From: Chthoniobacter flavus
Lineage (GTDB): Bacteria > Verrucomicrobiota > Verrucomicrobiia > Chthoniobacterales > Chthoniobacteraceae
Length of the DNA: 49,811 nucleotides
Direction: 5' to 3'
Assembly (NCBI GenBank): GCA_945861435.1
Contig: CAMAUX010000040.1
Span: 1 to 49,811 of the forward strand
This document shows, piece after piece, positions 1-49,811 of this stretch (position 1 is the first letter of the stretch; each line of letters starts with the position of its first letter). A model generated the notes under the pieces. The model did not search any database, was not told the DNA's origin, and saw only the letters and a program-made list of their open reading frames with translations. Position numbers and translations under genes: made by a program.

Positions 1-2
1 AC

Positions 3-712
3 TCCAACTACACGAGCTTTTCGGGCACATCCGGTGCGACGGGTTACTACGAGTACTCCAACCACCGGGAATCCAACGGCTTCCGGGAGGCCAACAGCCG
101 CTACAGTCTGGACGGGCGGCTGTTCAAGCTGGTGCATTCCTTCAGTAAACCTCAAGGCAACGATGAAAACTTGTCGGATCTGATGTAAGTTTCTGTGGAA
201 ACGGAATTTGCAGCTTAAAATCATCCCGCTTCAAGCTCACCCGTTGAGTGAGTCTCTTTGAGCTATCTTCGAAGTCTGTAACGACATGGCTGTTACCCTC
301 AAGTACCCAGGCACCGATAGGACTCCGCAGTCGCCTGAATCCGGAGAGTTTCCAATGGCCCACGGAACGCACTGAATGCACGGACCACGCAACAGACTCT
401 CATCCTCCTCATTCCCCTCCATTCCTTCCGTGCGGTCTGTGACGGATTCCGTGGGCCGTCCATTCGCGTTTTTAGGGTAAAAGCACCCGGCTGGTGATCT
501 CGCTGGATGTTTATGAGGAAAAGCACCGCGAACCTAGTGGACTCACCCTGCCGGACTTCCGCTCCAACCCGAGGAAGACCACGCGTTTCAACGACCACTT
601 CGCACTGTCCCGGTATGCGGTTGCCGCCGACCTGCAGCACAACATCCAGCCCGGCCCGGACCTCTCCCTCACGGTCTGGTTCGCGCATCTCACCCGGCTG
701 AGTTGGCGGTAG
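3..712 (+). pseudogene. Gene tail split by a mobile repeat (beta-rich, possibly outer-membrane protein)
   Basis: The first segment (3-149) reads in frame to the sequence LFKLVHSFSK and then runs into a repeat that supplies a TAA at 186-188. The second segment (482-712) starts STRLVISLDVYEEKHRE and ends LTRLSWR before TAG. GTAAA occurs at 145-149 and again at 477-481. If the 327 bases at 150-476 and one GTAAA are removed, codons ...TTC AGT AAA AGC ACC CGG... continue in one frame, so a single gene was interrupted. The joined tail alternates polar and hydrophobic residues (for example ALSRYAVAADLQ, LSLTVWFAHL), as in beta-strands of a barrel. I do not recognise a family, and the barrel assignment is a guess. 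The 5' end lies outside the window. As it stands the encoded protein would lose about its last 77 residues and gain 12 foreign ones. Confidence 0.75.
150..476 (+). repeat. MITE-like repeat, copy A (327 bp)
   Basis: This copy is closely similar along its whole length to 13252-13571 and 17507-17831. It starts CCTCAA and ends TTTTTAGG, giving short imperfect terminal inverted repeats (CCTcAA against CCTaAAAA), and is flanked by the perfect 5-bp duplication GTAAA (145-149 and 477-481). It has no convincing open frame. Internal hairpins include GGCCCACGGAA (357-367) pairing with TTCCGTGGGCC (447-457), and a CTCAC/GTGAG stem near 237-253 that is present in all copies. Size, duplication and lack of coding capacity fit a non-autonomous transposable element. 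No matching transposase lies in the window. Confidence 0.82.
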
Positions 713-852
713 CAAGGGGGAGGTTTTGGAACCACCCCGAACCCACTGACCTTACCCGCAGCGCGAACCAACGCTTCCATAGTGTTGGTTTTGAACCCCG
801 GCTCCGCCACGACTGGGACGGCCTAGGTGGCAACAACACGCTCAGCGTCAGC

Positions 853-882
853 GCGGGTAGAAATATTGCCTGTCCCTATCGG
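853..882 (+). repeat. Short dispersed repeat, copy 1
   Basis: The sequence GCGGGTAGAAATATTGCC followed by TGTCCCTATCGG recurs in part at 941-965, 19979-20000 and, on the minus strand, at 19591-19612 and 32903-32926. The shared core is approximately TTTTGCCTGTCCCTATCGG. Nothing suggests coding. The rest of 713-1088 holds only this, the next copy and a large hairpin. Confidence 0.6.
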
Positions 883-940
883 CTCTTAATCCACGCTTTG
901 CTGAGAAGCTGGAGGACCTCATTGGCCTTTACCTCAAGAG

Positions 941-965
941 CAGAAATTTTGCCTGTCCCTATCGG
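941..965 (+). repeat. Short dispersed repeat, copy 2
   Basis: AGAAATTTTGCCTGTCCC and the following TATCGG repeat the core seen at 861-882, only about 60 bases away. Confidence 0.6.
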
Positions 966-967
966 AC

Positions 968-1028
968 CTCAAAACACACCAACAGGCCTCGCCCCTCAGT
1001 GCCATCCGGGCCTGACCGGTGTTTTGAG
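968..1028 (-). terminator. Large nested inverted repeat downstream of rpoN
   Basis: CTCAAAACAC (968-977) pairs perfectly with GTGTTTTGAG (1019-1028), and inside it CAGGCC (983-988) pairs with GGCCTG (1009-1014). The structure begins about 60 bases after the rpoN stop on the minus strand. It could end or protect the rpoN transcript. There is no clear T-run after it, so a Rho-independent terminator is only one reading; a structured RNA or a repeat end is also possible. Confidence 0.45.
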
Positions 1029-1088
1029 AGGCCCCGAGTCTGCGCGATTCCGCGCGGGTAGGGGCGCTTGGCAGGCCCATTCTGCGCG

Positions 1089-2486
1089 CTAGTAGCGCTT
1101 GCGCATGTTGCTGGGGAGGATGTTGAGCTCGGTGCGGTACTTGGCCACGGTGCGGCGCGCGATGGGGATGCCGCGGGCGGTGAGCATCTCGACGATTTCC
1201 TTGTCGCTGAGCGGATTGGAGGTGTCCTCGGCTTTGACAAGTTCGGCGATGGAACCCTTGACGCTGGTGTTGCTGAGGGTCTCGCCGTCGGCAGTCTGGT
1301 AGCCCGGAGTGAAGAAGTACTTTATCTCGAAGACCCCGTGCGGCGTGGCCATGTACTTCCCCGAGATGGCGCGGCTGACGGTGGTTTCATGGACGCCGAC
1401 GGCATCGGCGATCTGCACCATGGTGAGGGGCTTGAGGGCGCTGGGCCCGGATTCAAAGAAGTCCTTCTGCCGCGCGAGGATCTCGTGCGCGATGTTGGAG
1501 ATCGTCTGCTGGCGCTGGTGGATGCTCTTGATGAGAAACTTGCCGCTGCGGATTTTTTCCCGGATGTAGTCCTTCACCTCGGTGCCATTGCCATCCTGGG
1601 CCATGAGGTCCTTGTAAGTGTTGCTAATGCGGAGGTGGGGGATCTGGTCGCCGTTGAGCAGGATGTTCCATTCGCCGGAGACCTTTTCGATGCTGACGTC
1701 CGGGAGGACGTAGTTGTTCGGGTCTGCGGTGAAGATCTGGCCCGGCTTCGGATCGAGGGTGCCAATGAAGTTCGCTGCGCGTTGGACTTGGTCGACGCTG
1801 GTGCTCAGACGACGCGCGATTTCGGGGATGCGGTGCTTGCCGAGATCGTCGAGGTGCTTGTCGATGATGCGGAACTCAAGGCTGTGCTCCTTGCCGAGAC
1901 GGTGCAGTTGGATGAGGAGGCATTCGCGCAGGTCGCGGCTGGCGACACCGACCGGATGGAGGGACTGGATGATGTCGAGGACGCGCTGGAGGTCGTCGGT
2001 GCTGAGGCCGCTGCTCTGCGCCATTTCCTCGATGGAGCTTTGGAGGAAACCGTGGTCGTTGAGGTTGCCGATGATGAGTTCGGCGACTTTGAGGTCGTCG
2101 CCCTCGATGCCGTTGCCGGTGAGCTGTTCGAGAAGGTGCTGCTGGAGCGTCTCCTCCTTGACGAGGCTGTCGAAGTAGAACTGGCGGCGTTCTTCGTCTT
2201 CGGCGGAACGGGCGTAGCCAGCGTTCTGGGACATGTACTCGCGCCACTCTTCATCGAGCTGGCGGAGGACTTCGAATTCCTTGTCGAACTCCTCGGCTTC
2301 GCGCTGGCGGTCCTCGAGGCTGGGTTCGGTGGTCTCGATTTCGATGGTGGGGTTGGTCTCGATTTCCTGCTGGATCAGGTTGCGCAGCTCGAGCATGGGC
2401 ACCTGAAGGATCTGGAGGCTCTGCTGGAGCTGGGGGGCGAGGACCTGTTGTTGGGAGAGGCTCTGGGTCTGGGAAAGTCCGGCCAT
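1089..2486 (-). CDS. rpoN: RNA polymerase sigma-54 factor
   Basis: This 465-residue protein is full length for RpoN. The glutamine-rich region I that binds enhancer-binding ATPases is at residues 4-50 (LSQQQVLAPQLQQSLQILQ), followed by an acidic region II (about 50-110) and the core-binding region. A helix-turn-helix follows near 350-385 (IADAVGVHETTVSRAISGKY). The RpoN box ARRTVAKYR, which contacts the -24 promoter element, is near 443-451. The protein directs RNA polymerase to -24/-12 promoters and needs an activator ATPase for open-complex formation; none is encoded here. The start MAGLSQTQ is the natural region I start. It is transcribed alone on the minus strand, divergent from the gene at 2970. 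A long open frame on the opposite strand is a high-GC artefact. Confidence 0.97.
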   Translation of the reverse strand: MAGLSQTQSLSQQQVLAPQLQQSLQILQVPMLELRNLIQQEIETNPTIEIETTEPSLEDRQREAEEFDKEFEVLRQLDEEWREYMSQNAGYARSAEDEERRQFYFDSLVKEETLQQHLLEQLTGNGIEGDDLKVAELIIGNLNDHGFLQSSIEEMAQSSGLSTDDLQRVLDIIQSLHPVGVASRDLRECLLIQLHRLGKEHSLEFRIIDKHLDDLGKHRIPEIARRLSTSVDQVQRAANFIGTLDPKPGQIFTADPNNYVLPDVSIEKVSGEWNILLNGDQIPHLRISNTYKDLMAQDGNGTEVKDYIREKIRSGKFLIKSIHQRQQTISNIAHEILARQKDFFESGPSALKPLTMVQIADAVGVHETTVSRAISGKYMATPHGVFEIKYFFTPGYQTADGETLSNTSVKGSIAELVKAEDTSNPLSDKEIVEMLTARGIPIARRTVAKYRTELNILPSNMRKRY

Positions 2487-2969
2487 GACCTGACGCTAGG
2501 CTGGGGGTGCAAACCGAAGCAAGCAGGAACCGCGCCAACATTTAATCAAAAGTTATCCCCCCTATGCGCTCCCCGGGACATTTCTCTCATGAATCGCAGC
2601 AGGACAAGGGGCGATTTTGGACTTTTTACCCGTCCAAAGGGACTTCTGAAGGGGGCCGCACTTTCATCCCATGCGCCGTCTGTCAGCCAGCCGAGGGGCA
2701 TCTCCTCTGCCGGTGGTCGGCGGGTGGCTCAAGGCGGGTGATGGCAGCGGGCTCCTCGAGGTGACTGCGTGACGCGGGGAAGGCGGAAGGGGGAATTCGG
2801 GGTGGTCGCCCCCGGCCCTGTGGGGAGATGACAGCCGAGCGGGTGCGTCGGCGAAGTCCGCAGGGTTGCCGGTGGTGAAGGCCCGCCGCTCGGAGATTTC
2901 CTTGAGTCCGGCTGTGGCGCGCCTGAAGCTGCCGTGCTCCGCCCCCCTCAGCCCCACCCAAGACATCCT
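2487..2969. other. Divergent intergenic region rpoN / GYF-YIP1 gene
   Basis: This 483-bp gap must carry the promoters of both divergent genes. It is GC-rich with scattered short palindromic bits. I see no convincing -35/-10 or -24/-12 pair, no RNA gene and no copy of the repeats found elsewhere. Confidence 0.4.
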
Positions 2970-3890
2970 ATGAAGTGGTATTATGAACGTGCCAGCCAGC
3001 AGGCTGGCCCAGTCTCCGAAAGCGAACTCGACGCGTTGATAGCGAGCGGGGAGGTGCGGATGGAGACGCTGCTTTGGAGAGAGGGGATGGCGGGTTGGGA
3101 GCCCATGTCGGTTGCGCGTCCCCCTGCCGATCGGAGCACATTCGCGCCACCGCCACCGACGCCGCCACCGACGCCGCCACCGACGCCGTCGCTGGCTCCG
3201 GCTGTCGGCGCTGCGGGGGGGATTTTGGAGGGGCTTAATCCCTACGCGATTCCCCAAGCGGATTTGCGTGGGGTTGAGGTGGCGGTGGAGCGGGATGGTC
3301 CGGCATGGGAGCGGCGGGCGGAGATTGGCTGGGTGACTGCGGCTTTTGAAACGGTGAAGGCGGTGCTGCTGGAGCCATCGGCTACTTTTGCGCGGATGAA
3401 ACGGGAGGGCGGGATTGGGAGTCCGTTTCTTTTTCAGCTAATCCTCGGATCGCTGGGCGGGTTGGCCTCGGTTTTTTACCAGATGCTCCTTTCCCTGATT
3501 TCCACCAAGGGGACGGGCCGGTTTGAAGTGGTTGTCGGGCTCGGGGTGTATGCGGTGATGATGCCCCTGCTGGTGGCTGCGGGAGCGTTTGTCGGCTCGG
3601 GGATTTATCATCTGGTGCTGCTGATGTTTGGGACGAAGCAGCCCTTCGAGGCGACCTTCCGCACGGTGTGTTACACGGGCGGCGCGGTGGCGGTGCTTCA
3701 GTTGGTGCCCGGCTGCGGAAGTCTGGTGGCGGGGGGGTGGGCTCTGGTGTGTTATTGCATCGGGTTTTCGAGGGTGCACGCGTTGACCATAGGCAGGGCG
3801 GTGGTGGTGGTGCTGCTGCCTTTGCTGTTGTGCTGCGCGATGGTGGGATTGATCGCCGCGGGGGTGGGGTTTTTCGCTGCAAGGACTTGA
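2970..3890 (+). CDS. GYF-like domain, Pro-rich linker and YIP1-type membrane domain
   Basis: The start is taken at MKWYYERASQQAGPV, since the upstream in-frame extension is Pro/His-rich and unlike any domain. Residues 1-50 form a GYF_2-type domain (WYY, GPVSESELDAL, TLLWREGMAGWEPM), a proline-binding fold common at the N-terminus of PVC membrane proteins. Residues about 60-75 are a PPPPTPPPTP linker. Residues about 150-303 hold four to five hydrophobic segments (near 151-177, 184-220, 232-267 and 277-303) arranged as in YIP1-family proteins. The protein should sit in the inner membrane with the GYF domain in the cytoplasm. The role is unknown; it may organise other membrane proteins. The next gene follows after 34 bp. 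Confidence 0.8.
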   Translation: MKWYYERASQQAGPVSESELDALIASGEVRMETLLWREGMAGWEPMSVARPPADRSTFAPPPPTPPPTPPPTPSLAPAVGAAGGILEGLNPYAIPQADLRGVEVAVERDGPAWERRAEIGWVTAAFETVKAVLLEPSATFARMKREGGIGSPFLFQLILGSLGGLASVFYQMLLSLISTKGTGRFEVVVGLGVYAVMMPLLVAAGAFVGSGIYHLVLLMFGTKQPFEATFRTVCYTGGAVAVLQLVPGCGSLVAGGWALVCYCIGFSRVHALTIGRAVVVVLLPLLLCCAMVGLIAAGVGFFAART

Positions 3891-3924
3891 GCGGGTTTGC
3901 CCGCACGCAATGGGAGGCAGTTTG

Positions 3925-4320
3925 ATGTGGCGCAGGTTGAAGCCCGGCGAACTGGATCACGAGGTGGTGTGGCTCGGCGTTTCGCTCGCGTGCGCTGCGC
4001 TGGCCTTCGCGTGGGTGGGGTTTGGGTTGCCGGGGCCTTCGTGTGTTTTCCATAAAGTCACCGGGTGGCCATGCCTCACATGCGGGAGCACGCGCTGCGT
4101 GCGTCTCCTGCTGCAGGGAGCCTTCGGTGGGGCGTTCCGGATGAATCCGTTCTTCTTCACCTGCCTTGTCGGCGTGGTGGTCTTCGACGTGTATGCGGTG
4201 GTGGTGCTTCTCGGGAGGCTCCCGCGATGGCGGCCGGAGCGGGTGCCGTTGTGGCTGAGGTGGATATTGCTGGCGGCGCTGCTGGTGAACTGGGCGTGGC
4301 TGGTGGTTGCCGGGGTCTGA
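3925..4320 (+). CDS. DUF2752 family membrane protein
   Basis: The start at 3925 is preferred over the in-frame ATG at 3910 because GGGAGG lies 7 bases upstream of it. The 131-residue product has three hydrophobic segments (about 14-36, 72-95 and 108-128). It carries the DUF2752 signature C50-L-T-C53-G-S-T-R57 after the first one, followed by a basic/hydrophobic helix and MNPFFF. The family is a small integral membrane protein of unknown function, common in PVC and Bacteroidota genomes and often encoded beside GYF or YIP1-type membrane proteins, as here. Confidence 0.8.
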   Translation: MWRRLKPGELDHEVVWLGVSLACAALAFAWVGFGLPGPSCVFHKVTGWPCLTCGSTRCVRLLLQGAFGGAFRMNPFFFTCLVGVVVFDVYAVVVLLGRLPRWRPERVPLWLRWILLAALLVNWAWLVVAGV

Positions 4321-4390
4321 GCGGGGTCGTGGCTCGGGGTTTTGAAGGGGCCGTCCACTGCGAAGTGCGCGGCGTTTGAACCTGTGTGCC

Positions 4391-5197
4391 ATGAAAACAG
4401 TGTATGGAATGGGTGTATGGGCGGGTGCGGCTGCGGTGCTTTTGCACGAGCCGCATGGAGTGCAGGCGACGCAGGCTTTGCTGGTGGATGATGCGCGCAC
4501 GCTCGGCGCGCTTCATGCCCGGGTGCGCTTCGGCGCGGGGTCAGGCTTGGAGGTGTGTTCGAAGGGGCCGGGCCGGGTCTACCTGCGCTTCGATCTCCGT
4601 GCGGTGCTTCCCGAGGCGCTGCGTCCGGAGGCGTTGGGAAAGGCGACGCTGCGTCTTTATGTGCGCCGGCTTCCCGTGCCTGGCCCGTTGGAGGTGCGTG
4701 CAGTGAAGGCTCCATGGGACGAGCGTTCGATCACGCATGTGTCCGCTCCCGAAAGTGCTTCGGAGGCCGGGGAGTTGGTCCATCTGGAGGCTCCGCTGCA
4801 GCGGCGGTTTCTCGCGGTGGACGTGACGGCGCTGGTTGTGGGCTGGCTGCGGGATCCCTCCAGCAATCACGGTCTCGTGCTGCTGCCTGCCGGCGAGGTG
4901 TCTGTGGCATTCGATAGCAAGGAGGCGCTGGTGGCGGGACATGCGCCGGTCCTCGATCTGGTGCTGTTGCCTTCGCCGGGAGTGGATGGAGGTCCCGGCA
5001 TTGCGGGGCCAGCGGGTCCGGCGGGAGTGGTTGGTCCTGCTGGTCCTGAGGGTGCACCCGGTCCGGCCGGACCGATGGGGCCTCCGGGACCAGTGCTGAC
5101 GCGGGTGCCTCCTCGCGGGGATCTTTCCATGGGGCCGTTCACGAACGATCCGCAGGCAGGCAGTGGTCCGCGGGGCGATGCAGGTGTGGTGTTTTAA
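4391..5197 (+). CDS. Secreted DNRLRE-type protein with collagen-like tail
   Basis: The start at MKTVYGMGVW gives a signal peptide (residues about 1-26) and a 268-residue protein. Residues about 30-190 resemble the DNRLRE domain, a beta-sandwich of bacterial surface proteins (YLRFDLRAVLP, KATLRLYVRRLP, RRFLAVDVTALVVGWL, NHGLVLLP). Residues about 195-235 are around a dozen Gly-X-Y triplets (GPAGPAGVVGPAGPEGAPGP and on), a collagen-like stretch that could form a trimeric stalk. The short tail GPFTNDPQAGSGPRGDAGVVF has no anchor motif I recognise. The next gene begins 16 bp downstream, so the two are probably co-transcribed. The function is likely structural or adhesive at the cell surface; no enzymatic residues are visible. 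Confidence 0.75.
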   Translation: MKTVYGMGVWAGAAAVLLHEPHGVQATQALLVDDARTLGALHARVRFGAGSGLEVCSKGPGRVYLRFDLRAVLPEALRPEALGKATLRLYVRRLPVPGPLEVRAVKAPWDERSITHVSAPESASEAGELVHLEAPLQRRFLAVDVTALVVGWLRDPSSNHGLVLLPAGEVSVAFDSKEALVAGHAPVLDLVLLPSPGVDGGPGIAGPAGPAGVVGPAGPEGAPGPAGPMGPPGPVLTRVPPRGDLSMGPFTNDPQAGSGPRGDAGVVF

Positions 5198-5213
5198 AAA
5201 CCCAACCAGACTC

Positions 5214-8200
5214 ATGAAGATCCGGGGTGGATGGAAAGTGGCAGGGATTGCGTTGTTGATGGGGGCTGTGCTTGTGGAGGGGCCGCCTGTCTTTGTCGGG
5301 GCCGCTCCTCCGCGCTGGTGGGCGGGAAGAGGGGTGCTGGAGCCGGGTGCGCCCGCCGAGGATGACGCGCCCGCCAACCAAGGGCAGGCCAAGCACATGG
5401 CGGCCTCGGCGGTTGCGGAGATGGAGCGGGAGTTTGCGGGAGGCGCGGGGCCGGCGTTGCGCGCGGCGATCTCCGGTTGGAGCGTGCCGTCGCTTGGGGG
5501 CGGGAGCGTGGTGGCGCGGGTGACGGATGTGGGAGACGATTTTGCGCCGGTGAATGTAGGGCAGCTCAAGGCGCTCGCTCTGCCGTTTTATGACCGCCTC
5601 ATTTCACTCCATCACACGGAACGTTATCCGTGGGGAGGGAGGGTGGCGGATGATTTCGGGGTGGTGAGCGTGGGGGATCTCAAGGGGCTTTTCGGCTTTG
5701 AAATTCTGAACGCCCAACCGCCCGTCATCGACCCGCCTGGCGGGAGCTTTTTTGCGGCGCAGTCGGTGCGCATGAAATCTGCGGAGCCCGGTGCGCGCAT
5801 TCATTACACGACCGATGGTTCGGACCCTGCGGAGTCCGCGCAGAGCGTGGTTTCGGGCGGTGTGGTGCCGCTTGTTTCCGATGCGCTTCTGCGGGCGGTG
5901 GTGCGGGTGGGCGGACGCGCGCAGAGTGCGGAGGCACAGGCGCGTTTCCTTATCGATATCCTGCCGGGGATCGACTCGGACGGAGACGGGCTCTCGGATT
6001 ACGACGAGGCGTTCGTCCTCAGCACGCGGGCGGATCTGGTGGATACCGATGGCGACGGAGTGCCGGACGCGGAGGAGTTGCGGCTGGGGACGAACCCGCT
6101 TGCGGCCGATAGCGATGGGGACGGAGTGCCGGATGGGGAGGATCTGTTTCCGAGTGATCCGCGGCGCAGCAGCGTGCTGCCGGAACTTCCGCAGATGGTG
6201 TTGGACGTGAGCACGCCCGTGGTGGGCGAGCGCAGCGTGTGGTCAGCAGCGTTAAACGATGCGGGCGAGGTCAGCTTCGGTATCGCGGAGCGGGGCGACA
6301 TGGTGGTGCACCGCTGGCGCGCCGGTTCCCGGCTCCCGGCCCTCGCGTATCGCGGAACAGCCGTCGGCTACGGCATGACTTTCCAGTGGTTGAACGCCGC
6401 GGGATCCGTGGCGGGGATTGGATGGAACGGGGGCGCCCAGGGACCGGCGGTCTGGCATCCCGGGACGGAGCGGCCTGCAGTGGAGCAGGCGTTGCCGGAG
6501 CCGGAGGATCGCGGGGGTATCGTGGCGTTGCGGGTGAACGGGTTCAACGAGGCTGGTCTCGCGTGGGGAAGTTGCACGCGGCCGCAGTTCGACAATGTGA
6601 GCGCCGGTCCGTTCGCAGATCCAAACTACGCGTTTGCTGGAGGACACCGCTGGCTGTATCGGCGGCCGGAACGGGAGATTCCGGGGGATGCGGACTGGCG
6701 GCTGCTGCGTTACGGGCCGTTGTTTGAGCCGCTCAGTGTCAACGCATCCGGAGCGGCCATTGGCAGTCACTGGAGCGACGGGCGCGTTTCGATTCGAGCG
6801 GACGCCGTTGCCGAGGGGAATGTGTTTCACCGGTTTGAAGGGGCGCATCTGGCGGGGCTCTCCGATGACGGAACAGTCTTGGGATTGAGCCGGGACGGTC
6901 TGTTGGACTTCGAGCGTGAGTGGCTTCCGGCGGATGCGCTGCATCCCTTTGTGAGCACGGTGGCTGATCCGGCGCGGGTGCCGCTCCTGGAGCTTCTGCC
7001 GGAGCGGTTCCGGCGGCAGGTGGCGTTTGTGGATGAGCAGGCGGGTGTGCTCATGAATTCGCGCGGGGTGGCATTGGTGCAGGCCAGCGCGTGGAGCGGG
7101 CCGGAAGATGGTGCGGAGTGGACGCCGGCACAGGTGCTTGTGGATCTGCATGGAGGGCGTCTGCTGGCCACGCCATGGCTGACGCCGCCGCTGGCGATGA
7201 ATGCGGATCTCGCCATGGTGCGGCTTGGGAGACGTCCTTTGTCGCAGCCTGGCGGTGGCAGCTATCTTGCCGCCGAAGTCTTGCTGCCTCTCGAGGTGAT
7301 GGTCGATGGAGACCATGACGGACGCATGAGTTACAGCGATCCCGCGGTTGCGGATGCCGATCGCACCAGCCCTGAGCGGCCCTTCGAGTTCTGGGTGAAC
7401 AATGATAACGACATGGCGGCGAAGGTCGACGGGAACGATTGGGAGGAGGACGATTATCCCGGCGACCGGGATCGCAACGACGAGGTGATCCGGTGCAGGC
7501 GCGATCTCGAGGACTTCGCGCGGTTGTGGGTGAGCTTCAAAGGGCTGGGGTCGATGGTGGGCAGGCCCGGGGTGGAGTTCCGGTTCGAGCTGCGGCCTCC
7601 GGTGGGGGATCAATGGACGAAGGAGGACGGCGCGCCAGCAATCCGGCTTTATCATGCCTGCGAGAAGGACGGCGGGGTGGGGTACCTGTTCGACGACACG
7701 GTGTCGTGGCAGCAGGTGGGGCCGGAGGAGGGAGGGACGCCGTTTGGGCGGGCGCTGGGGTTGGTGGATCCGTCGCGCGCATGCGCGCTGCCCACCGGGC
7801 GAGTGGAGCCTGTGTGGCAGCCGCCGACGGAGCAGGACCCGTTCCGGCACTTTCTGTTTGAGGGGGTGGGGGAGGGGCGCGGGCGCCTTGTGCTCTGCGT
7901 GTATGAGGGCGGATTGAAGGTGGGCGAGTATCCGCCGGTGCATCTTGTGCTCAAACCGGTGCACGAACTTTTCGAGCGCTGGAGCGTGGGCTCGGCTGGC
8001 ACGAGCGGCGTCGACGGGAAGCTTAAGCCTGCGGCTGTTGCGCAACCCCTGCGCGTGCTGCCGCTGCCCGCGCATGAAGCGGAGCGGGACTACGTGCTGC
8101 TCGTGCACGGATGGAACATGGCGCCGCTGGAGAAGAGGCAGTTTGCGGAGACGGCTTTCAAGCGGCTCTGGCACATGGGATACCGCGGAAGGATCGGTTC

Positions 8201-9116
8201 TTTCGAGTGGCCGACGTACTACATCAGCAGTTTTCCCGGGCAGGATTTGTACCTTGGATCGCCGCGGTTCTCGCTGGGCTCGTTGTGGACGGTGTTCAAC
8301 AAGGACAACTTTGATGAGAGCGAGCGCAATGCATGGCTCTCGGGAGCGGGCTTGCTCAACTGCGTGGAGCAGTTGAACCGGCGCTACAAGGGCCGGGTGC
8401 GCGTGCTGGCGCACAGCATGGGCAACGTGGTGACGGCGGAGGCCCTCCGGAAGGCCGGGCGCAAGCAGGCGATCCACACATGGCTCGCCTCGCAGGCGGC
8501 CATCACCGCGCACTGCTTTGATCCCGGGTCGCAGTGGATGGAGCGCATCCTGATGTGGCCCGTCACACCCGATGTGTATTCCCACGCATGGTCGCCCGAG
8601 GCGAGCGGCCCGCCCCATGCGTGGCCGGAGTCGCAGGCCTCCTATCTTTCGCCCGACTACCTGCTCGGGGCGGCGGGGCGCTTCGTGAACCTGTACAACC
8701 CCGGGGATTACGCGCTGGGCAAGAACGCGTGGCAGGTCAACCAGCAGATGAAACCCGACACCTTCTACAGCTACAAACAAGATGCGGGCTTCGTGAAATG
8801 GGAGGGCCTGCTTTCAGGCAGCCGGGTCCTGGAGTTTGACGAGCACCGCTTCGAGGCCATGGCCTTCGCCGCGCAGGCGCGGGGCTGTGCACTGGGGCAG
8901 ATGGGCGATGCGCGCGGGGTCTTCACAGCCGATCATTCGCTCAATGTGACCACGCTCTTTGCGCCGAGCGTGGGCGGGGATTCTTTCGCCGAGCACAAGT
9001 ACCACAGCGGTCAGTTTCGCGGCACGTTCGCGCAACGCTGGCGTTACTGGGCCGCTGTACTCGGGCACTCCTCCATCCGCTCGGGACATCTTTATGCTGA
9101 ACCTCCTAAAAAATAA
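5214..9116 (+). CDS. Large secreted alpha/beta hydrolase with chitobiase-like and calcium-binding repeats
   Basis: The start is at MKIRGGWKVAGIALLMGAV (signal peptide about 1-31), giving 1300 residues. Residues about 170-250 resemble the chitobiase/hexosaminidase C-terminal domain (PGGSFFAAQSVRMKSAEPG, IHYTTDGSDP). Residues about 253-315 contain three thrombospondin type 3-like calcium motifs (DSDGDGLSDYDE, DTDGDGVPDAEE, DSDGDGVPDGED). The middle (about 330-690) looks like a repeat-rich beta domain. A very acidic segment lies near 700-775. The C-terminal third is an alpha/beta hydrolase: VLLVHGWN near 960 (oxyanion side) and the nucleophile elbow AHSMG near 1066. It is probably an extracellular esterase or lipase; the substrate is unknown. 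The following gene overlaps by 23 bases, so the two are translated together. Confidence 0.78.
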   Translation: MKIRGGWKVAGIALLMGAVLVEGPPVFVGAAPPRWWAGRGVLEPGAPAEDDAPANQGQAKHMAASAVAEMEREFAGGAGPALRAAISGWSVPSLGGGSVVARVTDVGDDFAPVNVGQLKALALPFYDRLISLHHTERYPWGGRVADDFGVVSVGDLKGLFGFEILNAQPPVIDPPGGSFFAAQSVRMKSAEPGARIHYTTDGSDPAESAQSVVSGGVVPLVSDALLRAVVRVGGRAQSAEAQARFLIDILPGIDSDGDGLSDYDEAFVLSTRADLVDTDGDGVPDAEELRLGTNPLAADSDGDGVPDGEDLFPSDPRRSSVLPELPQMVLDVSTPVVGERSVWSAALNDAGEVSFGIAERGDMVVHRWRAGSRLPALAYRGTAVGYGMTFQWLNAAGSVAGIGWNGGAQGPAVWHPGTERPAVEQALPEPEDRGGIVALRVNGFNEAGLAWGSCTRPQFDNVSAGPFADPNYAFAGGHRWLYRRPEREIPGDADWRLLRYGPLFEPLSVNASGAAIGSHWSDGRVSIRADAVAEGNVFHRFEGAHLAGLSDDGTVLGLSRDGLLDFEREWLPADALHPFVSTVADPARVPLLELLPERFRRQVAFVDEQAGVLMNSRGVALVQASAWSGPEDGAEWTPAQVLVDLHGGRLLATPWLTPPLAMNADLAMVRLGRRPLSQPGGGSYLAAEVLLPLEVMVDGDHDGRMSYSDPAVADADRTSPERPFEFWVNNDNDMAAKVDGNDWEEDDYPGDRDRNDEVIRCRRDLEDFARLWVSFKGLGSMVGRPGVEFRFELRPPVGDQWTKEDGAPAIRLYHACEKDGGVGYLFDDTVSWQQVGPEEGGTPFGRALGLVDPSRACALPTGRVEPVWQPPTEQDPFRHFLFEGVGEGRGRLVLCVYEGGLKVGEYPPVHLVLKPVHELFERWSVGSAGTSGVDGKLKPAAVAQPLRVLPLPAHEAERDYVLLVHGWNMAPLEKRQFAETAFKRLWHMGYRGRIGSFEWPTYYISSFPGQDLYLGSPRFSLGSLWTVFNKDNFDESERNAWLSGAGLLNCVEQLNRRYKGRVRVLAHSMGNVVTAEALRKAGRKQAIHTWLASQAAITAHCFDPGSQWMERILMWPVTPDVYSHAWSPEASGPPHAWPESQASYLSPDYLLGAAGRFVNLYNPGDYALGKNAWQVNQQMKPDTFYSYKQDAGFVKWEGLLSGSRVLEFDEHRFEAMAFAAQARGCALGQMGDARGVFTADHSLNVTTLFAPSVGGDSFAEHKYHSGQFRGTFAQRWRYWAAVLGHSSIRSGHLYAEPPKK

Positions 9117-10116
9117 AATCCGCACGCTGCTGCCATGGACCGTCCTGCTCCTCACCCTTGTTCTCTGGATGGAGGCCGAGCCCGTGGGTTTGTGGTGGGC
9201 TCGTCTTTCCCAGAATCCGGACGATCACGGGCGCGTGCCGAGTGCGGCGGATGCGTCGCGGTACAACTCCCAGCTGAGGGAGGCGGCGCGCAGCATGCGC
9301 CAGCCGCTGCGCTTCTGGGGACGGGTGGCCGATCAGGACGGCGGGCCGATGGAAGGTGTGAAGGTTTTTTACAGGGCGCAACTGGTGGATCTGCCATGGA
9401 TCGGCGCCATGGGCACGCACGAGGAGTACGGATCGACGCTGAGCGGGGCCGACGGTGCCTTCTTCTTCGACGCGGGCCGCGGCATGCGTGTCGAGCTCAC
9501 CTACCTGATCAAATCCGGCTACCAGCTTGCACAGGACACCAATCGTTTCTTCGAGTACCCGTCCACAAAGCCCGGTGCGTCGCAGGATCCGGCAAAGCCC
9601 GCCCGGTTCGTGCTGGTGCACGAGTCGGCTGTGGAGCCGCAGCACTCTTTCAATGTGGGTTTTCATGTGCCGTGCGACGGGACCCCGTGCACCGTGGATC
9701 TCAAGCGGGGCAAGGCCACACCGGAGGGGCAGCTGCGCGTGGTGCTGACCCGCAATCCGCTGCGCGTCGAGGGCATCGAAACTTTCGATTGGTGGATGCG
9801 GTTGGAGATGATTGGCGGGGGTCTCGTCGAGGTCGAGCCGCCGCTGGCGGTGAAGGCGCCTGAGGAGGGATACAAGGAGCAGATCAGTTACGAGTTCACC
9901 GGTGCGAAGAGTCCCTTCGATCCCCGCTGGTGCTACTCCACGAGCCGGTACTTCTATTGCAGGACTGCCGCGGGCGAGTACGGCCGGATGCGCATTATCG
10001 CGGACCTGAGCAGCCGGGAACCCCCGGTGCGCCTTGAGGTGGAGTCCTGGCTCAATCCGTCTGGCAGCCGCAACCTGCAGTTTGAAAAGTCCAAGGCACT
10101 ACCGCCCGCGCCTTGA
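9094..10116 (+). CDS. Membrane-anchored protein of unknown function, partner of the large hydrolase
   Basis: The start at MLNLLKNKIRTLLPWTVLLL overlaps the end of the preceding gene by 23 bases, and longer in-frame starts would lie deep inside it. The 340-residue product has one N-terminal hydrophobic helix (about 8-27), which would be an uncleaved anchor or signal. It is followed by an exported region with a carboxypeptidase-regulatory-like beta segment near 70-130 (FWGRVADQDGGPMEGVKVFY, then GADGAFFFDAGRGMRVEL). Cysteines in HVPCDGTPC and RWCYSTSRYFYC suggest disulfides. No enzyme family is recognised. The overlap implies a role tied to the large hydrolase, for example as chaperone, anchor or immunity-type partner; this is inference. 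Confidence 0.65.
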   Translation: MLNLLKNKIRTLLPWTVLLLTLVLWMEAEPVGLWWARLSQNPDDHGRVPSAADASRYNSQLREAARSMRQPLRFWGRVADQDGGPMEGVKVFYRAQLVDLPWIGAMGTHEEYGSTLSGADGAFFFDAGRGMRVELTYLIKSGYQLAQDTNRFFEYPSTKPGASQDPAKPARFVLVHESAVEPQHSFNVGFHVPCDGTPCTVDLKRGKATPEGQLRVVLTRNPLRVEGIETFDWWMRLEMIGGGLVEVEPPLAVKAPEEGYKEQISYEFTGAKSPFDPRWCYSTSRYFYCRTAAGEYGRMRIIADLSSREPPVRLEVESWLNPSGSRNLQFEKSKALPPAP

Positions 10117-10301
10117 CTCTGAGATTGGGGATGCGGGCCGATGGCCTCGGCTTGCCCGGAGGAGGGCTTGCTCGCAGCGGGGTTGTTTGCAGCTTTGACT
10201 GTCCGTCCGTGGAGGAACGGTCGCGGGCTGCGGGCTTGCCCGTGTGGCGTGTGGTGGACTAAAACGATCGGCGCAGTCACCCCACACTCCCACCACCCAC
10301 T

Positions 10302-11648
10302 ATGAACCATCATGCGTGCTCGTTTGTTTCCGCGCTGGCGTTGATCGCCGCGCCGGCCATCGCCCAAGACCAACCCGCCCCGGCCCAGCCCGGTGGTAAA
10401 CTGCCCAAACCGGTGAAAATCCAACTGGTCAAGGTGGCCGACGGTCTTGTTGATCCGGGCCATGTGGCGGCGCCGAAGGACGGTTCGGGCCGGCTCTTTG
10501 TATGCGAACGCAATGGGTTGGTGCGGATCATCAAGGACGGCAAACTGCTGGCGAAGCCGTTCCTGGATCTGAAGGACAAGACGCTGAGTTCCTTCCTCGA
10601 GGAGGGTCTGTACGCGATCGAGTTCCATCCGAAGTTCAAGGAGAACGGTCTCTTTTACGTGAGCTACTCGGACCTCTGGTTCAACGGCGCCACGATGCTT
10701 GTGGAGTACAAGGTCAGCGCCAAAAACCCGGACAAGGCGGATCCGGAGAGTGCGCGTGTGGTGATGCAGATCGATTATCCCTACTGCAACCATCACGGCG
10801 GCAAGATGGCGTTCGGTCCGGACGGCTACCTTTACATCGGTGTGGGCGATGGCGGCTGGGAGGGTGATGTGATCCATGCAGGACAGGACCTGCACACGTG
10901 GCTTGGGAAGATGCTGCGCATCGACGTCAACACCACCTCCACCGACCGTGGCTACGGGATTCCGAAGAGCAACCCGTTCATCACTCCGCTGCAGCAGATG
11001 ACGCTCTTTGGTGTGTCCGAACTGCAGTTCTCCAAGATTCATCCGAAGGCGAAGCCTGAGATCTGGGCCTATGGTCTGCGCAATCCGTGGACCTTCTCCT
11101 TTGACCGCAAGACGGGGGATCTTTTCATCGCCGACGTGGGTCAGAACCACTGGGAGGAAGTCGATTTCCAGCCCGCCTCCAGCAAGGGTGGCGAGAACTA
11201 TGGGTGGAAATCCATGTGCGGCAGCCACCCGTTCCCGATTGAGCTGGAGAAGGGTGCGCCGCGGGTCGGCGTGCTGCCGATCGCGGAGTACAGTCATGTG
11301 GACCAGGGCATCTGCGTGGTCGGCGTAGGAGTCTATCGCGGCAAGGACTATCCGAGCCTCGAAGGCACGTACTTCACGTGCGACTGGGGCTCGGGCAAGG
11401 TGTGGGGCATCCAGCCCGACCCGAACTCCCCCAGCAAATGGCAGATGCAGGAACTGCTGGATCTCGACACGCCAATCCGCCCGACCGGCTCTGGCGAAGA
11501 CGAGGCCGGGAATCTTTACATCACCCACGCCACAGCGAACTACGGCGGCCCTGTGGATCCCGCCCAGAATGAAAAGGGCGCGGTCTGGAAGATCGTTTCT
11601 GCTGACAAGGTGCCCGCGGGCGCAGCGATTGCGCCGCTCCAGAAGTAA
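10302..11648 (+). CDS. PQQ-type sugar (glucose/sorbosone) dehydrogenase-like protein
   Basis: The 448-residue protein has a signal peptide (about 1-21, ending AIAQD). The rest fits the soluble PQQ glucose/sorbosone dehydrogenase beta-propeller: GSGRLFVCERNGLVRIIKDG near 63-82, a YPYCNHHGGKMAFGPDGYLY segment with the conserved His and Gly-rich strand, WLGKMLRIDVN, IWAYGLRNPWTFSFD and ADVGQNHWEEVD. In known relatives a bound PQQ oxidises aldoses or similar substrates in the periplasm. It has no CXXCH heme motif, so electrons would pass to a separate acceptor. The copper protein encoded 97 bp downstream is a natural candidate. The actual substrate cannot be told from sequence, and cofactor binding is inferred from the family. 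Confidence 0.88.
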   Translation: MNHHACSFVSALALIAAPAIAQDQPAPAQPGGKLPKPVKIQLVKVADGLVDPGHVAAPKDGSGRLFVCERNGLVRIIKDGKLLAKPFLDLKDKTLSSFLEEGLYAIEFHPKFKENGLFYVSYSDLWFNGATMLVEYKVSAKNPDKADPESARVVMQIDYPYCNHHGGKMAFGPDGYLYIGVGDGGWEGDVIHAGQDLHTWLGKMLRIDVNTTSTDRGYGIPKSNPFITPLQQMTLFGVSELQFSKIHPKAKPEIWAYGLRNPWTFSFDRKTGDLFIADVGQNHWEEVDFQPASSKGGENYGWKSMCGSHPFPIELEKGAPRVGVLPIAEYSHVDQGICVVGVGVYRGKDYPSLEGTYFTCDWGSGKVWGIQPDPNSPSKWQMQELLDLDTPIRPTGSGEDEAGNLYITHATANYGGPVDPAQNEKGAVWKIVSADKVPAGAAIAPLQK

Positions 11649-11745
11649 GCGCGCATCCGCATTCCTTCAACGCGGCCGGGCGTGCATCTGTTGCGCCCGG
11701 CCGCTTTGTGTCACGCCCATGCAATTTGAAAACCTGCAGCTCCCC

Positions 11746-12354
11746 ATGAAGAACCGACTCCTTTGCCTTGGCCTCGCTGCTGTGTGCGGCGTGGTGTTGT
11801 CCGACCGCATCGCCTTTGCACAAGCACCCGACCCGCATGCGGCGCACGCGGCAGCCTCCGGATTGAAGAAGGAGCTGATCGAGGGGCTGACGGCTGCGGA
11901 TTTCCTGCGTCTGTCGAAGAAGCCGAAGACGGTGGAGTTGGTGATCGTGGCGGCATGGACGCCGGACAATTACGGGATGAACTTCAACGGGTTCTCGCGT
12001 GGCAAGGCGGTGTACACAGTTCCGCAGGGGTGGAATGTGGAGGTCACGTTCATCAACCCAAGCCCCGTGCCCCACAGCGCGGTGGTGGTGGAGCGCGAGA
12101 TGACCGCGAAGTTTCAGGTGGGCGAGCCCGCGTTCAAGGGGGCTGCGGTGCCGAGCGCTCTCACCGGGATCAGCTCTGCCAAGGCCGCGTTCGCATTCAC
12201 GGCCGACGAAGCGGGCGAATACGCGATCGCCTGCGGATTCCCCTCCCACGCGGTTGCGGGCCATTGGGTCGCGCTGGAGGTGAGCGCCTCCGCCACCGCA
12301 CCGAGCCTCAAGCTCGGGGACGCTCCAGCCACACCGGCATCGCCGGCTCGTTAA
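11746..12354 (+). CDS. Sulfocyanin-like type 1 copper protein
   Basis: The start at MKNRLLCLGLAAV gives a signal peptide (about 1-25) and 202 residues. From residue 63 it matches the sulfocyanin/cupredoxin pattern: NYGMNFNGFSRGKAVYTVP near 75-93, VTFINPSPVPHSAVVV with ligand H110, and the C-terminal loop C163-G-F-P-S-H168-A-V-A-G-H173-W. H110, C163 and H168 are the expected equatorial copper ligands. The fourth position, usually Met in this loop spacing, is His173. The role is periplasmic one-electron transfer, probably from the PQQ-type dehydrogenase encoded just upstream (97-bp gap, same strand). A Pro/Ala-rich tail (about 183-202) is probably disordered. Confidence 0.82.
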   Translation: MKNRLLCLGLAAVCGVVLSDRIAFAQAPDPHAAHAAASGLKKELIEGLTAADFLRLSKKPKTVELVIVAAWTPDNYGMNFNGFSRGKAVYTVPQGWNVEVTFINPSPVPHSAVVVEREMTAKFQVGEPAFKGAAVPSALTGISSAKAAFAFTADEAGEYAIACGFPSHAVAGHWVALEVSASATAPSLKLGDAPATPASPAR

Positions 12355-12427
12355 ACAGGGCGGGGCTTTTTCGAATTCCGTCCCGGCAGCCTGCAATTCG
12401 GGGCTCGTAATAGGAGACGTATCTAGC

Positions 12428-12433
12428 TATAAT
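12428..12433 (+). promoter_or_regulatory. Possible -10 element upstream of the rod-like gene
   Basis: TATAAT stands 26 bases before the ATG at 12459, in a locally AT-rich stretch between GC-rich genes. No good -35 hexamer is seen at the right distance, so this is suggestive only. Confidence 0.35.
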
Positions 12434-12458
12434 CTGAACCAGTTAAAACCTGCTTTCT

Positions 12459-13172
12459 ATGATCGCCGGAATCTCCGCCACCCTGTCCGCGTTGCGCGCC
12501 GCTGAAACTCAGCAGGCCGTGACGGCAAACAACATCGCGAACCTGCTCACGCCGGGCTTCAAGTCGCGTCGGGTGGAGCTTGAGAGCCGTGGCGATGGCG
12601 TGGCGGTCGGGGCGGTGTCGGCCAGTCAGGCGCAGGGACCCCTGGCCCTCACCGGCAACCCGCTCGACCTCGCGGTTCAGGGTGGAGGCTACTTTGCGGT
12701 CGAAAAGCCGGATGGAACGCAGGCGCTCACACGCGCCGGCAATTTTCGCATTTCAGCCGATGGGACGGTGGTGACCCCGGATGGGTACCGGGTGACCGGC
12801 TTTCCACCGGCGCCTCCCGGGACGACCGGTGTGAATCTTTCTCCCAACGGCACGGGGACGTTTCAGACGCCCGGTGGTCCGGTGAATTTTCAGGTGCCGC
12901 TGGCGCGCGTGGCGAATCCGCAGGGATTGCGGAGTGCGGGCGGCAATCTGCTGGAAGCGACGCCTGCGTCGGGTCAGATCGAGACCGGGACGGCGGGGGG
13001 AGCGGGATTTGGCTGGGTGGTGAGCGGGGCGCAGGAGCTTTCCAATGTGGACATCATCGAGCAGATGGTGAGTTTGATTGAGGTGAAGGCCGCGTACATG
13101 GCGAACCTCAAGGCGCTCGGTGCCGCGGACGAGATGGCGGCTGTCGCGATCCGCTGGACGCGCGGCCGCTGA
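12459..13172 (+). CDS. Flagellar hook/rod family protein (FlgF/FlgG-like), orphan
   Basis: The 237-residue protein has both hallmarks of the flagellar rod/hook family. The N-terminal helix motif is at residues 20-40 (QQAVTANNIANLLTPGFKSR, canonical form ANNLANxxTxGFK). The C-terminal helix is near 200-230 (ELSNVDIIEQMVSLIEVKAA). Between them is a FlgG-like beta region (GGYFAVEKPDGTQALTRAGN, ISADGTVVTPDGYRV). In flagellated bacteria such proteins build the axial rod outside the inner membrane via type III export. No other flagellar gene is nearby, so this is a solitary copy. It may supplement a flagellar set elsewhere or be a relic; the sequence itself looks intact. Confidence 0.85.
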   Translation: MIAGISATLSALRAAETQQAVTANNIANLLTPGFKSRRVELESRGDGVAVGAVSASQAQGPLALTGNPLDLAVQGGGYFAVEKPDGTQALTRAGNFRISADGTVVTPDGYRVTGFPPAPPGTTGVNLSPNGTGTFQTPGGPVNFQVPLARVANPQGLRSAGGNLLEATPASGQIETGTAGGAGFGWVVSGAQELSNVDIIEQMVSLIEVKAAYMANLKALGAADEMAAVAIRWTRGR

Positions 13173-13251
13173 TAAACGGCGGGGTGCGTGTGCGGGGTCT
13201 CCGCATGGTGATGCCGCGGTTTGCTGATGGCGCGGCTCGTGTTTCCCTGAA

Positions 13252-13571
13252 TCTAAATGCGGCGATGCAAGTTTGTCGGATCTGATGTGAGTTTCTGTGG
13301 AAACGGAATTTGCGGCTTAAAATCATCCCGTTTCAGGCTCACCCGTTGGGTGAGTCTCTTTGAGCGATCTTCAAAGTCTGTAACGACGTGGCTGTTACCC
13401 TCAAGTATCCAGGCACCGATAGGACTCAGCAGTCGCCTGAACCCGGAGAGTTCCCAATGGCCCACGGAACGCACTGAATGCACGGACCACGCAACAGACT
13501 CTCAGCCTCCTCAATCCCCCACACTCCGTCCGTGCGGTCCGTGACGTGGGCCGTCCATTCACGTTTTTAGG
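13252..13571 (+). repeat. MITE-like repeat, copy B (320 bp)
   Basis: This copy is closely similar to copies at 150-476 and 17507-17831 and ends in the same TTTTTAGG. It is flanked by CTGAA (13247-13251) and TTGAA (13572-13576); shifted by one base, TGAAT occurs on both sides (13248-13252 and 13573-13577). It fills the gap between two convergent genes, just 20 bp from the end of the lyase fusion. It contains the hairpin CTCACCC-GTT-GGGTGAG and the arms GGCCCACG/CGTGGGCC. It could act as a bidirectional transcript end here. Confidence 0.8.
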
Positions 13572-13591
13572 TTGAATGTGGTGGGGTGCGC

Positions 13592-16500
13592 CTACCAGAG
13601 GATTGGCTGGGTCACGCCGATGTTGCGCTGGACCTCCGGATCGGTGGGATCTGCGGGGAGTTTTTTCCAGAGATCGATATAGGTCGGTTCGCCGAACTGC
13701 AGGCCGGCGAGGAGCAGACTGGGTTGGCGAGCGGGCCAGCCCTCCCACGCCTGCACGTCCGGCTTGAGGGTCCACTTGGATTTGTCGGCGAGGAACGGGT
13801 AGAGGAATGCCACGGCTTTGCGGATGCAGCGTCCGTCGGGCAGGGTGAATTCCCAGAGATTGTCGCCGATGGTGGACAGCACATGGCAAAGCAGCACCAT
13901 GTTATCGAGCTGGAAGATGGAGTAGCCGTACGGCTTGGTGCGCGCGAGTTCGAGGGGGAATCCGCCGTCCTCCGCCATCTGCCTGGCAACGAACACCTCC
14001 TTGTACTGTTTGCGGCACGCGGCGAGTTTTTCCTGATCGCGCGTGAAGTCCGCATAAACCGCGAGCTGCAGGTAAAAGGCGACGGAGTGGTTGTTCTTGG
14101 CGGCGGCTTCTTCCCTCCCGTTTTTGCTCGTGACCATCCACGTGGCGAGTTCGCGAAACCATGCGCGGAGATCCTCTGCCATGCTCGCAGGGAAGACTGG
14201 GGACTTTTCAAGAACCCGGACCGCCGCGGGGATCTCGATGAGATGAAGGGCGTCGATGATCCCAATGCCGCGTCCCGGTGAGACGCCCGGGACGGCTTGG
14301 GCGAAGTTGAGGTGCGGGGTCATGCGCAGCTTGGGATCGAGGAAGAAACAGCGCAGGAGTTCGGCGGCCTTGACCACATACTGGTCGTCGCCAGTGATCT
14401 TGTGCGCAGCGGCAAGCGCGGCGACGGAGTCCCGCAAGGTTTTTACGACGAGACGGTGCTGGCTGAAGTTGTTGGGATTGGTTTCGCCATCGCGACGGAT
14501 GTAGGGGAGGCCGTCCGGCTTTGTGGGATCGGGCCACCAGTAATCGCCGTTGGAATAGAAGTCATTCGGGCCGCCTTCGCTGAGTTTTGCAGGGAATGCG
14601 GTGATGGTGACGGCGGGCTGCGTGAGGGCTTGGGCGGCGGCTTTGAGGATGCGTTCGCGCTCTAGGGGAGCGAGGTCGAGGGTGGCCTTGGGTTTCACCG
14701 GGGCGTCCTGTGTGCCCGGCGTTTTGGCGGATCCTGAGGCGGCGGTGCCGGGCGCGGAATCGGTCTTCGGCTTTGTCGTTTTGGAACCGGTGCCGGATTT
14801 GGGTTTGGGATCGCCGGTCGGTTTGCCTTGGGGATCTGCGGCGGGTTTGTTTGTTGGGGCGGGAGCGGCCTTGTTTTCGACGTTGAGGAACTGGGTGCGG
14901 CGGCCTTCGGAGAAGGCGCTGAAGACGAGTTTGTGGCCGGAGATGCGCGCGCTGATTTGTGCGCGGCCATTGTACATCTGGACGACGCGCGAGCCTGTGG
15001 AGGTGCCGAGGTTGTCGAGGAGCTGGCCTTCGCCAAGCATGCCAAAACGGACGACGCTCGCGGAGTCGAGGCAGGGCACACCCTCGGCGTCGAACATGCG
15101 GGCTTCCACCGTGACGGTACCGTCCTTCTGAGCGATCTCGGAAAGCGTGAGCTTCGCGGGTTTGCCCCATGGCTTGGCCTGGTAGGCGACGGAGATCTCA
15201 TCCGCGATCTCGCCAGCGGGCGTGCGGGCGACGGCGCGCAGTTGGTTGGGGCCTTCGTTGAGCTGGACCATCCAGCGGAGGCCGGCGGCCGGGAAGTCTT
15301 TGCTGTCGCGGTTCTTGGTGCCGAGGCTCTTGCCGTCGGCGAAGAGCTCGACCTGTGCGCAGTTGGAATAGACGCGGACTTCCTTTGCCTCGCCCGGTTT
15401 GCCCCAGCGCACCGCCCATTCATGGCCGAGGAGGCGAATCATGGGCTTCTCGGACCAGTAGCTTTGGAAAACGTAATAGCCTTCCTTTGGTATGCCATCG
15501 CGGCTGACGAGGCCCTTCTGGTTCACGCGGGGCACGGGGTTCTCCGGCCGCAGCGGGGTGGCGAAGTCCTTGAAGATCCACTGGGCGCTGCCGGTGAGCG
15601 ATGGGAGGGATTCCTGTTCCTTGAGATGCCAGTCGAAGAGGTTGACCATGTAACTCTCCGACCAGTCGCCATCCTTGGACATGCGCACCTTGCCGCCGGA
15701 TTTCTTGTAAGCCTTGCCCTTTTCGGCGGTGCCTTCGCCGACGGCGACCTGCTCGATCATCTTCTCGGGCTCCTCGGAGAAGCGGCGTGCATGGCTGTCG
15801 CCGCCCCATTCCGCGTGGAAAAAGCGCGGCGTGTCCTTGAGAGCTTTTTCCGCGGCTGCTGCGTATTCGGTATAGCGTCCGGAATACCAGCCGGCCCAGA
15901 TGCTGGGGGAATAGACGTCGACGATGTCCTTGCAAAAATCGCAACGGCGGATGGTGGTGAGGCGCGAGGGGTCGAGCTGGTGGGCGAGCGCGTGGAGTTC
16001 CTTCATGAAGGCGCGGATGGCGTCCTTGTCCTGCTTTTCGAAATCGCCGGGCCAGTCGTTTTCGTTGCCGAGGCCCCAGAGGATGACGGAGGGATGGTTG
16101 CCATGCTGGCTGATGAGAGCCTTGAGCATGTCGCGGCACTGCTGTTGGTAACGGTCGCCGCCGATGCCGCCGCGGCACCATGGGATCTCCTCCCAGACGA
16201 GCAGTCCGAGCTCATCGCAGAGTTGGAGAACAAGAGGTGCTTGTTGGTAGTGGCCGAGGCGCACGAAGTTCGCGCCCATTTCCTTGATGGCCACAAGGGT
16301 CTGGCGGACGACCTCGTCGGGCACGGCGGCGGCGACTCCGGCGTGGTCCTCGTGGTAATGCGTGCCTCGGAGCAGGAGACGTTCGCCATTGAGCTTGAAG
16401 GGGCCGTGCTCGACCCATTCAAAACTGCGGAATCCGAAGGGTTCGGTGACGAGTTGCTCGCCGTGCTTTGAGGTGAGCGTGAGCACGCATTGGTAGAGAG

Positions 16501-17305
16501 CCGGATTTTTGGGAGACCAGAGGGCGGGCGCATTCACCTCGACCGCGGGAAGCGCTGCGGTGGCGGAAGGGGAGAGGCTTTGTGTGGATTCCTTCACGAC
16601 GGCGCCCTTCGGGTCCGTGATGCGGATCTTCAACTGGCACGCATCGCTGAATGCGCTCGGATTCGCGAGCTGCACCTCGATCGCGAGATGGCCGCGGCCG
16701 TCCTTCACCGTGGGGCGGAGAGCGACATGGTTGAGGGAGATGGCGGGCACGTAGGCGAGGCTGACGTGGCGGTAGAGGCCGCCGTACCGGTTGAAATCGC
16801 TGAGGTCGGAGGGGACGCTCTCGGCATCGCGGGAGTTGTCGCAGAGGACGGCGATGGGCACCTCGCCCTTGCACTCGGGACGCAGCGCCGCCTTGGCTGC
16901 GGCGTCGGTGATGTCGACCGTCCACTCGTCGTAACCACCGAGGTGTTCGGCCACTTTCTCAGTGTGCACGAAGACCTGCGACTTCTGACCTGCGCCGTCG
17001 AATTTCAGCAGGGTGCGTCCGCCGGGGTGCGGGTTGTTGATTTTGAGCCGGGTGCGATACCAGCCGGGACCTTGGTAGTAGCGGGCATCGGGATCCACGG
17101 AGTCACGCGCATTGAAGCAGTGCGGGAGGGTGACCGCGGCCCATGTGACGTTGTCGCTTGCAGCATCGCCGCGCCAGACCTCCCATGTGCTTCCGAGGGA
17201 GCCTTGATAATGTTCCCATCCGGTGGAAAGGCGTTGGAGCATCTCTGCGGCCGGGGCTGCGGAGGCTACTGCACAGAGGAGCAGGAGAAGGAGGAGACGT
17301 TTCAT
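13592..17305 (-). CDS. GH2 glycoside hydrolase fused to an alginate-lyase-family domain
   Basis: This is one uninterrupted frame of 1237 residues with a signal peptide (about 1-20). Residues about 25-300 are the GH2 sugar-binding and immunoglobulin-like domains (WYRTRLKINN, RYGGLYRHVSLAYVP). Residues about 300-580 are the TIM barrel, with the acid/base in LGNENDW (E415) and the probable nucleophile in FFHAEWGG (E499). Residues about 600-800 are C-terminal GH2 beta domains. A linker rich in Pro, Lys, Ala and Thr (about 805-885) leads to an alginate_lyase-type alpha-toroid (about 890-1215) with YWWPDPTKPDG near 910 and the NNHSVAF motif near 1072. GH2 enzymes cleave beta-galactosides, mannosides or glucuronides, and the lyase family cleaves uronate polymers by beta-elimination. 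Both active sites look intact. A sulfatase gene lies upstream on the same strand. The exact substrate is unknown. Confidence 0.88.
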   Translation of the reverse strand: MKRLLLLLLLCAVASAAPAAEMLQRLSTGWEHYQGSLGSTWEVWRGDAASDNVTWAAVTLPHCFNARDSVDPDARYYQGPGWYRTRLKINNPHPGGRTLLKFDGAGQKSQVFVHTEKVAEHLGGYDEWTVDITDAAAKAALRPECKGEVPIAVLCDNSRDAESVPSDLSDFNRYGGLYRHVSLAYVPAISLNHVALRPTVKDGRGHLAIEVQLANPSAFSDACQLKIRITDPKGAVVKESTQSLSPSATAALPAVEVNAPALWSPKNPALYQCVLTLTSKHGEQLVTEPFGFRSFEWVEHGPFKLNGERLLLRGTHYHEDHAGVAAAVPDEVVRQTLVAIKEMGANFVRLGHYQQAPLVLQLCDELGLLVWEEIPWCRGGIGGDRYQQQCRDMLKALISQHGNHPSVILWGLGNENDWPGDFEKQDKDAIRAFMKELHALAHQLDPSRLTTIRRCDFCKDIVDVYSPSIWAGWYSGRYTEYAAAAEKALKDTPRFFHAEWGGDSHARRFSEEPEKMIEQVAVGEGTAEKGKAYKKSGGKVRMSKDGDWSESYMVNLFDWHLKEQESLPSLTGSAQWIFKDFATPLRPENPVPRVNQKGLVSRDGIPKEGYYVFQSYWSEKPMIRLLGHEWAVRWGKPGEAKEVRVYSNCAQVELFADGKSLGTKNRDSKDFPAAGLRWMVQLNEGPNQLRAVARTPAGEIADEISVAYQAKPWGKPAKLTLSEIAQKDGTVTVEARMFDAEGVPCLDSASVVRFGMLGEGQLLDNLGTSTGSRVVQMYNGRAQISARISGHKLVFSAFSEGRRTQFLNVENKAAPAPTNKPAADPQGKPTGDPKPKSGTGSKTTKPKTDSAPGTAASGSAKTPGTQDAPVKPKATLDLAPLERERILKAAAQALTQPAVTITAFPAKLSEGGPNDFYSNGDYWWPDPTKPDGLPYIRRDGETNPNNFSQHRLVVKTLRDSVAALAAAHKITGDDQYVVKAAELLRCFFLDPKLRMTPHLNFAQAVPGVSPGRGIGIIDALHLIEIPAAVRVLEKSPVFPASMAEDLRAWFRELATWMVTSKNGREEAAAKNNHSVAFYLQLAVYADFTRDQEKLAACRKQYKEVFVARQMAEDGGFPLELARTKPYGYSIFQLDNMVLLCHVLSTIGDNLWEFTLPDGRCIRKAVAFLYPFLADKSKWTLKPDVQAWEGWPARQPSLLLAGLQFGEPTYIDLWKKLPADPTDPEVQRNIGVTQPILW

Positions 17306-17506
17306 GGGGGGTGGTGATGATCATTGCGCGCCTCGCCCAGAATGGATGAGGGAGAGATTGCTACTCACAATCGGGCCCGCGGTCGGAACGAAGAACCGCG
17401 CCGGGGGGAGGCTCGATTTGAGAGGGGTGGGGCGCAGTATTAGCGGGGGATGCCGGGAGGAAGCAACCGCCTGATGAGCCTGTGCGATGAGGCAGATTCT
17501 CTTGAA

Positions 17507-17831
17507 CCTCAATGCGGCGATGAAAACTTGTCGGATCTGATGTGAGTTGCTGTGGGAACGGAATTTGCAGCTTAAAATCATCCCGTTCCAGGCTCACCCG
17601 TTAGGTGAGTCTCTTTGATCCATCTTCAAAGTCTGGAACGACATGGCTGTTACCCTCAATTACCCAGGCACTGAGAGGACTCAGCAGTCACTTGAACCCG
17701 GAGAGTTCCCAATGGCCCACGGAACGCACTGAATACACGGACCACGCAACAGACTCTCAGCCTCCTCATTTCCCCCCCATTCCTTCCGCGCCGTCAGTGG
17801 ATTCGGTCGGCCGTCCATTCACGTTTTTAGG
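17507..17831 (+). repeat. MITE-like repeat, copy C (325 bp)
   Basis: This is the third full-length copy: it starts CCTCAATGCGGCGATG, ends TTTTTAGG, and is flanked by perfect TTGAA duplications (17502-17506 and 17832-17836). It occupies most of the 627-bp gap between the sulfatase stop and the start of the lyase fusion (both minus strand), so it may separate their transcription. The right-hand hairpin arm is more degraded than in copy A. Confidence 0.82.
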
Positions 17832-17932
17832 TTGAAGAGCCGGAAAGGCCGTGTCGTCGGTGCTTTGGCGGCATCGTGCAATGCAGTACCTGCGCGAGGT
17901 CTATCGGATCCGGTGTGGACGGGCAGACGGGT

Positions 17933-19516
17933 TCAGGGATGAGGGGCCGACGGGAACTGATTGAGAAGGAGCGCGGCGGCTTCGGCTTGTTCTGCGGAGT
18001 GGACCGGGTCGTCGGCGAGGTTGCGCGTCTCGGGTTGTTCGCCGCGGTGTGCGTAGAGTTCCTTGGCAACCACTGCGCCGGTCTTCCAATCCCGCCACTC
18101 CGTGTAACGCACGGAGGCGGTGCGGACACTGACGCCCATGGCACTCGGCACTTTTTCCGGCGTGCGGTCGAAGTAGGCGGGGCGCGGGTGTTGGGAGAAT
18201 GCGGCGGGTTTGAGGAGGGTGGCGGGATTTTTGAGAACGGGAAGGAGGCTGGTGCCTTCGGTGCCCGCGGCCGGCGGAAGGGAGCAGGCATCGGTGAGTG
18301 TGGGGAAGATGTCGAGGAGCTCGGAGAGGGAATCCGTGGGCCCGCGCGGTGCGTCTTTCGCCGGGAGGGAGATGAGGCAGGGAACCCGGGCGTCGAGTTC
18401 GAAGTTGGAGGTTTTGCCCCAGAGAGTGTGTTCGCCGAGGTGGTAGCCGTGGTCGCTGAGGAAGACGATGACGGTGCGCTCCGCGACGCCGGATTGATCG
18501 AGGGCGTCGAGGACTTTTCCGAGTTGGGCGTCCAGGTAGGAGATGTTGGCGAAATAGCCGTGTCGCATCTCTGCTGCTTGATCGGATGGGAGTTGGTCGG
18601 CGGTCATTTTTGGGCCGAGGATTTCGGTGCTTTTATGAAAGGCGATTTCCGGGGCGTTGACGGGACGTGAACTGTCGAAGGGGGTGAACTGGCTGCGCTG
18701 GTACATGTCCCAGTAGCGTTTGGGGGCACGGAAAGGCGCGTGCGGTTTCCAGAATCCGACGGCGAGGAAGAAGGGTTGGTCGCGGATTTCTGCGAGGACG
18801 CGGACGGCTTCGGCGGCGACGCGGCCGTCGTAATAGGCTTCATCTGGGAGGTCACGTGCCTCGCACATGGGGCCTGCGCCGTAAGAGAGGGTGGTGAGGG
18901 TGGCGAAGTTTTCGGGGAGGGGGGCGGTGGTTTGCGGGGCGTCGTCGCCGTGGTTGGCGTAGTGAAGAAATTCCGGGGCGGACCAGGAGCGCGGGTCGCC
19001 CTTCACCTCCGTGTGCCAGTTGTGGAAGATCTTGCCCACGCAGCGGCTGGTGTAGCCGTGAGATTTGAACCAGAGAGGGATGGTGGGGACGTCGGGGTTG
19101 GGGTCGCGGAAGTGGGTGCTGTTGTTCCAGACGCGGAGGGTGTCCGGGCGGCGGCCGGTGAGGAGGGAGGAGCGGGAGGGGTTGCAGACCGCCTGCTGAG
19201 CGTACATGCGGTTGAACTGCACGCTGCGGGCTGCGAGGCGGTCGAGGTTGGGGGTCTTTGCGAGGGAGCCGTAGGTGGAGAGTTCGGTGCGCAGGTCGTC
19301 GGTCATCAGGAACAGGACGTTGGTGCGCGGGGGCTGGCTGTTGGGAGGGGAGGATGGACCGCAGGGACAGGGATGGACTGCATGGAGGTCGGAGGGGCAG
19401 GCGGTTTGTCCGGGGGATGCGGTGGGTGCGGTGGCGGGGGGAGTGCGATCGATTGCGGGGGCGGCTTGGAGAGCGGCGGAGAGAATGCAGAGGGTGGCGA
19501 GGAGGGGGAGGTGCAT
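17933..19516 (-). CDS. Iduronate-2-sulfatase-like sulfatase
   Basis: The 527-residue protein has a signal peptide (about 1-18), followed by an unusual Pro/Cys-rich spacer (about 22-64) before the sulfatase core TNVLFLMTDDLRTELSTYG. The formylglycine motif is C111-N-P-S-R-S-S-L-L-T-G-R. Other family elements are KTPNLDRLAARSVQFNRMY, VGKIFHNWH, VGFWKPHAPF and the metal-binding SDHGYHLGEH. The overall pattern (FHNWH, KPHAPFRAPKRYWD, DHGYHLGEHTLWGK) is that of iduronate-2-sulfatase relatives. It hydrolyses sulfate esters in the periplasm or outside the cell after Cys-to-formylglycine conversion by a maturase not encoded here. It lies upstream of the GH2-lyase fusion on the same strand, suggesting shared polysaccharide use. 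Confidence 0.9.
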   Translation of the reverse strand: MHLPLLATLCILSAALQAAPAIDRTPPATAPTASPGQTACPSDLHAVHPCPCGPSSPPNSQPPRTNVLFLMTDDLRTELSTYGSLAKTPNLDRLAARSVQFNRMYAQQAVCNPSRSSLLTGRRPDTLRVWNNSTHFRDPNPDVPTIPLWFKSHGYTSRCVGKIFHNWHTEVKGDPRSWSAPEFLHYANHGDDAPQTTAPLPENFATLTTLSYGAGPMCEARDLPDEAYYDGRVAAEAVRVLAEIRDQPFFLAVGFWKPHAPFRAPKRYWDMYQRSQFTPFDSSRPVNAPEIAFHKSTEILGPKMTADQLPSDQAAEMRHGYFANISYLDAQLGKVLDALDQSGVAERTVIVFLSDHGYHLGEHTLWGKTSNFELDARVPCLISLPAKDAPRGPTDSLSELLDIFPTLTDACSLPPAAGTEGTSLLPVLKNPATLLKPAAFSQHPRPAYFDRTPEKVPSAMGVSVRTASVRYTEWRDWKTGAVVAKELYAHRGEQPETRNLADDPVHSAEQAEAAALLLNQFPSAPHP

Positions 19517-19590
19517 GGGGTGGCGAGTGCTGGAGTGTTGATGCGGGTAAATAATAGAGTGCGGGGTGGTGCGGAGCCTCAGAGCCGAGC

Positions 19591-19612
19591 CGATAAGGGC
19601 AGGAAAAGTTTC
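19591..19612 (-). repeat. Short dispersed repeat, minus-strand copy
   Basis: On the minus strand this reads ACTTTTCCTGCCCTTATCGG, a variant of the core found at 861-882, 946-965 and 19983-20000. Confidence 0.5.
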
Positions 19613-19637
19613 CTTCGGAGAACACCTGCGTACAAGA

Positions 19638-19756
19638 GCGATGGGCGGAGGGTTGGCCCGCGGAACCCACGGACGGCACGGAAAGGATGAAGGGGAATGA
19701 GGAGGGTGAGAGTTGTTTTGTGGTCCGTGCGTTCAGTGCGTTCCGTGGGCTATTGA
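19638..19756 (-). repeat. Divergent partial MITE-like fragment, copy D
   Basis: On the minus strand this carries the right-hand part of the MITE-like repeat: CCCACGGAACGCACTGAA, CGCACGGACCAC, ACTCTC, CCTCCTCATTCCCC, TTTCCGTGCCGTCCGTGG. Similarity covers only about 110 bases, in inverted orientation to copies A-C, and I see no clear duplication. The rest of 19517-20301 (785 bp between divergent genes) holds two short dispersed repeats, a CATGCC/GGCATG palindrome near 19856, and no recognisable gene. Confidence 0.6.
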
Positions 19757-19978
19757 GAACCGGCAGGGACGGGCTGGAATGGCACTGAGTTAAGGGTATC
19801 GGCCATGCCTCGATGGGGTATTTCGGCCACGAAACAGTCGCTCTCACCATCAGCATGCCGGAGGCATGAAAGCCCGCCGTTGAACGCAATCCGGAAAGCG
19901 GGTGGAGGGAAGCAGCGGATCGTGATTCCCCTCGCGAAGCGTCCCGGGCTGGGGCGCGAAAAGGACGACTATGAGAGG

Positions 19979-20000
19979 AGATCTTGCCGGTCCCTATTGG
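19979..20000 (+). repeat. Short dispersed repeat
   Basis: AGATCTTGCCGGTCCCTATT and the following GG form another variant of the TTTTGCCTGTCCCTATCGG core. Confidence 0.5.
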
Positions 20001-20301
20001 CATTACTAGTGAGACACGATGTCGTGGCGGATCGAGCCGGCGAAGTGGAGCGGTTGCGGACGATTCAAAGCACGGAGTGGAGCTGCCAAGCTCGAGGGCA
20101 CGGGAATGATATCCAAAAGGGAATCGCAACCTTTTGTTAGCAAATGAGAAGAGTTCAATTTAGACAAGCAGTGCCTAATGCACGACCGAAGTTCGGATAC
20201 TGCGTAAGCAAGCAAACACCAAGCACCGAGCCTGCTCATGAGCTGACTCCTTTTTGCGCAGGAATGGGGAGCGTCGAATCAGCGTGCGGGTTCATTCAAT
20301 A

Positions 20302-21834
20302 ATGAAAAAGCCCGTCATTGCCGCGCTTATGTTGGCAGCAACCGCCCATGCAGCCGAGGAAACGGCCGTGCCAGCGCTTGTTGTCAAACCTGGGAGAACA
20401 AGCAACACCGGCGATTTCGTCGTTGGCTACCGGTTTGCGGTCGACAAGCCGATGACCGTCACGGCCGTCGGCGTGACCGACCAGAACAGCGACGGGAGAC
20501 TCAACGAACCCGTGCCGATGAAACTGGCCCTCTGGGAAGCGTCGGGCAAGGTGCTCATTACCACGGAAGTGCCCTTGACCACGACCGTTGAGAACGGCGC
20601 CTTTTATAGAGATATCGAGCCGCTGAAACTGGCCATCGGCAGCTACGTCATAGGTGCGGTAACCCACAAAGGTGGCGAACGTTTTTTCTACGATTCACCG
20701 ATTGAATCCGCTCCCGGGGTGCGCTGGGAAGAGGGACGCTACGGGGCGGGCACAGTACTCGTGTTTCCTAAAAACAAACGCGTGCCTGCCAGTTCCTATT
20801 TCGGACCTGTATTTAAGGTGCTCGCAAGCGCATCTGGCACAGTTAAAAAATCATCTTCGCTAAAAGTCACGCAGCCGACGGAACGCGCCGTCTTCCAGCG
20901 CAATGAGTTCGGTACTGCCGAGGTCCCGGTGGCTGTCACGATATCGGACGGACAGGCGGACGGGGTTGAAGTTCGCGCAGTCAACCGCCAGACACAGTTG
21001 CCGCTGAAGGACTGGGCAAAGGTCACGAACGACATGAAACTCGCGCTGCCAGCGGGTTGGTATCAACTCGAATTCCGTGCCAAGAAACACGATGGAGAGG
21101 TAATCACCGGTGCGGTCGAACGGGTAGGTGTCGGAGAAGTGTTTGTAACTTGCGGCCAATCGAATTCCGCCAATCACGGCAAGCCAGCACAAAAAGCGCG
21201 GGATGACCGGGTGTCTTCTTGCAACTTCGAGAATGGTCTTTGGCGGCACGGCGACGACCCACAGCCCGGCGCCACAGGTGGGGGAGGCTCGCCGTGGGCA
21301 CTCCTCGGCGACCTGCTCGTCAAGGGGTACGACGTCCCGGTCGGTTTTCTATGTGTGGGTGTCGGCAGCACGGGGGTGAGGTTCTGGAGTCCTTCTGGAA
21401 AGGGTTACGTGAAGTTGGAAAAAGCCTTACAATTGGCGGGAGCGCACGGATGCCGTGCAGTTCTCTGGCATCAAGGTGAGTCGGATTCCATTTCCGGAAC
21501 GTCGGCGGAGAATTACGCAAGAATGTTGAGTGAAACGATCACCCGATCACGCACTGATGCCGGGTGGGATGTGCCCTGGGGCGTCGCACTGGCGTCATTC
21601 CATCCTTCCTCGCAAGCCACCCCCGAGCGACAGGCCTTGGTGTTGGCAGGGCAACGGGAAACCATTGCGAGAGTGAAGGGCGTATTTCAAGGGCCGGAGA
21701 CGGATAGTTTTCACTCGCAAGGGTGGCTTGGCGACACTGTCCATTTCAACGCGCAGGGTCTCGCCGCACACGCACAAGGATGGGCGGATGCGTTGGCGCC
21801 GCTCATAAAAAGTCAACCGAAGCCAAAGCCGTAA
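20302..21834 (+). CDS. Sialate O-acetylesterase-like esterase with N-terminal beta domain
   Basis: The start is at MKKPVIAALMLAATAHAAEE (cleaved signal about 1-18), giving 510 residues. Residues about 25-180 are a beta-rich, DUF4082-like domain (VVGYRFAVDKPMTVTAVGV). From about 270 the SASA/SGNH-type esterase begins: VFVTCGQSNSANHG carries the nucleophile Ser, AVLWHQGESDS is the conserved block with Gly and the oxyanion region, and DTVHFNAQG supplies the catalytic Asp/His near the C-terminus. Such enzymes remove O-acetyl groups from sugars. The sulfatase gene starts 25 bp downstream, so acetyl and sulfate groups are probably stripped from the same glycan. The export signal places it in the periplasm or outside. 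Confidence 0.86.
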   Translation: MKKPVIAALMLAATAHAAEETAVPALVVKPGRTSNTGDFVVGYRFAVDKPMTVTAVGVTDQNSDGRLNEPVPMKLALWEASGKVLITTEVPLTTTVENGAFYRDIEPLKLAIGSYVIGAVTHKGGERFFYDSPIESAPGVRWEEGRYGAGTVLVFPKNKRVPASSYFGPVFKVLASASGTVKKSSSLKVTQPTERAVFQRNEFGTAEVPVAVTISDGQADGVEVRAVNRQTQLPLKDWAKVTNDMKLALPAGWYQLEFRAKKHDGEVITGAVERVGVGEVFVTCGQSNSANHGKPAQKARDDRVSSCNFENGLWRHGDDPQPGATGGGGSPWALLGDLLVKGYDVPVGFLCVGVGSTGVRFWSPSGKGYVKLEKALQLAGAHGCRAVLWHQGESDSISGTSAENYARMLSETITRSRTDAGWDVPWGVALASFHPSSQATPERQALVLAGQRETIARVKGVFQGPETDSFHSQGWLGDTVHFNAQGLAAHAQGWADALAPLIKSQPKPKP

Positions 21835-21859
21835 ACCTGAAGGCGCTCACGTCGAATCA

Positions 21860-23389
21860 ATGAAAAAGCACAATTCAAGTCTGCTGATCGCAGTCCTGTT
21901 TACTGTCGGCGTCTTTGCCCCGGCTGTGGCTTCTACAGCGGATAAGCCCAACGTGCTCCTCATCCTCGTCGATGACATGGGGTGGGGCGACCCGCAGTGC
22001 TTCAATCCACAGTCGAAAATTGCGACGCCGAACATCGACAGTTTGGCGGCGGAGGGAATGAAGTTCACGAATGCTCATGCGGGGGCGTCCATTTGCGTGC
22101 CGAGCCGATACAGCCTGCTCGCGGGGCGGATGCCGTATCGCAATTGGAATGCTGCGGCGGTGAAGCGGACCAGGAAGGGCGAACTAAGCCCGCTTGAAAA
22201 GAAGCACTTCCCTCAACCTCAGCTTCAACACGAGCCGGGGCGGCTGAATCTCGCGACGTTGATGAAGCGCCGGGGCTATGCGACGGCTTGCGTGGGCAAA
22301 TGGCATCAGGGCATGTCTTCGGAGGCCGAGGCAGATGGCACGCTGAAGATGACACCGGTGGATTTCGGCTTCGATTACTACTTCGGCTTCGATGCACCGG
22401 AGCAAGGCCCGTATGCGTTCATCGAGAATAAGCGTTTCGTCGTCGCTCCGACGGAGACGATTGCGGATCACCCGGGCGAAGGCGTGACGAACTCCGAGAC
22501 GCAAGGGGCGCATTGGCGCAAAGGTCTGTCGGCACCGGATTGGAAGTTTGACGGCATCCTCTCGACCATCGGCGGCAAGACCGACGCTTGGTTGACGAAA
22601 CAGTCGGTAAACGGCGGCAAAGAACCCTTTTTCCTCTACTACGCCCTCCCCGCGCCTCATGCGCCTTGGGCGACGGCAGGCGAATTCAAGGGCAGGAGCG
22701 AGGCAGGGCAATATGGCGACTATGTGATGAATGTGGACGCGATGATCGGCCAGGTGCTGGCCACCTTGGACAAGTTGAAACTGAAGGAGAACACGCTGAT
22801 CGTCTTCTCCAGCGACAACGGTCCCGTCTGGTATGCACAGGATATCGAGAAGTTCGGCCATCGAGCCGCCGGTCCGTGGAATGGGATGAAAGGAGCGCTC
22901 ACGGATGCCGGCCATCGTATGCCCTTCATTGCAAGCTGGCCTGGCAGGATCCAAGCAGGCAGCGCGTGCGGCGAGTTGATTTGTTTCACCGATATGATGG
23001 CGACCATGGCTTCGCTGCTCGGCGAAAAACTCCCGACCGATGCTGGCGAGGACAGTTTCGACATCTCTCCCCTGCTGCGAGGCGAAAAACCCGCCCAACC
23101 CATCCGTAACGGCATGGTGCACGTGAATTACGGTTCCTACACGCTCGCGGTCCGCGAAGGCGACTGGAAGCTCATCTTGCCGTCAGGCATCTATGTCGTG
23201 GAAGACGGCGCCATCACCCCAGATCACATCGTCGAGACCAAAGGCAAAGGCCCCAACGACAAGTTTCACCTCTACAACCTCCGGGCCGACCCCGGCGAGG
23301 CGACGAACGTCTTCACGCAAGAGCCGGGTAAAGCGAAGGAACTTTTCACTGCGCTGAAGGTGGACATCGCCCGCGGGAGAAGTCGTTGA
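21860..23389 (+). CDS. Arylsulfatase-type sulfatase
   Basis: The 509-residue protein has a signal peptide (about 1-25) and begins the core with KPNVLLILVDDMGWGDPQCF. The formylglycine cysteine is C79 in C-V-P-S-R-Y-S-L-L-A-G-R. Metal-site and fold motifs follow: TPNIDSLAAEGMKFTNAHAG, CVGKWHQGM, PAPHAPW and IVFSSDNGPVW, with a typical C-terminal LYNLRADPGEATNV. It is preceded by the acetylesterase gene (25 bp) and followed after 28 bp by a broken deacetylase frame, so the three formed an operon. It should cleave sulfate esters from a carbohydrate outside the cytoplasm once converted by a formylglycine-generating enzyme encoded elsewhere. Confidence 0.92.
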   Translation: MKKHNSSLLIAVLFTVGVFAPAVASTADKPNVLLILVDDMGWGDPQCFNPQSKIATPNIDSLAAEGMKFTNAHAGASICVPSRYSLLAGRMPYRNWNAAAVKRTRKGELSPLEKKHFPQPQLQHEPGRLNLATLMKRRGYATACVGKWHQGMSSEAEADGTLKMTPVDFGFDYYFGFDAPEQGPYAFIENKRFVVAPTETIADHPGEGVTNSETQGAHWRKGLSAPDWKFDGILSTIGGKTDAWLTKQSVNGGKEPFFLYYALPAPHAPWATAGEFKGRSEAGQYGDYVMNVDAMIGQVLATLDKLKLKENTLIVFSSDNGPVWYAQDIEKFGHRAAGPWNGMKGALTDAGHRMPFIASWPGRIQAGSACGELICFTDMMATMASLLGEKLPTDAGEDSFDISPLLRGEKPAQPIRNGMVHVNYGSYTLAVREGDWKLILPSGIYVVEDGAITPDHIVETKGKGPNDKFHLYNLRADPGEATNVFTQEPGKAKELFTALKVDIARGRSR

Positions 23390-23417
23390 TCGCCCACATC
23401 ATTTCTTTCTGCAGGCA

Positions 23418-23630
23418 GTGAGACGTTCGCTGACACTGCACGGTGCACTGCTGGTGACCGCGCTGACGACGCTCCAGGCCGGTTCCGCTCAAAGCCCAGC
23501 CACCATCCGCATCGTGAATTTCAAGAGCGACCGTACGGCATCGGTCTCGATGACGCTCGACGGCGGCCTGCGCAATCCGGACGAGTTTGCGGTGCCGCTG
23601 CTGAATCGGTGCGGGATCAAGGCGACGTGA
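23418..23630 (+). pseudogene. Truncated polysaccharide deacetylase
   Basis: A 70-codon frame (GTG start) encodes a signal-like N-terminus (ALLVTALTTLQAGSAQS). The first block of a NodB-type polysaccharide deacetylase follows: SVSMTLDGGLRNPDEFAVPL then LNRCGIKAT, normally continuing into FF and the rest of the barrel. It stops at TGA instead, and the metal-binding DD of the usual FDDG is DG here. The rest of the domain is missing, and a ~50-bp degenerate repeat lies right after the stop. It was probably the third gene of the esterase-sulfatase operon. A short genuine protein is unlikely because the catalytic domain is absent. Confidence 0.65.
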
Positions 23631-23652
23631 CTTCTAGGCGTTTCCTTTCACG

Positions 23653-23703
23653 CCCTTTGCACCCGAAACGGTCGGAATGCGGGAGGGGGCCGGGAAGTGA
23701 GGG
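23653..23703 (+). repeat. 60-bp repeat family, degenerate copy 1
   Basis: ACGGTCGGAATGCGGGAGG followed by GGGCCGGGAAGTGAGGGG resembles the right half of the near-identical repeats at 25265-25328 and 47119-47183. It sits immediately after the truncated deacetylase. Confidence 0.5.
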
Positions 23704-23799
23704 GCTCTGGGTCGCGCATCTGGCCGTTTGATGGCAAGCAGAACATTCCTCGCATCCTTCTCGTAGCGCGGGGCGCGGGATGCGGGTAAGACTAAGCCC

Positions 23800-24762
23800 A
23801 TGACTCGTTTCCAACGTGTTGCCGTCACTGCTTTTGTTTGCTTGGAGATCCTTATTTTCATCGGGGCCGGGGTGCGGGCGACTGGGTCGGGGCTGGGGTG
23901 CCCGGACTGGCCGTTCTGCTACGGGCGCATGGTGCCGCCGACGAGCGCGGATCAGATCGATTTCACAAAGCTGGACATCGAGAAGTTCCGGAAAAAAGCG
24001 GCGCAGCATGGTCGTGATCCGTCAACGATCACGCCGGAGACGCTGCGGGCTGAGTTCAATCCGGTGGCGACGTGGATCGAGTATTTCAACCGCCTGAGCA
24101 GCATCCCGGTCAGCCTGAGTGTGCTGGCGCTGTTTGTGGCATCGTTTTGGCAGCCACGCACGGTGGTGAAGTGGACGGCGTTTGCGGCGCTGGTGCTGCT
24201 GCTGGTGAATGCATGGCTGGGTGCGCGTGTGGTGCTCAGTGGCTTGAAGCCGGGCACGATCACGCTGCACATGGGGTTGGCGATCTTGATGCAATGCGTG
24301 CTGGTCTTCACCGCGTGGCGCGGTCGCGATGATCCGTGGCGCTTCGTGATGAATCCGCGGGCGATCCAGGTGGCGCTGGTTCTCTTTGGGTTGGTGGCGA
24401 TCGAAGGCGTCATGGGCAGCCAGGTGCGTGAGATGACGGACGAACTTGCGCGCACGCATGTCGGTCAGCCGCGCTCGGCTTGGGTGGGCGAGCTGGAGCA
24501 GACGATGGTGTACCTGGTGCATCGCAGCTTCTCGTGGCTGATCGTTGGCACGGCGATTCTGTTTTATCGGAATTCGCGTCGCGCGTCGTGGCTGGAGAAG
24601 GGCATCGTCGGGCTCGTGTTTGCGCAGATGCTGCTGGGCGTGGTGCTCGCGCGCGTGGGCATTCTAGCCGTCGCGCAGATCCTGCACATCGGTTTATCCT
24701 CGCTGCTGGTGAGCGGCTTGTGTCTCTGGCTCCTGGCGGCGCGCAGGCCGGCACAGGTCTGA
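23800..24762 (+). CDS. ctaA: Heme A synthase (COX15/CtaA family)
   Basis: The 320-residue integral membrane protein has about eight hydrophobic helices. The family signature GAGVRATGSGLGCPDWPFCY is at residues 22-41 and includes the cysteine pair C34/C40 seen in many CtaA proteins. Conserved heme-ligand histidines are H157 (TITLHMGL), H241 (VYLVHRSFSW) and H296 (ILHIGLSS). The motif EXXHR of the first heme site reads E94-Y-F-N97-R98, so one of the four usual histidines is Asn. The enzyme converts heme O to heme A for aa3-type oxidases. No ctaB or cytochrome oxidase gene is in the window. Neighbours on both sides are pseudogenes, and it looks like a solitary housekeeping gene. Confidence 0.9.
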   Translation: MTRFQRVAVTAFVCLEILIFIGAGVRATGSGLGCPDWPFCYGRMVPPTSADQIDFTKLDIEKFRKKAAQHGRDPSTITPETLRAEFNPVATWIEYFNRLSSIPVSLSVLALFVASFWQPRTVVKWTAFAALVLLLVNAWLGARVVLSGLKPGTITLHMGLAILMQCVLVFTAWRGRDDPWRFVMNPRAIQVALVLFGLVAIEGVMGSQVREMTDELARTHVGQPRSAWVGELEQTMVYLVHRSFSWLIVGTAILFYRNSRRASWLEKGIVGLVFAQMLLGVVLARVGILAVAQILHIGLSSLLVSGLCLWLLAARRPAQV

Positions 24763-24800
24763 GTTAGGAGCTGCGCGTGCAGGTGATCGTGACGTCGTAA

Positions 24801-25190
24801 AAGGGAGCCGATAGTGCCGGGCAAAAATCGAAACTCATGGTGGACTTGCATCATGTGGATGATGGCGAAAAGTGCATGGATTTCCTGTATAAGAGGGGCG
24901 AATAGATTGATTCTCCGACGCCTGACCTCATCCTGCTCGATTTGAATATGCCTCGAAAAGATGGCCGGGAAGTGATGACAGGGATTGCCGCCGACGGAGG
25001 CCTTTCCCACTTACCTGCTGTAATCCTTGCCACCTCCAGCGATGAAGCAGAGATCCTCAAATTATATAAACTCCGCTGCAGTTCCTAATTTGTTAAACCA
25101 GTGGATTTCAGCGAATTCACGCGCGTAATTCAAATTTTTTGTGATTATTGGTTAACAGTAGTTAAGCTGCCTTCCACTCCTGCGGTGTAA
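24801..25190 (+). pseudogene. Rcp1/CheY-type response regulator remnant
   Basis: One frame reads as a receiver domain of the stand-alone Rcp1 type: VDLHHVDDGEKCMDFLYKRG, a stop, then PDLILLDLNMPRKDGREVM with the phospho-acceptor Asp in LLDLNMP. Next come VILATSSDEAEILKLYKL, a second stop, FVKPVDFSEFTRVIQIF with the conserved Lys-Pro, and CDYWLTVVKLP. Two in-frame stops (TAG near 24898, TAA near 25086) and loss of the first beta-strand with its acidic pair show that it is dead. It runs tail to tail into a sulfatase pseudogene, overlapping by a few tens of bases. Active relatives receive phosphate from a histidine kinase. Confidence 0.8.
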
Positions 25191-25823
25191 AGCGGCGGCT
25201 GCCCCGTCCTGCTTTTGCGTGTGATAATCCAGAGACTCGCAAAACCGCCAGTCTCTGCTGGGGAACTGCTTTTTCGGCCGGTGCGTCGGAGACGGTCGGG
25301 AGGCGGGCATGGGCCGGGAAGAGAGGGAGTCTGGCCGCACTGCCGCTGCCGATCTTCACGTAGTCGAGGCGGTCGGGAAACGTCACGAGCTTATACTTAT
25401 CAAACACCGCCTGCGTTTCCGGCGCGCTGGCCGCGACTGCGCCATCCACGTGATACGTGCGCCCCGCGTTTCCGGTGAACCAGCCTGCTGCACGCAACGC
25501 CTCGGGATACGTCTTCACATCGCGGCGCAGGTGCGCGGAGAAACGCGACATCGCAATCGCCACCGGCGATCGCCCCGTAAAGATGCTCGCACGCGACGGC
25601 ACGCCTGCGGGCAAGGCACATAGGCGCGGTCGAAGAGCATTCCCTCCGCCGCGAACTTGTCGAGGTTCGGCGTCAGAATGTCCTTGTTCGCGTCATATCC
25701 GAGGTGCGGATAGCTGTGGTCATCCGAGAGGATGAGCAAGACGTTCAGTTTCGGCCCGGCGGCGTGAAGCACCGCGAGCGGTGCCAGTTACAGGGTGCTG
25801 AGGAGCGCGAGGACGCGTTTCAT
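25160..25823 (-). pseudogene. Sulfatase pseudogene broken at its active-site motif
   Basis: The ATG at 25823 overlaps the stop of the preceding sulfatase gene (ATGA). The signal peptide MKRVLALLSTL is hit by TAA, then continues LAPLAVLHAAGPKLNVLLIL and SDDHSYPHLGYDANKDILTP. Near 25600 the frame shifts: before it one reads AYVPCPQAC, after it VPSRASIFTGRSPVAIAMSR. Restoring four bases (GTGC) would give the formylglycine motif C-V-P-S-R, so the lesion is exactly at the catalytic cysteine. The frame continues to about 25330 (DRLDYVKIGSGSA) and then enters a ~60-bp repeat; the last two-thirds of a sulfatase is missing. It was the distal gene of the minus-strand sulfatase operon. Confidence 0.82.
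25265..25328 (+). repeat. 60-bp repeat family, copy 2
   Basis: GCTTTTTCGGCCGGTGCGTC, GGAGACGGTCGGGAGGCGGG and CATGGGCCGGGAAGAGAGGG follow one another here and recur at 47119-47183 with only a few differences. It marks the point where the sulfatase pseudogene loses similarity to its family. Confidence 0.75.
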
Positions 25824-27319
25824 TGCTTTGCTTTCTTGTTCTTCGCTTTCTCCGGCGCGCCTTCGGCGGTCTTGGCGCGCGGGGAGAGGTATTGATCGAA
25901 TACATCGCCCTGGCCGAGGGCGCGCGGGTCGTTTTGTTTTCTTAGTTCGCTCATGAGCGTCTCGCGCAAGACGGCGAGTTTTCCCGCGAAGGCGGGCTCG
26001 CCGGCGAGGTTCACCACGCAGTCGGGATCGCTGACGAGGTCGAACAATTGCTCGGCCGGACGCTTGCCGAAGGCGTGCTGCCAGAAGGGATCCTTCTCGC
26101 CGCTCTCCGTCGCGAGTGTTTTGCTTGGACTGGCGTCGGTGTCCGAGAAGCCCAACTCGGGATTGCCGCAGGGCCAGCGGTCGGGCTCCAAGTTGTGGAC
26201 GTAAAATAGATTGCCGCTGCGAATCGCACGCGCGGGATAGCCGAGGCCCGCCGGCGAACCGGGCCGGGCGAGCACGTCGTTGCGCTCGCGACCGACAATA
26301 ACTGTGCCGCGTTCACTTGTCGCCTCGTTGCGGAGCAAGTCGGTGAGGCTGCGTCCGGTGATGGGCGACATGCCCTGCGCGACGCCATCCACGCCGAACA
26401 ATTCGAGGAACGTCGGCGCGAGGTCGATGAAGCTGATGAACTCGGCGACGCGGCGGCCCGATTTCACGATGCCAGCCGGCCACGTCGCGACGAACGGGAT
26501 GTGATGCGCGTCGTCATAGGTGTGACCTTTCACGCGTGGAAACGGCATGCCGTGATCCGAGGTGACGATTACCAGCGTGTTCTTCGCCTCGCCGCTGGCG
26601 TCGAGCGCGGCGAGCAACGAGCCGACCTGCGCGTCGTAGGCTTCCACCTCGATCGCGTAGTCGAGCATGTCGCGGCGAATGAGATCGTTGTCGGGCCAGT
26701 AGGCGGGCACTCGGTCGATGTCGGAGGGCTTCTTGCCGGCGGCGATGCCGGAGTCGTGCTTGTAAGCGCGGTGCGGATAATGACTGCCAAACCAGTAGAA
26801 GAACGGCGTGCCCGGCGCGCGCTTCTTCAGAAACCCGGTGAGCCCTGCGCCCGGGTCATTCGCATTTTTTCCGCCGTCTCCGCCGAGGGCGAAGTTGCGC
26901 GGGCTGCCGTCAGCCAGCTTCGCTTCGCCGGGGCCCCAGGTCTTGCCCGCGCCGCCGGTTTGGATGCCGGCCTTCGCGAGCGCTTCGCTGAAGGCCGCGA
27001 ACTTCGCGGGGAAATACGGCTGATGATTCGCGGCGTCCTCGAGTTGCCACGGATTGCGGCCGGTGAGGATCGAAGCGCGGGACGGCGCGCACTTGGAAGT
27101 CGGCGTGTAGGCGCTGTCGAACACAAGCCCCGACTTCGCGAGGCGGTCAATGTTCGGCGTCTTCACCCATTTGCAGCCATACGCTTCGCCGAAATGACGC
27201 GATGCATCGTCGGCGATGATGAAGAGGACATTGGGCCGGGCCGCCGGTGCATCCGCCGCCTGCGCGGAAATATACGGAGCCAGCAGCAGGGCGAAGATAA
27301 GCGTGAGGTTGTGTTTCAT
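25820..27319 (-). CDS. Sulfatase, N-sulfoglucosamine sulfohydrolase-like
   Basis: The 499-residue protein has a signal peptide (about 1-22) and the core RPNVLFIIADDASRHFGEAY. The formylglycine motif is C77-A-P-S-R-A-S-I-L-T-G-R. ADDASRHFGEAYG, TPNIDRLAKSGLVFDSAY and FFYWFGSHYPHRAY followed by VIVTSDHGMPFPRVKGHTYD resemble heparan N-sulfatase-type enzymes. The C-terminus is Lys/Ala-rich (AKTAEGAPEKAKNKKAKQ). It is the second sulfatase of a minus-strand series. Its stop codon overlaps the start of the broken sulfatase downstream, indicating translational coupling before that gene decayed. A 246-bp gap with a repeat remnant separates it from the sulfatase upstream. The natural substrate is a guess. 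Confidence 0.9.
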   Translation of the reverse strand: MKHNLTLIFALLLAPYISAQAADAPAARPNVLFIIADDASRHFGEAYGCKWVKTPNIDRLAKSGLVFDSAYTPTSKCAPSRASILTGRNPWQLEDAANHQPYFPAKFAAFSEALAKAGIQTGGAGKTWGPGEAKLADGSPRNFALGGDGGKNANDPGAGLTGFLKKRAPGTPFFYWFGSHYPHRAYKHDSGIAAGKKPSDIDRVPAYWPDNDLIRRDMLDYAIEVEAYDAQVGSLLAALDASGEAKNTLVIVTSDHGMPFPRVKGHTYDDAHHIPFVATWPAGIVKSGRRVAEFISFIDLAPTFLELFGVDGVAQGMSPITGRSLTDLLRNEATSERGTVIVGRERNDVLARPGSPAGLGYPARAIRSGNLFYVHNLEPDRWPCGNPELGFSDTDASPSKTLATESGEKDPFWQHAFGKRPAEQLFDLVSDPDCVVNLAGEPAFAGKLAVLRETLMSELRKQNDPRALGQGDVFDQYLSPRAKTAEGAPEKAKNKKAKQ

Positions 27320-27354
27320 GGATGGTCTTTGGTTAGAGTTTCAAGGGAGCTTAT

Positions 27355-27545
27355 GCACCGCAGAGACTGGAGGACCGCAGAGGAGTTTTTTTGAGGGCAC
27401 TGATTGGAGTGCCTGATGCCTGGCAATCGCGGCAGCAATGAAGTCACCGGAGAGATTGGAACCCAGGTCTTCGTGGATGCTCGTCATCGTGGGTTTGTGG
27501 AAAAATGGAACCTCTGTGGGCTTCCAATCTCTCGCGGTGCAAAAG
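27355..27545 (-). pseudogene. Deletion remnant of a GxxExxY element
   Basis: On the minus strand an ATG at 27487 opens MTSIHEDLGSNLSGDFIAAA followed by IARHQAL. This matches the N-terminus of the GxxExxY gene at 32646 (ATHEDLGSNLSGGLIAAAIA). The frame then runs directly into the terminal repeat with nothing of the nuclease fold. Both ends carry the same inverted sequence: GCACCGCAGAGACTGGAGGA (27355-27374) and, inverted, CTTCCAATCTCTCGCGGTGC (27521-27540). It looks like an internal-deletion derivative of the larger element at 31760-32737. Confidence 0.75.
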
Positions 27546-27565
27546 ATTGGCTGGTGTGACGAGTT

Positions 27566-28951
27566 TCATTGTTCCTCATTCAACAGCTCGGGGAGTGATG
27601 CTTTCTTCTTCTTTGTTTTGGATCCGCCGGCGCTGCCTTGCTCAGGTGCGTCGTAATGCGGGGAGGGCGTGTGTTCGGCGGTCATGATGGCCTCGATCTT
27701 TTGAACGATTTCCGGGTGGGCGGCGGCGATGTTCTGGTGCTCGGCGGGGTCGGCTTTGAGGTGGTAGAGTTCGAGCGGGGCTTTGGTGCCGAGACGGTAT
27801 CCTTTCCAATCCCCCATGCGAACGGCCTGTTGGAAGTAGGGCTCGTAGATTTCGAAATAGAGCGACTCATGCGGCACTTGCTGACCTTTCCCGAGCAAGG
27901 TCGGCGCGATGGAATGACCATCGAGGCCGCGCGGCGCGGGAACTCCGCAGAGGTCTGCCGCGGTCGGCAGGAAATCCACGAACGAGGTGAGCAGGTCGCT
28001 GGTCGTGCCCGGCTGAATCTTCCCCGGCCAGCGTGCGATGAACGGCGCGCGCATGCCGCCTTCGTAAAGCATCCGCTTGTAGCCGCGCAGTCCGCCGGTG
28101 CTGCCGAGCGACTCGATGAATTCCGGGTTCGCGCCATTGTCGGAACTGAAAATCACCAGCGTCTTGTCATCAATGCCGAGGTCTTTGAGCTTCTGCATCA
28201 GACGGCCGACGTCCTTATCAACGAGAGCAATCATCGCGGCGTAATTCCTGACCTCCTCCGTCCACGGTTTCTGCCCAAAGACTGGATTCTCCGGGATGAC
28301 GAAGTCCCCGTGCGGCGGCGTCCACGCGGCATAACAAAAAAAGGGTCGGTCCTTGTTTTGCTCGATGAACTTCAGCGTTTCATTGGCGATGCGGGTGTGG
28401 GAATAGTCTTCCCACGTGTGCTTGCCGGACTGCTGGTAAGGCACATCGACACTGTTTCGGACCAGATGGTCGGTGTAGTAGTCGTGGGCGTGTTTCTGGT
28501 CGTAGTAGCCGAAGAACACGTCGAAGCCTTGCTTCTCCGCCACCCCGGTCGTGTCAGGATTGCCGAGCCCCCATTTGCCGAAGCCACCGGTGGCGTAACC
28601 GGCATCGTGCAGCATACGGGCCACGGTCGGCTGCGCGGACGGGAGGGATAGCAGGCCATCCCTGCTTTGGTTGGCGCGACGCAAACCGTGCCCCGTATGC
28701 TGACCGGTCATCAGCACGCAGCGTGAAGGCGCGCAGACGGCACTGCCGCTGTAGGCGAGGGTGAATTTCATTCCTTCCCTTGCCAGACGATCGATGTCGG
28801 GCGTGACGCCATACTTGCAGCCGTAAGCCGAGAAGTCCCCGATGCCCGCGTCATCGGCGAGAATGAAGACGATGTTGGGTTTGTCGGCAGCGTCCAGTGC
28901 GGCCAACGGCGCAAGCAGCAGGGCGGTGATTAGTGAGAGGGTGAGTTTCAT
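27566..28951 (-). CDS. Arylsulfatase-type sulfatase
   Basis: The 461-residue protein has a signal peptide (about 1-22). The core begins KPNIVFILADDAGIGDFSAY, with the formylglycine motif C73-A-P-S-R-C-V-L-M-T-G-Q. HTGHGLRRANQS, GGFGKWGLG, YAAWTPPHGDF and VIFSSDNGANPEF follow the standard fold, with LYHLKADPAEHQNIA near the end and a Lys-rich tail. It is preceded by the small exported protein gene with only 7 bp between, so the two are co-transcribed. It is probably a periplasmic or secreted exo-sulfatase; the substrate cannot be stated. A shorter second cysteine (CAPSRC) two residues after the motif arginine is unusual but not disabling. Confidence 0.91.
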   Translation of the reverse strand: MKLTLSLITALLLAPLAALDAADKPNIVFILADDAGIGDFSAYGCKYGVTPDIDRLAREGMKFTLAYSGSAVCAPSRCVLMTGQHTGHGLRRANQSRDGLLSLPSAQPTVARMLHDAGYATGGFGKWGLGNPDTTGVAEKQGFDVFFGYYDQKHAHDYYTDHLVRNSVDVPYQQSGKHTWEDYSHTRIANETLKFIEQNKDRPFFCYAAWTPPHGDFVIPENPVFGQKPWTEEVRNYAAMIALVDKDVGRLMQKLKDLGIDDKTLVIFSSDNGANPEFIESLGSTGGLRGYKRMLYEGGMRAPFIARWPGKIQPGTTSDLLTSFVDFLPTAADLCGVPAPRGLDGHSIAPTLLGKGQQVPHESLYFEIYEPYFQQAVRMGDWKGYRLGTKAPLELYHLKADPAEHQNIAAAHPEIVQKIEAIMTAEHTPSPHYDAPEQGSAGGSKTKKKKASLPELLNEEQ

Positions 28952-28958
28952 AGTCGGT

Positions 28959-29678
28959 TTACTTTCCGGTCGCTGCGCTGGATGCGAAGACCTTCATATC
29001 ATCCACCCACGCCTGCCTCGGCACAGATAGGCGGATCATCCGTTTGGTCGGATGCGCGACGCCTTCGGAGGTGACGGATGCCACGGGCTTCCCGTCAATG
29101 GACACACTGACTGTATCGCCAGCGATCTTGATAAGCAGACTATGCCATTTGCCCGTTTCCAAGGTGTTGGGGAAAGTCTTCTTCTGCGCTGCAATGAACG
29201 ACAACTGCTCGGGTGCCAGCGTTTTCGCCTTTCTTGCTTCATAGAACTTCATGTTCATGACCCCCGTCTTCTTGTCGTCCACCACCACTTGCTTGGTGCC
29301 GACATCGATCTTGAAGAGGTGGCCGGAGTGAACTTCTTTGCACTCCTGGTCCACGATATCCACGCCGAGGACATCCTGCGCATCCGCCAGCATGAATCTC
29401 ATCTCAACCGTGCCATCGCGGAACTCGGCGGCGTGTCCGACGCGTGCCGCGTGATCGGCAGTGGCGTGCATTGTGATGTGCATGGCCCCGTCTTTCAGAT
29501 CCACCTGCTTGTGGCCGCCTGCGCGGGTCTTGCTGTTCGTGGTCCAGTCATTGCCGATTTCCTCCGTGGCCTCCTGCGATTCGTTGCGGTCGAACCTGTC
29601 TTCAAAGATGAGCTTGCCGCGATCTTCCGCGTGGGCAGGAGACAGAAGAGCGAGCGTGGGGACTAGGATGTGATTCAT
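28959..29678 (-). CDS. Exported concanavalin-fold protein (DUF1080-like)
   Basis: The start at MNHILVPTLALLSPAHAED gives a short signal peptide and 239 residues; the longer frame upstream consists of repeat sequence. The mature protein begins GKLIFEDRFDRNESQEATEE, with beta-strand patterns of a laminin-G/concanavalin fold: VDLKDGAMHITMHATADHAA, FRDGTVEMRFMLAD, KWHSLLIKIAGDTVSVSIDG and WVDDMKVFAS. It resembles exported 3-keto-disaccharide-hydrolase (DUF1080)-like proteins of PVC bacteria but lacks a motif that proves catalysis. It is translated 7 bp upstream of a sulfatase, so it probably binds or processes the same polysaccharide. Upstream lies an inverted-repeat unit, then the PhoD-like gene. 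Confidence 0.7.
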   Translation of the reverse strand: MNHILVPTLALLSPAHAEDRGKLIFEDRFDRNESQEATEEIGNDWTTNSKTRAGGHKQVDLKDGAMHITMHATADHAARVGHAAEFRDGTVEMRFMLADAQDVLGVDIVDQECKEVHSGHLFKIDVGTKQVVVDDKKTGVMNMKFYEARKAKTLAPEQLSFIAAQKKTFPNTLETGKWHSLLIKIAGDTVSVSIDGKPVASVTSEGVAHPTKRMIRLSVPRQAWVDDMKVFASSAATGK

Positions 29679-29698
29679 GAGGTAGTGGGAATGGTTTT

Positions 29699-29776
29699 GC
29701 ACCGCGAGAGATTGGAAGACCGCAGAGGATTTTTTGAAGTGCAGTTCTCTGGGGTCTTCCAATCTCTGCGGTGTGG
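29699..29776. repeat. Minimal inverted-repeat unit (R1) of the GxxExxY-associated family
   Basis: TGCACCGCGAGAGATTGGAA (29699-29718) pairs with TCTTCCAATCTCTGCGGTGT (29755-29774) around a ~35-base centre that includes GCAGAGGATTTTTTGAAGTG. The same arms occur at 27355-27374, 27521-27540, 31761-31782, 32674-32698 and 32710-32736. In RNA it would form a strong hairpin between two genes of the minus-strand series. Confidence 0.75.
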
Positions 29777-29819
29777 CGCCTTTGACGGTGTTTGTTGGTT
29801 GGTAAGGTGGGTCTGATGT

Positions 29820-31742
29820 TCAGAGCTTCACAGTTCGCCGGCCGGACTCGGCCTTCGGCCTGGGTTCGAAGCTCGTGAGGGTTTGTGCATCCGGTTTGTC
29901 CGTGCCGATTTTGATCGTGTGTTTGCCCGTGGAATAAACTCGCGGGTGGAAGCGGCCGCCCTGAGCGCGGATGGTGTAGAGGACATCACCGGTGGCATCG
30001 TCGATGACTTGCACGACGGGGTTGGCTCCGCTTTCAAAGACGAGTTCGGGCAGCCAGCCAGCCACTTTGCGACCGTCGTTGTTTTCCATCGAGACGGTGA
30101 TGGGCCAGCCGGGGAACTGGATCTTTTCGGCATCGGAGAAGCGAGGCCAGCATTCGAAGGTGATCTGGCGGTTTTTCTTGTTGAAGCGGGCGATGCCGTA
30201 GCCATCGGCACGCTGACGTTCGTCGTTGATGTTGGGCGGGTTGGCATAGGCCATCATCGAGATCTTGTTGCCGAGACCGTCCTTGAAATCGCCGGTCCAC
30301 GGCAACGGGCTGTCAGGCACGGGATAGGGGCCGGGCTTCTCGTCGAGCGGATGCCACCAGCGGCCGTAGGTCGTATTGACTAATGCGGGGCTGGTGAAGG
30401 AATAGGGTCCATCGCCGTGCTCGTGAATGCCCTGCTTGGTGACGACGGCGAGGTGTTGATCGCCGCAAAGATGCACGGCCCATGCGCGGCGGATTTCTTC
30501 GAGCGCGCGGTTGCGGGGAGTCTGTGGCCAGCCATTGCAGTCGAGGTCGGCGAGCAGTCGCGTGCTGGCTTTGCCATGCATGTGCACGGCGCCGCAAAAT
30601 GATGTCGCGGAGAGCACGGCTTTCATCTCGGTGCCGGTCCAGTCCTGAGCCCAGTCGCGAAGGAATTGTTCCTGGCGCGCGCCGAGTAATTGCAGGCCGG
30701 GAAGGTCAACCGTCTTCGGGTCGTAGGCGGGGTCGTTGATATGATCCGGGCGCGGCCCCATCACGGGAATCTTGCCGAACGGGCCGGACTTGAATTTGCG
30801 ATCTTCGAGAATGGCAAAGTCCACGCCGCCGACGCGCAGGCGGGTGAAATAGACCGTGATGCCACGTTCTACGGGCGTTGGATCGACCGGGTCGGGGAGG
30901 TTCCAGGCCTGCTGGCGTTGCACCTGGTTCACATACTCCGCGGGATAAAAGAATCCGCCATCGCTGCCGTCTTCGCGGAGACACTGCCTGCCATTTTCGC
31001 CCCAGAGATTCGGCTGGCCCACGTCGTGATCATCAGGGATGCAAATCGTCGGCCGGTCGCGCATCACATCGCGGAACTGGAGCCCGAACTCGATCCAGCC
31101 AGCGGTGTGTTCGGTGTGACGATACGTCTGGTCGCCCGCGAAGAACAGCAGGTCGGGATTTTGCGCCCGCAGATGCTCGACGATCTCCGGCCGCAGTCCG
31201 CCGGTGCGACTGGAGTTGCACGACATGTTGGCGACGACGATCTCATTCTTGTCCGTGGGATCGCGACGGACCACGCCCTCAAAGATCGCCTTGTCTCCAT
31301 GACACACGCGATAGGCGACGTTCTGCGTGGCGTCCCATTTCTCGATGCGAAAGTGCGCGCTCCAGCCGGGATAGAGGATCGCTTCCGTGGCGGCCTCGCC
31401 CCAGACGCCGCCGCGTTGAAACTCCAGCCTCGCCTTACGCGCTTCACCCGGCTTCAGCGGGAAGAACTGCGCGGTCAGCTTCAGCACCCCGTGGTCATGC
31501 GTGTAGAGCGCGAAGGCGATGACCTCATCACGCGGCACGTCCATCGCGGGCGGCAGCGCGGCCTTCTTCGTCGTCGGCTGTTTGGCCTTCCACCACTCGC
31601 CTACTGCGAGGGAGTCGAGTTGCGGGTAGGTGGCGCCGAAAGGGAGCGCAGCCTCTGCCTCGGCCGCAGAGAGGGAAGACGCTGACCCACGCCAGAAAAG
31701 GAGTGGGGTGAGTTTCAGTAAAAAGCGGCGCGAGATGTTCAT
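29820..31742 (-). CDS. PhoD-like metallophosphoesterase
   Basis: The start at MNISRRFLLKLTPLLF provides a twin-arginine export signal (S-R-R-F-L-L-K); the upstream in-frame extension is repeat sequence. The 640-residue protein has PhoD-type phosphoesterase motifs in the order expected: DLLFFAGDQTYRH, TICIPDDHDVGQPNLWGENG, VDFAILEDRKFKSGPFGK, LGARQEQFLRDW, SATSFCGAVHMHG and WAVHLCGDQHLAVVTKQG. A beta-domain follows (about 520-640). PhoD-type enzymes cleave phosphodiesters or monoesters using a Ca/Fe centre and are folded before Tat export. In PVC genomes such proteins commonly accompany sulfatases. Repeat units flank the gene on both sides. Confidence 0.87.
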   Translation of the reverse strand: MNISRRFLLKLTPLLFWRGSASSLSAAEAEAALPFGATYPQLDSLAVGEWWKAKQPTTKKAALPPAMDVPRDEVIAFALYTHDHGVLKLTAQFFPLKPGEARKARLEFQRGGVWGEAATEAILYPGWSAHFRIEKWDATQNVAYRVCHGDKAIFEGVVRRDPTDKNEIVVANMSCNSSRTGGLRPEIVEHLRAQNPDLLFFAGDQTYRHTEHTAGWIEFGLQFRDVMRDRPTICIPDDHDVGQPNLWGENGRQCLREDGSDGGFFYPAEYVNQVQRQQAWNLPDPVDPTPVERGITVYFTRLRVGGVDFAILEDRKFKSGPFGKIPVMGPRPDHINDPAYDPKTVDLPGLQLLGARQEQFLRDWAQDWTGTEMKAVLSATSFCGAVHMHGKASTRLLADLDCNGWPQTPRNRALEEIRRAWAVHLCGDQHLAVVTKQGIHEHGDGPYSFTSPALVNTTYGRWWHPLDEKPGPYPVPDSPLPWTGDFKDGLGNKISMMAYANPPNINDERQRADGYGIARFNKKNRQITFECWPRFSDAEKIQFPGWPITVSMENNDGRKVAGWLPELVFESGANPVVQVIDDATGDVLYTIRAQGGRFHPRVYSTGKHTIKIGTDKPDAQTLTSFEPRPKAESGRRTVKL

Positions 31743-31759
31743 AGGTTTTCGGGTAGGGT

Positions 31760-31823
31760 TTTGCACTGCAGAGATGGGAGGACCTCAGAGGATCTATTAA
31801 AGTGCAGTGCTCTGCGGTATGGC
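31760..31823. repeat. Inverted-repeat unit (R3) just downstream of the GxxExxY gene
   Basis: TTTGCACTGCAGAGATGGGA, then GGACCTCAGAGGATC, and AAGTGCAGTGCTCTGCGGTA aligns with the unit at 29699-29776. It lacks the stretch between two CTCTG copies, which looks like a slippage deletion. It starts 5 bases after the gene's stop (minus strand). Confidence 0.65.
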
Positions 31824-31827
31824 GGTT

Positions 31828-32646
31828 TCAAGCGGATTTATGGGATAGGCTGATGCGCTTGATTTCGGTGGCCATCGATTCGGCGTGGAAGTTCAGGCAA
31901 AGGCCCGTGTCGACGGGAGCGGCTTTGAGAAGTGAACGTTGGCGGGCGAGAATGATGGGCTCCACTGCTTTGACGCACACGCAGCTCACCATGAGCCGTC
32001 CATCCACAAATATCGGGATTTCCTTGGTGTTGGCAATGAGCTGCTCGCGGTAAATGAGGTTCGCAGGCAACCGCCGCTCGACCTTGATGCCACGCAGCTT
32101 GAGTTCGTGTTCCAGCGCTGCTTCATACGCGCTCCGAAGCAACCCGGAGCCGAGCACATGCTGAGCTTCGATCGCGGCGTCGATGACTTCAAAGGACAGC
32201 GGATCAAGAGAAGTGTCGCTGGGGCGGTCACGCCGTTGATTTCGGATGGCAACTCCGGAATTGGCGCGATGCATGATGCCATCTCGGAGCATCATCTCCG
32301 CAAAGTTGACCAGCAGCCCCAGCTCGAGTCCTGAAAGTCGCAGGTAAGTGATCAACGGGGCTTCATCCACAGGATGGAGCTTCCCCACCGCCTTCAGTTC
32401 CACGAGAAGCTGCTTCGCAATCACGAGATCCATGCGATATCCGCAATCCAAGTGGGTGCCCTTGTAAATCAGCGGCACCGGGATCTGACATTCATGCTCA
32501 ATATCCCATACACAAAGCTCGACGCTCAGAGCGCGTTCATAGTCATCCTCGTTCAATCCAGGCCCGAACTCACGATGCACGGCAATCGCGGCGGCAATCA
32601 GTCCACCGGAGAGATTGGAACCAAGGTCTTCGTGTGTGGCTTTCAT
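31828..32646 (-). CDS. Tandem GxxExxY protein (PD-(D/E)XK nuclease fold)
   Basis: The start MKATHEDLGSNLSGG is set by similarity to the remnant at 27487, giving 272 residues. The first domain (about 5-130) has the signature G30-L-N-E33-D-D-Y36 and a nuclease-type core: D73 in YRMDLVI and E83-L-K85 in LLVELKAVGKL, then LITYLRLSGLELGLLVNF. The second domain (about 150-262) repeats the pattern, but its Glu is Arg (GSGLLRSAY) and E-x-K has become C224-V-K226 with no equivalent Asp, so it is probably inactive. Most family members are single-domain proteins of about 125 residues. It is bordered by related inverted repeats (31760-31823 and 32674-32736), suggesting a mobile unit. The function of the family is not established. 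Confidence 0.8.
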   Translation of the reverse strand: MKATHEDLGSNLSGGLIAAAIAVHREFGPGLNEDDYERALSVELCVWDIEHECQIPVPLIYKGTHLDCGYRMDLVIAKQLLVELKAVGKLHPVDEAPLITYLRLSGLELGLLVNFAEMMLRDGIMHRANSGVAIRNQRRDRPSDTSLDPLSFEVIDAAIEAQHVLGSGLLRSAYEAALEHELKLRGIKVERRLPANLIYREQLIANTKEIPIFVDGRLMVSCVCVKAVEPIILARQRSLLKAAPVDTGLCLNFHAESMATEIKRISLSHKSA

Positions 32647-32673
32647 CGCGGAGTTATGGCTGATGCAAAACCT

Positions 32674-32736
32674 CGGCGGTCTTCCGAGCTCTGCGGTGCA
32701 AAGATTGTCCACCGCAGAAATTGGAAGACCGCAGAG
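32674..32736. repeat. Inverted-repeat unit (R4) upstream of the GxxExxY gene
   Basis: CGGCGGTCTTCCGAGCTCTG and CGGTG (32674-32698) are the reverse complement, with few mismatches, of CACCGCAGAAATTGGAAGAC and CGCAGAG (32710-32736). Both arms match the repeats at 27355-27374 and 29699-29774. It lies 28 bases before the gene start. Confidence 0.7.
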
Positions 32737-33154
32737 ATCATGTCGGAGACGGTGTCAGTTAAGGTTCATCGTTAGCTACTTCACCGCGCGGTAGAGGCGG
32801 CAGTCTGCGGGAATGAAAGAGTAACACAGTAAAAGAATCGCCGGCGATGCTGGCCCCGAGGCATGCGAGGACGCCTGAGGAGTGCTTGAAGAGTGCCATT
32901 CGAGACAGGCAAAGTTTCTACTCCCGCCGACAAATCGGTCTAACCACGTGGAGAGCCGGCCGCGGATCTTGTGGAGCAAGTTGCTACCTAAAACGATCCT
33001 ATCGGCAGCCCTCAAGAATGCCGAAGACCGGCTAAGGATTGTCGTCCATCAGGGTGACACTCTTTGAAGTAGGATGGATGGCCGCATTAACCGTCCTGAC
33101 TCCCTGACGTTTACCACCCCCCCGCTTACCTCGCTCGCTTCGCCTTCCCGTTTT
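32737..33154. other. Divergent intergenic region
   Basis: This gap of just over 400 bp separates the minus-strand GxxExxY unit from the plus-strand hydrolase operon and should hold that operon's promoter. It contains a minus-strand copy of the short dispersed repeat at 32903-32926 (GACAGGCAAAGTTTCTACTC, the reverse of GAGTAGAAACTTTGCCTGTC). I see no clear promoter boxes or RNA gene. Confidence 0.4.
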
Positions 33155-34171
33155 ATGACACGCCGCCTCCTCGCCTTTCTCCTCGTTGGCGGCTCACTGG
33201 CCGCCGCCGAACCCCAGCGCTTTGACCTCGCGAAACGCGCGAGCGAGATCGACTCGCGGGCGAAGGAGCATCCGGAGATCAAATTCACATTCACGGATGA
33301 CAAGGGTAAGCCGGCCGATCTGCAGCACGCCGTGGTGGACACCCGCGTGCCCGCGCAGGGGAAGCTCGTCATCTGGCTCATGGGGCACAATCAGGGGCTG
33401 TTTGAACGGATCTCCAGCTACGGCTACCACGGCATCCAGCCTCATTACTCCAACGGCTGGTTCGCCGGGGTGACCAAGGCGCAGTACGAGGGCGGCGATG
33501 GCACTGTGCTGGGAAAGATCCGCCTCGAAGCGGCCTCGGGAGAGGATTTCAGCCCGCTGGTAGATATTCCAAAACTCGACGGGATGATGGAACGCGCTCT
33601 GCAATTGGTGAAGTGGCTCGCGAAGGAGAATCCGGAAGGCAAGTGGGAGCAGTTCCTCAACGAGAACGGCAGCGGACTGAGATGGGAGAAAGTGATCCTG
33701 AGCGGCATCTCGCATGGCAGCACCACCGCAGCCCGCTTTGCCATGCATCAGAAGGTGGACCGCGTGGTGATGTTCTCCGGCCCGCGCGACAACACCGAGA
33801 CCTGGCAGGGCGGGGTTTCCGCGACGCCTTCGAACCGCTTCTTCGGGTTCACCCATGTGCTCGATGGAGGCTGGGTCGCGAACCACTACTGTCGTTCGTG
33901 GCAACTGCTCAGGATGCACAACCACGGTCCCATCATGAACGTGGATGACGCCAGGCCGCCCTACGGCAACTCGCGGCGTCTCATCACCAACATGGACGTG
34001 AAGAACAACAGCGGCCGAGCGCACACCATCGTTGTGCCTGGAGGCAAGGACACCATGGGTCAGTGGGTTTACGACGAGGTTTTCCGTTACCTCTTTACTC
34101 ACCCCGTGGATCAGAGCGGCCCCGCCGTGCCGATGGATGCTGGCTGCGCGATGGACCAGGGTCCGAAGTGA
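33155..34171 (+). CDS. Exported alpha/beta-hydrolase-like protein (BPSS1187-like)
   Basis: The start at MTRRLLAFLLVGGSLAAAEP gives a signal peptide (about 1-18) and 338 residues. The nucleophile elbow G-I-S-H-G-S near 192 (KVILSGISHGSTTAARFAMH) and the late VVPGGKDTMGQW are those of alpha/beta-hydrolase proteins. RVVMFSGPRDNTETWQGG and NRFFGFTHVLDGG resemble the exported BPSS1187 group. A carbohydrate-related esterase role is plausible given the neighbours, but the substrate is unknown. It is followed after 89 bp by the large cytochrome/propeller protein on the same strand. Confidence 0.72.
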   Translation: MTRRLLAFLLVGGSLAAAEPQRFDLAKRASEIDSRAKEHPEIKFTFTDDKGKPADLQHAVVDTRVPAQGKLVIWLMGHNQGLFERISSYGYHGIQPHYSNGWFAGVTKAQYEGGDGTVLGKIRLEAASGEDFSPLVDIPKLDGMMERALQLVKWLAKENPEGKWEQFLNENGSGLRWEKVILSGISHGSTTAARFAMHQKVDRVVMFSGPRDNTETWQGGVSATPSNRFFGFTHVLDGGWVANHYCRSWQLLRMHNHGPIMNVDDARPPYGNSRRLITNMDVKNNSGRAHTIVVPGGKDTMGQWVYDEVFRYLFTHPVDQSGPAVPMDAGCAMDQGPK

Positions 34172-34260
34172 ACCCACCCCTTGCCAGTCCGCCACGCGCG
34201 AACCCACCGCTCCTGCCCGCGTCAATGTTTCCAACCAAGACTTCACCCCGCCAGCCTCTC

Positions 34261-37212
34261 ATGAAAACGCGCCGTCAATTTCTCCGAGCCAAAGCCGCCA
34301 GGATCGCACTTCCAATGCTTGTTTTGCTTCTGTCATTCAGCAGGCAGGAAGGGAACGCAGCAGAGAACACTCCACCAAAACCAGTGCCTTCGAAACTGAG
34401 CTGGATCGGATCCAGCAAGCAGGAGGCGAAGGATGCGACGGTTGTTTTTGAACGCGAGTTCCAGCTCGTGAACGCACCGGCGGTGGTCCGTATCAAGCTC
34501 ATGTCGACGACGCCGTGCGTGGTGACCCTGAATGGAGAGAGCGTCGGCGAGCACGATGACGCGAAGCGCCCGAAGGTTTTCGAGTTCAAAAAACAGGCGC
34601 TCAAGGGAGCGAACACGCTGAGACTCCAGACAAAGAGCAGCGGCGGGGCGGATTCCTTGGTGATGAGCATGCTGGCCACGGATCCCGACGGCACGCGCTT
34701 CCGGCTGGAGACGGACGGCGCATGGCGCGTCGTGGTGAATGACAAAGCTGAGCCCGTGAAAGTGCTCAGCGAATACGCCACGGCACCGCAGGGGGATGTT
34801 TTCGCGCCACTGCGTCCGTCGGTGACTGCTGCGGCGGACATCAAGGCGCCAGAAGGATTCAAGGTGGAGCGGTTGCACGCTCTGGATGAGGACGAAGGCT
34901 CGTGGGTGGCAATGTGCTTCGACGGGATGGGGCGGATCATCGCCTCGGACGCCGGCGGACGGCTCGTCCGCGTCACGGTGCCGGCGATTGGCGGCGACAC
35001 GGAGGCGACGAAAATCGAGCCCATCAACCTCCCCGTGGGACACGCGAACGGGCTGCTCTGGGCGTTCGACAGTCTCTACGTGATGGTCTGCCAGGAGGGT
35101 GTGTATGAGGCGGGTTCGGGCGTGTACCGCGTGCGCGACACGGACGGGGACGGCGTTTTTGACAAGGTGGAGCTGCTCCGGAAATTAGCCGGCGGCGGAG
35201 ACCACGGCCCGCACGCCTTGATGCTCTCTCCGGACGGAAAAAGCATCACAGTCGTCTGCGGCAATTCAACGCGCCCGACCGAGTATCAGCGCTATCAGGT
35301 GCCGCCGCTCTGGAAAGACGACCTCGCTCTGCCGAAGATGAAGGGCCACGGCTTCATGCTCGGGAATGGCGCTCCGGCGGGCTACTTCTGCCGCATGTCG
35401 CCGGACGGCAGGGAATGGACACTGATCGCCGAGGGTTTCCGCAATCAGTACGACGCTGCATACAATCGCGATGGCGAGCTTTTCACCTACGATGCGGACA
35501 TGGAGTGGGATCTTGGGATGCCCTGGTACCGGCCCACGCGCGTCTGCCACGTGGTGGACGGCGCAGAGTATGGCTGGCGGAGCGTGTCTGGGAAATGGCC
35601 GGAGGATTACGCGGACTCCCTGCCGCCGGTGCTCAATGTCGGGCGCGGCAGCCCCACGGGGGTGGCCTTCGGTTACGGAGCGAAGTTTCCGCCCCGCTAC
35701 CAGGAAGCGCTCTTCATCAACGACTGGACTTATGGCCGCATCTACGCGGTCAATCTTCGTGAGAAGGGTGCGAGCTACTCTGGTCAGATGGAGGTATTCC
35801 TTGAGGGGCGCGGGCTGAAGCCGGCGGATATCGCAGTGAATCCAAAGGACGGCGCCCTGTATTTCACCGGAGGCAGCCGCACGGGTTACAGCGGTCTGTT
35901 CCGGGTTTTTTATAACGGCAAGGAAAGCACCGCCGCGGCGCCTCCGATGGGCGACCCGGGGGCGCGTGAACTGCGAGCGCTGCGGCACCGTCTCGAAAAT
36001 GCCTATCACGCGACGGATGCGGAGTCGCTCGATCTTGCGCTGCGCTGCCTCTCCCACGAGGACGGCTTTATCCGCTTTGCCGCGCGGACACTGCTCGAGT
36101 TCCGGCCCGTTGAGCAGTGGAAACAAAAGGCGCTCGCACTCGCCGAATCCAAGGCGGTCGTGCAGCTCTCGCTTGCGCTTGCGCGACTTGAGCAGAAGGA
36201 CGTGCGCGAAGCGCTCTATGCCAAGCTGCTGGCGGCAGGGCAGGCGAAGCTTCTGGAGTCCACCCGGCTTGATATCATGAGAGCACTCCAGGTGGTCGCC
36301 ATTCGTCTCGGTGACCCGGAGGGAACAATCCGCGATGAACTCCTCTCGTTGCTCCACGCGACGGTGCCCGCAACGGACAACCGTTTCAACACCGAGGCCG
36401 GCCAACTGCTCGTGCGCTGGAAATCCCCACTGGCCGCGCAGAAGCTGTTTCCGCTTTTCCAGAGGGCCTACACACAAGAGGAGCAGATCGGCTTTGCCGC
36501 CGCCCTACGCTTTGTGTCTGGAGGGTGGCCTGCGGGCAGCCGGGAGATTTACTTCCGTTGGTTCCTGCGTGCGGAGTTCAACAAGGCGGGCCATCTCGCC
36601 AAGTTCATCACCGACATTCGCAACGATGCAATCGCCTCGCTTGCCCCTGAGGAAAAGCTGGCGCTTGAGAAAGTGCTGAGCGCACCGCCTGAGGTGCAGC
36701 CTGCGCCGCCGGTGGCCTCGCGCCTGTTTGTGAAAAACTGGAGCACCAACGAGCTCGTGGCGGAAGTGGAGCCGCTGCTGAATGCCAAGCGTGACATCGA
36801 GCGCGGCAAGACCTTGTTCCGCGAGACCGGCTGTGTTGCGTGTCACCTTTTCAAGAACGAAGGCGGAGTGGTCGGCCCCGACCTCACGCTCGCAACGCGC
36901 AAATTCGGTGTGCGTGAGCTCGTCGAAAGCCTCACCGAGCCGAGCAAGACGATCAGCGACCAGTATGGCACCACGCAGGTGACGATGAAAAACGGCGACA
37001 TCTTTGTCGGACGCAAGGTGAACGAGGGGCCCGACATGTTGCAGCTTCAGGAAAACGTTTTCACCTCGAGCGACGTGCGCACGCTCAAGCACAGCGATAT
37101 TTCCAAGTCCGAAGCCTCGCCCGTGTCGCTCATGCCGCCCGGCCTGATCAACACCTGCCACCCGGACGAGGTGGCCGACCTGTTTGCATGGTTGCAATCC
37201 GGCGCAAAGTAA
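34261..37212 (+). CDS. PVC-type heme-binding 'membrane-bound dehydrogenase' propeller protein
   Basis: The start at MKTRRQFLRAKAARIALPML carries a twin-arginine-like signal (T-R-R-Q-F-L-R), giving 983 residues. Residues about 45-190 form a galactose-binding-like beta domain (VVRIKLMSTTPCVVTLNGES). Residues about 195-590 are a propeller of the PVC membrane-bound dehydrogenase type (GFKVERLHALDEDEGSWVAM, GRIIASDAGGRLVRV, GDHGPHALMLSPDGKSITVV, GRGSPTGVAFGYGAKFPPRY). Residues about 590-830 are helical HEAT-like repeats. The C-terminus (about 845-983) is a c-type cytochrome domain with C-V-A-C-H near 857 and the PVC-specific ending GVRELVESLTEPSKTISDQY followed by TCHPDEVADLFAWLQ. It probably oxidises a sugar derivative in the periplasm and passes electrons to the heme; the substrate is unknown. 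Confidence 0.87.
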   Translation: MKTRRQFLRAKAARIALPMLVLLLSFSRQEGNAAENTPPKPVPSKLSWIGSSKQEAKDATVVFEREFQLVNAPAVVRIKLMSTTPCVVTLNGESVGEHDDAKRPKVFEFKKQALKGANTLRLQTKSSGGADSLVMSMLATDPDGTRFRLETDGAWRVVVNDKAEPVKVLSEYATAPQGDVFAPLRPSVTAAADIKAPEGFKVERLHALDEDEGSWVAMCFDGMGRIIASDAGGRLVRVTVPAIGGDTEATKIEPINLPVGHANGLLWAFDSLYVMVCQEGVYEAGSGVYRVRDTDGDGVFDKVELLRKLAGGGDHGPHALMLSPDGKSITVVCGNSTRPTEYQRYQVPPLWKDDLALPKMKGHGFMLGNGAPAGYFCRMSPDGREWTLIAEGFRNQYDAAYNRDGELFTYDADMEWDLGMPWYRPTRVCHVVDGAEYGWRSVSGKWPEDYADSLPPVLNVGRGSPTGVAFGYGAKFPPRYQEALFINDWTYGRIYAVNLREKGASYSGQMEVFLEGRGLKPADIAVNPKDGALYFTGGSRTGYSGLFRVFYNGKESTAAAPPMGDPGARELRALRHRLENAYHATDAESLDLALRCLSHEDGFIRFAARTLLEFRPVEQWKQKALALAESKAVVQLSLALARLEQKDVREALYAKLLAAGQAKLLESTRLDIMRALQVVAIRLGDPEGTIRDELLSLLHATVPATDNRFNTEAGQLLVRWKSPLAAQKLFPLFQRAYTQEEQIGFAAALRFVSGGWPAGSREIYFRWFLRAEFNKAGHLAKFITDIRNDAIASLAPEEKLALEKVLSAPPEVQPAPPVASRLFVKNWSTNELVAEVEPLLNAKRDIERGKTLFRETGCVACHLFKNEGGVVGPDLTLATRKFGVRELVESLTEPSKTISDQYGTTQVTMKNGDIFVGRKVNEGPDMLQLQENVFTSSDVRTLKHSDISKSEASPVSLMPPGLINTCHPDEVADLFAWLQSGAK

Positions 37213-37253
37213 TCAGCAAATCGATGCCGAATCCCCCACATCCCAAGTTCAAA

Positions 37254-37838
37254 ATGACCCGTCTCACCCTCATCGCACTCGCCCTCACCAGCCACCTCGC
37301 TCTCGCGGCGGACAACACCCCGCCAGAGGGCTTTCGCGCGCTTTTCAGCGGCAAAGACCTCGCCGGCTGGGCCGAGAAAAAGCAGCCGCCCACCCACTGG
37401 AGCGTGAAAGAGGGAGATCTGGTCTATGACGGCAAAGGTGCCGATCTTTTCCATGAGGAAGACTTCGCGAACTTCGTGCTCCTCGTGGACTGGAAAGTGC
37501 CAAACAACGGCAACAGCGGCGTCTTCCTCCGCGGCGGAGCAACGCAGGTCGAGATCAATGACGCAGACAAGGCTCCGCGTCCGATTTGGAACGGGACCAG
37601 TGGCGGCCTCTACCCCCACCAACCGCCTCTCCTGCGCGCTGCCAAACCTGCGGGCGAGTGGAATCACTTCGAGATACGCATCGAGAAAGGCGTCATCACC
37701 GTGCTCCTGAACGGCGAAAAGACGCTGGACGCGTTCGCAATGACATGGGGCAAAAGGGACAAAGGCCCGATTGGCTTCCAGAACCACGGTTCTGCGCTCA
37801 GCTACAAGAACATCTTTATCAAGCCACTCGCGGACTGA
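37254..37838 (+). CDS. DUF1080 (3-keto-disaccharide hydrolase family) protein
   Basis: The start at MTRLTLIALALTSHLALAAD gives a clear signal peptide and 194 residues; an ATG at 37224 would only add a polar extension. It has the typical DUF1080 opening GFRALFSGKDLAGWAEKKQP, then WSVKEGDLVYDGKG, FVLLVDWKVPNNGNSGVFLR, GEWNHFEIRIEKGVITVLLN and GPIGFQNHGSALSYKNIFIK, a laminin-G-like sandwich. Characterised relatives hydrolyse 3-keto-glycosides made by an oxidase. It lies 42 bp after the propeller-cytochrome gene, and that pairing suggests an oxidise-then-hydrolyse route for a glycoside; this is inference. Confidence 0.88.
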   Translation: MTRLTLIALALTSHLALAADNTPPEGFRALFSGKDLAGWAEKKQPPTHWSVKEGDLVYDGKGADLFHEEDFANFVLLVDWKVPNNGNSGVFLRGGATQVEINDADKAPRPIWNGTSGGLYPHQPPLLRAAKPAGEWNHFEIRIEKGVITVLLNGEKTLDAFAMTWGKRDKGPIGFQNHGSALSYKNIFIKPLAD

Positions 37839-37978
37839 GGCCGAGCGCTCCAGCATACCCGTGGCGGGTCCTCCGAATTGATTGCGCTTTTTCGTCTTCG
37901 GCTGGGGCGGGGCCTCTGTAGGTCGGTGGGGCGAGGTGCTACGCGCAGCCGGGGAAGAGCGCCCGCAACAGCATCAGC

Positions 37979-38027
37979 GCCGGCCCAGGACGCCGCCGGG
38001 CCGGCCGTGTTGGAACAGCTGTTTTTT
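37979..38027 (+). terminator. Possible terminator after the propeller/DUF1080 operon
   Basis: GCCGGCCC (37979-37986) pairs with GGGCCGGC (37998-38005) over an 11-base loop, and a T-run lies at 38022-38027 after a further AACAGCTGTT palindrome. The 17-base distance from stem to T-run is longer than usual. Nothing else of note is seen in 37839-38145. Confidence 0.35.
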
Positions 38028-38145
38028 AACGCGCCGCGGCGATGCAGGCCCCCCGACCGTGCGTACGTGAGAAGGAAATTCCCAGTAAGTGCCTAATGAA
38101 CTGGGCCGTTGGTGGGTGTTTATTTTGAAGAAAACAAAATGTTTT

Positions 38146-38451
38146 ATGGACCAGAAACTGGAGGGCACTCCGAGTGTTGAAATCAAGTTGGAGGGGCGTA
38201 CGGTGGTGCGTTCGGAAATCCAGAACAACTGGGGTACGCGTCTGCAATGGCGTCTTTTCAAGGAGGGGAAGGAGATAGCGACGGGTCCGGTGGGGCCTGA
38301 GACCGCGTTTGATTTGCCCGATCTTCAGCAGGGGAGTTATCAGGTTGTGGTTCAGCAGTTTCATTATTTGAACTACAAAAAGACGCCGGACGGAAAGTTC
38401 ACGGACAGCAAGTACGTCGACATCTGCAAGCCGCTGGATTTTACGGTTTAA
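38146..38451 (+). CDS. Small beta-rich protein heading the PVC cassette
   Basis: The start at ATG 38146 gives 101 residues; a TTG at 38125 would add KKTKCF. No signal peptide or family is recognised. Alternating strands (SVEIKLEGRTVVRSEIQNNW, LQWRLFKEGKEIATG, GSYQVVVQQFHYLNY) and a strand-like end (YVDICKPLDFTV) suggest an Ig-like or fibronectin-like fold. It lies 22 bp before the DUF1501 gene and on the same strand, so it is probably the first gene of the cassette. Cytoplasmic location is assumed only because no export signal is visible; a missed upstream start could change that. Confidence 0.6.
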   Translation: MDQKLEGTPSVEIKLEGRTVVRSEIQNNWGTRLQWRLFKEGKEIATGPVGPETAFDLPDLQQGSYQVVVQQFHYLNYKKTPDGKFTDSKYVDICKPLDFTV

Positions 38452-38473
38452 CCATCCGCCGAAAGGAGACGCC

Positions 38474-39853
38474 ATGTTACACGTTGGAAGCACAAACATT
38501 CCTCTTTGCTCTGGGGTGGATCGCCGGAGTTTTTTGCAGGCAGGTGCGGCGGCGATGGCCGGCATGACTTTGCCGAACTTGTTTCGTCTGCAGGCGGCTG
38601 GTGCGGTGGACGAGAAGAGGGCGAAAATCCGCAATTGCATCACGTTGTTCATGGTTGGTTCGCCGGGTCATCTTGACACATGGGACATGAAACCGGACGC
38701 ACCGGAAGACATCCGCGGCAAGTTCAAACCGATTTCCACGAGCGTTCCTGGGACCCAAATCTGCGAGCATTTTCCGAGGATGGCTCGTGTCATGGACCGG
38801 GTCGCCCTGATCAGGAGCCTGCATTACAACACGGGTGCTTCCCACGAGAACGGTCAGCGGTGGATGATGACGGGGCACGACTTTAATGCGGCGAACAAGC
38901 AGCCGCACATGGGTTCGGTAGTTTCGCGAGTTTTTGGACAGCGTGGAGATTTACCTTCATCGATTATTCTCCCCGCGGCGATTGGTAATACGGGCACGTC
39001 GACTCCGCATGGGCAGGAGAGCGCCTATCTCGGAAGTGCGCACCAGCCATTTTTCCTCGGGAATGACCCCGCGTTATCGACGTTCAAGGTGGCGGATCTT
39101 CAGGCGCCTGCGGGACATGAGGAGTTTCGGATAGCGGCGCGGCGGAAGTTGTTGGGCGAGATCGATCATTTGCAGCGCCATGTGGAGACTGGATCGATGT
39201 TGGAGCGGGACACGGCGTATGCGCGTGCGTTCAATCTTTTGACTAATCCGGAATCGAAGAAGGCGTTTGATTTGTCCGAGGAGCCTTCAAAGCTGAGAGA
39301 TCGCTACGGACGCAACACGTTCGGTCAGAGTTGCCTGCTTGCCCGTCGACTTATTGAGCGTGGCTCGCGATTTGTGACGGTGAACCAATTTGACACGGTA
39401 TTCGGGATTGCGTGCTGGGACATGCATGCAGACGGGGGCAGTTTGAACAACACTTACGCTGACTATGAACATGTGCTTTGCCCGCAGTTCGACTTGGCTT
39501 TCACCGCGCTTCTTGAGGACTTGGAGCAGCGCGGCTTGCTCGAGGAAACTGTCATTTCGGTGATCAGCGAGTTTGGTCGTACGCCGAAGCTCAACCCGAA
39601 GGGAGGGCGTGACCATTATCCTTCAGCGTGGACGAACTTCCTTGCGGGCGGACCGATTCGTGGAGGGAAGGTGATTGGATCTACGGACAAGATTGGTGCG
39701 GCGCCGCATGATCGTCCGGTGACGCCGCCGATGGTGGTTGCATCGATTTACCAAGCGATGGGGATTGATTTGGAGACGACGATGTTACCGGGTCCGGGCG
39801 GTCGCCCCGTTCGCTTCATCGAGGCGGAACCAATCCGCGAGTTGTTCTCCTGA
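38474..39853 (+). CDS. DUF1501 protein with Tat-like signal
   Basis: AAGGAG a few bases upstream supports the ATG at 38474, one of the clearer ribosome sites here. The 459-residue product begins with a twin-arginine signal (GVDRRSFLQAGAAAMAGM). The DUF1501 family pattern follows: ITLFMVGSPGHLDTWDMKPD, ASHENGQRWMMTGHDFN, the Gly/His-rich CWDMHADGG, and near the C-terminus VISEFGRTPKLNPKGGRDHY. The family belongs to the alkaline-phosphatase-like superfamily and is exported; its reaction is unknown. In planctomycetes and verrucomicrobia it is encoded together with DUF1549/DUF1553 cytochrome-like proteins, as here. The next gene starts 5 bp after the stop. Confidence 0.92.
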   Translation: MLHVGSTNIPLCSGVDRRSFLQAGAAAMAGMTLPNLFRLQAAGAVDEKRAKIRNCITLFMVGSPGHLDTWDMKPDAPEDIRGKFKPISTSVPGTQICEHFPRMARVMDRVALIRSLHYNTGASHENGQRWMMTGHDFNAANKQPHMGSVVSRVFGQRGDLPSSIILPAAIGNTGTSTPHGQESAYLGSAHQPFFLGNDPALSTFKVADLQAPAGHEEFRIAARRKLLGEIDHLQRHVETGSMLERDTAYARAFNLLTNPESKKAFDLSEEPSKLRDRYGRNTFGQSCLLARRLIERGSRFVTVNQFDTVFGIACWDMHADGGSLNNTYADYEHVLCPQFDLAFTALLEDLEQRGLLEETVISVISEFGRTPKLNPKGGRDHYPSAWTNFLAGGPIRGGKVIGSTDKIGAAPHDRPVTPPMVVASIYQAMGIDLETTMLPGPGGRPVRFIEAEPIRELFS

Positions 39854-39858
39854 TTGTG

Positions 39859-42375
39859 ATGAGTGGATGGAAGCAGTTCCGCGGGTGGGTCTGCCTTGCG
39901 GTCTGCATGGCTGTTGCCGTGATGGGGGTGGCTGCCCCTCCCGTGGTCTCTGGCGTGAATATCCGCGGGTTTCAGATCGGTGGCTCGACGACGGTCACGC
40001 TGACGGGATCGGATCTTCTGCCGAATCCGCGTCTTGTTTCCACGGGGGTGATTGCGCGCCAGCGCGTGTTGGAGGGTGCGGTTGCGGGGAAGGTTTCGCT
40101 TGAGGTGGAGTTGGCAGCGGATGCGCGTGCGGGTTTGGAAAACGTTTGGCTGGTTACCGATGGGGGTGCGTCGTCCCGTCTCGTTTTTGCCGTGGACGGA
40201 TTTCCTCAGCGAGCGGTGGAGGTGAAGATCGATTCGCTGCCTGTGGCTCTTCACGGAAGTTTGTCGGGAGCGCAGGCAATGGAGACGCGGTTTGTTGGGA
40301 AGCGGGGTCAAGAGGTTCTGCTGGAGGTGGAGGCGCAGCGGATGGATAGCAAACTGCGGCCGGTGTTGCGGTTGATTGGTCCGGACGGGGTTCTTTTGGG
40401 ATGGAGCGGCCCGATGAGTGGGCTGCGCGGGGACGCGCGTCTCGGGGCTCAACTTCCTAAGGCCGGCGAGTACCGTGTGGAGTTGCGAGACCTTCAATAC
40501 GCGGCGGCGGCGCCTTCGCATTTCCGCTTGAGAATTGGGAGCTGGATCCCGGTGGATTCGGCGTTCCCTGCAATGATTCAGGCGGGTGCATCCGCGCAGG
40601 TGGAGGTGGTGTCCTTGAAGGGCTCTGTTGGCAAGATGGATGTGAAGGCTCCGGCGAGCGGACGGGCGATTCCGACGGGATGGCCTCCGGGGCTGAATGG
40701 AACAGGGCCGGGGGCGCTGGTGTGGATTAGCTCGCTGGCGCAGTCGATTGAAAATCGGAAGGGCGATGAGATTCAGGCGTTGGCGGGTCTGCCTGTTTCG
40801 GTGAACGGACGGATTGGGACAGTCTGGGAGGTGGATCGTTATTCGTTTGGAGTGGAGCCTGAATCAGAAGTGGACGTGAGCCTGCTGGCGGACGCTCTGG
40901 GCTCGCCCTTGGATGGGGAGGTGGAGTTGATGGATGAGAAGGGTGCTCGGCTGGCGGTGAGTGACGATGTTGCTACAGGGCCGGATGCCCGGTTGACTTA
41001 TAAAGTGCCGAAGGGGGTGAATCGTCTTGTGGCCGCGGTGCGGGACGTTTCAGGGAATTCGGGTCCGGCACATGTGTACTGTTTGCAGGTGACGCAGAAG
41101 GCGGCTCGCGCATTGGGAACCGGCTATCGGTTGCGTGTTTCGGAGGATGCGTTGAACATTCCCGGCGGAGGAGCGGGTGTTGTGCGCATCGAAGCGCTTC
41201 GCGAGGGATACGAGGGGCCGATCACATTGAAGGCGAGGGGATTGCCTGGTGGGTACCGTATGGAGGGGGCAGAGATTCCTGCGGAAGCATCGGGAACCTT
41301 GGTGTCGATTCGGAAGGAAAAAGAAGCTCCGCCAGCGGTGGTTTCGTTTCTCGGCGAGTTGGAGGGAAAGCAATCGGCTGCGAGTGTTGAAGCGGTGCCC
41401 GGCGGACGATTGCCCCCGTGGTTGGAGGAGGCTTTTATCGTGACGGAAAGCGCTATTACGGGTTCGGGCTTTCATGCGGAGTGGGCGGAGGAAGTGTCCG
41501 CGAAGCGGATGCCCCTTTCCGGTAAGGCGACGCTGAAGGTGAAGTGCGCTCGTGCGGCAGGTCATGACGGTCCGGTGCGATTGACGCTTCTGACCAGTCA
41601 GGCGCGTCAGTTGGATGCGAAGGGGGCGGCGCAGGCGATGAAGATGTTGCGCGAGGAGAAGGCGGTGCTGATTGAGGAGGACAAGAAGGCGCAGACGGCG
41701 TTTGATGCGATCGCCGTGGCCGACAAAGCAGTGAAAACCGCTCAGGCAGCGGTGGATGCAGCGGCGGCAAAGGGTGATGTCGGGGAGTCCTTGTCCAAGG
41801 CGCTGGCGGAAGCGCAGGCCAAGCGCGCGAAGGCAGAGGAAGATGCGATCAAGGCGGCTGCTGCGGCGAAAAATGAGGCGGAGGTGGTTTTGCTCATCCC
41901 GCCGGATCTTGTCGAGGTGCCGCATTTGGTATCGTTGAAAGCGGAGTTGTTGAAGCGCGACCGGAAGACGGTGGAGGCGTTTACCTATCTGCCGGTGGCA
42001 AAGATACCCGTGGTGAATCCTGTGGTGCTCAACTTTCCGCGGGAGGTCACGGGGACGGTGGAGGCGAAGAAGGGAGGCGTTCTTGAGATCAAAGGCGAGA
42101 TTGAGCGGATGGATGATGCGAAGGGTGATGTCACGGTTTCGCTGTCGGGGCTGCCTTCCGGACTGAACGCCCCGGCGGTGACAGTGAAGGCAGCGGACCG
42201 CGCATTCGCCTTCAAAATGGCGCTCCCGGCGGCATTCAAGCCGGGTGAGTTTTTTTCGGTGAAAGTGTCTGCGACGAGCAAACCGTTTGGACAGGTATCA
42301 GTTAAGACGCGCGATTATCCGATAACCCTCAAAGTGGTTGCTGCGGACGAGGCCGCGCAAAAGTCATCTGGTTGA
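39859..42375 (+). CDS. Exported multi-beta-domain protein with PPC-like domains and a coiled coil
   Basis: The ATG at 39859 (one codon after a GTG) lies 5 bases past the DUF1501 stop. The 838-residue protein has a signal peptide (about 1-26), then an IPT-like strand region (VNIRGFQIGGSTTVTLTGSD). Several pre-peptidase C-terminal-like beta domains follow (VLRLIGPDGVLLGWSG, GEYRVELRDLQY, GRIGTVWEVDRYSFGV). Residues about 590-677 are an Ala/Glu/Lys-rich coiled coil (VADKAVKTAQAAVDAAAAKG, EAQAKRAKAEEDAIKAAAAA). It ends in more beta sandwich. The protein is probably a structural or binding component of the cassette at the cell surface. No catalytic motif is seen. Confidence 0.78.
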   Translation: MSGWKQFRGWVCLAVCMAVAVMGVAAPPVVSGVNIRGFQIGGSTTVTLTGSDLLPNPRLVSTGVIARQRVLEGAVAGKVSLEVELAADARAGLENVWLVTDGGASSRLVFAVDGFPQRAVEVKIDSLPVALHGSLSGAQAMETRFVGKRGQEVLLEVEAQRMDSKLRPVLRLIGPDGVLLGWSGPMSGLRGDARLGAQLPKAGEYRVELRDLQYAAAAPSHFRLRIGSWIPVDSAFPAMIQAGASAQVEVVSLKGSVGKMDVKAPASGRAIPTGWPPGLNGTGPGALVWISSLAQSIENRKGDEIQALAGLPVSVNGRIGTVWEVDRYSFGVEPESEVDVSLLADALGSPLDGEVELMDEKGARLAVSDDVATGPDARLTYKVPKGVNRLVAAVRDVSGNSGPAHVYCLQVTQKAARALGTGYRLRVSEDALNIPGGGAGVVRIEALREGYEGPITLKARGLPGGYRMEGAEIPAEASGTLVSIRKEKEAPPAVVSFLGELEGKQSAASVEAVPGGRLPPWLEEAFIVTESAITGSGFHAEWAEEVSAKRMPLSGKATLKVKCARAAGHDGPVRLTLLTSQARQLDAKGAAQAMKMLREEKAVLIEEDKKAQTAFDAIAVADKAVKTAQAAVDAAAAKGDVGESLSKALAEAQAKRAKAEEDAIKAAAAAKNEAEVVLLIPPDLVEVPHLVSLKAELLKRDRKTVEAFTYLPVAKIPVVNPVVLNFPREVTGTVEAKKGGVLEIKGEIERMDDAKGDVTVSLSGLPSGLNAPAVTVKAADRAFAFKMALPAAFKPGEFFSVKVSATSKPFGQVSVKTRDYPITLKVVAADEAAQKSSG

Positions 42376-42377
42376 AC

Positions 42378-44822
42378 ATGAAAACGATTTATCAAAGGAC
42401 GTTTTTCGCCCTACTGCTTTTAACAGCTTTGTCTGGATGGTGTGATGCGGCGGAGCGTTTCACGGTTCATCCTCAGGCGATGGTGCTGAAACATCCGGCA
42501 CGCATGCATTCGCTGATTGCGGGAGTGGAGGGGCAGGACGGGTATGACACGGACGTGACGGGCGAATCTTTGTTTGTGAGTTCGGACCCTGCGGTGGCAA
42601 CGGTGGATGCGAGGGGTTGGGTTAAACCGGTTGCCAACGGGAAGGCGGCTGTGACGGTTCGTCACGGGAAGCACGAGTTTCAGGTGCCGGTGGAGGTGGA
42701 TCTTCCCCAGGCAGCTCCGAAGGTGAGTTTCCGTGAAGACGTGATGCCCGTGCTGTCGAAGGGAACGTGCAACATGGGGGCCTGCCACGGCTATTCGCTG
42801 GGGAAGAACGGGTTCAAACTTTCGTTGCGCGGGGCGGATCCGGAGAAGGATTACCCGGCGCTGACGGACGAGTTTGGAGAGCGCCGGCTAAACCGGCATC
42901 ACCCGGAGGCGAGCCTTCTGTTGTTGAAGGGCACTGGGGAGGTTCCGCATGAGGGCGGTGTGAAGCTTGATAAGGGGTCAGCGATGTACGAGTTGGTGCT
43001 GCGGTGGATTGGGGAGGGAGCGCGCGATGATGGCCCTCAAATGCCGAAGCTGGAGTCGATCAAAATGGTGCCTGAGAAGGTGACGGCGCGGGCGGGAAAC
43101 CGGCAGCGATTTCAGGTGGTGGCGCGGTATTCGGACGGGACACTGCGGGATGTGTCGAAGGACAGCATTTACACGGTCAACACCGAGAGGATTGCGCGCT
43201 CGGATGATGATGGATTGGTGACAGTTACGGATCTTGGTGAATCCGCGATTATTGCGCGTTATGAGAACCTTTTTGCGGTCTCGAATTTGATTGTTTTACC
43301 GAAGGACAATGGGTTCCGTCCGACGCCGGTTCCTGGGGAAGGGTTGGTGGACAGGCATGTCATTGCGAAGCTGAACGACTTGAGGATCGCCCCCTCCGAG
43401 GTGGTGGAGGACGAGACATTCCTGCGCCGAGTATCGATTGATTTGATTGGCTTGCAGCCGACCCCCGATGAACGCGCTGCATTCGTTGCGGATCTGGCGC
43501 CGGACAAGCGTGCGAAGCAGGTGGAGGCGCTGATGGGGCGTCCGGAGTTCATCGACTGGTGGACGTTGAAGTGGGGGGATCTTCTTCAAAACTCGCGGAA
43601 TACGGCGAGCGATCCAGCGGTTTACGCGTTCCGGGAGTGGATTCGATCGGCGGTGGCGATGAATATGCCGCTGGACCGTTTTGCTCGGGAGTTACTTACG
43701 GCTCGGGGAGGATATTGGGACAATGCGGCGTCGGCTTATTTCACGGTGAGCAAAGATACGGACGACACGATTCAGCGTGCGACGCAGGTGTTTTGCGGGG
43801 TGAGGATGCTGTGTGCGCGGTGTCATCCGCATCCATTTGAAAACTGGACGCAGAGCGATTACTACGGGCTGCATAGTTTTTTCAATCAGGTTGCTACGAA
43901 GGTGGACACGCGTCAGGCGGGGGCGACGAATGCGAAGACGGTGGTGGTGAACTTGAAGACTGGGCCGTCCACCAATCCGAGGACGCGTAAACCGGAAGCG
44001 CCGCGTTATCTGGGGGGCGGAGTGGCTGAGTTGGCTTCGGTTGGCGACCGACGGGAGGACTACGTGCGCTGGCTCACGGCAGGCGGGAATCCTCATTTTG
44101 CGCGGAGTTTGGTGAATCGCTTTTGGAGTTACTTTTTTCATCGAGGCATCATTGATCCAGTGGACGATTTGAGGTCGACGAGTCCGCCGATTAATCCAGC
44201 GTTACTTGATGCCCTGACGGCTGAGTTTGTGCGGAGCGGATTCGATATGCGGCATTTGGTCCGGGTGATTGTGAACTCGCAGACGTACCAGCGGAGTTCG
44301 GTGGCGAATGAGTCGAACGCGCATGATGATGCGAATTTTTCGAAGGCGATTCCGCGTCGGGTTCCCGCGGAGGCGTTGCTGGACTCTCTCGTGCAGGCGA
44401 CGGGCGTGAAGGAGAACTTTGGCGGAGTCCCCGCGGGATTCACAGCGGCCCAGTTACCTGACGGCAATGTGCAGAGCAGTTTTCTTTCGCTCTTTGGGAA
44501 GCCTCAGCGCATGGAGGCCTGTGAGTGTGAACGGGACACCGGAACGAACATGCTCCAGGCGCTTCATTTCATTAACGGGCAATCAATCCTGAATCGCGTT
44601 TCCAATGCGAACGGAAGGCCGGCCCTGTTGATGAAGGAGAAGGTTTCTGACGAGCAGGCGGTGGAGCAGTTGTACTTGTGGTCATTGTCGAGAGTCCCGA
44701 CGGCTGCGGAGCGGGAGGCGGGGCTGCGTTTCCTCGGGGAGTATGGGGAGAAGCGCGCAGAGGCGTTGCAGGATTTGATGTGGGCTTTGTTGAACAGCCG
44801 GGACTTCATGATGCTGCGATGA
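42378..44822 (+). CDS. DUF1549/DUF1553 protein with Big_2-like domain and CXXCH motif
   Basis: ATG 42378 follows the previous stop by 2 bases. The 814-residue protein has a signal peptide (about 1-25). A bacterial Ig-like domain comes next (DVTGESLFVSSDPAVATVDA, near 55-75). Residues about 122-140 carry CNMGACHGYSLGKNGFKLSL, a PVC cytochrome-like segment with C-x3-C-H spacing. A second Ig-like domain is near 225-310. DUF1549 (about 322-505) includes ETFLRRVSIDLIGLQPTPDE and the heme-type CARCHPHPFENW (C-A-R-C-H). DUF1553 (about 570-808) contains NPHFARSLVNRFWSYFFHRG and VRVIVNSQTYQRSS. Heme attachment at CARCH is likely but not proven. The function of the family is unknown. The stop overlaps the next start (ATGA). 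Confidence 0.92.
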   Translation: MKTIYQRTFFALLLLTALSGWCDAAERFTVHPQAMVLKHPARMHSLIAGVEGQDGYDTDVTGESLFVSSDPAVATVDARGWVKPVANGKAAVTVRHGKHEFQVPVEVDLPQAAPKVSFREDVMPVLSKGTCNMGACHGYSLGKNGFKLSLRGADPEKDYPALTDEFGERRLNRHHPEASLLLLKGTGEVPHEGGVKLDKGSAMYELVLRWIGEGARDDGPQMPKLESIKMVPEKVTARAGNRQRFQVVARYSDGTLRDVSKDSIYTVNTERIARSDDDGLVTVTDLGESAIIARYENLFAVSNLIVLPKDNGFRPTPVPGEGLVDRHVIAKLNDLRIAPSEVVEDETFLRRVSIDLIGLQPTPDERAAFVADLAPDKRAKQVEALMGRPEFIDWWTLKWGDLLQNSRNTASDPAVYAFREWIRSAVAMNMPLDRFARELLTARGGYWDNAASAYFTVSKDTDDTIQRATQVFCGVRMLCARCHPHPFENWTQSDYYGLHSFFNQVATKVDTRQAGATNAKTVVVNLKTGPSTNPRTRKPEAPRYLGGGVAELASVGDRREDYVRWLTAGGNPHFARSLVNRFWSYFFHRGIIDPVDDLRSTSPPINPALLDALTAEFVRSGFDMRHLVRVIVNSQTYQRSSVANESNAHDDANFSKAIPRRVPAEALLDSLVQATGVKENFGGVPAGFTAAQLPDGNVQSSFLSLFGKPQRMEACECERDTGTNMLQALHFINGQSILNRVSNANGRPALLMKEKVSDEQAVEQLYLWSLSRVPTAAEREAGLRFLGEYGEKRAEALQDLMWALLNSRDFMMLR

Positions 44823-46180
44823 GGCAAAACGTTTTTTATCTGCTGGTGTTAGCGTGGGCGCTCGGCGGGGGGGCGGCTTTTGCCGGCCAGATCAGTTTCG
44901 AGCGCGAAGTGTGGCCGATTTTTCGGCGGCATTGCGTGTCGTGTCATGCGGAGGGCAAGGCGAAGGGCGGTTTGCGAATGGATACGGCGTCTGCGCTCCA
45001 GAAGGGCGGCGAGACGGGCGTGTTGTTTGTGGCTGGAAGGCCGGAGGAGAGTCTGCTCATCTCGCAGGTGTCGGGAGAAAAGCCGGAGATGCCGGAGAAA
45101 GAGCCGCCCTTGTCGGCGGACAAGGTCAGGATTCTCAGGGAGTGGATTGCACAAGGCGCTCGCATCGATGTGGTCCCCAAGATGGTGGTTCCGGTGGTCA
45201 AGGTGCCGGAGGTTTATGCAACGGCGCCTGCAGTGACGGGGGTTGCCTTGAGTCCGGACGGGACGCGGGGAGTGGCGGCGTGCCGGAGTGAGGTGGTGCT
45301 GTTTGATGTTGATGCGGGGAAGGTTTTGAAGCGGGTTCCGACGGGAATGGACTTGGTGAACGCCGTGGAGTTTAGTCCGGATGGTGCGCTGATAGCGGTT
45401 TCTGGCGGGTATCCGCAGCAGTGGGGCGGGGTCTTGTTTTTGGACGCGGTGAATGGCGCAGAGCGAGGTCTGCGGAAAGTGGCTGGCGACACGTTGTTTC
45501 GGGGGAAGTTCAGTCCGAACAGCTCTGAGGCGGCGTTTGGAGGGCCGGGTGGCGTGGTTTATGTGATTCCGGTGGATGCTGCGAAGCCGGTGCGTTCGAT
45601 GGAGATCCACAGTGATTGGGTGATGGATGTGGCGTATACGCCGGACGGAAAACGATTGGTTAGCGGGAGCCGAGACAAGACGACTAAGGTGAGCAGCGTG
45701 GACGATATGGCGTTGCTTCGTTCGGTGGACGAATCCAGCGAGATGATTCATGCCGTTGCAACGGATGGGGAGACAGGTGTTTCGGGAGGGAACGCAAAAG
45801 TGCTCGCAGGGTACGACTACAAACTGGCGTTGGCTGGAGTTGAGGTGACGGGGTCTGGGAACGGGGCGACGCCAGTGAACAAGAAGGCCCAGTATCTTCG
45901 TGCGTTCGAGGGGCAGGCTGAGGCGGTGATGTCCTTGGCCGTGAGTGGCGATCGGAAGCTGTTGGCGGTGGGGACGCGCGCTTCGGAGATTCGGGTGTAT
46001 CGATTGGCTGATCGGGGACGAGTATCGGCTCTTCCGAAGGCGGAGGCGCCGGTGTTGGGGGTCGCACTGGACGCATCTGGGGCTCGATTGCTTTCCGGCA
46101 GCAAGAGCGGGAAGGTGCAGATTTGGGATGTGAAGGAGGGCAAACTTCTTCACACGTTGGATCCAGTGCCCGTGAAGTGA
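44819..46180 (+). CDS. Planctomycete-type cytochrome c domain fused to WD40 repeats
   Basis: The ATG at 44819 overlaps the previous stop by four bases. The 453-residue product has a signal peptide (about 1-22). The PSCyt1-type heme motif is C-V-S-C-H at about 40-44 (FRRHCVSCHAEGKAKGGLRM), with EESLLISQVSGEKPEMPEKE typical of the family. From about 125 on it has WD40-like repeats (VTGVALSPDGTRGVAACRSE, VNAVEFSPDGALIAVSGGYP, VMDVAYTPDGKRLVSGSRDK, VLGVALDASGARLLSGSKSG) forming a propeller. It is the last gene of the cassette. It is probably a periplasmic heme protein that docks onto the DUF1549/DUF1553 protein; the partner assignment is inferred from gene order. Confidence 0.88.
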   Translation: MRQNVFYLLVLAWALGGGAAFAGQISFEREVWPIFRRHCVSCHAEGKAKGGLRMDTASALQKGGETGVLFVAGRPEESLLISQVSGEKPEMPEKEPPLSADKVRILREWIAQGARIDVVPKMVVPVVKVPEVYATAPAVTGVALSPDGTRGVAACRSEVVLFDVDAGKVLKRVPTGMDLVNAVEFSPDGALIAVSGGYPQQWGGVLFLDAVNGAERGLRKVAGDTLFRGKFSPNSSEAAFGGPGGVVYVIPVDAAKPVRSMEIHSDWVMDVAYTPDGKRLVSGSRDKTTKVSSVDDMALLRSVDESSEMIHAVATDGETGVSGGNAKVLAGYDYKLALAGVEVTGSGNGATPVNKKAQYLRAFEGQAEAVMSLAVSGDRKLLAVGTRASEIRVYRLADRGRVSALPKAEAPVLGVALDASGARLLSGSKSGKVQIWDVKEGKLLHTLDPVPVK

Positions 46181-46303
46181 GCGGGTGAAGTGAGCGGGGT
46201 TGGGGGGCTTTGGAGAGAGTGGGAGCGAAGTGATGGGGTTGTCTGGATTGGGCCGCTGACGTGGTTTGAAAAAACGCATTTTCGGGTGACATTTTTCCCA
46301 AAG

Positions 46304-46324
46304 ATGCCATACTAAGTATGGCAT
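46304..46324. promoter_or_regulatory. Perfect palindrome at the vapB start: probable autoregulatory operator
   Basis: ATGCCATACT and AGTATGGCAT are exact reverse complements around a single A. The palindrome ends at the first bases of the vapB start codon. Antitoxins of this kind repress their own operon by binding such palindromes, so this is the likely operator. No other perfect palindrome of this length stands in the surrounding gap (46181-46322). Confidence 0.7.
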
Positions 46325-46589
46325 GAAAATGACGATGCACATCGACGCGGATCTACTCGATCGGGTGGTCAGGCGGTTTGGATGCGCGAGTAAGACGGAG
46401 GCTGTGGAAATGGCTTTGAAAGAGATGGATCGAAAGGCGCGGTTCCGTGAGTTTGCGAAGGTGGGCCTTGGATTCACTCCCGCGGAGTTGAAGGATGCGG
46501 TGGATCCCGACTATGACGTCTCCGCGATGCGGGTGGCGGAGCGGTCGGCGGTGTATCGGTCTGGCAAGGCGGATGGCGAGTCGCGATGA
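46323..46589 (+). CDS. vapB: VapB-type antitoxin
   Basis: The 88-residue protein begins MKMTMHIDADLLDRVVRRFG. The start at 46323 is the longest; ATG 46335 (MHIDADLL) is a realistic alternative because the first ATG overlaps the palindrome. The N-terminal half (KMTMHIDADLLDRVVRRFGC, ASKTEAVEMALKEMDRKAR) is a ribbon-helix-helix DNA-binding fold of the VapB/MetJ kind. The C-terminal part (LGFTPAELKDAVDPDYDVSA) is the tail that would wrap around the toxin. Its stop overlaps the vapC start (ATGA), a typical coupling of antitoxin and toxin. It neutralises VapC and represses the operon. Confidence 0.86.
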   Translation: MKMTMHIDADLLDRVVRRFGCASKTEAVEMALKEMDRKARFREFAKVGLGFTPAELKDAVDPDYDVSAMRVAERSAVYRSGKADGESR

Positions 46590-46993
46590 GTGCGCCCGTC
46601 TTGGTGGATAGCAACGTTTACATCGGCCTTCTTCGTCGGGGATTCGACCCGGCTGTCGTTTTGAGCGAGTGGATTGGGGATGGCGATCTGGCCATCTGCG
46701 GGATGGTTCGAGTGGAGGTTGAACGAGGCTTGCGCCTGGAGAGGATTCGCCGTCGGCTGTGTGCCTTCTTTGACGTTTTATTGAACATCCCGACGACAAA
46801 CCGCATTTGGAGCGAGTCGGCTTCGCAGGCTTGGTTGCTGGATCGCGTTGGGTTGATTCTGCCTGCTCAGGACATCCTCATTGCGACGTGTGCCAAGGAA
46901 ATTGGCGCGTCGGTGTTAAGTGACGATCGGCATTTTGATGAGATCCAAGGGTTGAGGGTCCTCCGGCCGGAAGCTGAGCTGGGAAACTGGTGA
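46586..46993 (+). CDS. vapC: VapC-type PIN-domain toxin (ribonuclease)
   Basis: The 135-residue protein has the PIN-domain acidic residues in order: Asp in VLVDSNVYIG, Glu in MVRVEVERGLR, Asp in PAQDILIATCAKEIGASVL and Asp in LSDDRHFDEI. These coordinate metal ions for RNA cleavage. The length and the ATGA overlap with vapB are standard for VapBC. In known systems the toxin cleaves tRNA or rRNA when free of its antitoxin. No transposon or integrase is adjacent; the pair sits between the PVC cassette and a broken sigma factor. Confidence 0.88.
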   Translation: MSAPVLVDSNVYIGLLRRGFDPAVVLSEWIGDGDLAICGMVRVEVERGLRLERIRRRLCAFFDVLLNIPTTNRIWSESASQAWLLDRVGLILPAQDILIATCAKEIGASVLSDDRHFDEIQGLRVLRPEAELGNW

Positions 46994-47118
46994 AACGCGA
47001 TTGGCGGTCTCTTATGGGAAAGCGGGGTGGGGCGGTCTTGAAACGCTGTCGGGTCTTGGGCGGCGCACTTTTTGTGAATCCCTGATTCACCCTACTACGC
47101 GGGTCTTCCTGCCAAGAA

Positions 47119-47183
47119 ATCGCTTTTTCGGCCGGTGCATCGGAGACGGTCGGGAGGCGGGCATGAACCGGGAAGAGAGGGGG
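47119..47183 (+). repeat. 60-bp repeat family, copy 3
   Basis: GCTTTTTCGGCCGGTGCATC, GGAGACGGTCGGGAGGCGGG and CATGAACCGGGAAGAGAGGG repeat the sequence at 25265-25328 with few changes. The sigma-factor remnant begins inside it, its ATG lying at 47163. Confidence 0.75.
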
Positions 47184-47560
47184 TTTGATCTCTTCCTCCG
47201 ACTCTATGTGGAGCATGAGGAATCGTTGCGTGGCTTTGTGCGATCGTTGGTGCCCACGTTGGAGGATGGATTCGCGCGAGGGGATGCAGGATGTGGCGGC
47301 GGTGCTGTGGAGGAGGATTGAGGACATCACCAGCATGGATGACTTTCGCCGCAGGGCGTTTGGAGTGGCGCGGTTTGTGGCGATGGAATTTCTGCGGACT
47401 CGTCGCCGGGATCGGCGTGTGTTTGGCGATGACGCGCTGCGGTTGCTGGCAGTGGCTTCCGAGAGAGGTGGGCGTGGAAGCGCTCGTCGACCGCGAAGCG
47501 TCTCGGAGACTGGCGGGGACAGACGATTTTTTTCTCACGCGAAGCCTTGCAAGAAGCACG
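47163..47560 (+). pseudogene. ECF-type sigma factor pseudogene
   Basis: Three frames together read as one PVC-type ECF sigma factor: FLRLYVEHEESLRGFVRSLV, PTLEDGFARG, then after a shift near 47270 MQDVAAVLWRRIEDITSMDD and FRRRAFGVARFVAMEFLRTR with RDRRVFGDDALRLLAVASER. Another shift near 47460 opens EVGVEALVDREASRRLAG. Region 2 (core and -10 binding) is recognisable; region 4 is missing. At least two frameshifts make it non-functional. The start codon lies in the upstream ~60-bp repeat, so the native N-terminus may have been replaced. Confidence 0.75.
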
Positions 47561-47887
47561 ACGAACTCACGTTGAGCCTTTATCCGCAGGGCCCGGACAG
47601 GCTCTACGCTACCCGGGAGCTTCGTGTGATGAAGCGGGATCCGGCCGGAGTGCGAGAAGGTCTCGTACACGCAGGACACCGGGGCTCATAGAAGCAATGC
47701 CGGTCGGACAACTGTTCACCGGCGTCCAATGATTCCCGCTCCCGGGGCGCGAGAGTGCGGCGCGGCACCGAGGGCTTCCGCCCCGCACGGGAAACGGTGG
47801 GATCAAGGCGCGGGCAGGGGCAGACGCTCTAAGATAGAGGTGCCACGCAAGACGTCAGGCTCGGGCGGATGGAGCCCGGGGCTGTGG
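47561..47887. other. Intergenic region without recognisable content
   Basis: This GC-rich sequence lies between the sigma-factor remnant and the end of the propeller gene. It has no open frame I believe in, no RNA gene and none of the repeats seen elsewhere. Confidence 0.4.
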
Positions 47888-49153
47888 TTACTGCTTGATG
47901 TCGTAGCAGTAAACGAGGTCCTGATCGCGCAGGTAGAGCTTGCCGTTGGAGATCACGGGATGCGTCCAGATGCGGCCCTGAGGACTGCGGATCTGGGTCT
48001 GGGGATCGAGGGTGAAGCGGCCTTTTTCGCTCCATGATTTGGAGGAGATTTCCGCGAGGACGACGGTGCCCTTGCCTTCATCCAGGCAATAGAACATGCC
48101 GTCTGCGGCGGCGATGGCGCCTTTGCCAAGGGCTTGTTTTTCGCCCCAGACGAGCTCGCCGGTTTTGAAGCTCTGGCAGGTCCAGCCGGTGCCGTCGCTG
48201 TGGCCGTAGATGTGGCCGTCCACGAGGATGACTCCGCCGTGGTGGTTCTTCATGACCTTGTTGGTGATGCTGGTCTCATCGAAAACAGATTCCACCTTGT
48301 TGCCTGGGAGGATGCGGAAGCTCATGGAGCCGACGCCGTAGCCTGCGGTGACGTAGACTTGGTTGCCATCGACGATGGGCGTGGGGATGACGGCGGTCTT
48401 GCCCGGGAAGGCTTGTTTCCAGAGGACGGAGCCGTCCTTTGGAGAGATGCCCGCGACGTTCTGCATGGTGCGCTGGACGTACTGGGGCTGGCCGTTGATG
48501 GAGGCTTTGACGATGGAGGAGTACTGGGCGTCGTCGGTCCAGTCCTTGGACTGCCAGAGGAGTTTGCCGGTGGATTTGTCAAAGGCGGCGACGGCGCCCT
48601 GTTTTCCGCCGGGAGTGCAGACGACTTGGTTGCCATCGACGAGGACGCTTTCGGTGTAGCCCCAGCCGGGGGTCCTGCCGCCGATATCCTTCATGGCGGA
48701 CTGCCAGAGGATCTTGCCGGATTTGGCATCGGCGCAGACGAGGGAGCCTGGTCCGGTGAGGGTGAAGAGGAGATCGGCGTCGAGGGTGGGGGTGCCACGG
48801 GGCCCGTCGCCCCACTTGTTGCTGAGAACGTCGCTGAGGGGTGTGACCCAGAGTTCCTTGCCGGAGTTGGCATCGATCGCGAGGAGGACTTCCTTTGCAT
48901 CGCGGGTGCCCATGGTGAAGAGCTTTCCACCGGCGATGGCGAAGCCCGAGTAGCCCATGCCCGCGTCCTTGTAGAGCCAGAGTTGCTTGGGGCCTGAGGC
49001 GGGCCATTGCTTGAGGAGGCCGGTTTCGCGCTGGATGTCGTCGGAGGCTGGGCCGCGCCAGCGGGGCCAGTCGGCGGCGGTGGCTGTGGAGGAGGTGAGA
49101 AGGGTGGCGCCGAGAGTGGCGAGGCCGAGAAGGAGGCGGATGGGGGTGGTCAT
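47888..49153 (-). CDS. PQQ-like beta-propeller protein
   Basis: The 421-residue protein has a signal peptide (about 1-27, TATAADWPRWRGP at the junction). The hallmark WPRWRGPASDD and repeated tryptophan-docking strands follow: VLLAIDANSGKELWVTPL, LVCADAKSGKILWQSAMK, VAAFDKSTGKLLWQSKDW, GISPKDGSVLWKQAFPGK and SFKTGELVWGEKQALGKG. This is a PQQ-dehydrogenase-like propeller (outer membrane protein assembly BamB-like fold), common as exported proteins in PVC bacteria. No PQQ ligand set can be confirmed, and many such proteins bind no cofactor. It stands alone on the minus strand. Confidence 0.9.
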   Translation of the reverse strand: MTTPIRLLLGLATLGATLLTSSTATAADWPRWRGPASDDIQRETGLLKQWPASGPKQLWLYKDAGMGYSGFAIAGGKLFTMGTRDAKEVLLAIDANSGKELWVTPLSDVLSNKWGDGPRGTPTLDADLLFTLTGPGSLVCADAKSGKILWQSAMKDIGGRTPGWGYTESVLVDGNQVVCTPGGKQGAVAAFDKSTGKLLWQSKDWTDDAQYSSIVKASINGQPQYVQRTMQNVAGISPKDGSVLWKQAFPGKTAVIPTPIVDGNQVYVTAGYGVGSMSFRILPGNKVESVFDETSITNKVMKNHHGGVILVDGHIYGHSDGTGWTCQSFKTGELVWGEKQALGKGAIAAADGMFYCLDEGKGTVVLAEISSKSWSEKGRFTLDPQTQIRSPQGRIWTHPVISNGKLYLRDQDLVYCYDIKQ

Positions 49154-49446
49154 GATGAGGATACAATCCCGCAGAGGGCGAAAATGCTAGGCGGGAGTCG
49201 CCGGGTGGCGGGGCGGGCCTATTGAGCCTCGCCTATTACAGGGACATCCAGAAGGGGCTCAGCTTTTAGCCGTTGAGAGGCACCCTGTGGCCTGTGTCGC
49301 AGTACGCTATAGCAGAGAACGGACATGCTCTAGATTATCGCTGCGCACGGGGCTCCAAGATCTTCCTATTTTCCAGAGAGCGGGACCGATGGCAACCGTG
49401 ACGGCCCGCCGCCGTTCGGTGCCGCCCATGGTGAGGTTGGCTCGAT
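49154..49446. other. Intergenic region
   Basis: I see no gene, repeat or clear promoter in this gap. It should hold the promoter of the propeller gene, near its 49153 end. Confidence 0.35.
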
Positions 49447-49811
49447 TCATTCGCGGTAAATGGGAGTCGCAAGCCCTCCACTGGCGAGATGGAAGATCAC
49501 TTTCTTGAAACCAGTCTTTCGGAGACGCTCCTCCAAGTCGTCAACGGCAGTCTTGAATCTATCGTCCGGCCACATTCGAGTCGGCTTGCTCATGATGACG
49601 ACGATCATCGCCCGCCGCGTCGTGGCGGCCGTCACGCGCTCGGCAAGTGCCGTGATTGGAAGCGGTTCATTGTGTTTCCCGGGCCGCTCGAAATAGAGCC
49701 TGTCGGCACCGTCAAAAAACAGGATCGCGTCGGCTTGGTGCTGTTGTTCATCTGCGAGGGAGGGACGCAGTGCCAGTTCGTCCGCGGGCAGAGCCGGCGG
49801 GAGAAGCGCGC
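49447..49811 (-). CDS. C-terminal part of an unidentified protein (cut by window edge)
   Basis: One frame stays open from the window edge to a TGA at 49447-49449 for about 121 codons, so the 5' end is outside. It reads LLPPALPADELALRPSLADE, then ADAILFFDGADRLYFERPGK, ITALAERVTAATTRRAMIVV and RFKTAVDDLEERLRKTGFKK, ending VIFHLASGGLATPIYRE. The pattern of a strand-turn-strand followed by a helix before a second strand (KVIFHLAS) is reminiscent of the periplasmic part of ExbD/TolR-like proteins. The similarity is weak and I would not name it. GTG 49635 is an internal codon rather than a convincing start. Confidence 0.5.
   Translation of the reverse strand, partial: ALLPPALPADELALRPSLADEQQHQADAILFFDGADRLYFERPGKHNEPLPITALAERVTAATTRRAMIVVIMSKPTRMWPDDRFKTAVDDLEERLRKTGFKKVIFHLASGGLATPIYRE

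Follow-up and report, generated by a model that had tools for sequence, protein, structure and literature searches.

IS1380-family ISs have ends that begin CC, and they generate a short target duplication of 4–5 bp. ISEcp1, ISPme1 and IS1247 are given as members of this family (PMC9330008, PMC11578231), and one of these papers describes a MITE of Paracoccus yeei, MITEPye1, that was assigned to IS1182-family ends and is present at one to three copies in P. yeei chromosomes (PMC11578231). We have analyzed a stretch of 49,811 nucleotides from Chthoniobacter flavus (contig CAMAUX010000040.1, henceforth the window) that contains a MITE assigned to another IS family. MITEPye1 and the present element are alike in being short and free of a transposase, in having terminal repeats and direct repeats, and in the assignment of an IS by the ends. 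They differ in the IS family itself and in copy number, with about 50 copies per genome here as against one to three. Moreover, the parent IS type of the present element is tied to it by 103 bp of homology in addition to the ends. An IS with the ends of this MITE has a DDE transposase profile like that of IS1380-family ISs and falls nearest to them, but the MITE has no transposase, its terminal inverted repeats are degenerate (10/16 matching in the consensus) and the related transposase scores beneath the NCBIfam equivalog cut-off. A MITE derived from an IS is a known kind, and as such an ordinary element. What this case offers, in the poorly studied phylum Verrucomicrobiota, is a description at the level of single bases in which copies and duplications are accompanied by an empty site and by a probable parent IS. 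Judged by titles and the opening of abstracts, searches of the open-licence literature turned up no description of this MITE family or of its IS1380 parentage.

The MITE, which we assign to family A, is full-length in the window, occupying 327 bp at positions 150–476 of the forward strand. It begins CCTCAAGGCAACGA and finishes TTCGCGTTTTTAGG, and copies of GTAAA, read from the sequence, stand on either side at 145–149 and 477–481 of the same strand. An earlier sequence-only reading had placed these boundaries exactly to the base, and had pointed out that removal of the element restores a reading frame. Both observations are borne out. Excision of 150–476 together with one GTAAA brings codon AAA (147–149) against AGC (482–484) with the frame kept. 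The terminal inverted repeats of this copy match at 9/16 positions, and the longest open reading frame lying nearly within it encodes 79 amino acids (142–381, minus strand). Two more full-length copies are found on the forward strand of the window, at 13252–13571 with flanks CTGAA/TTGAA that are alike at 4/5 positions, and at 17507–17831 with TTGAA on both sides (17502–17506 and 17832–17836). Repeat matching also reveals a fragment on the minus strand at 19655–19755, which corresponds to positions 204–308 only of the element and has neither end.

A restored frame is by itself weak evidence for an insertion. When the flanks of 28 copies were joined, the longest stop-free stretch across random points averaged 173–364 amino acids; for the junction in the window the figure was 139 amino acids, compared with 173 at random points. 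Chance frames are long, and the spanning-frame test of these copies is therefore uninformative. It is a homologue that establishes the insertion. Genome G027, from another genus, contains an uninterrupted TonB-dependent receptor frame of 777 codons from stop to stop, with TonB beta-barrel (E = 3.9e-31) and Plug (E = 1.1e-10) domains in its protein. The window has the 5′ part of this gene at 3–149 on the forward strand, its start being off the contig, with 44/49 residues identical to G027, and the 3′ part at 482–847 on the same strand. The identity to G027 is 92% at the protein level over 121 residues. At the DNA level 136/149 bases are identical over window positions 1–149, and a second match begins at window position 479 and reaches 847, with 307/391 identical over its full length, counting gaps. 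The two pieces of G027 share just AAA (L188 1719–1717), and there is one GCAAA at the junction. The empty site at the level of DNA is that of G027, at one locus. Receptor matches were obtained in 7 of the 40 genomes searched, including G000, the window's own genome (5.35 Mb in 105 contigs). In the six others the matches span the junction with no internal stops, and neither homologues carrying the repeat nor homologues split into two halves were seen among them. The earlier suggestion of an interrupted gene is borne out, and the check proposed for it, a search for the uninterrupted gene in relatives, gave that gene in G027.

In the window the receptor frame is terminated 12 codons into the inserted MITE. 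The frame downstream had been said to be still open, and this holds as far as the TAG at 710–712 and not beyond. The homology after the TAG aligns poorly over ~713–760, continues in another frame at 766–846, and stops at ~847 beside another repeat. Just past this point, at 859–977, a 36-bp repeat (..TTGCCTGTCCCTATCGG..) is present twice in imperfect form, and a similar sequence recurs at other loci that hold MITE copies.

G000 contains some 50 copies of elements of this family. At least 44 pieces match it (40 of 85 first-look candidates scored), and a model of its core, discussed below, has at least 52 matches (76 of 1175 first-look candidates scored). The pattern of the 5′ end is matched 46 times and that of the 3′ end 57 times, a number that includes members of a second family, compared with 0 for the reversed-pattern control of each. 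From 41 aligned copies we derived a consensus of 324 bp, CCTCAATGCGGCGATG...CCATTCACGTTTTTAGG. Duplications were counted for 43 two-ended copies, the last bases of several being extrapolated from the alignment; copies that are one-ended, truncated or interrupted by an IS were omitted (L014, L032, L035, the outer copy of L038, and L053–L061). An exact 5-bp duplication flanks 20/43 copies, where 0.86 would be expected from re-pairing the flanks of other copies. The flanks are alike at four or more of the five positions in 30/43 copies (expected 7.31), and at three or fewer in 13/43. Where the duplication is exact, T occupies the second position in all 20 cases, A the fourth in 19 and A or G the fifth in 17. 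These copy counts refer to family A, other families being outside them. The element is therefore a MITE, that is a non-autonomous DNA transposon, being short, present in many copies and devoid of a transposase gene, with terminal inverted repeats and a target duplication. This agrees with its earlier description as MITE-like with a 5-bp duplication, and further copies with flanking duplications do exist in the genome.

When the 5′ end pattern was run over genome contigs it was found at 58 loci, of which the 32 examined are Chthoniobacteraceae and Spartobacteria records; matches scattered in unrelated bacteria were set aside. At one locus (L118) the same left end continues into a transposase whose frame is broken by two stops, and relatives of that transposase, sought with a 262-aa query, are present in 11/40 genomes of the family. 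Genome G032 has a complete IS of 1730 bp, with a 529-aa transposase starting at base 59 and the same ends as the MITE. The ends of this parent type are CCTAAA...TTTTTAGG, and in the G032 IS the terminal repeats match at 14/16 positions. The MITE consensus aligns with the first 103 bp of this IS without gaps (74/103 identical, score 61), and with its last 17 bp at 15/17 positions. By this ungapped alignment the IS-derived left part of the window copy is 150–252 on the forward strand, including the first ~15 codons of the IS transposase, and TTG at 208–210 on that strand stands opposite the ATG start codon. The right end at 460–476, also on the forward strand, is CCATTCGCGTTTTTAGG, akin to the right end CCATTGCCGTTTTTAGG of the IS. 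Between these parts there is no excess similarity, as consensus positions 106–300 score 20 against the interior of the IS, whereas 30 shuffles averaged 20.6 and reached at most 28. The G032 transposase passes Pfam PF13701 (DDE_Tnp_1_4) with 74.2 bits against a cut-off of 34.7, and its best NCBIfam model is IS1380 NF033539 (E = 2.5e-40), with 138 bits against an equivalog cut-off of 180. In G018 an internally deleted IS of the parent kind, 793 bp long, is flanked by a perfect duplication, CTAAA/CTAAA. The G032 copy is flanked by TTTAT/ATTAG, with no matching duplication, and the flanks in G026 agree at 4/5 positions. The common ends and the homology over the left 103 bp thus indicate that the MITE derived from an IS1380-like IS, the probable parent type being the one present in these sister genomes.

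A search for a transposase gene with matching ends had been proposed; one is found in the sister genomes (G032) and was not detected in G000. There the 262-aa query gave no match to this transposase type from four candidates, and what the IS1380 profile yielded there was fragmentary or consisted of other proteins, all scoring under its cut-off. The transposase has probably been lost from this lineage, or is absent from the assembly. Several other sequences were considered and rejected. The full-length transposases of contigs C43 and C57, which are presumably IS4-like, match PF13701 weakly, and an IS1380-like fragment at C50:14435–14749 has just 23% identity to the G032 transposase. The second MITE family in G000 (163–164 bp) has ends of the same kind as family A.

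We consider it very probable that the MITE arose from an IS1380-like IS, was moved in trans by an IS1380-type DDE transposase, and so came to interrupt the receptor gene. The IS would have given rise to a MITE that kept its left 103 bp, extending into the first transposase codons, and its last 17 bp, with an unrelated middle. The transposase would recognize CCTMAA... and ...CGTTTTTAGG ends in trans, and insertion at 5-bp NTNAR-like targets would generate the duplications. One such insertion at 145–149 would then have broken the TonB-dependent receptor gene. The ends, the duplication, the empty site, the family and the homology with the IS are read from the DNA, and from these we infer which enzyme was involved and that it acted in trans. 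We have counted a number of points against this explanation. No such transposase was detected in G000, the resident fragments differ in their ends, the G032 IS has no duplication and a sub-cut-off NCBIfam score, the middle of the MITE is unmatched, and in the window copy the terminal repeats agree at just 9/16 positions. The resident fragments could indicate a different source for the enzyme, with the MITE moved by IS1380 elements of G000 and not by the CCTAAA-ended type. They lie at several contig ends, as a collapsed multicopy IS would give. Yet the resident elements have ends CCCGAATAAATCAC... with CTAA outside, compared with CCTMAA... and 5-bp NTNAR sites for the MITE, and over its left 103 bp the MITE is homologous to the CCTAAA-ended type. 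Mobilization by the resident elements therefore seems quite improbable, and they were rejected as the direct parent because of the different ends and the CTAA at the outer edge. It might also be argued that there has been no insertion at all, given that the assembly is repeat-rich and in 105 contigs and that the window begins inside the receptor gene. A chance repeat or an artefact of assembly is scarcely credible in the face of 46 and 57 matches to the two ends compared with 0 in the control, exact duplications at 20/43 copies and the empty site in G027, and we conclude that this is an insertion.

The core of the element lies at ~104–206 of the consensus and 255–355 of the window (forward strand). 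It has no match above shuffles in the interior of the IS, and a second genus of Chthoniobacteraceae (g4) has it in its MITEs. Its persistence in two genera could mean that we are dealing chiefly with a structured RNA or a regulatory module, conserved and riding in a transposon, with the core kept for RNA function. Where up to 76 candidates per genome were scored, the core model has at least 123 matches, in 10/40 genomes and 2/9 genera, some of which are the start of the IS. In addition to those in G000 there are at least 47 in G006, 8 in G024, 5 in G038, 4 in G020 and 3 in G012, and at least one in each of G027, G039, G034 and G032; on the same scoring none of the three congeners gives a match. 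The matches in G032, in G012:C8 and five of the eight in G024 overlap matches to the transposase start, and so are the start of the IS and not the core. The G027 copy was found by the model and missed in a plain DNA scan of relatives. We aligned 14 hand-picked sequences, five from G000 and nine from other genomes; 12 were taken from 59 representatives (69 distinct sequences, 80 matches), of which four plainly false ones were left unused, and two were added by hand. Three short hairpins in the core are kept at 89.0% of cells, compared with 27–47% when the partners are slid. Against a role as RNA, covariation in the core is no higher than in shuffles, with the score reached by 115/500 and the number of double-change pairs by 121/500. 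RNAalifold gives a weak fold for the core alignment, and for the copy in the window the folds are no more stable than those of shuffled sequences (z = −0.54 and −1.22). Rfam at gathering score finds nothing in window positions 1–20000, and in four relatives searched at E up to 1 it gives two weak matches (NEAT1 and snoRNA sR40), far below gathering scores. The first core hairpin also falls where the coding sequence of the IS transposase begins. As covariation is lacking, a conserved-RNA role for the core is unsupported, and we regard this explanation as unlikely. The IS1380-derived MITE remains our preferred reading.

The insertion had also been called recent, and for this part of the sequence-only reading there is no support. 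Of the 283 sites compared, 15 differ between the window copy and the consensus (5.3%; the range for the 41 copies is 2.8–10.6%). The copy most similar to it, among those compared, diverges by 6.7%, and the smallest distance between any two is 3.9% among the 38 of the 41 copies compared in pairs; all of these divergences exclude the length-variable columns 431–493. As there is no pair under 3.9%, and the receptor gene has further lesions, a recent insertion is unsupported. The family thus gives the impression of age and not of fresh activity. A separate observation concerns the receptor gene, for which G027, in another genus, has 92% protein identity while congener G003 has 58%. This suggests from sequence comparison that the gene has been horizontally transferred. 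Taken with the lack of core matches in the three congeners, it hints at exchange of DNA between these genera.

The ends of the elements are also associated with a group II intron. Its 5′ end is found five times in G000, each time one base beyond the end of an element. Six other genomes were searched with the 27-base start, allowing up to three mismatches, and gave three matches, two in G006 and one in G012, with none in G020, G024, G038 or G027. The junctions in G006 and G012 are also at such ends or close variants, and by eye that in G012 is apparently the right end of the IS itself. In all, 8/8 intron 5′ junctions found (L223–L230) are separated by a single base from the outer edge of an IS1380/MITE terminus, which reads ..GTTTTTAGG or a variant, and either end of the elements is used. 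This census of seven genomes, three with matches in two genera, covers introns that share this start. L070, the sole one of five loci scanned to have intron RNA matches (Rfam RF02005 and RF00029), encodes a group II RT/maturase (TIGR04416, E = 2.3e-116); the other junction loci have the first bases of the intron in common with it. In these matches L070 is like other bacterial group II introns, and the placement of 8/8 junctions one base beyond an IS1380/MITE end is unlike them. Class C introns have sites downstream of terminators. The upstream exons here differ in this respect, as four of the five folded (from eight junctions) are no more stable in their folds than shuffled sequences; the exception is L228, where there is a near-perfect hairpin (z = −6.09). 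The sequence is therefore a likelier cue for the intron than a terminator hairpin. On balance we lean towards a three-layered parasitism, in which an IS1380-like IS would breed MITEs that keep its termini, and the group II intron would home on ..CGTTTTTAGG N/GTGCGCC and its variants. If this is true, the intron uses the end of either a MITE or an IS, and each burst of transposition would provide it with fresh sites. The eight junctions are all compatible with such a scheme. The link between the position of an intron and the termini of transposons may surprise specialists, and searches of the literature, judged by titles and the start of abstracts, brought up no evident precedent for it.

A number of other repeats adjoin these elements in G000. 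Members of the second MITE family, ~163 bp with ends CCTAAAAACGGCGATGGGGCG...GGAAGTCCATTCACGTTTTTAGG, are present at L049, L050, L052 and L068. Their 5-bp flanks are identical at L049, where two tandem copies share one TTGAA, and at L052, and agree at 4/5 positions at L050. The copy at L068 has the group II intron on one side. The IS1380 elements at loci L042–L046, which lie at contig ends, are of another subgroup, whose termini are CCCGAATAAATCAC with CTAA outermost. The repeat ATTAATCCGGCCATTGAATACCCGCGGTAATGATGCG... adjoins a MITE copy in L020, is within one in L041, and adjoins an IS1380 fragment in L046. Some MITE copies are apparently split by other ISs, presumably IS1634-like and IS256-like, giving the pairs L060/L056 and L061/L053, and some of these are at contig ends.
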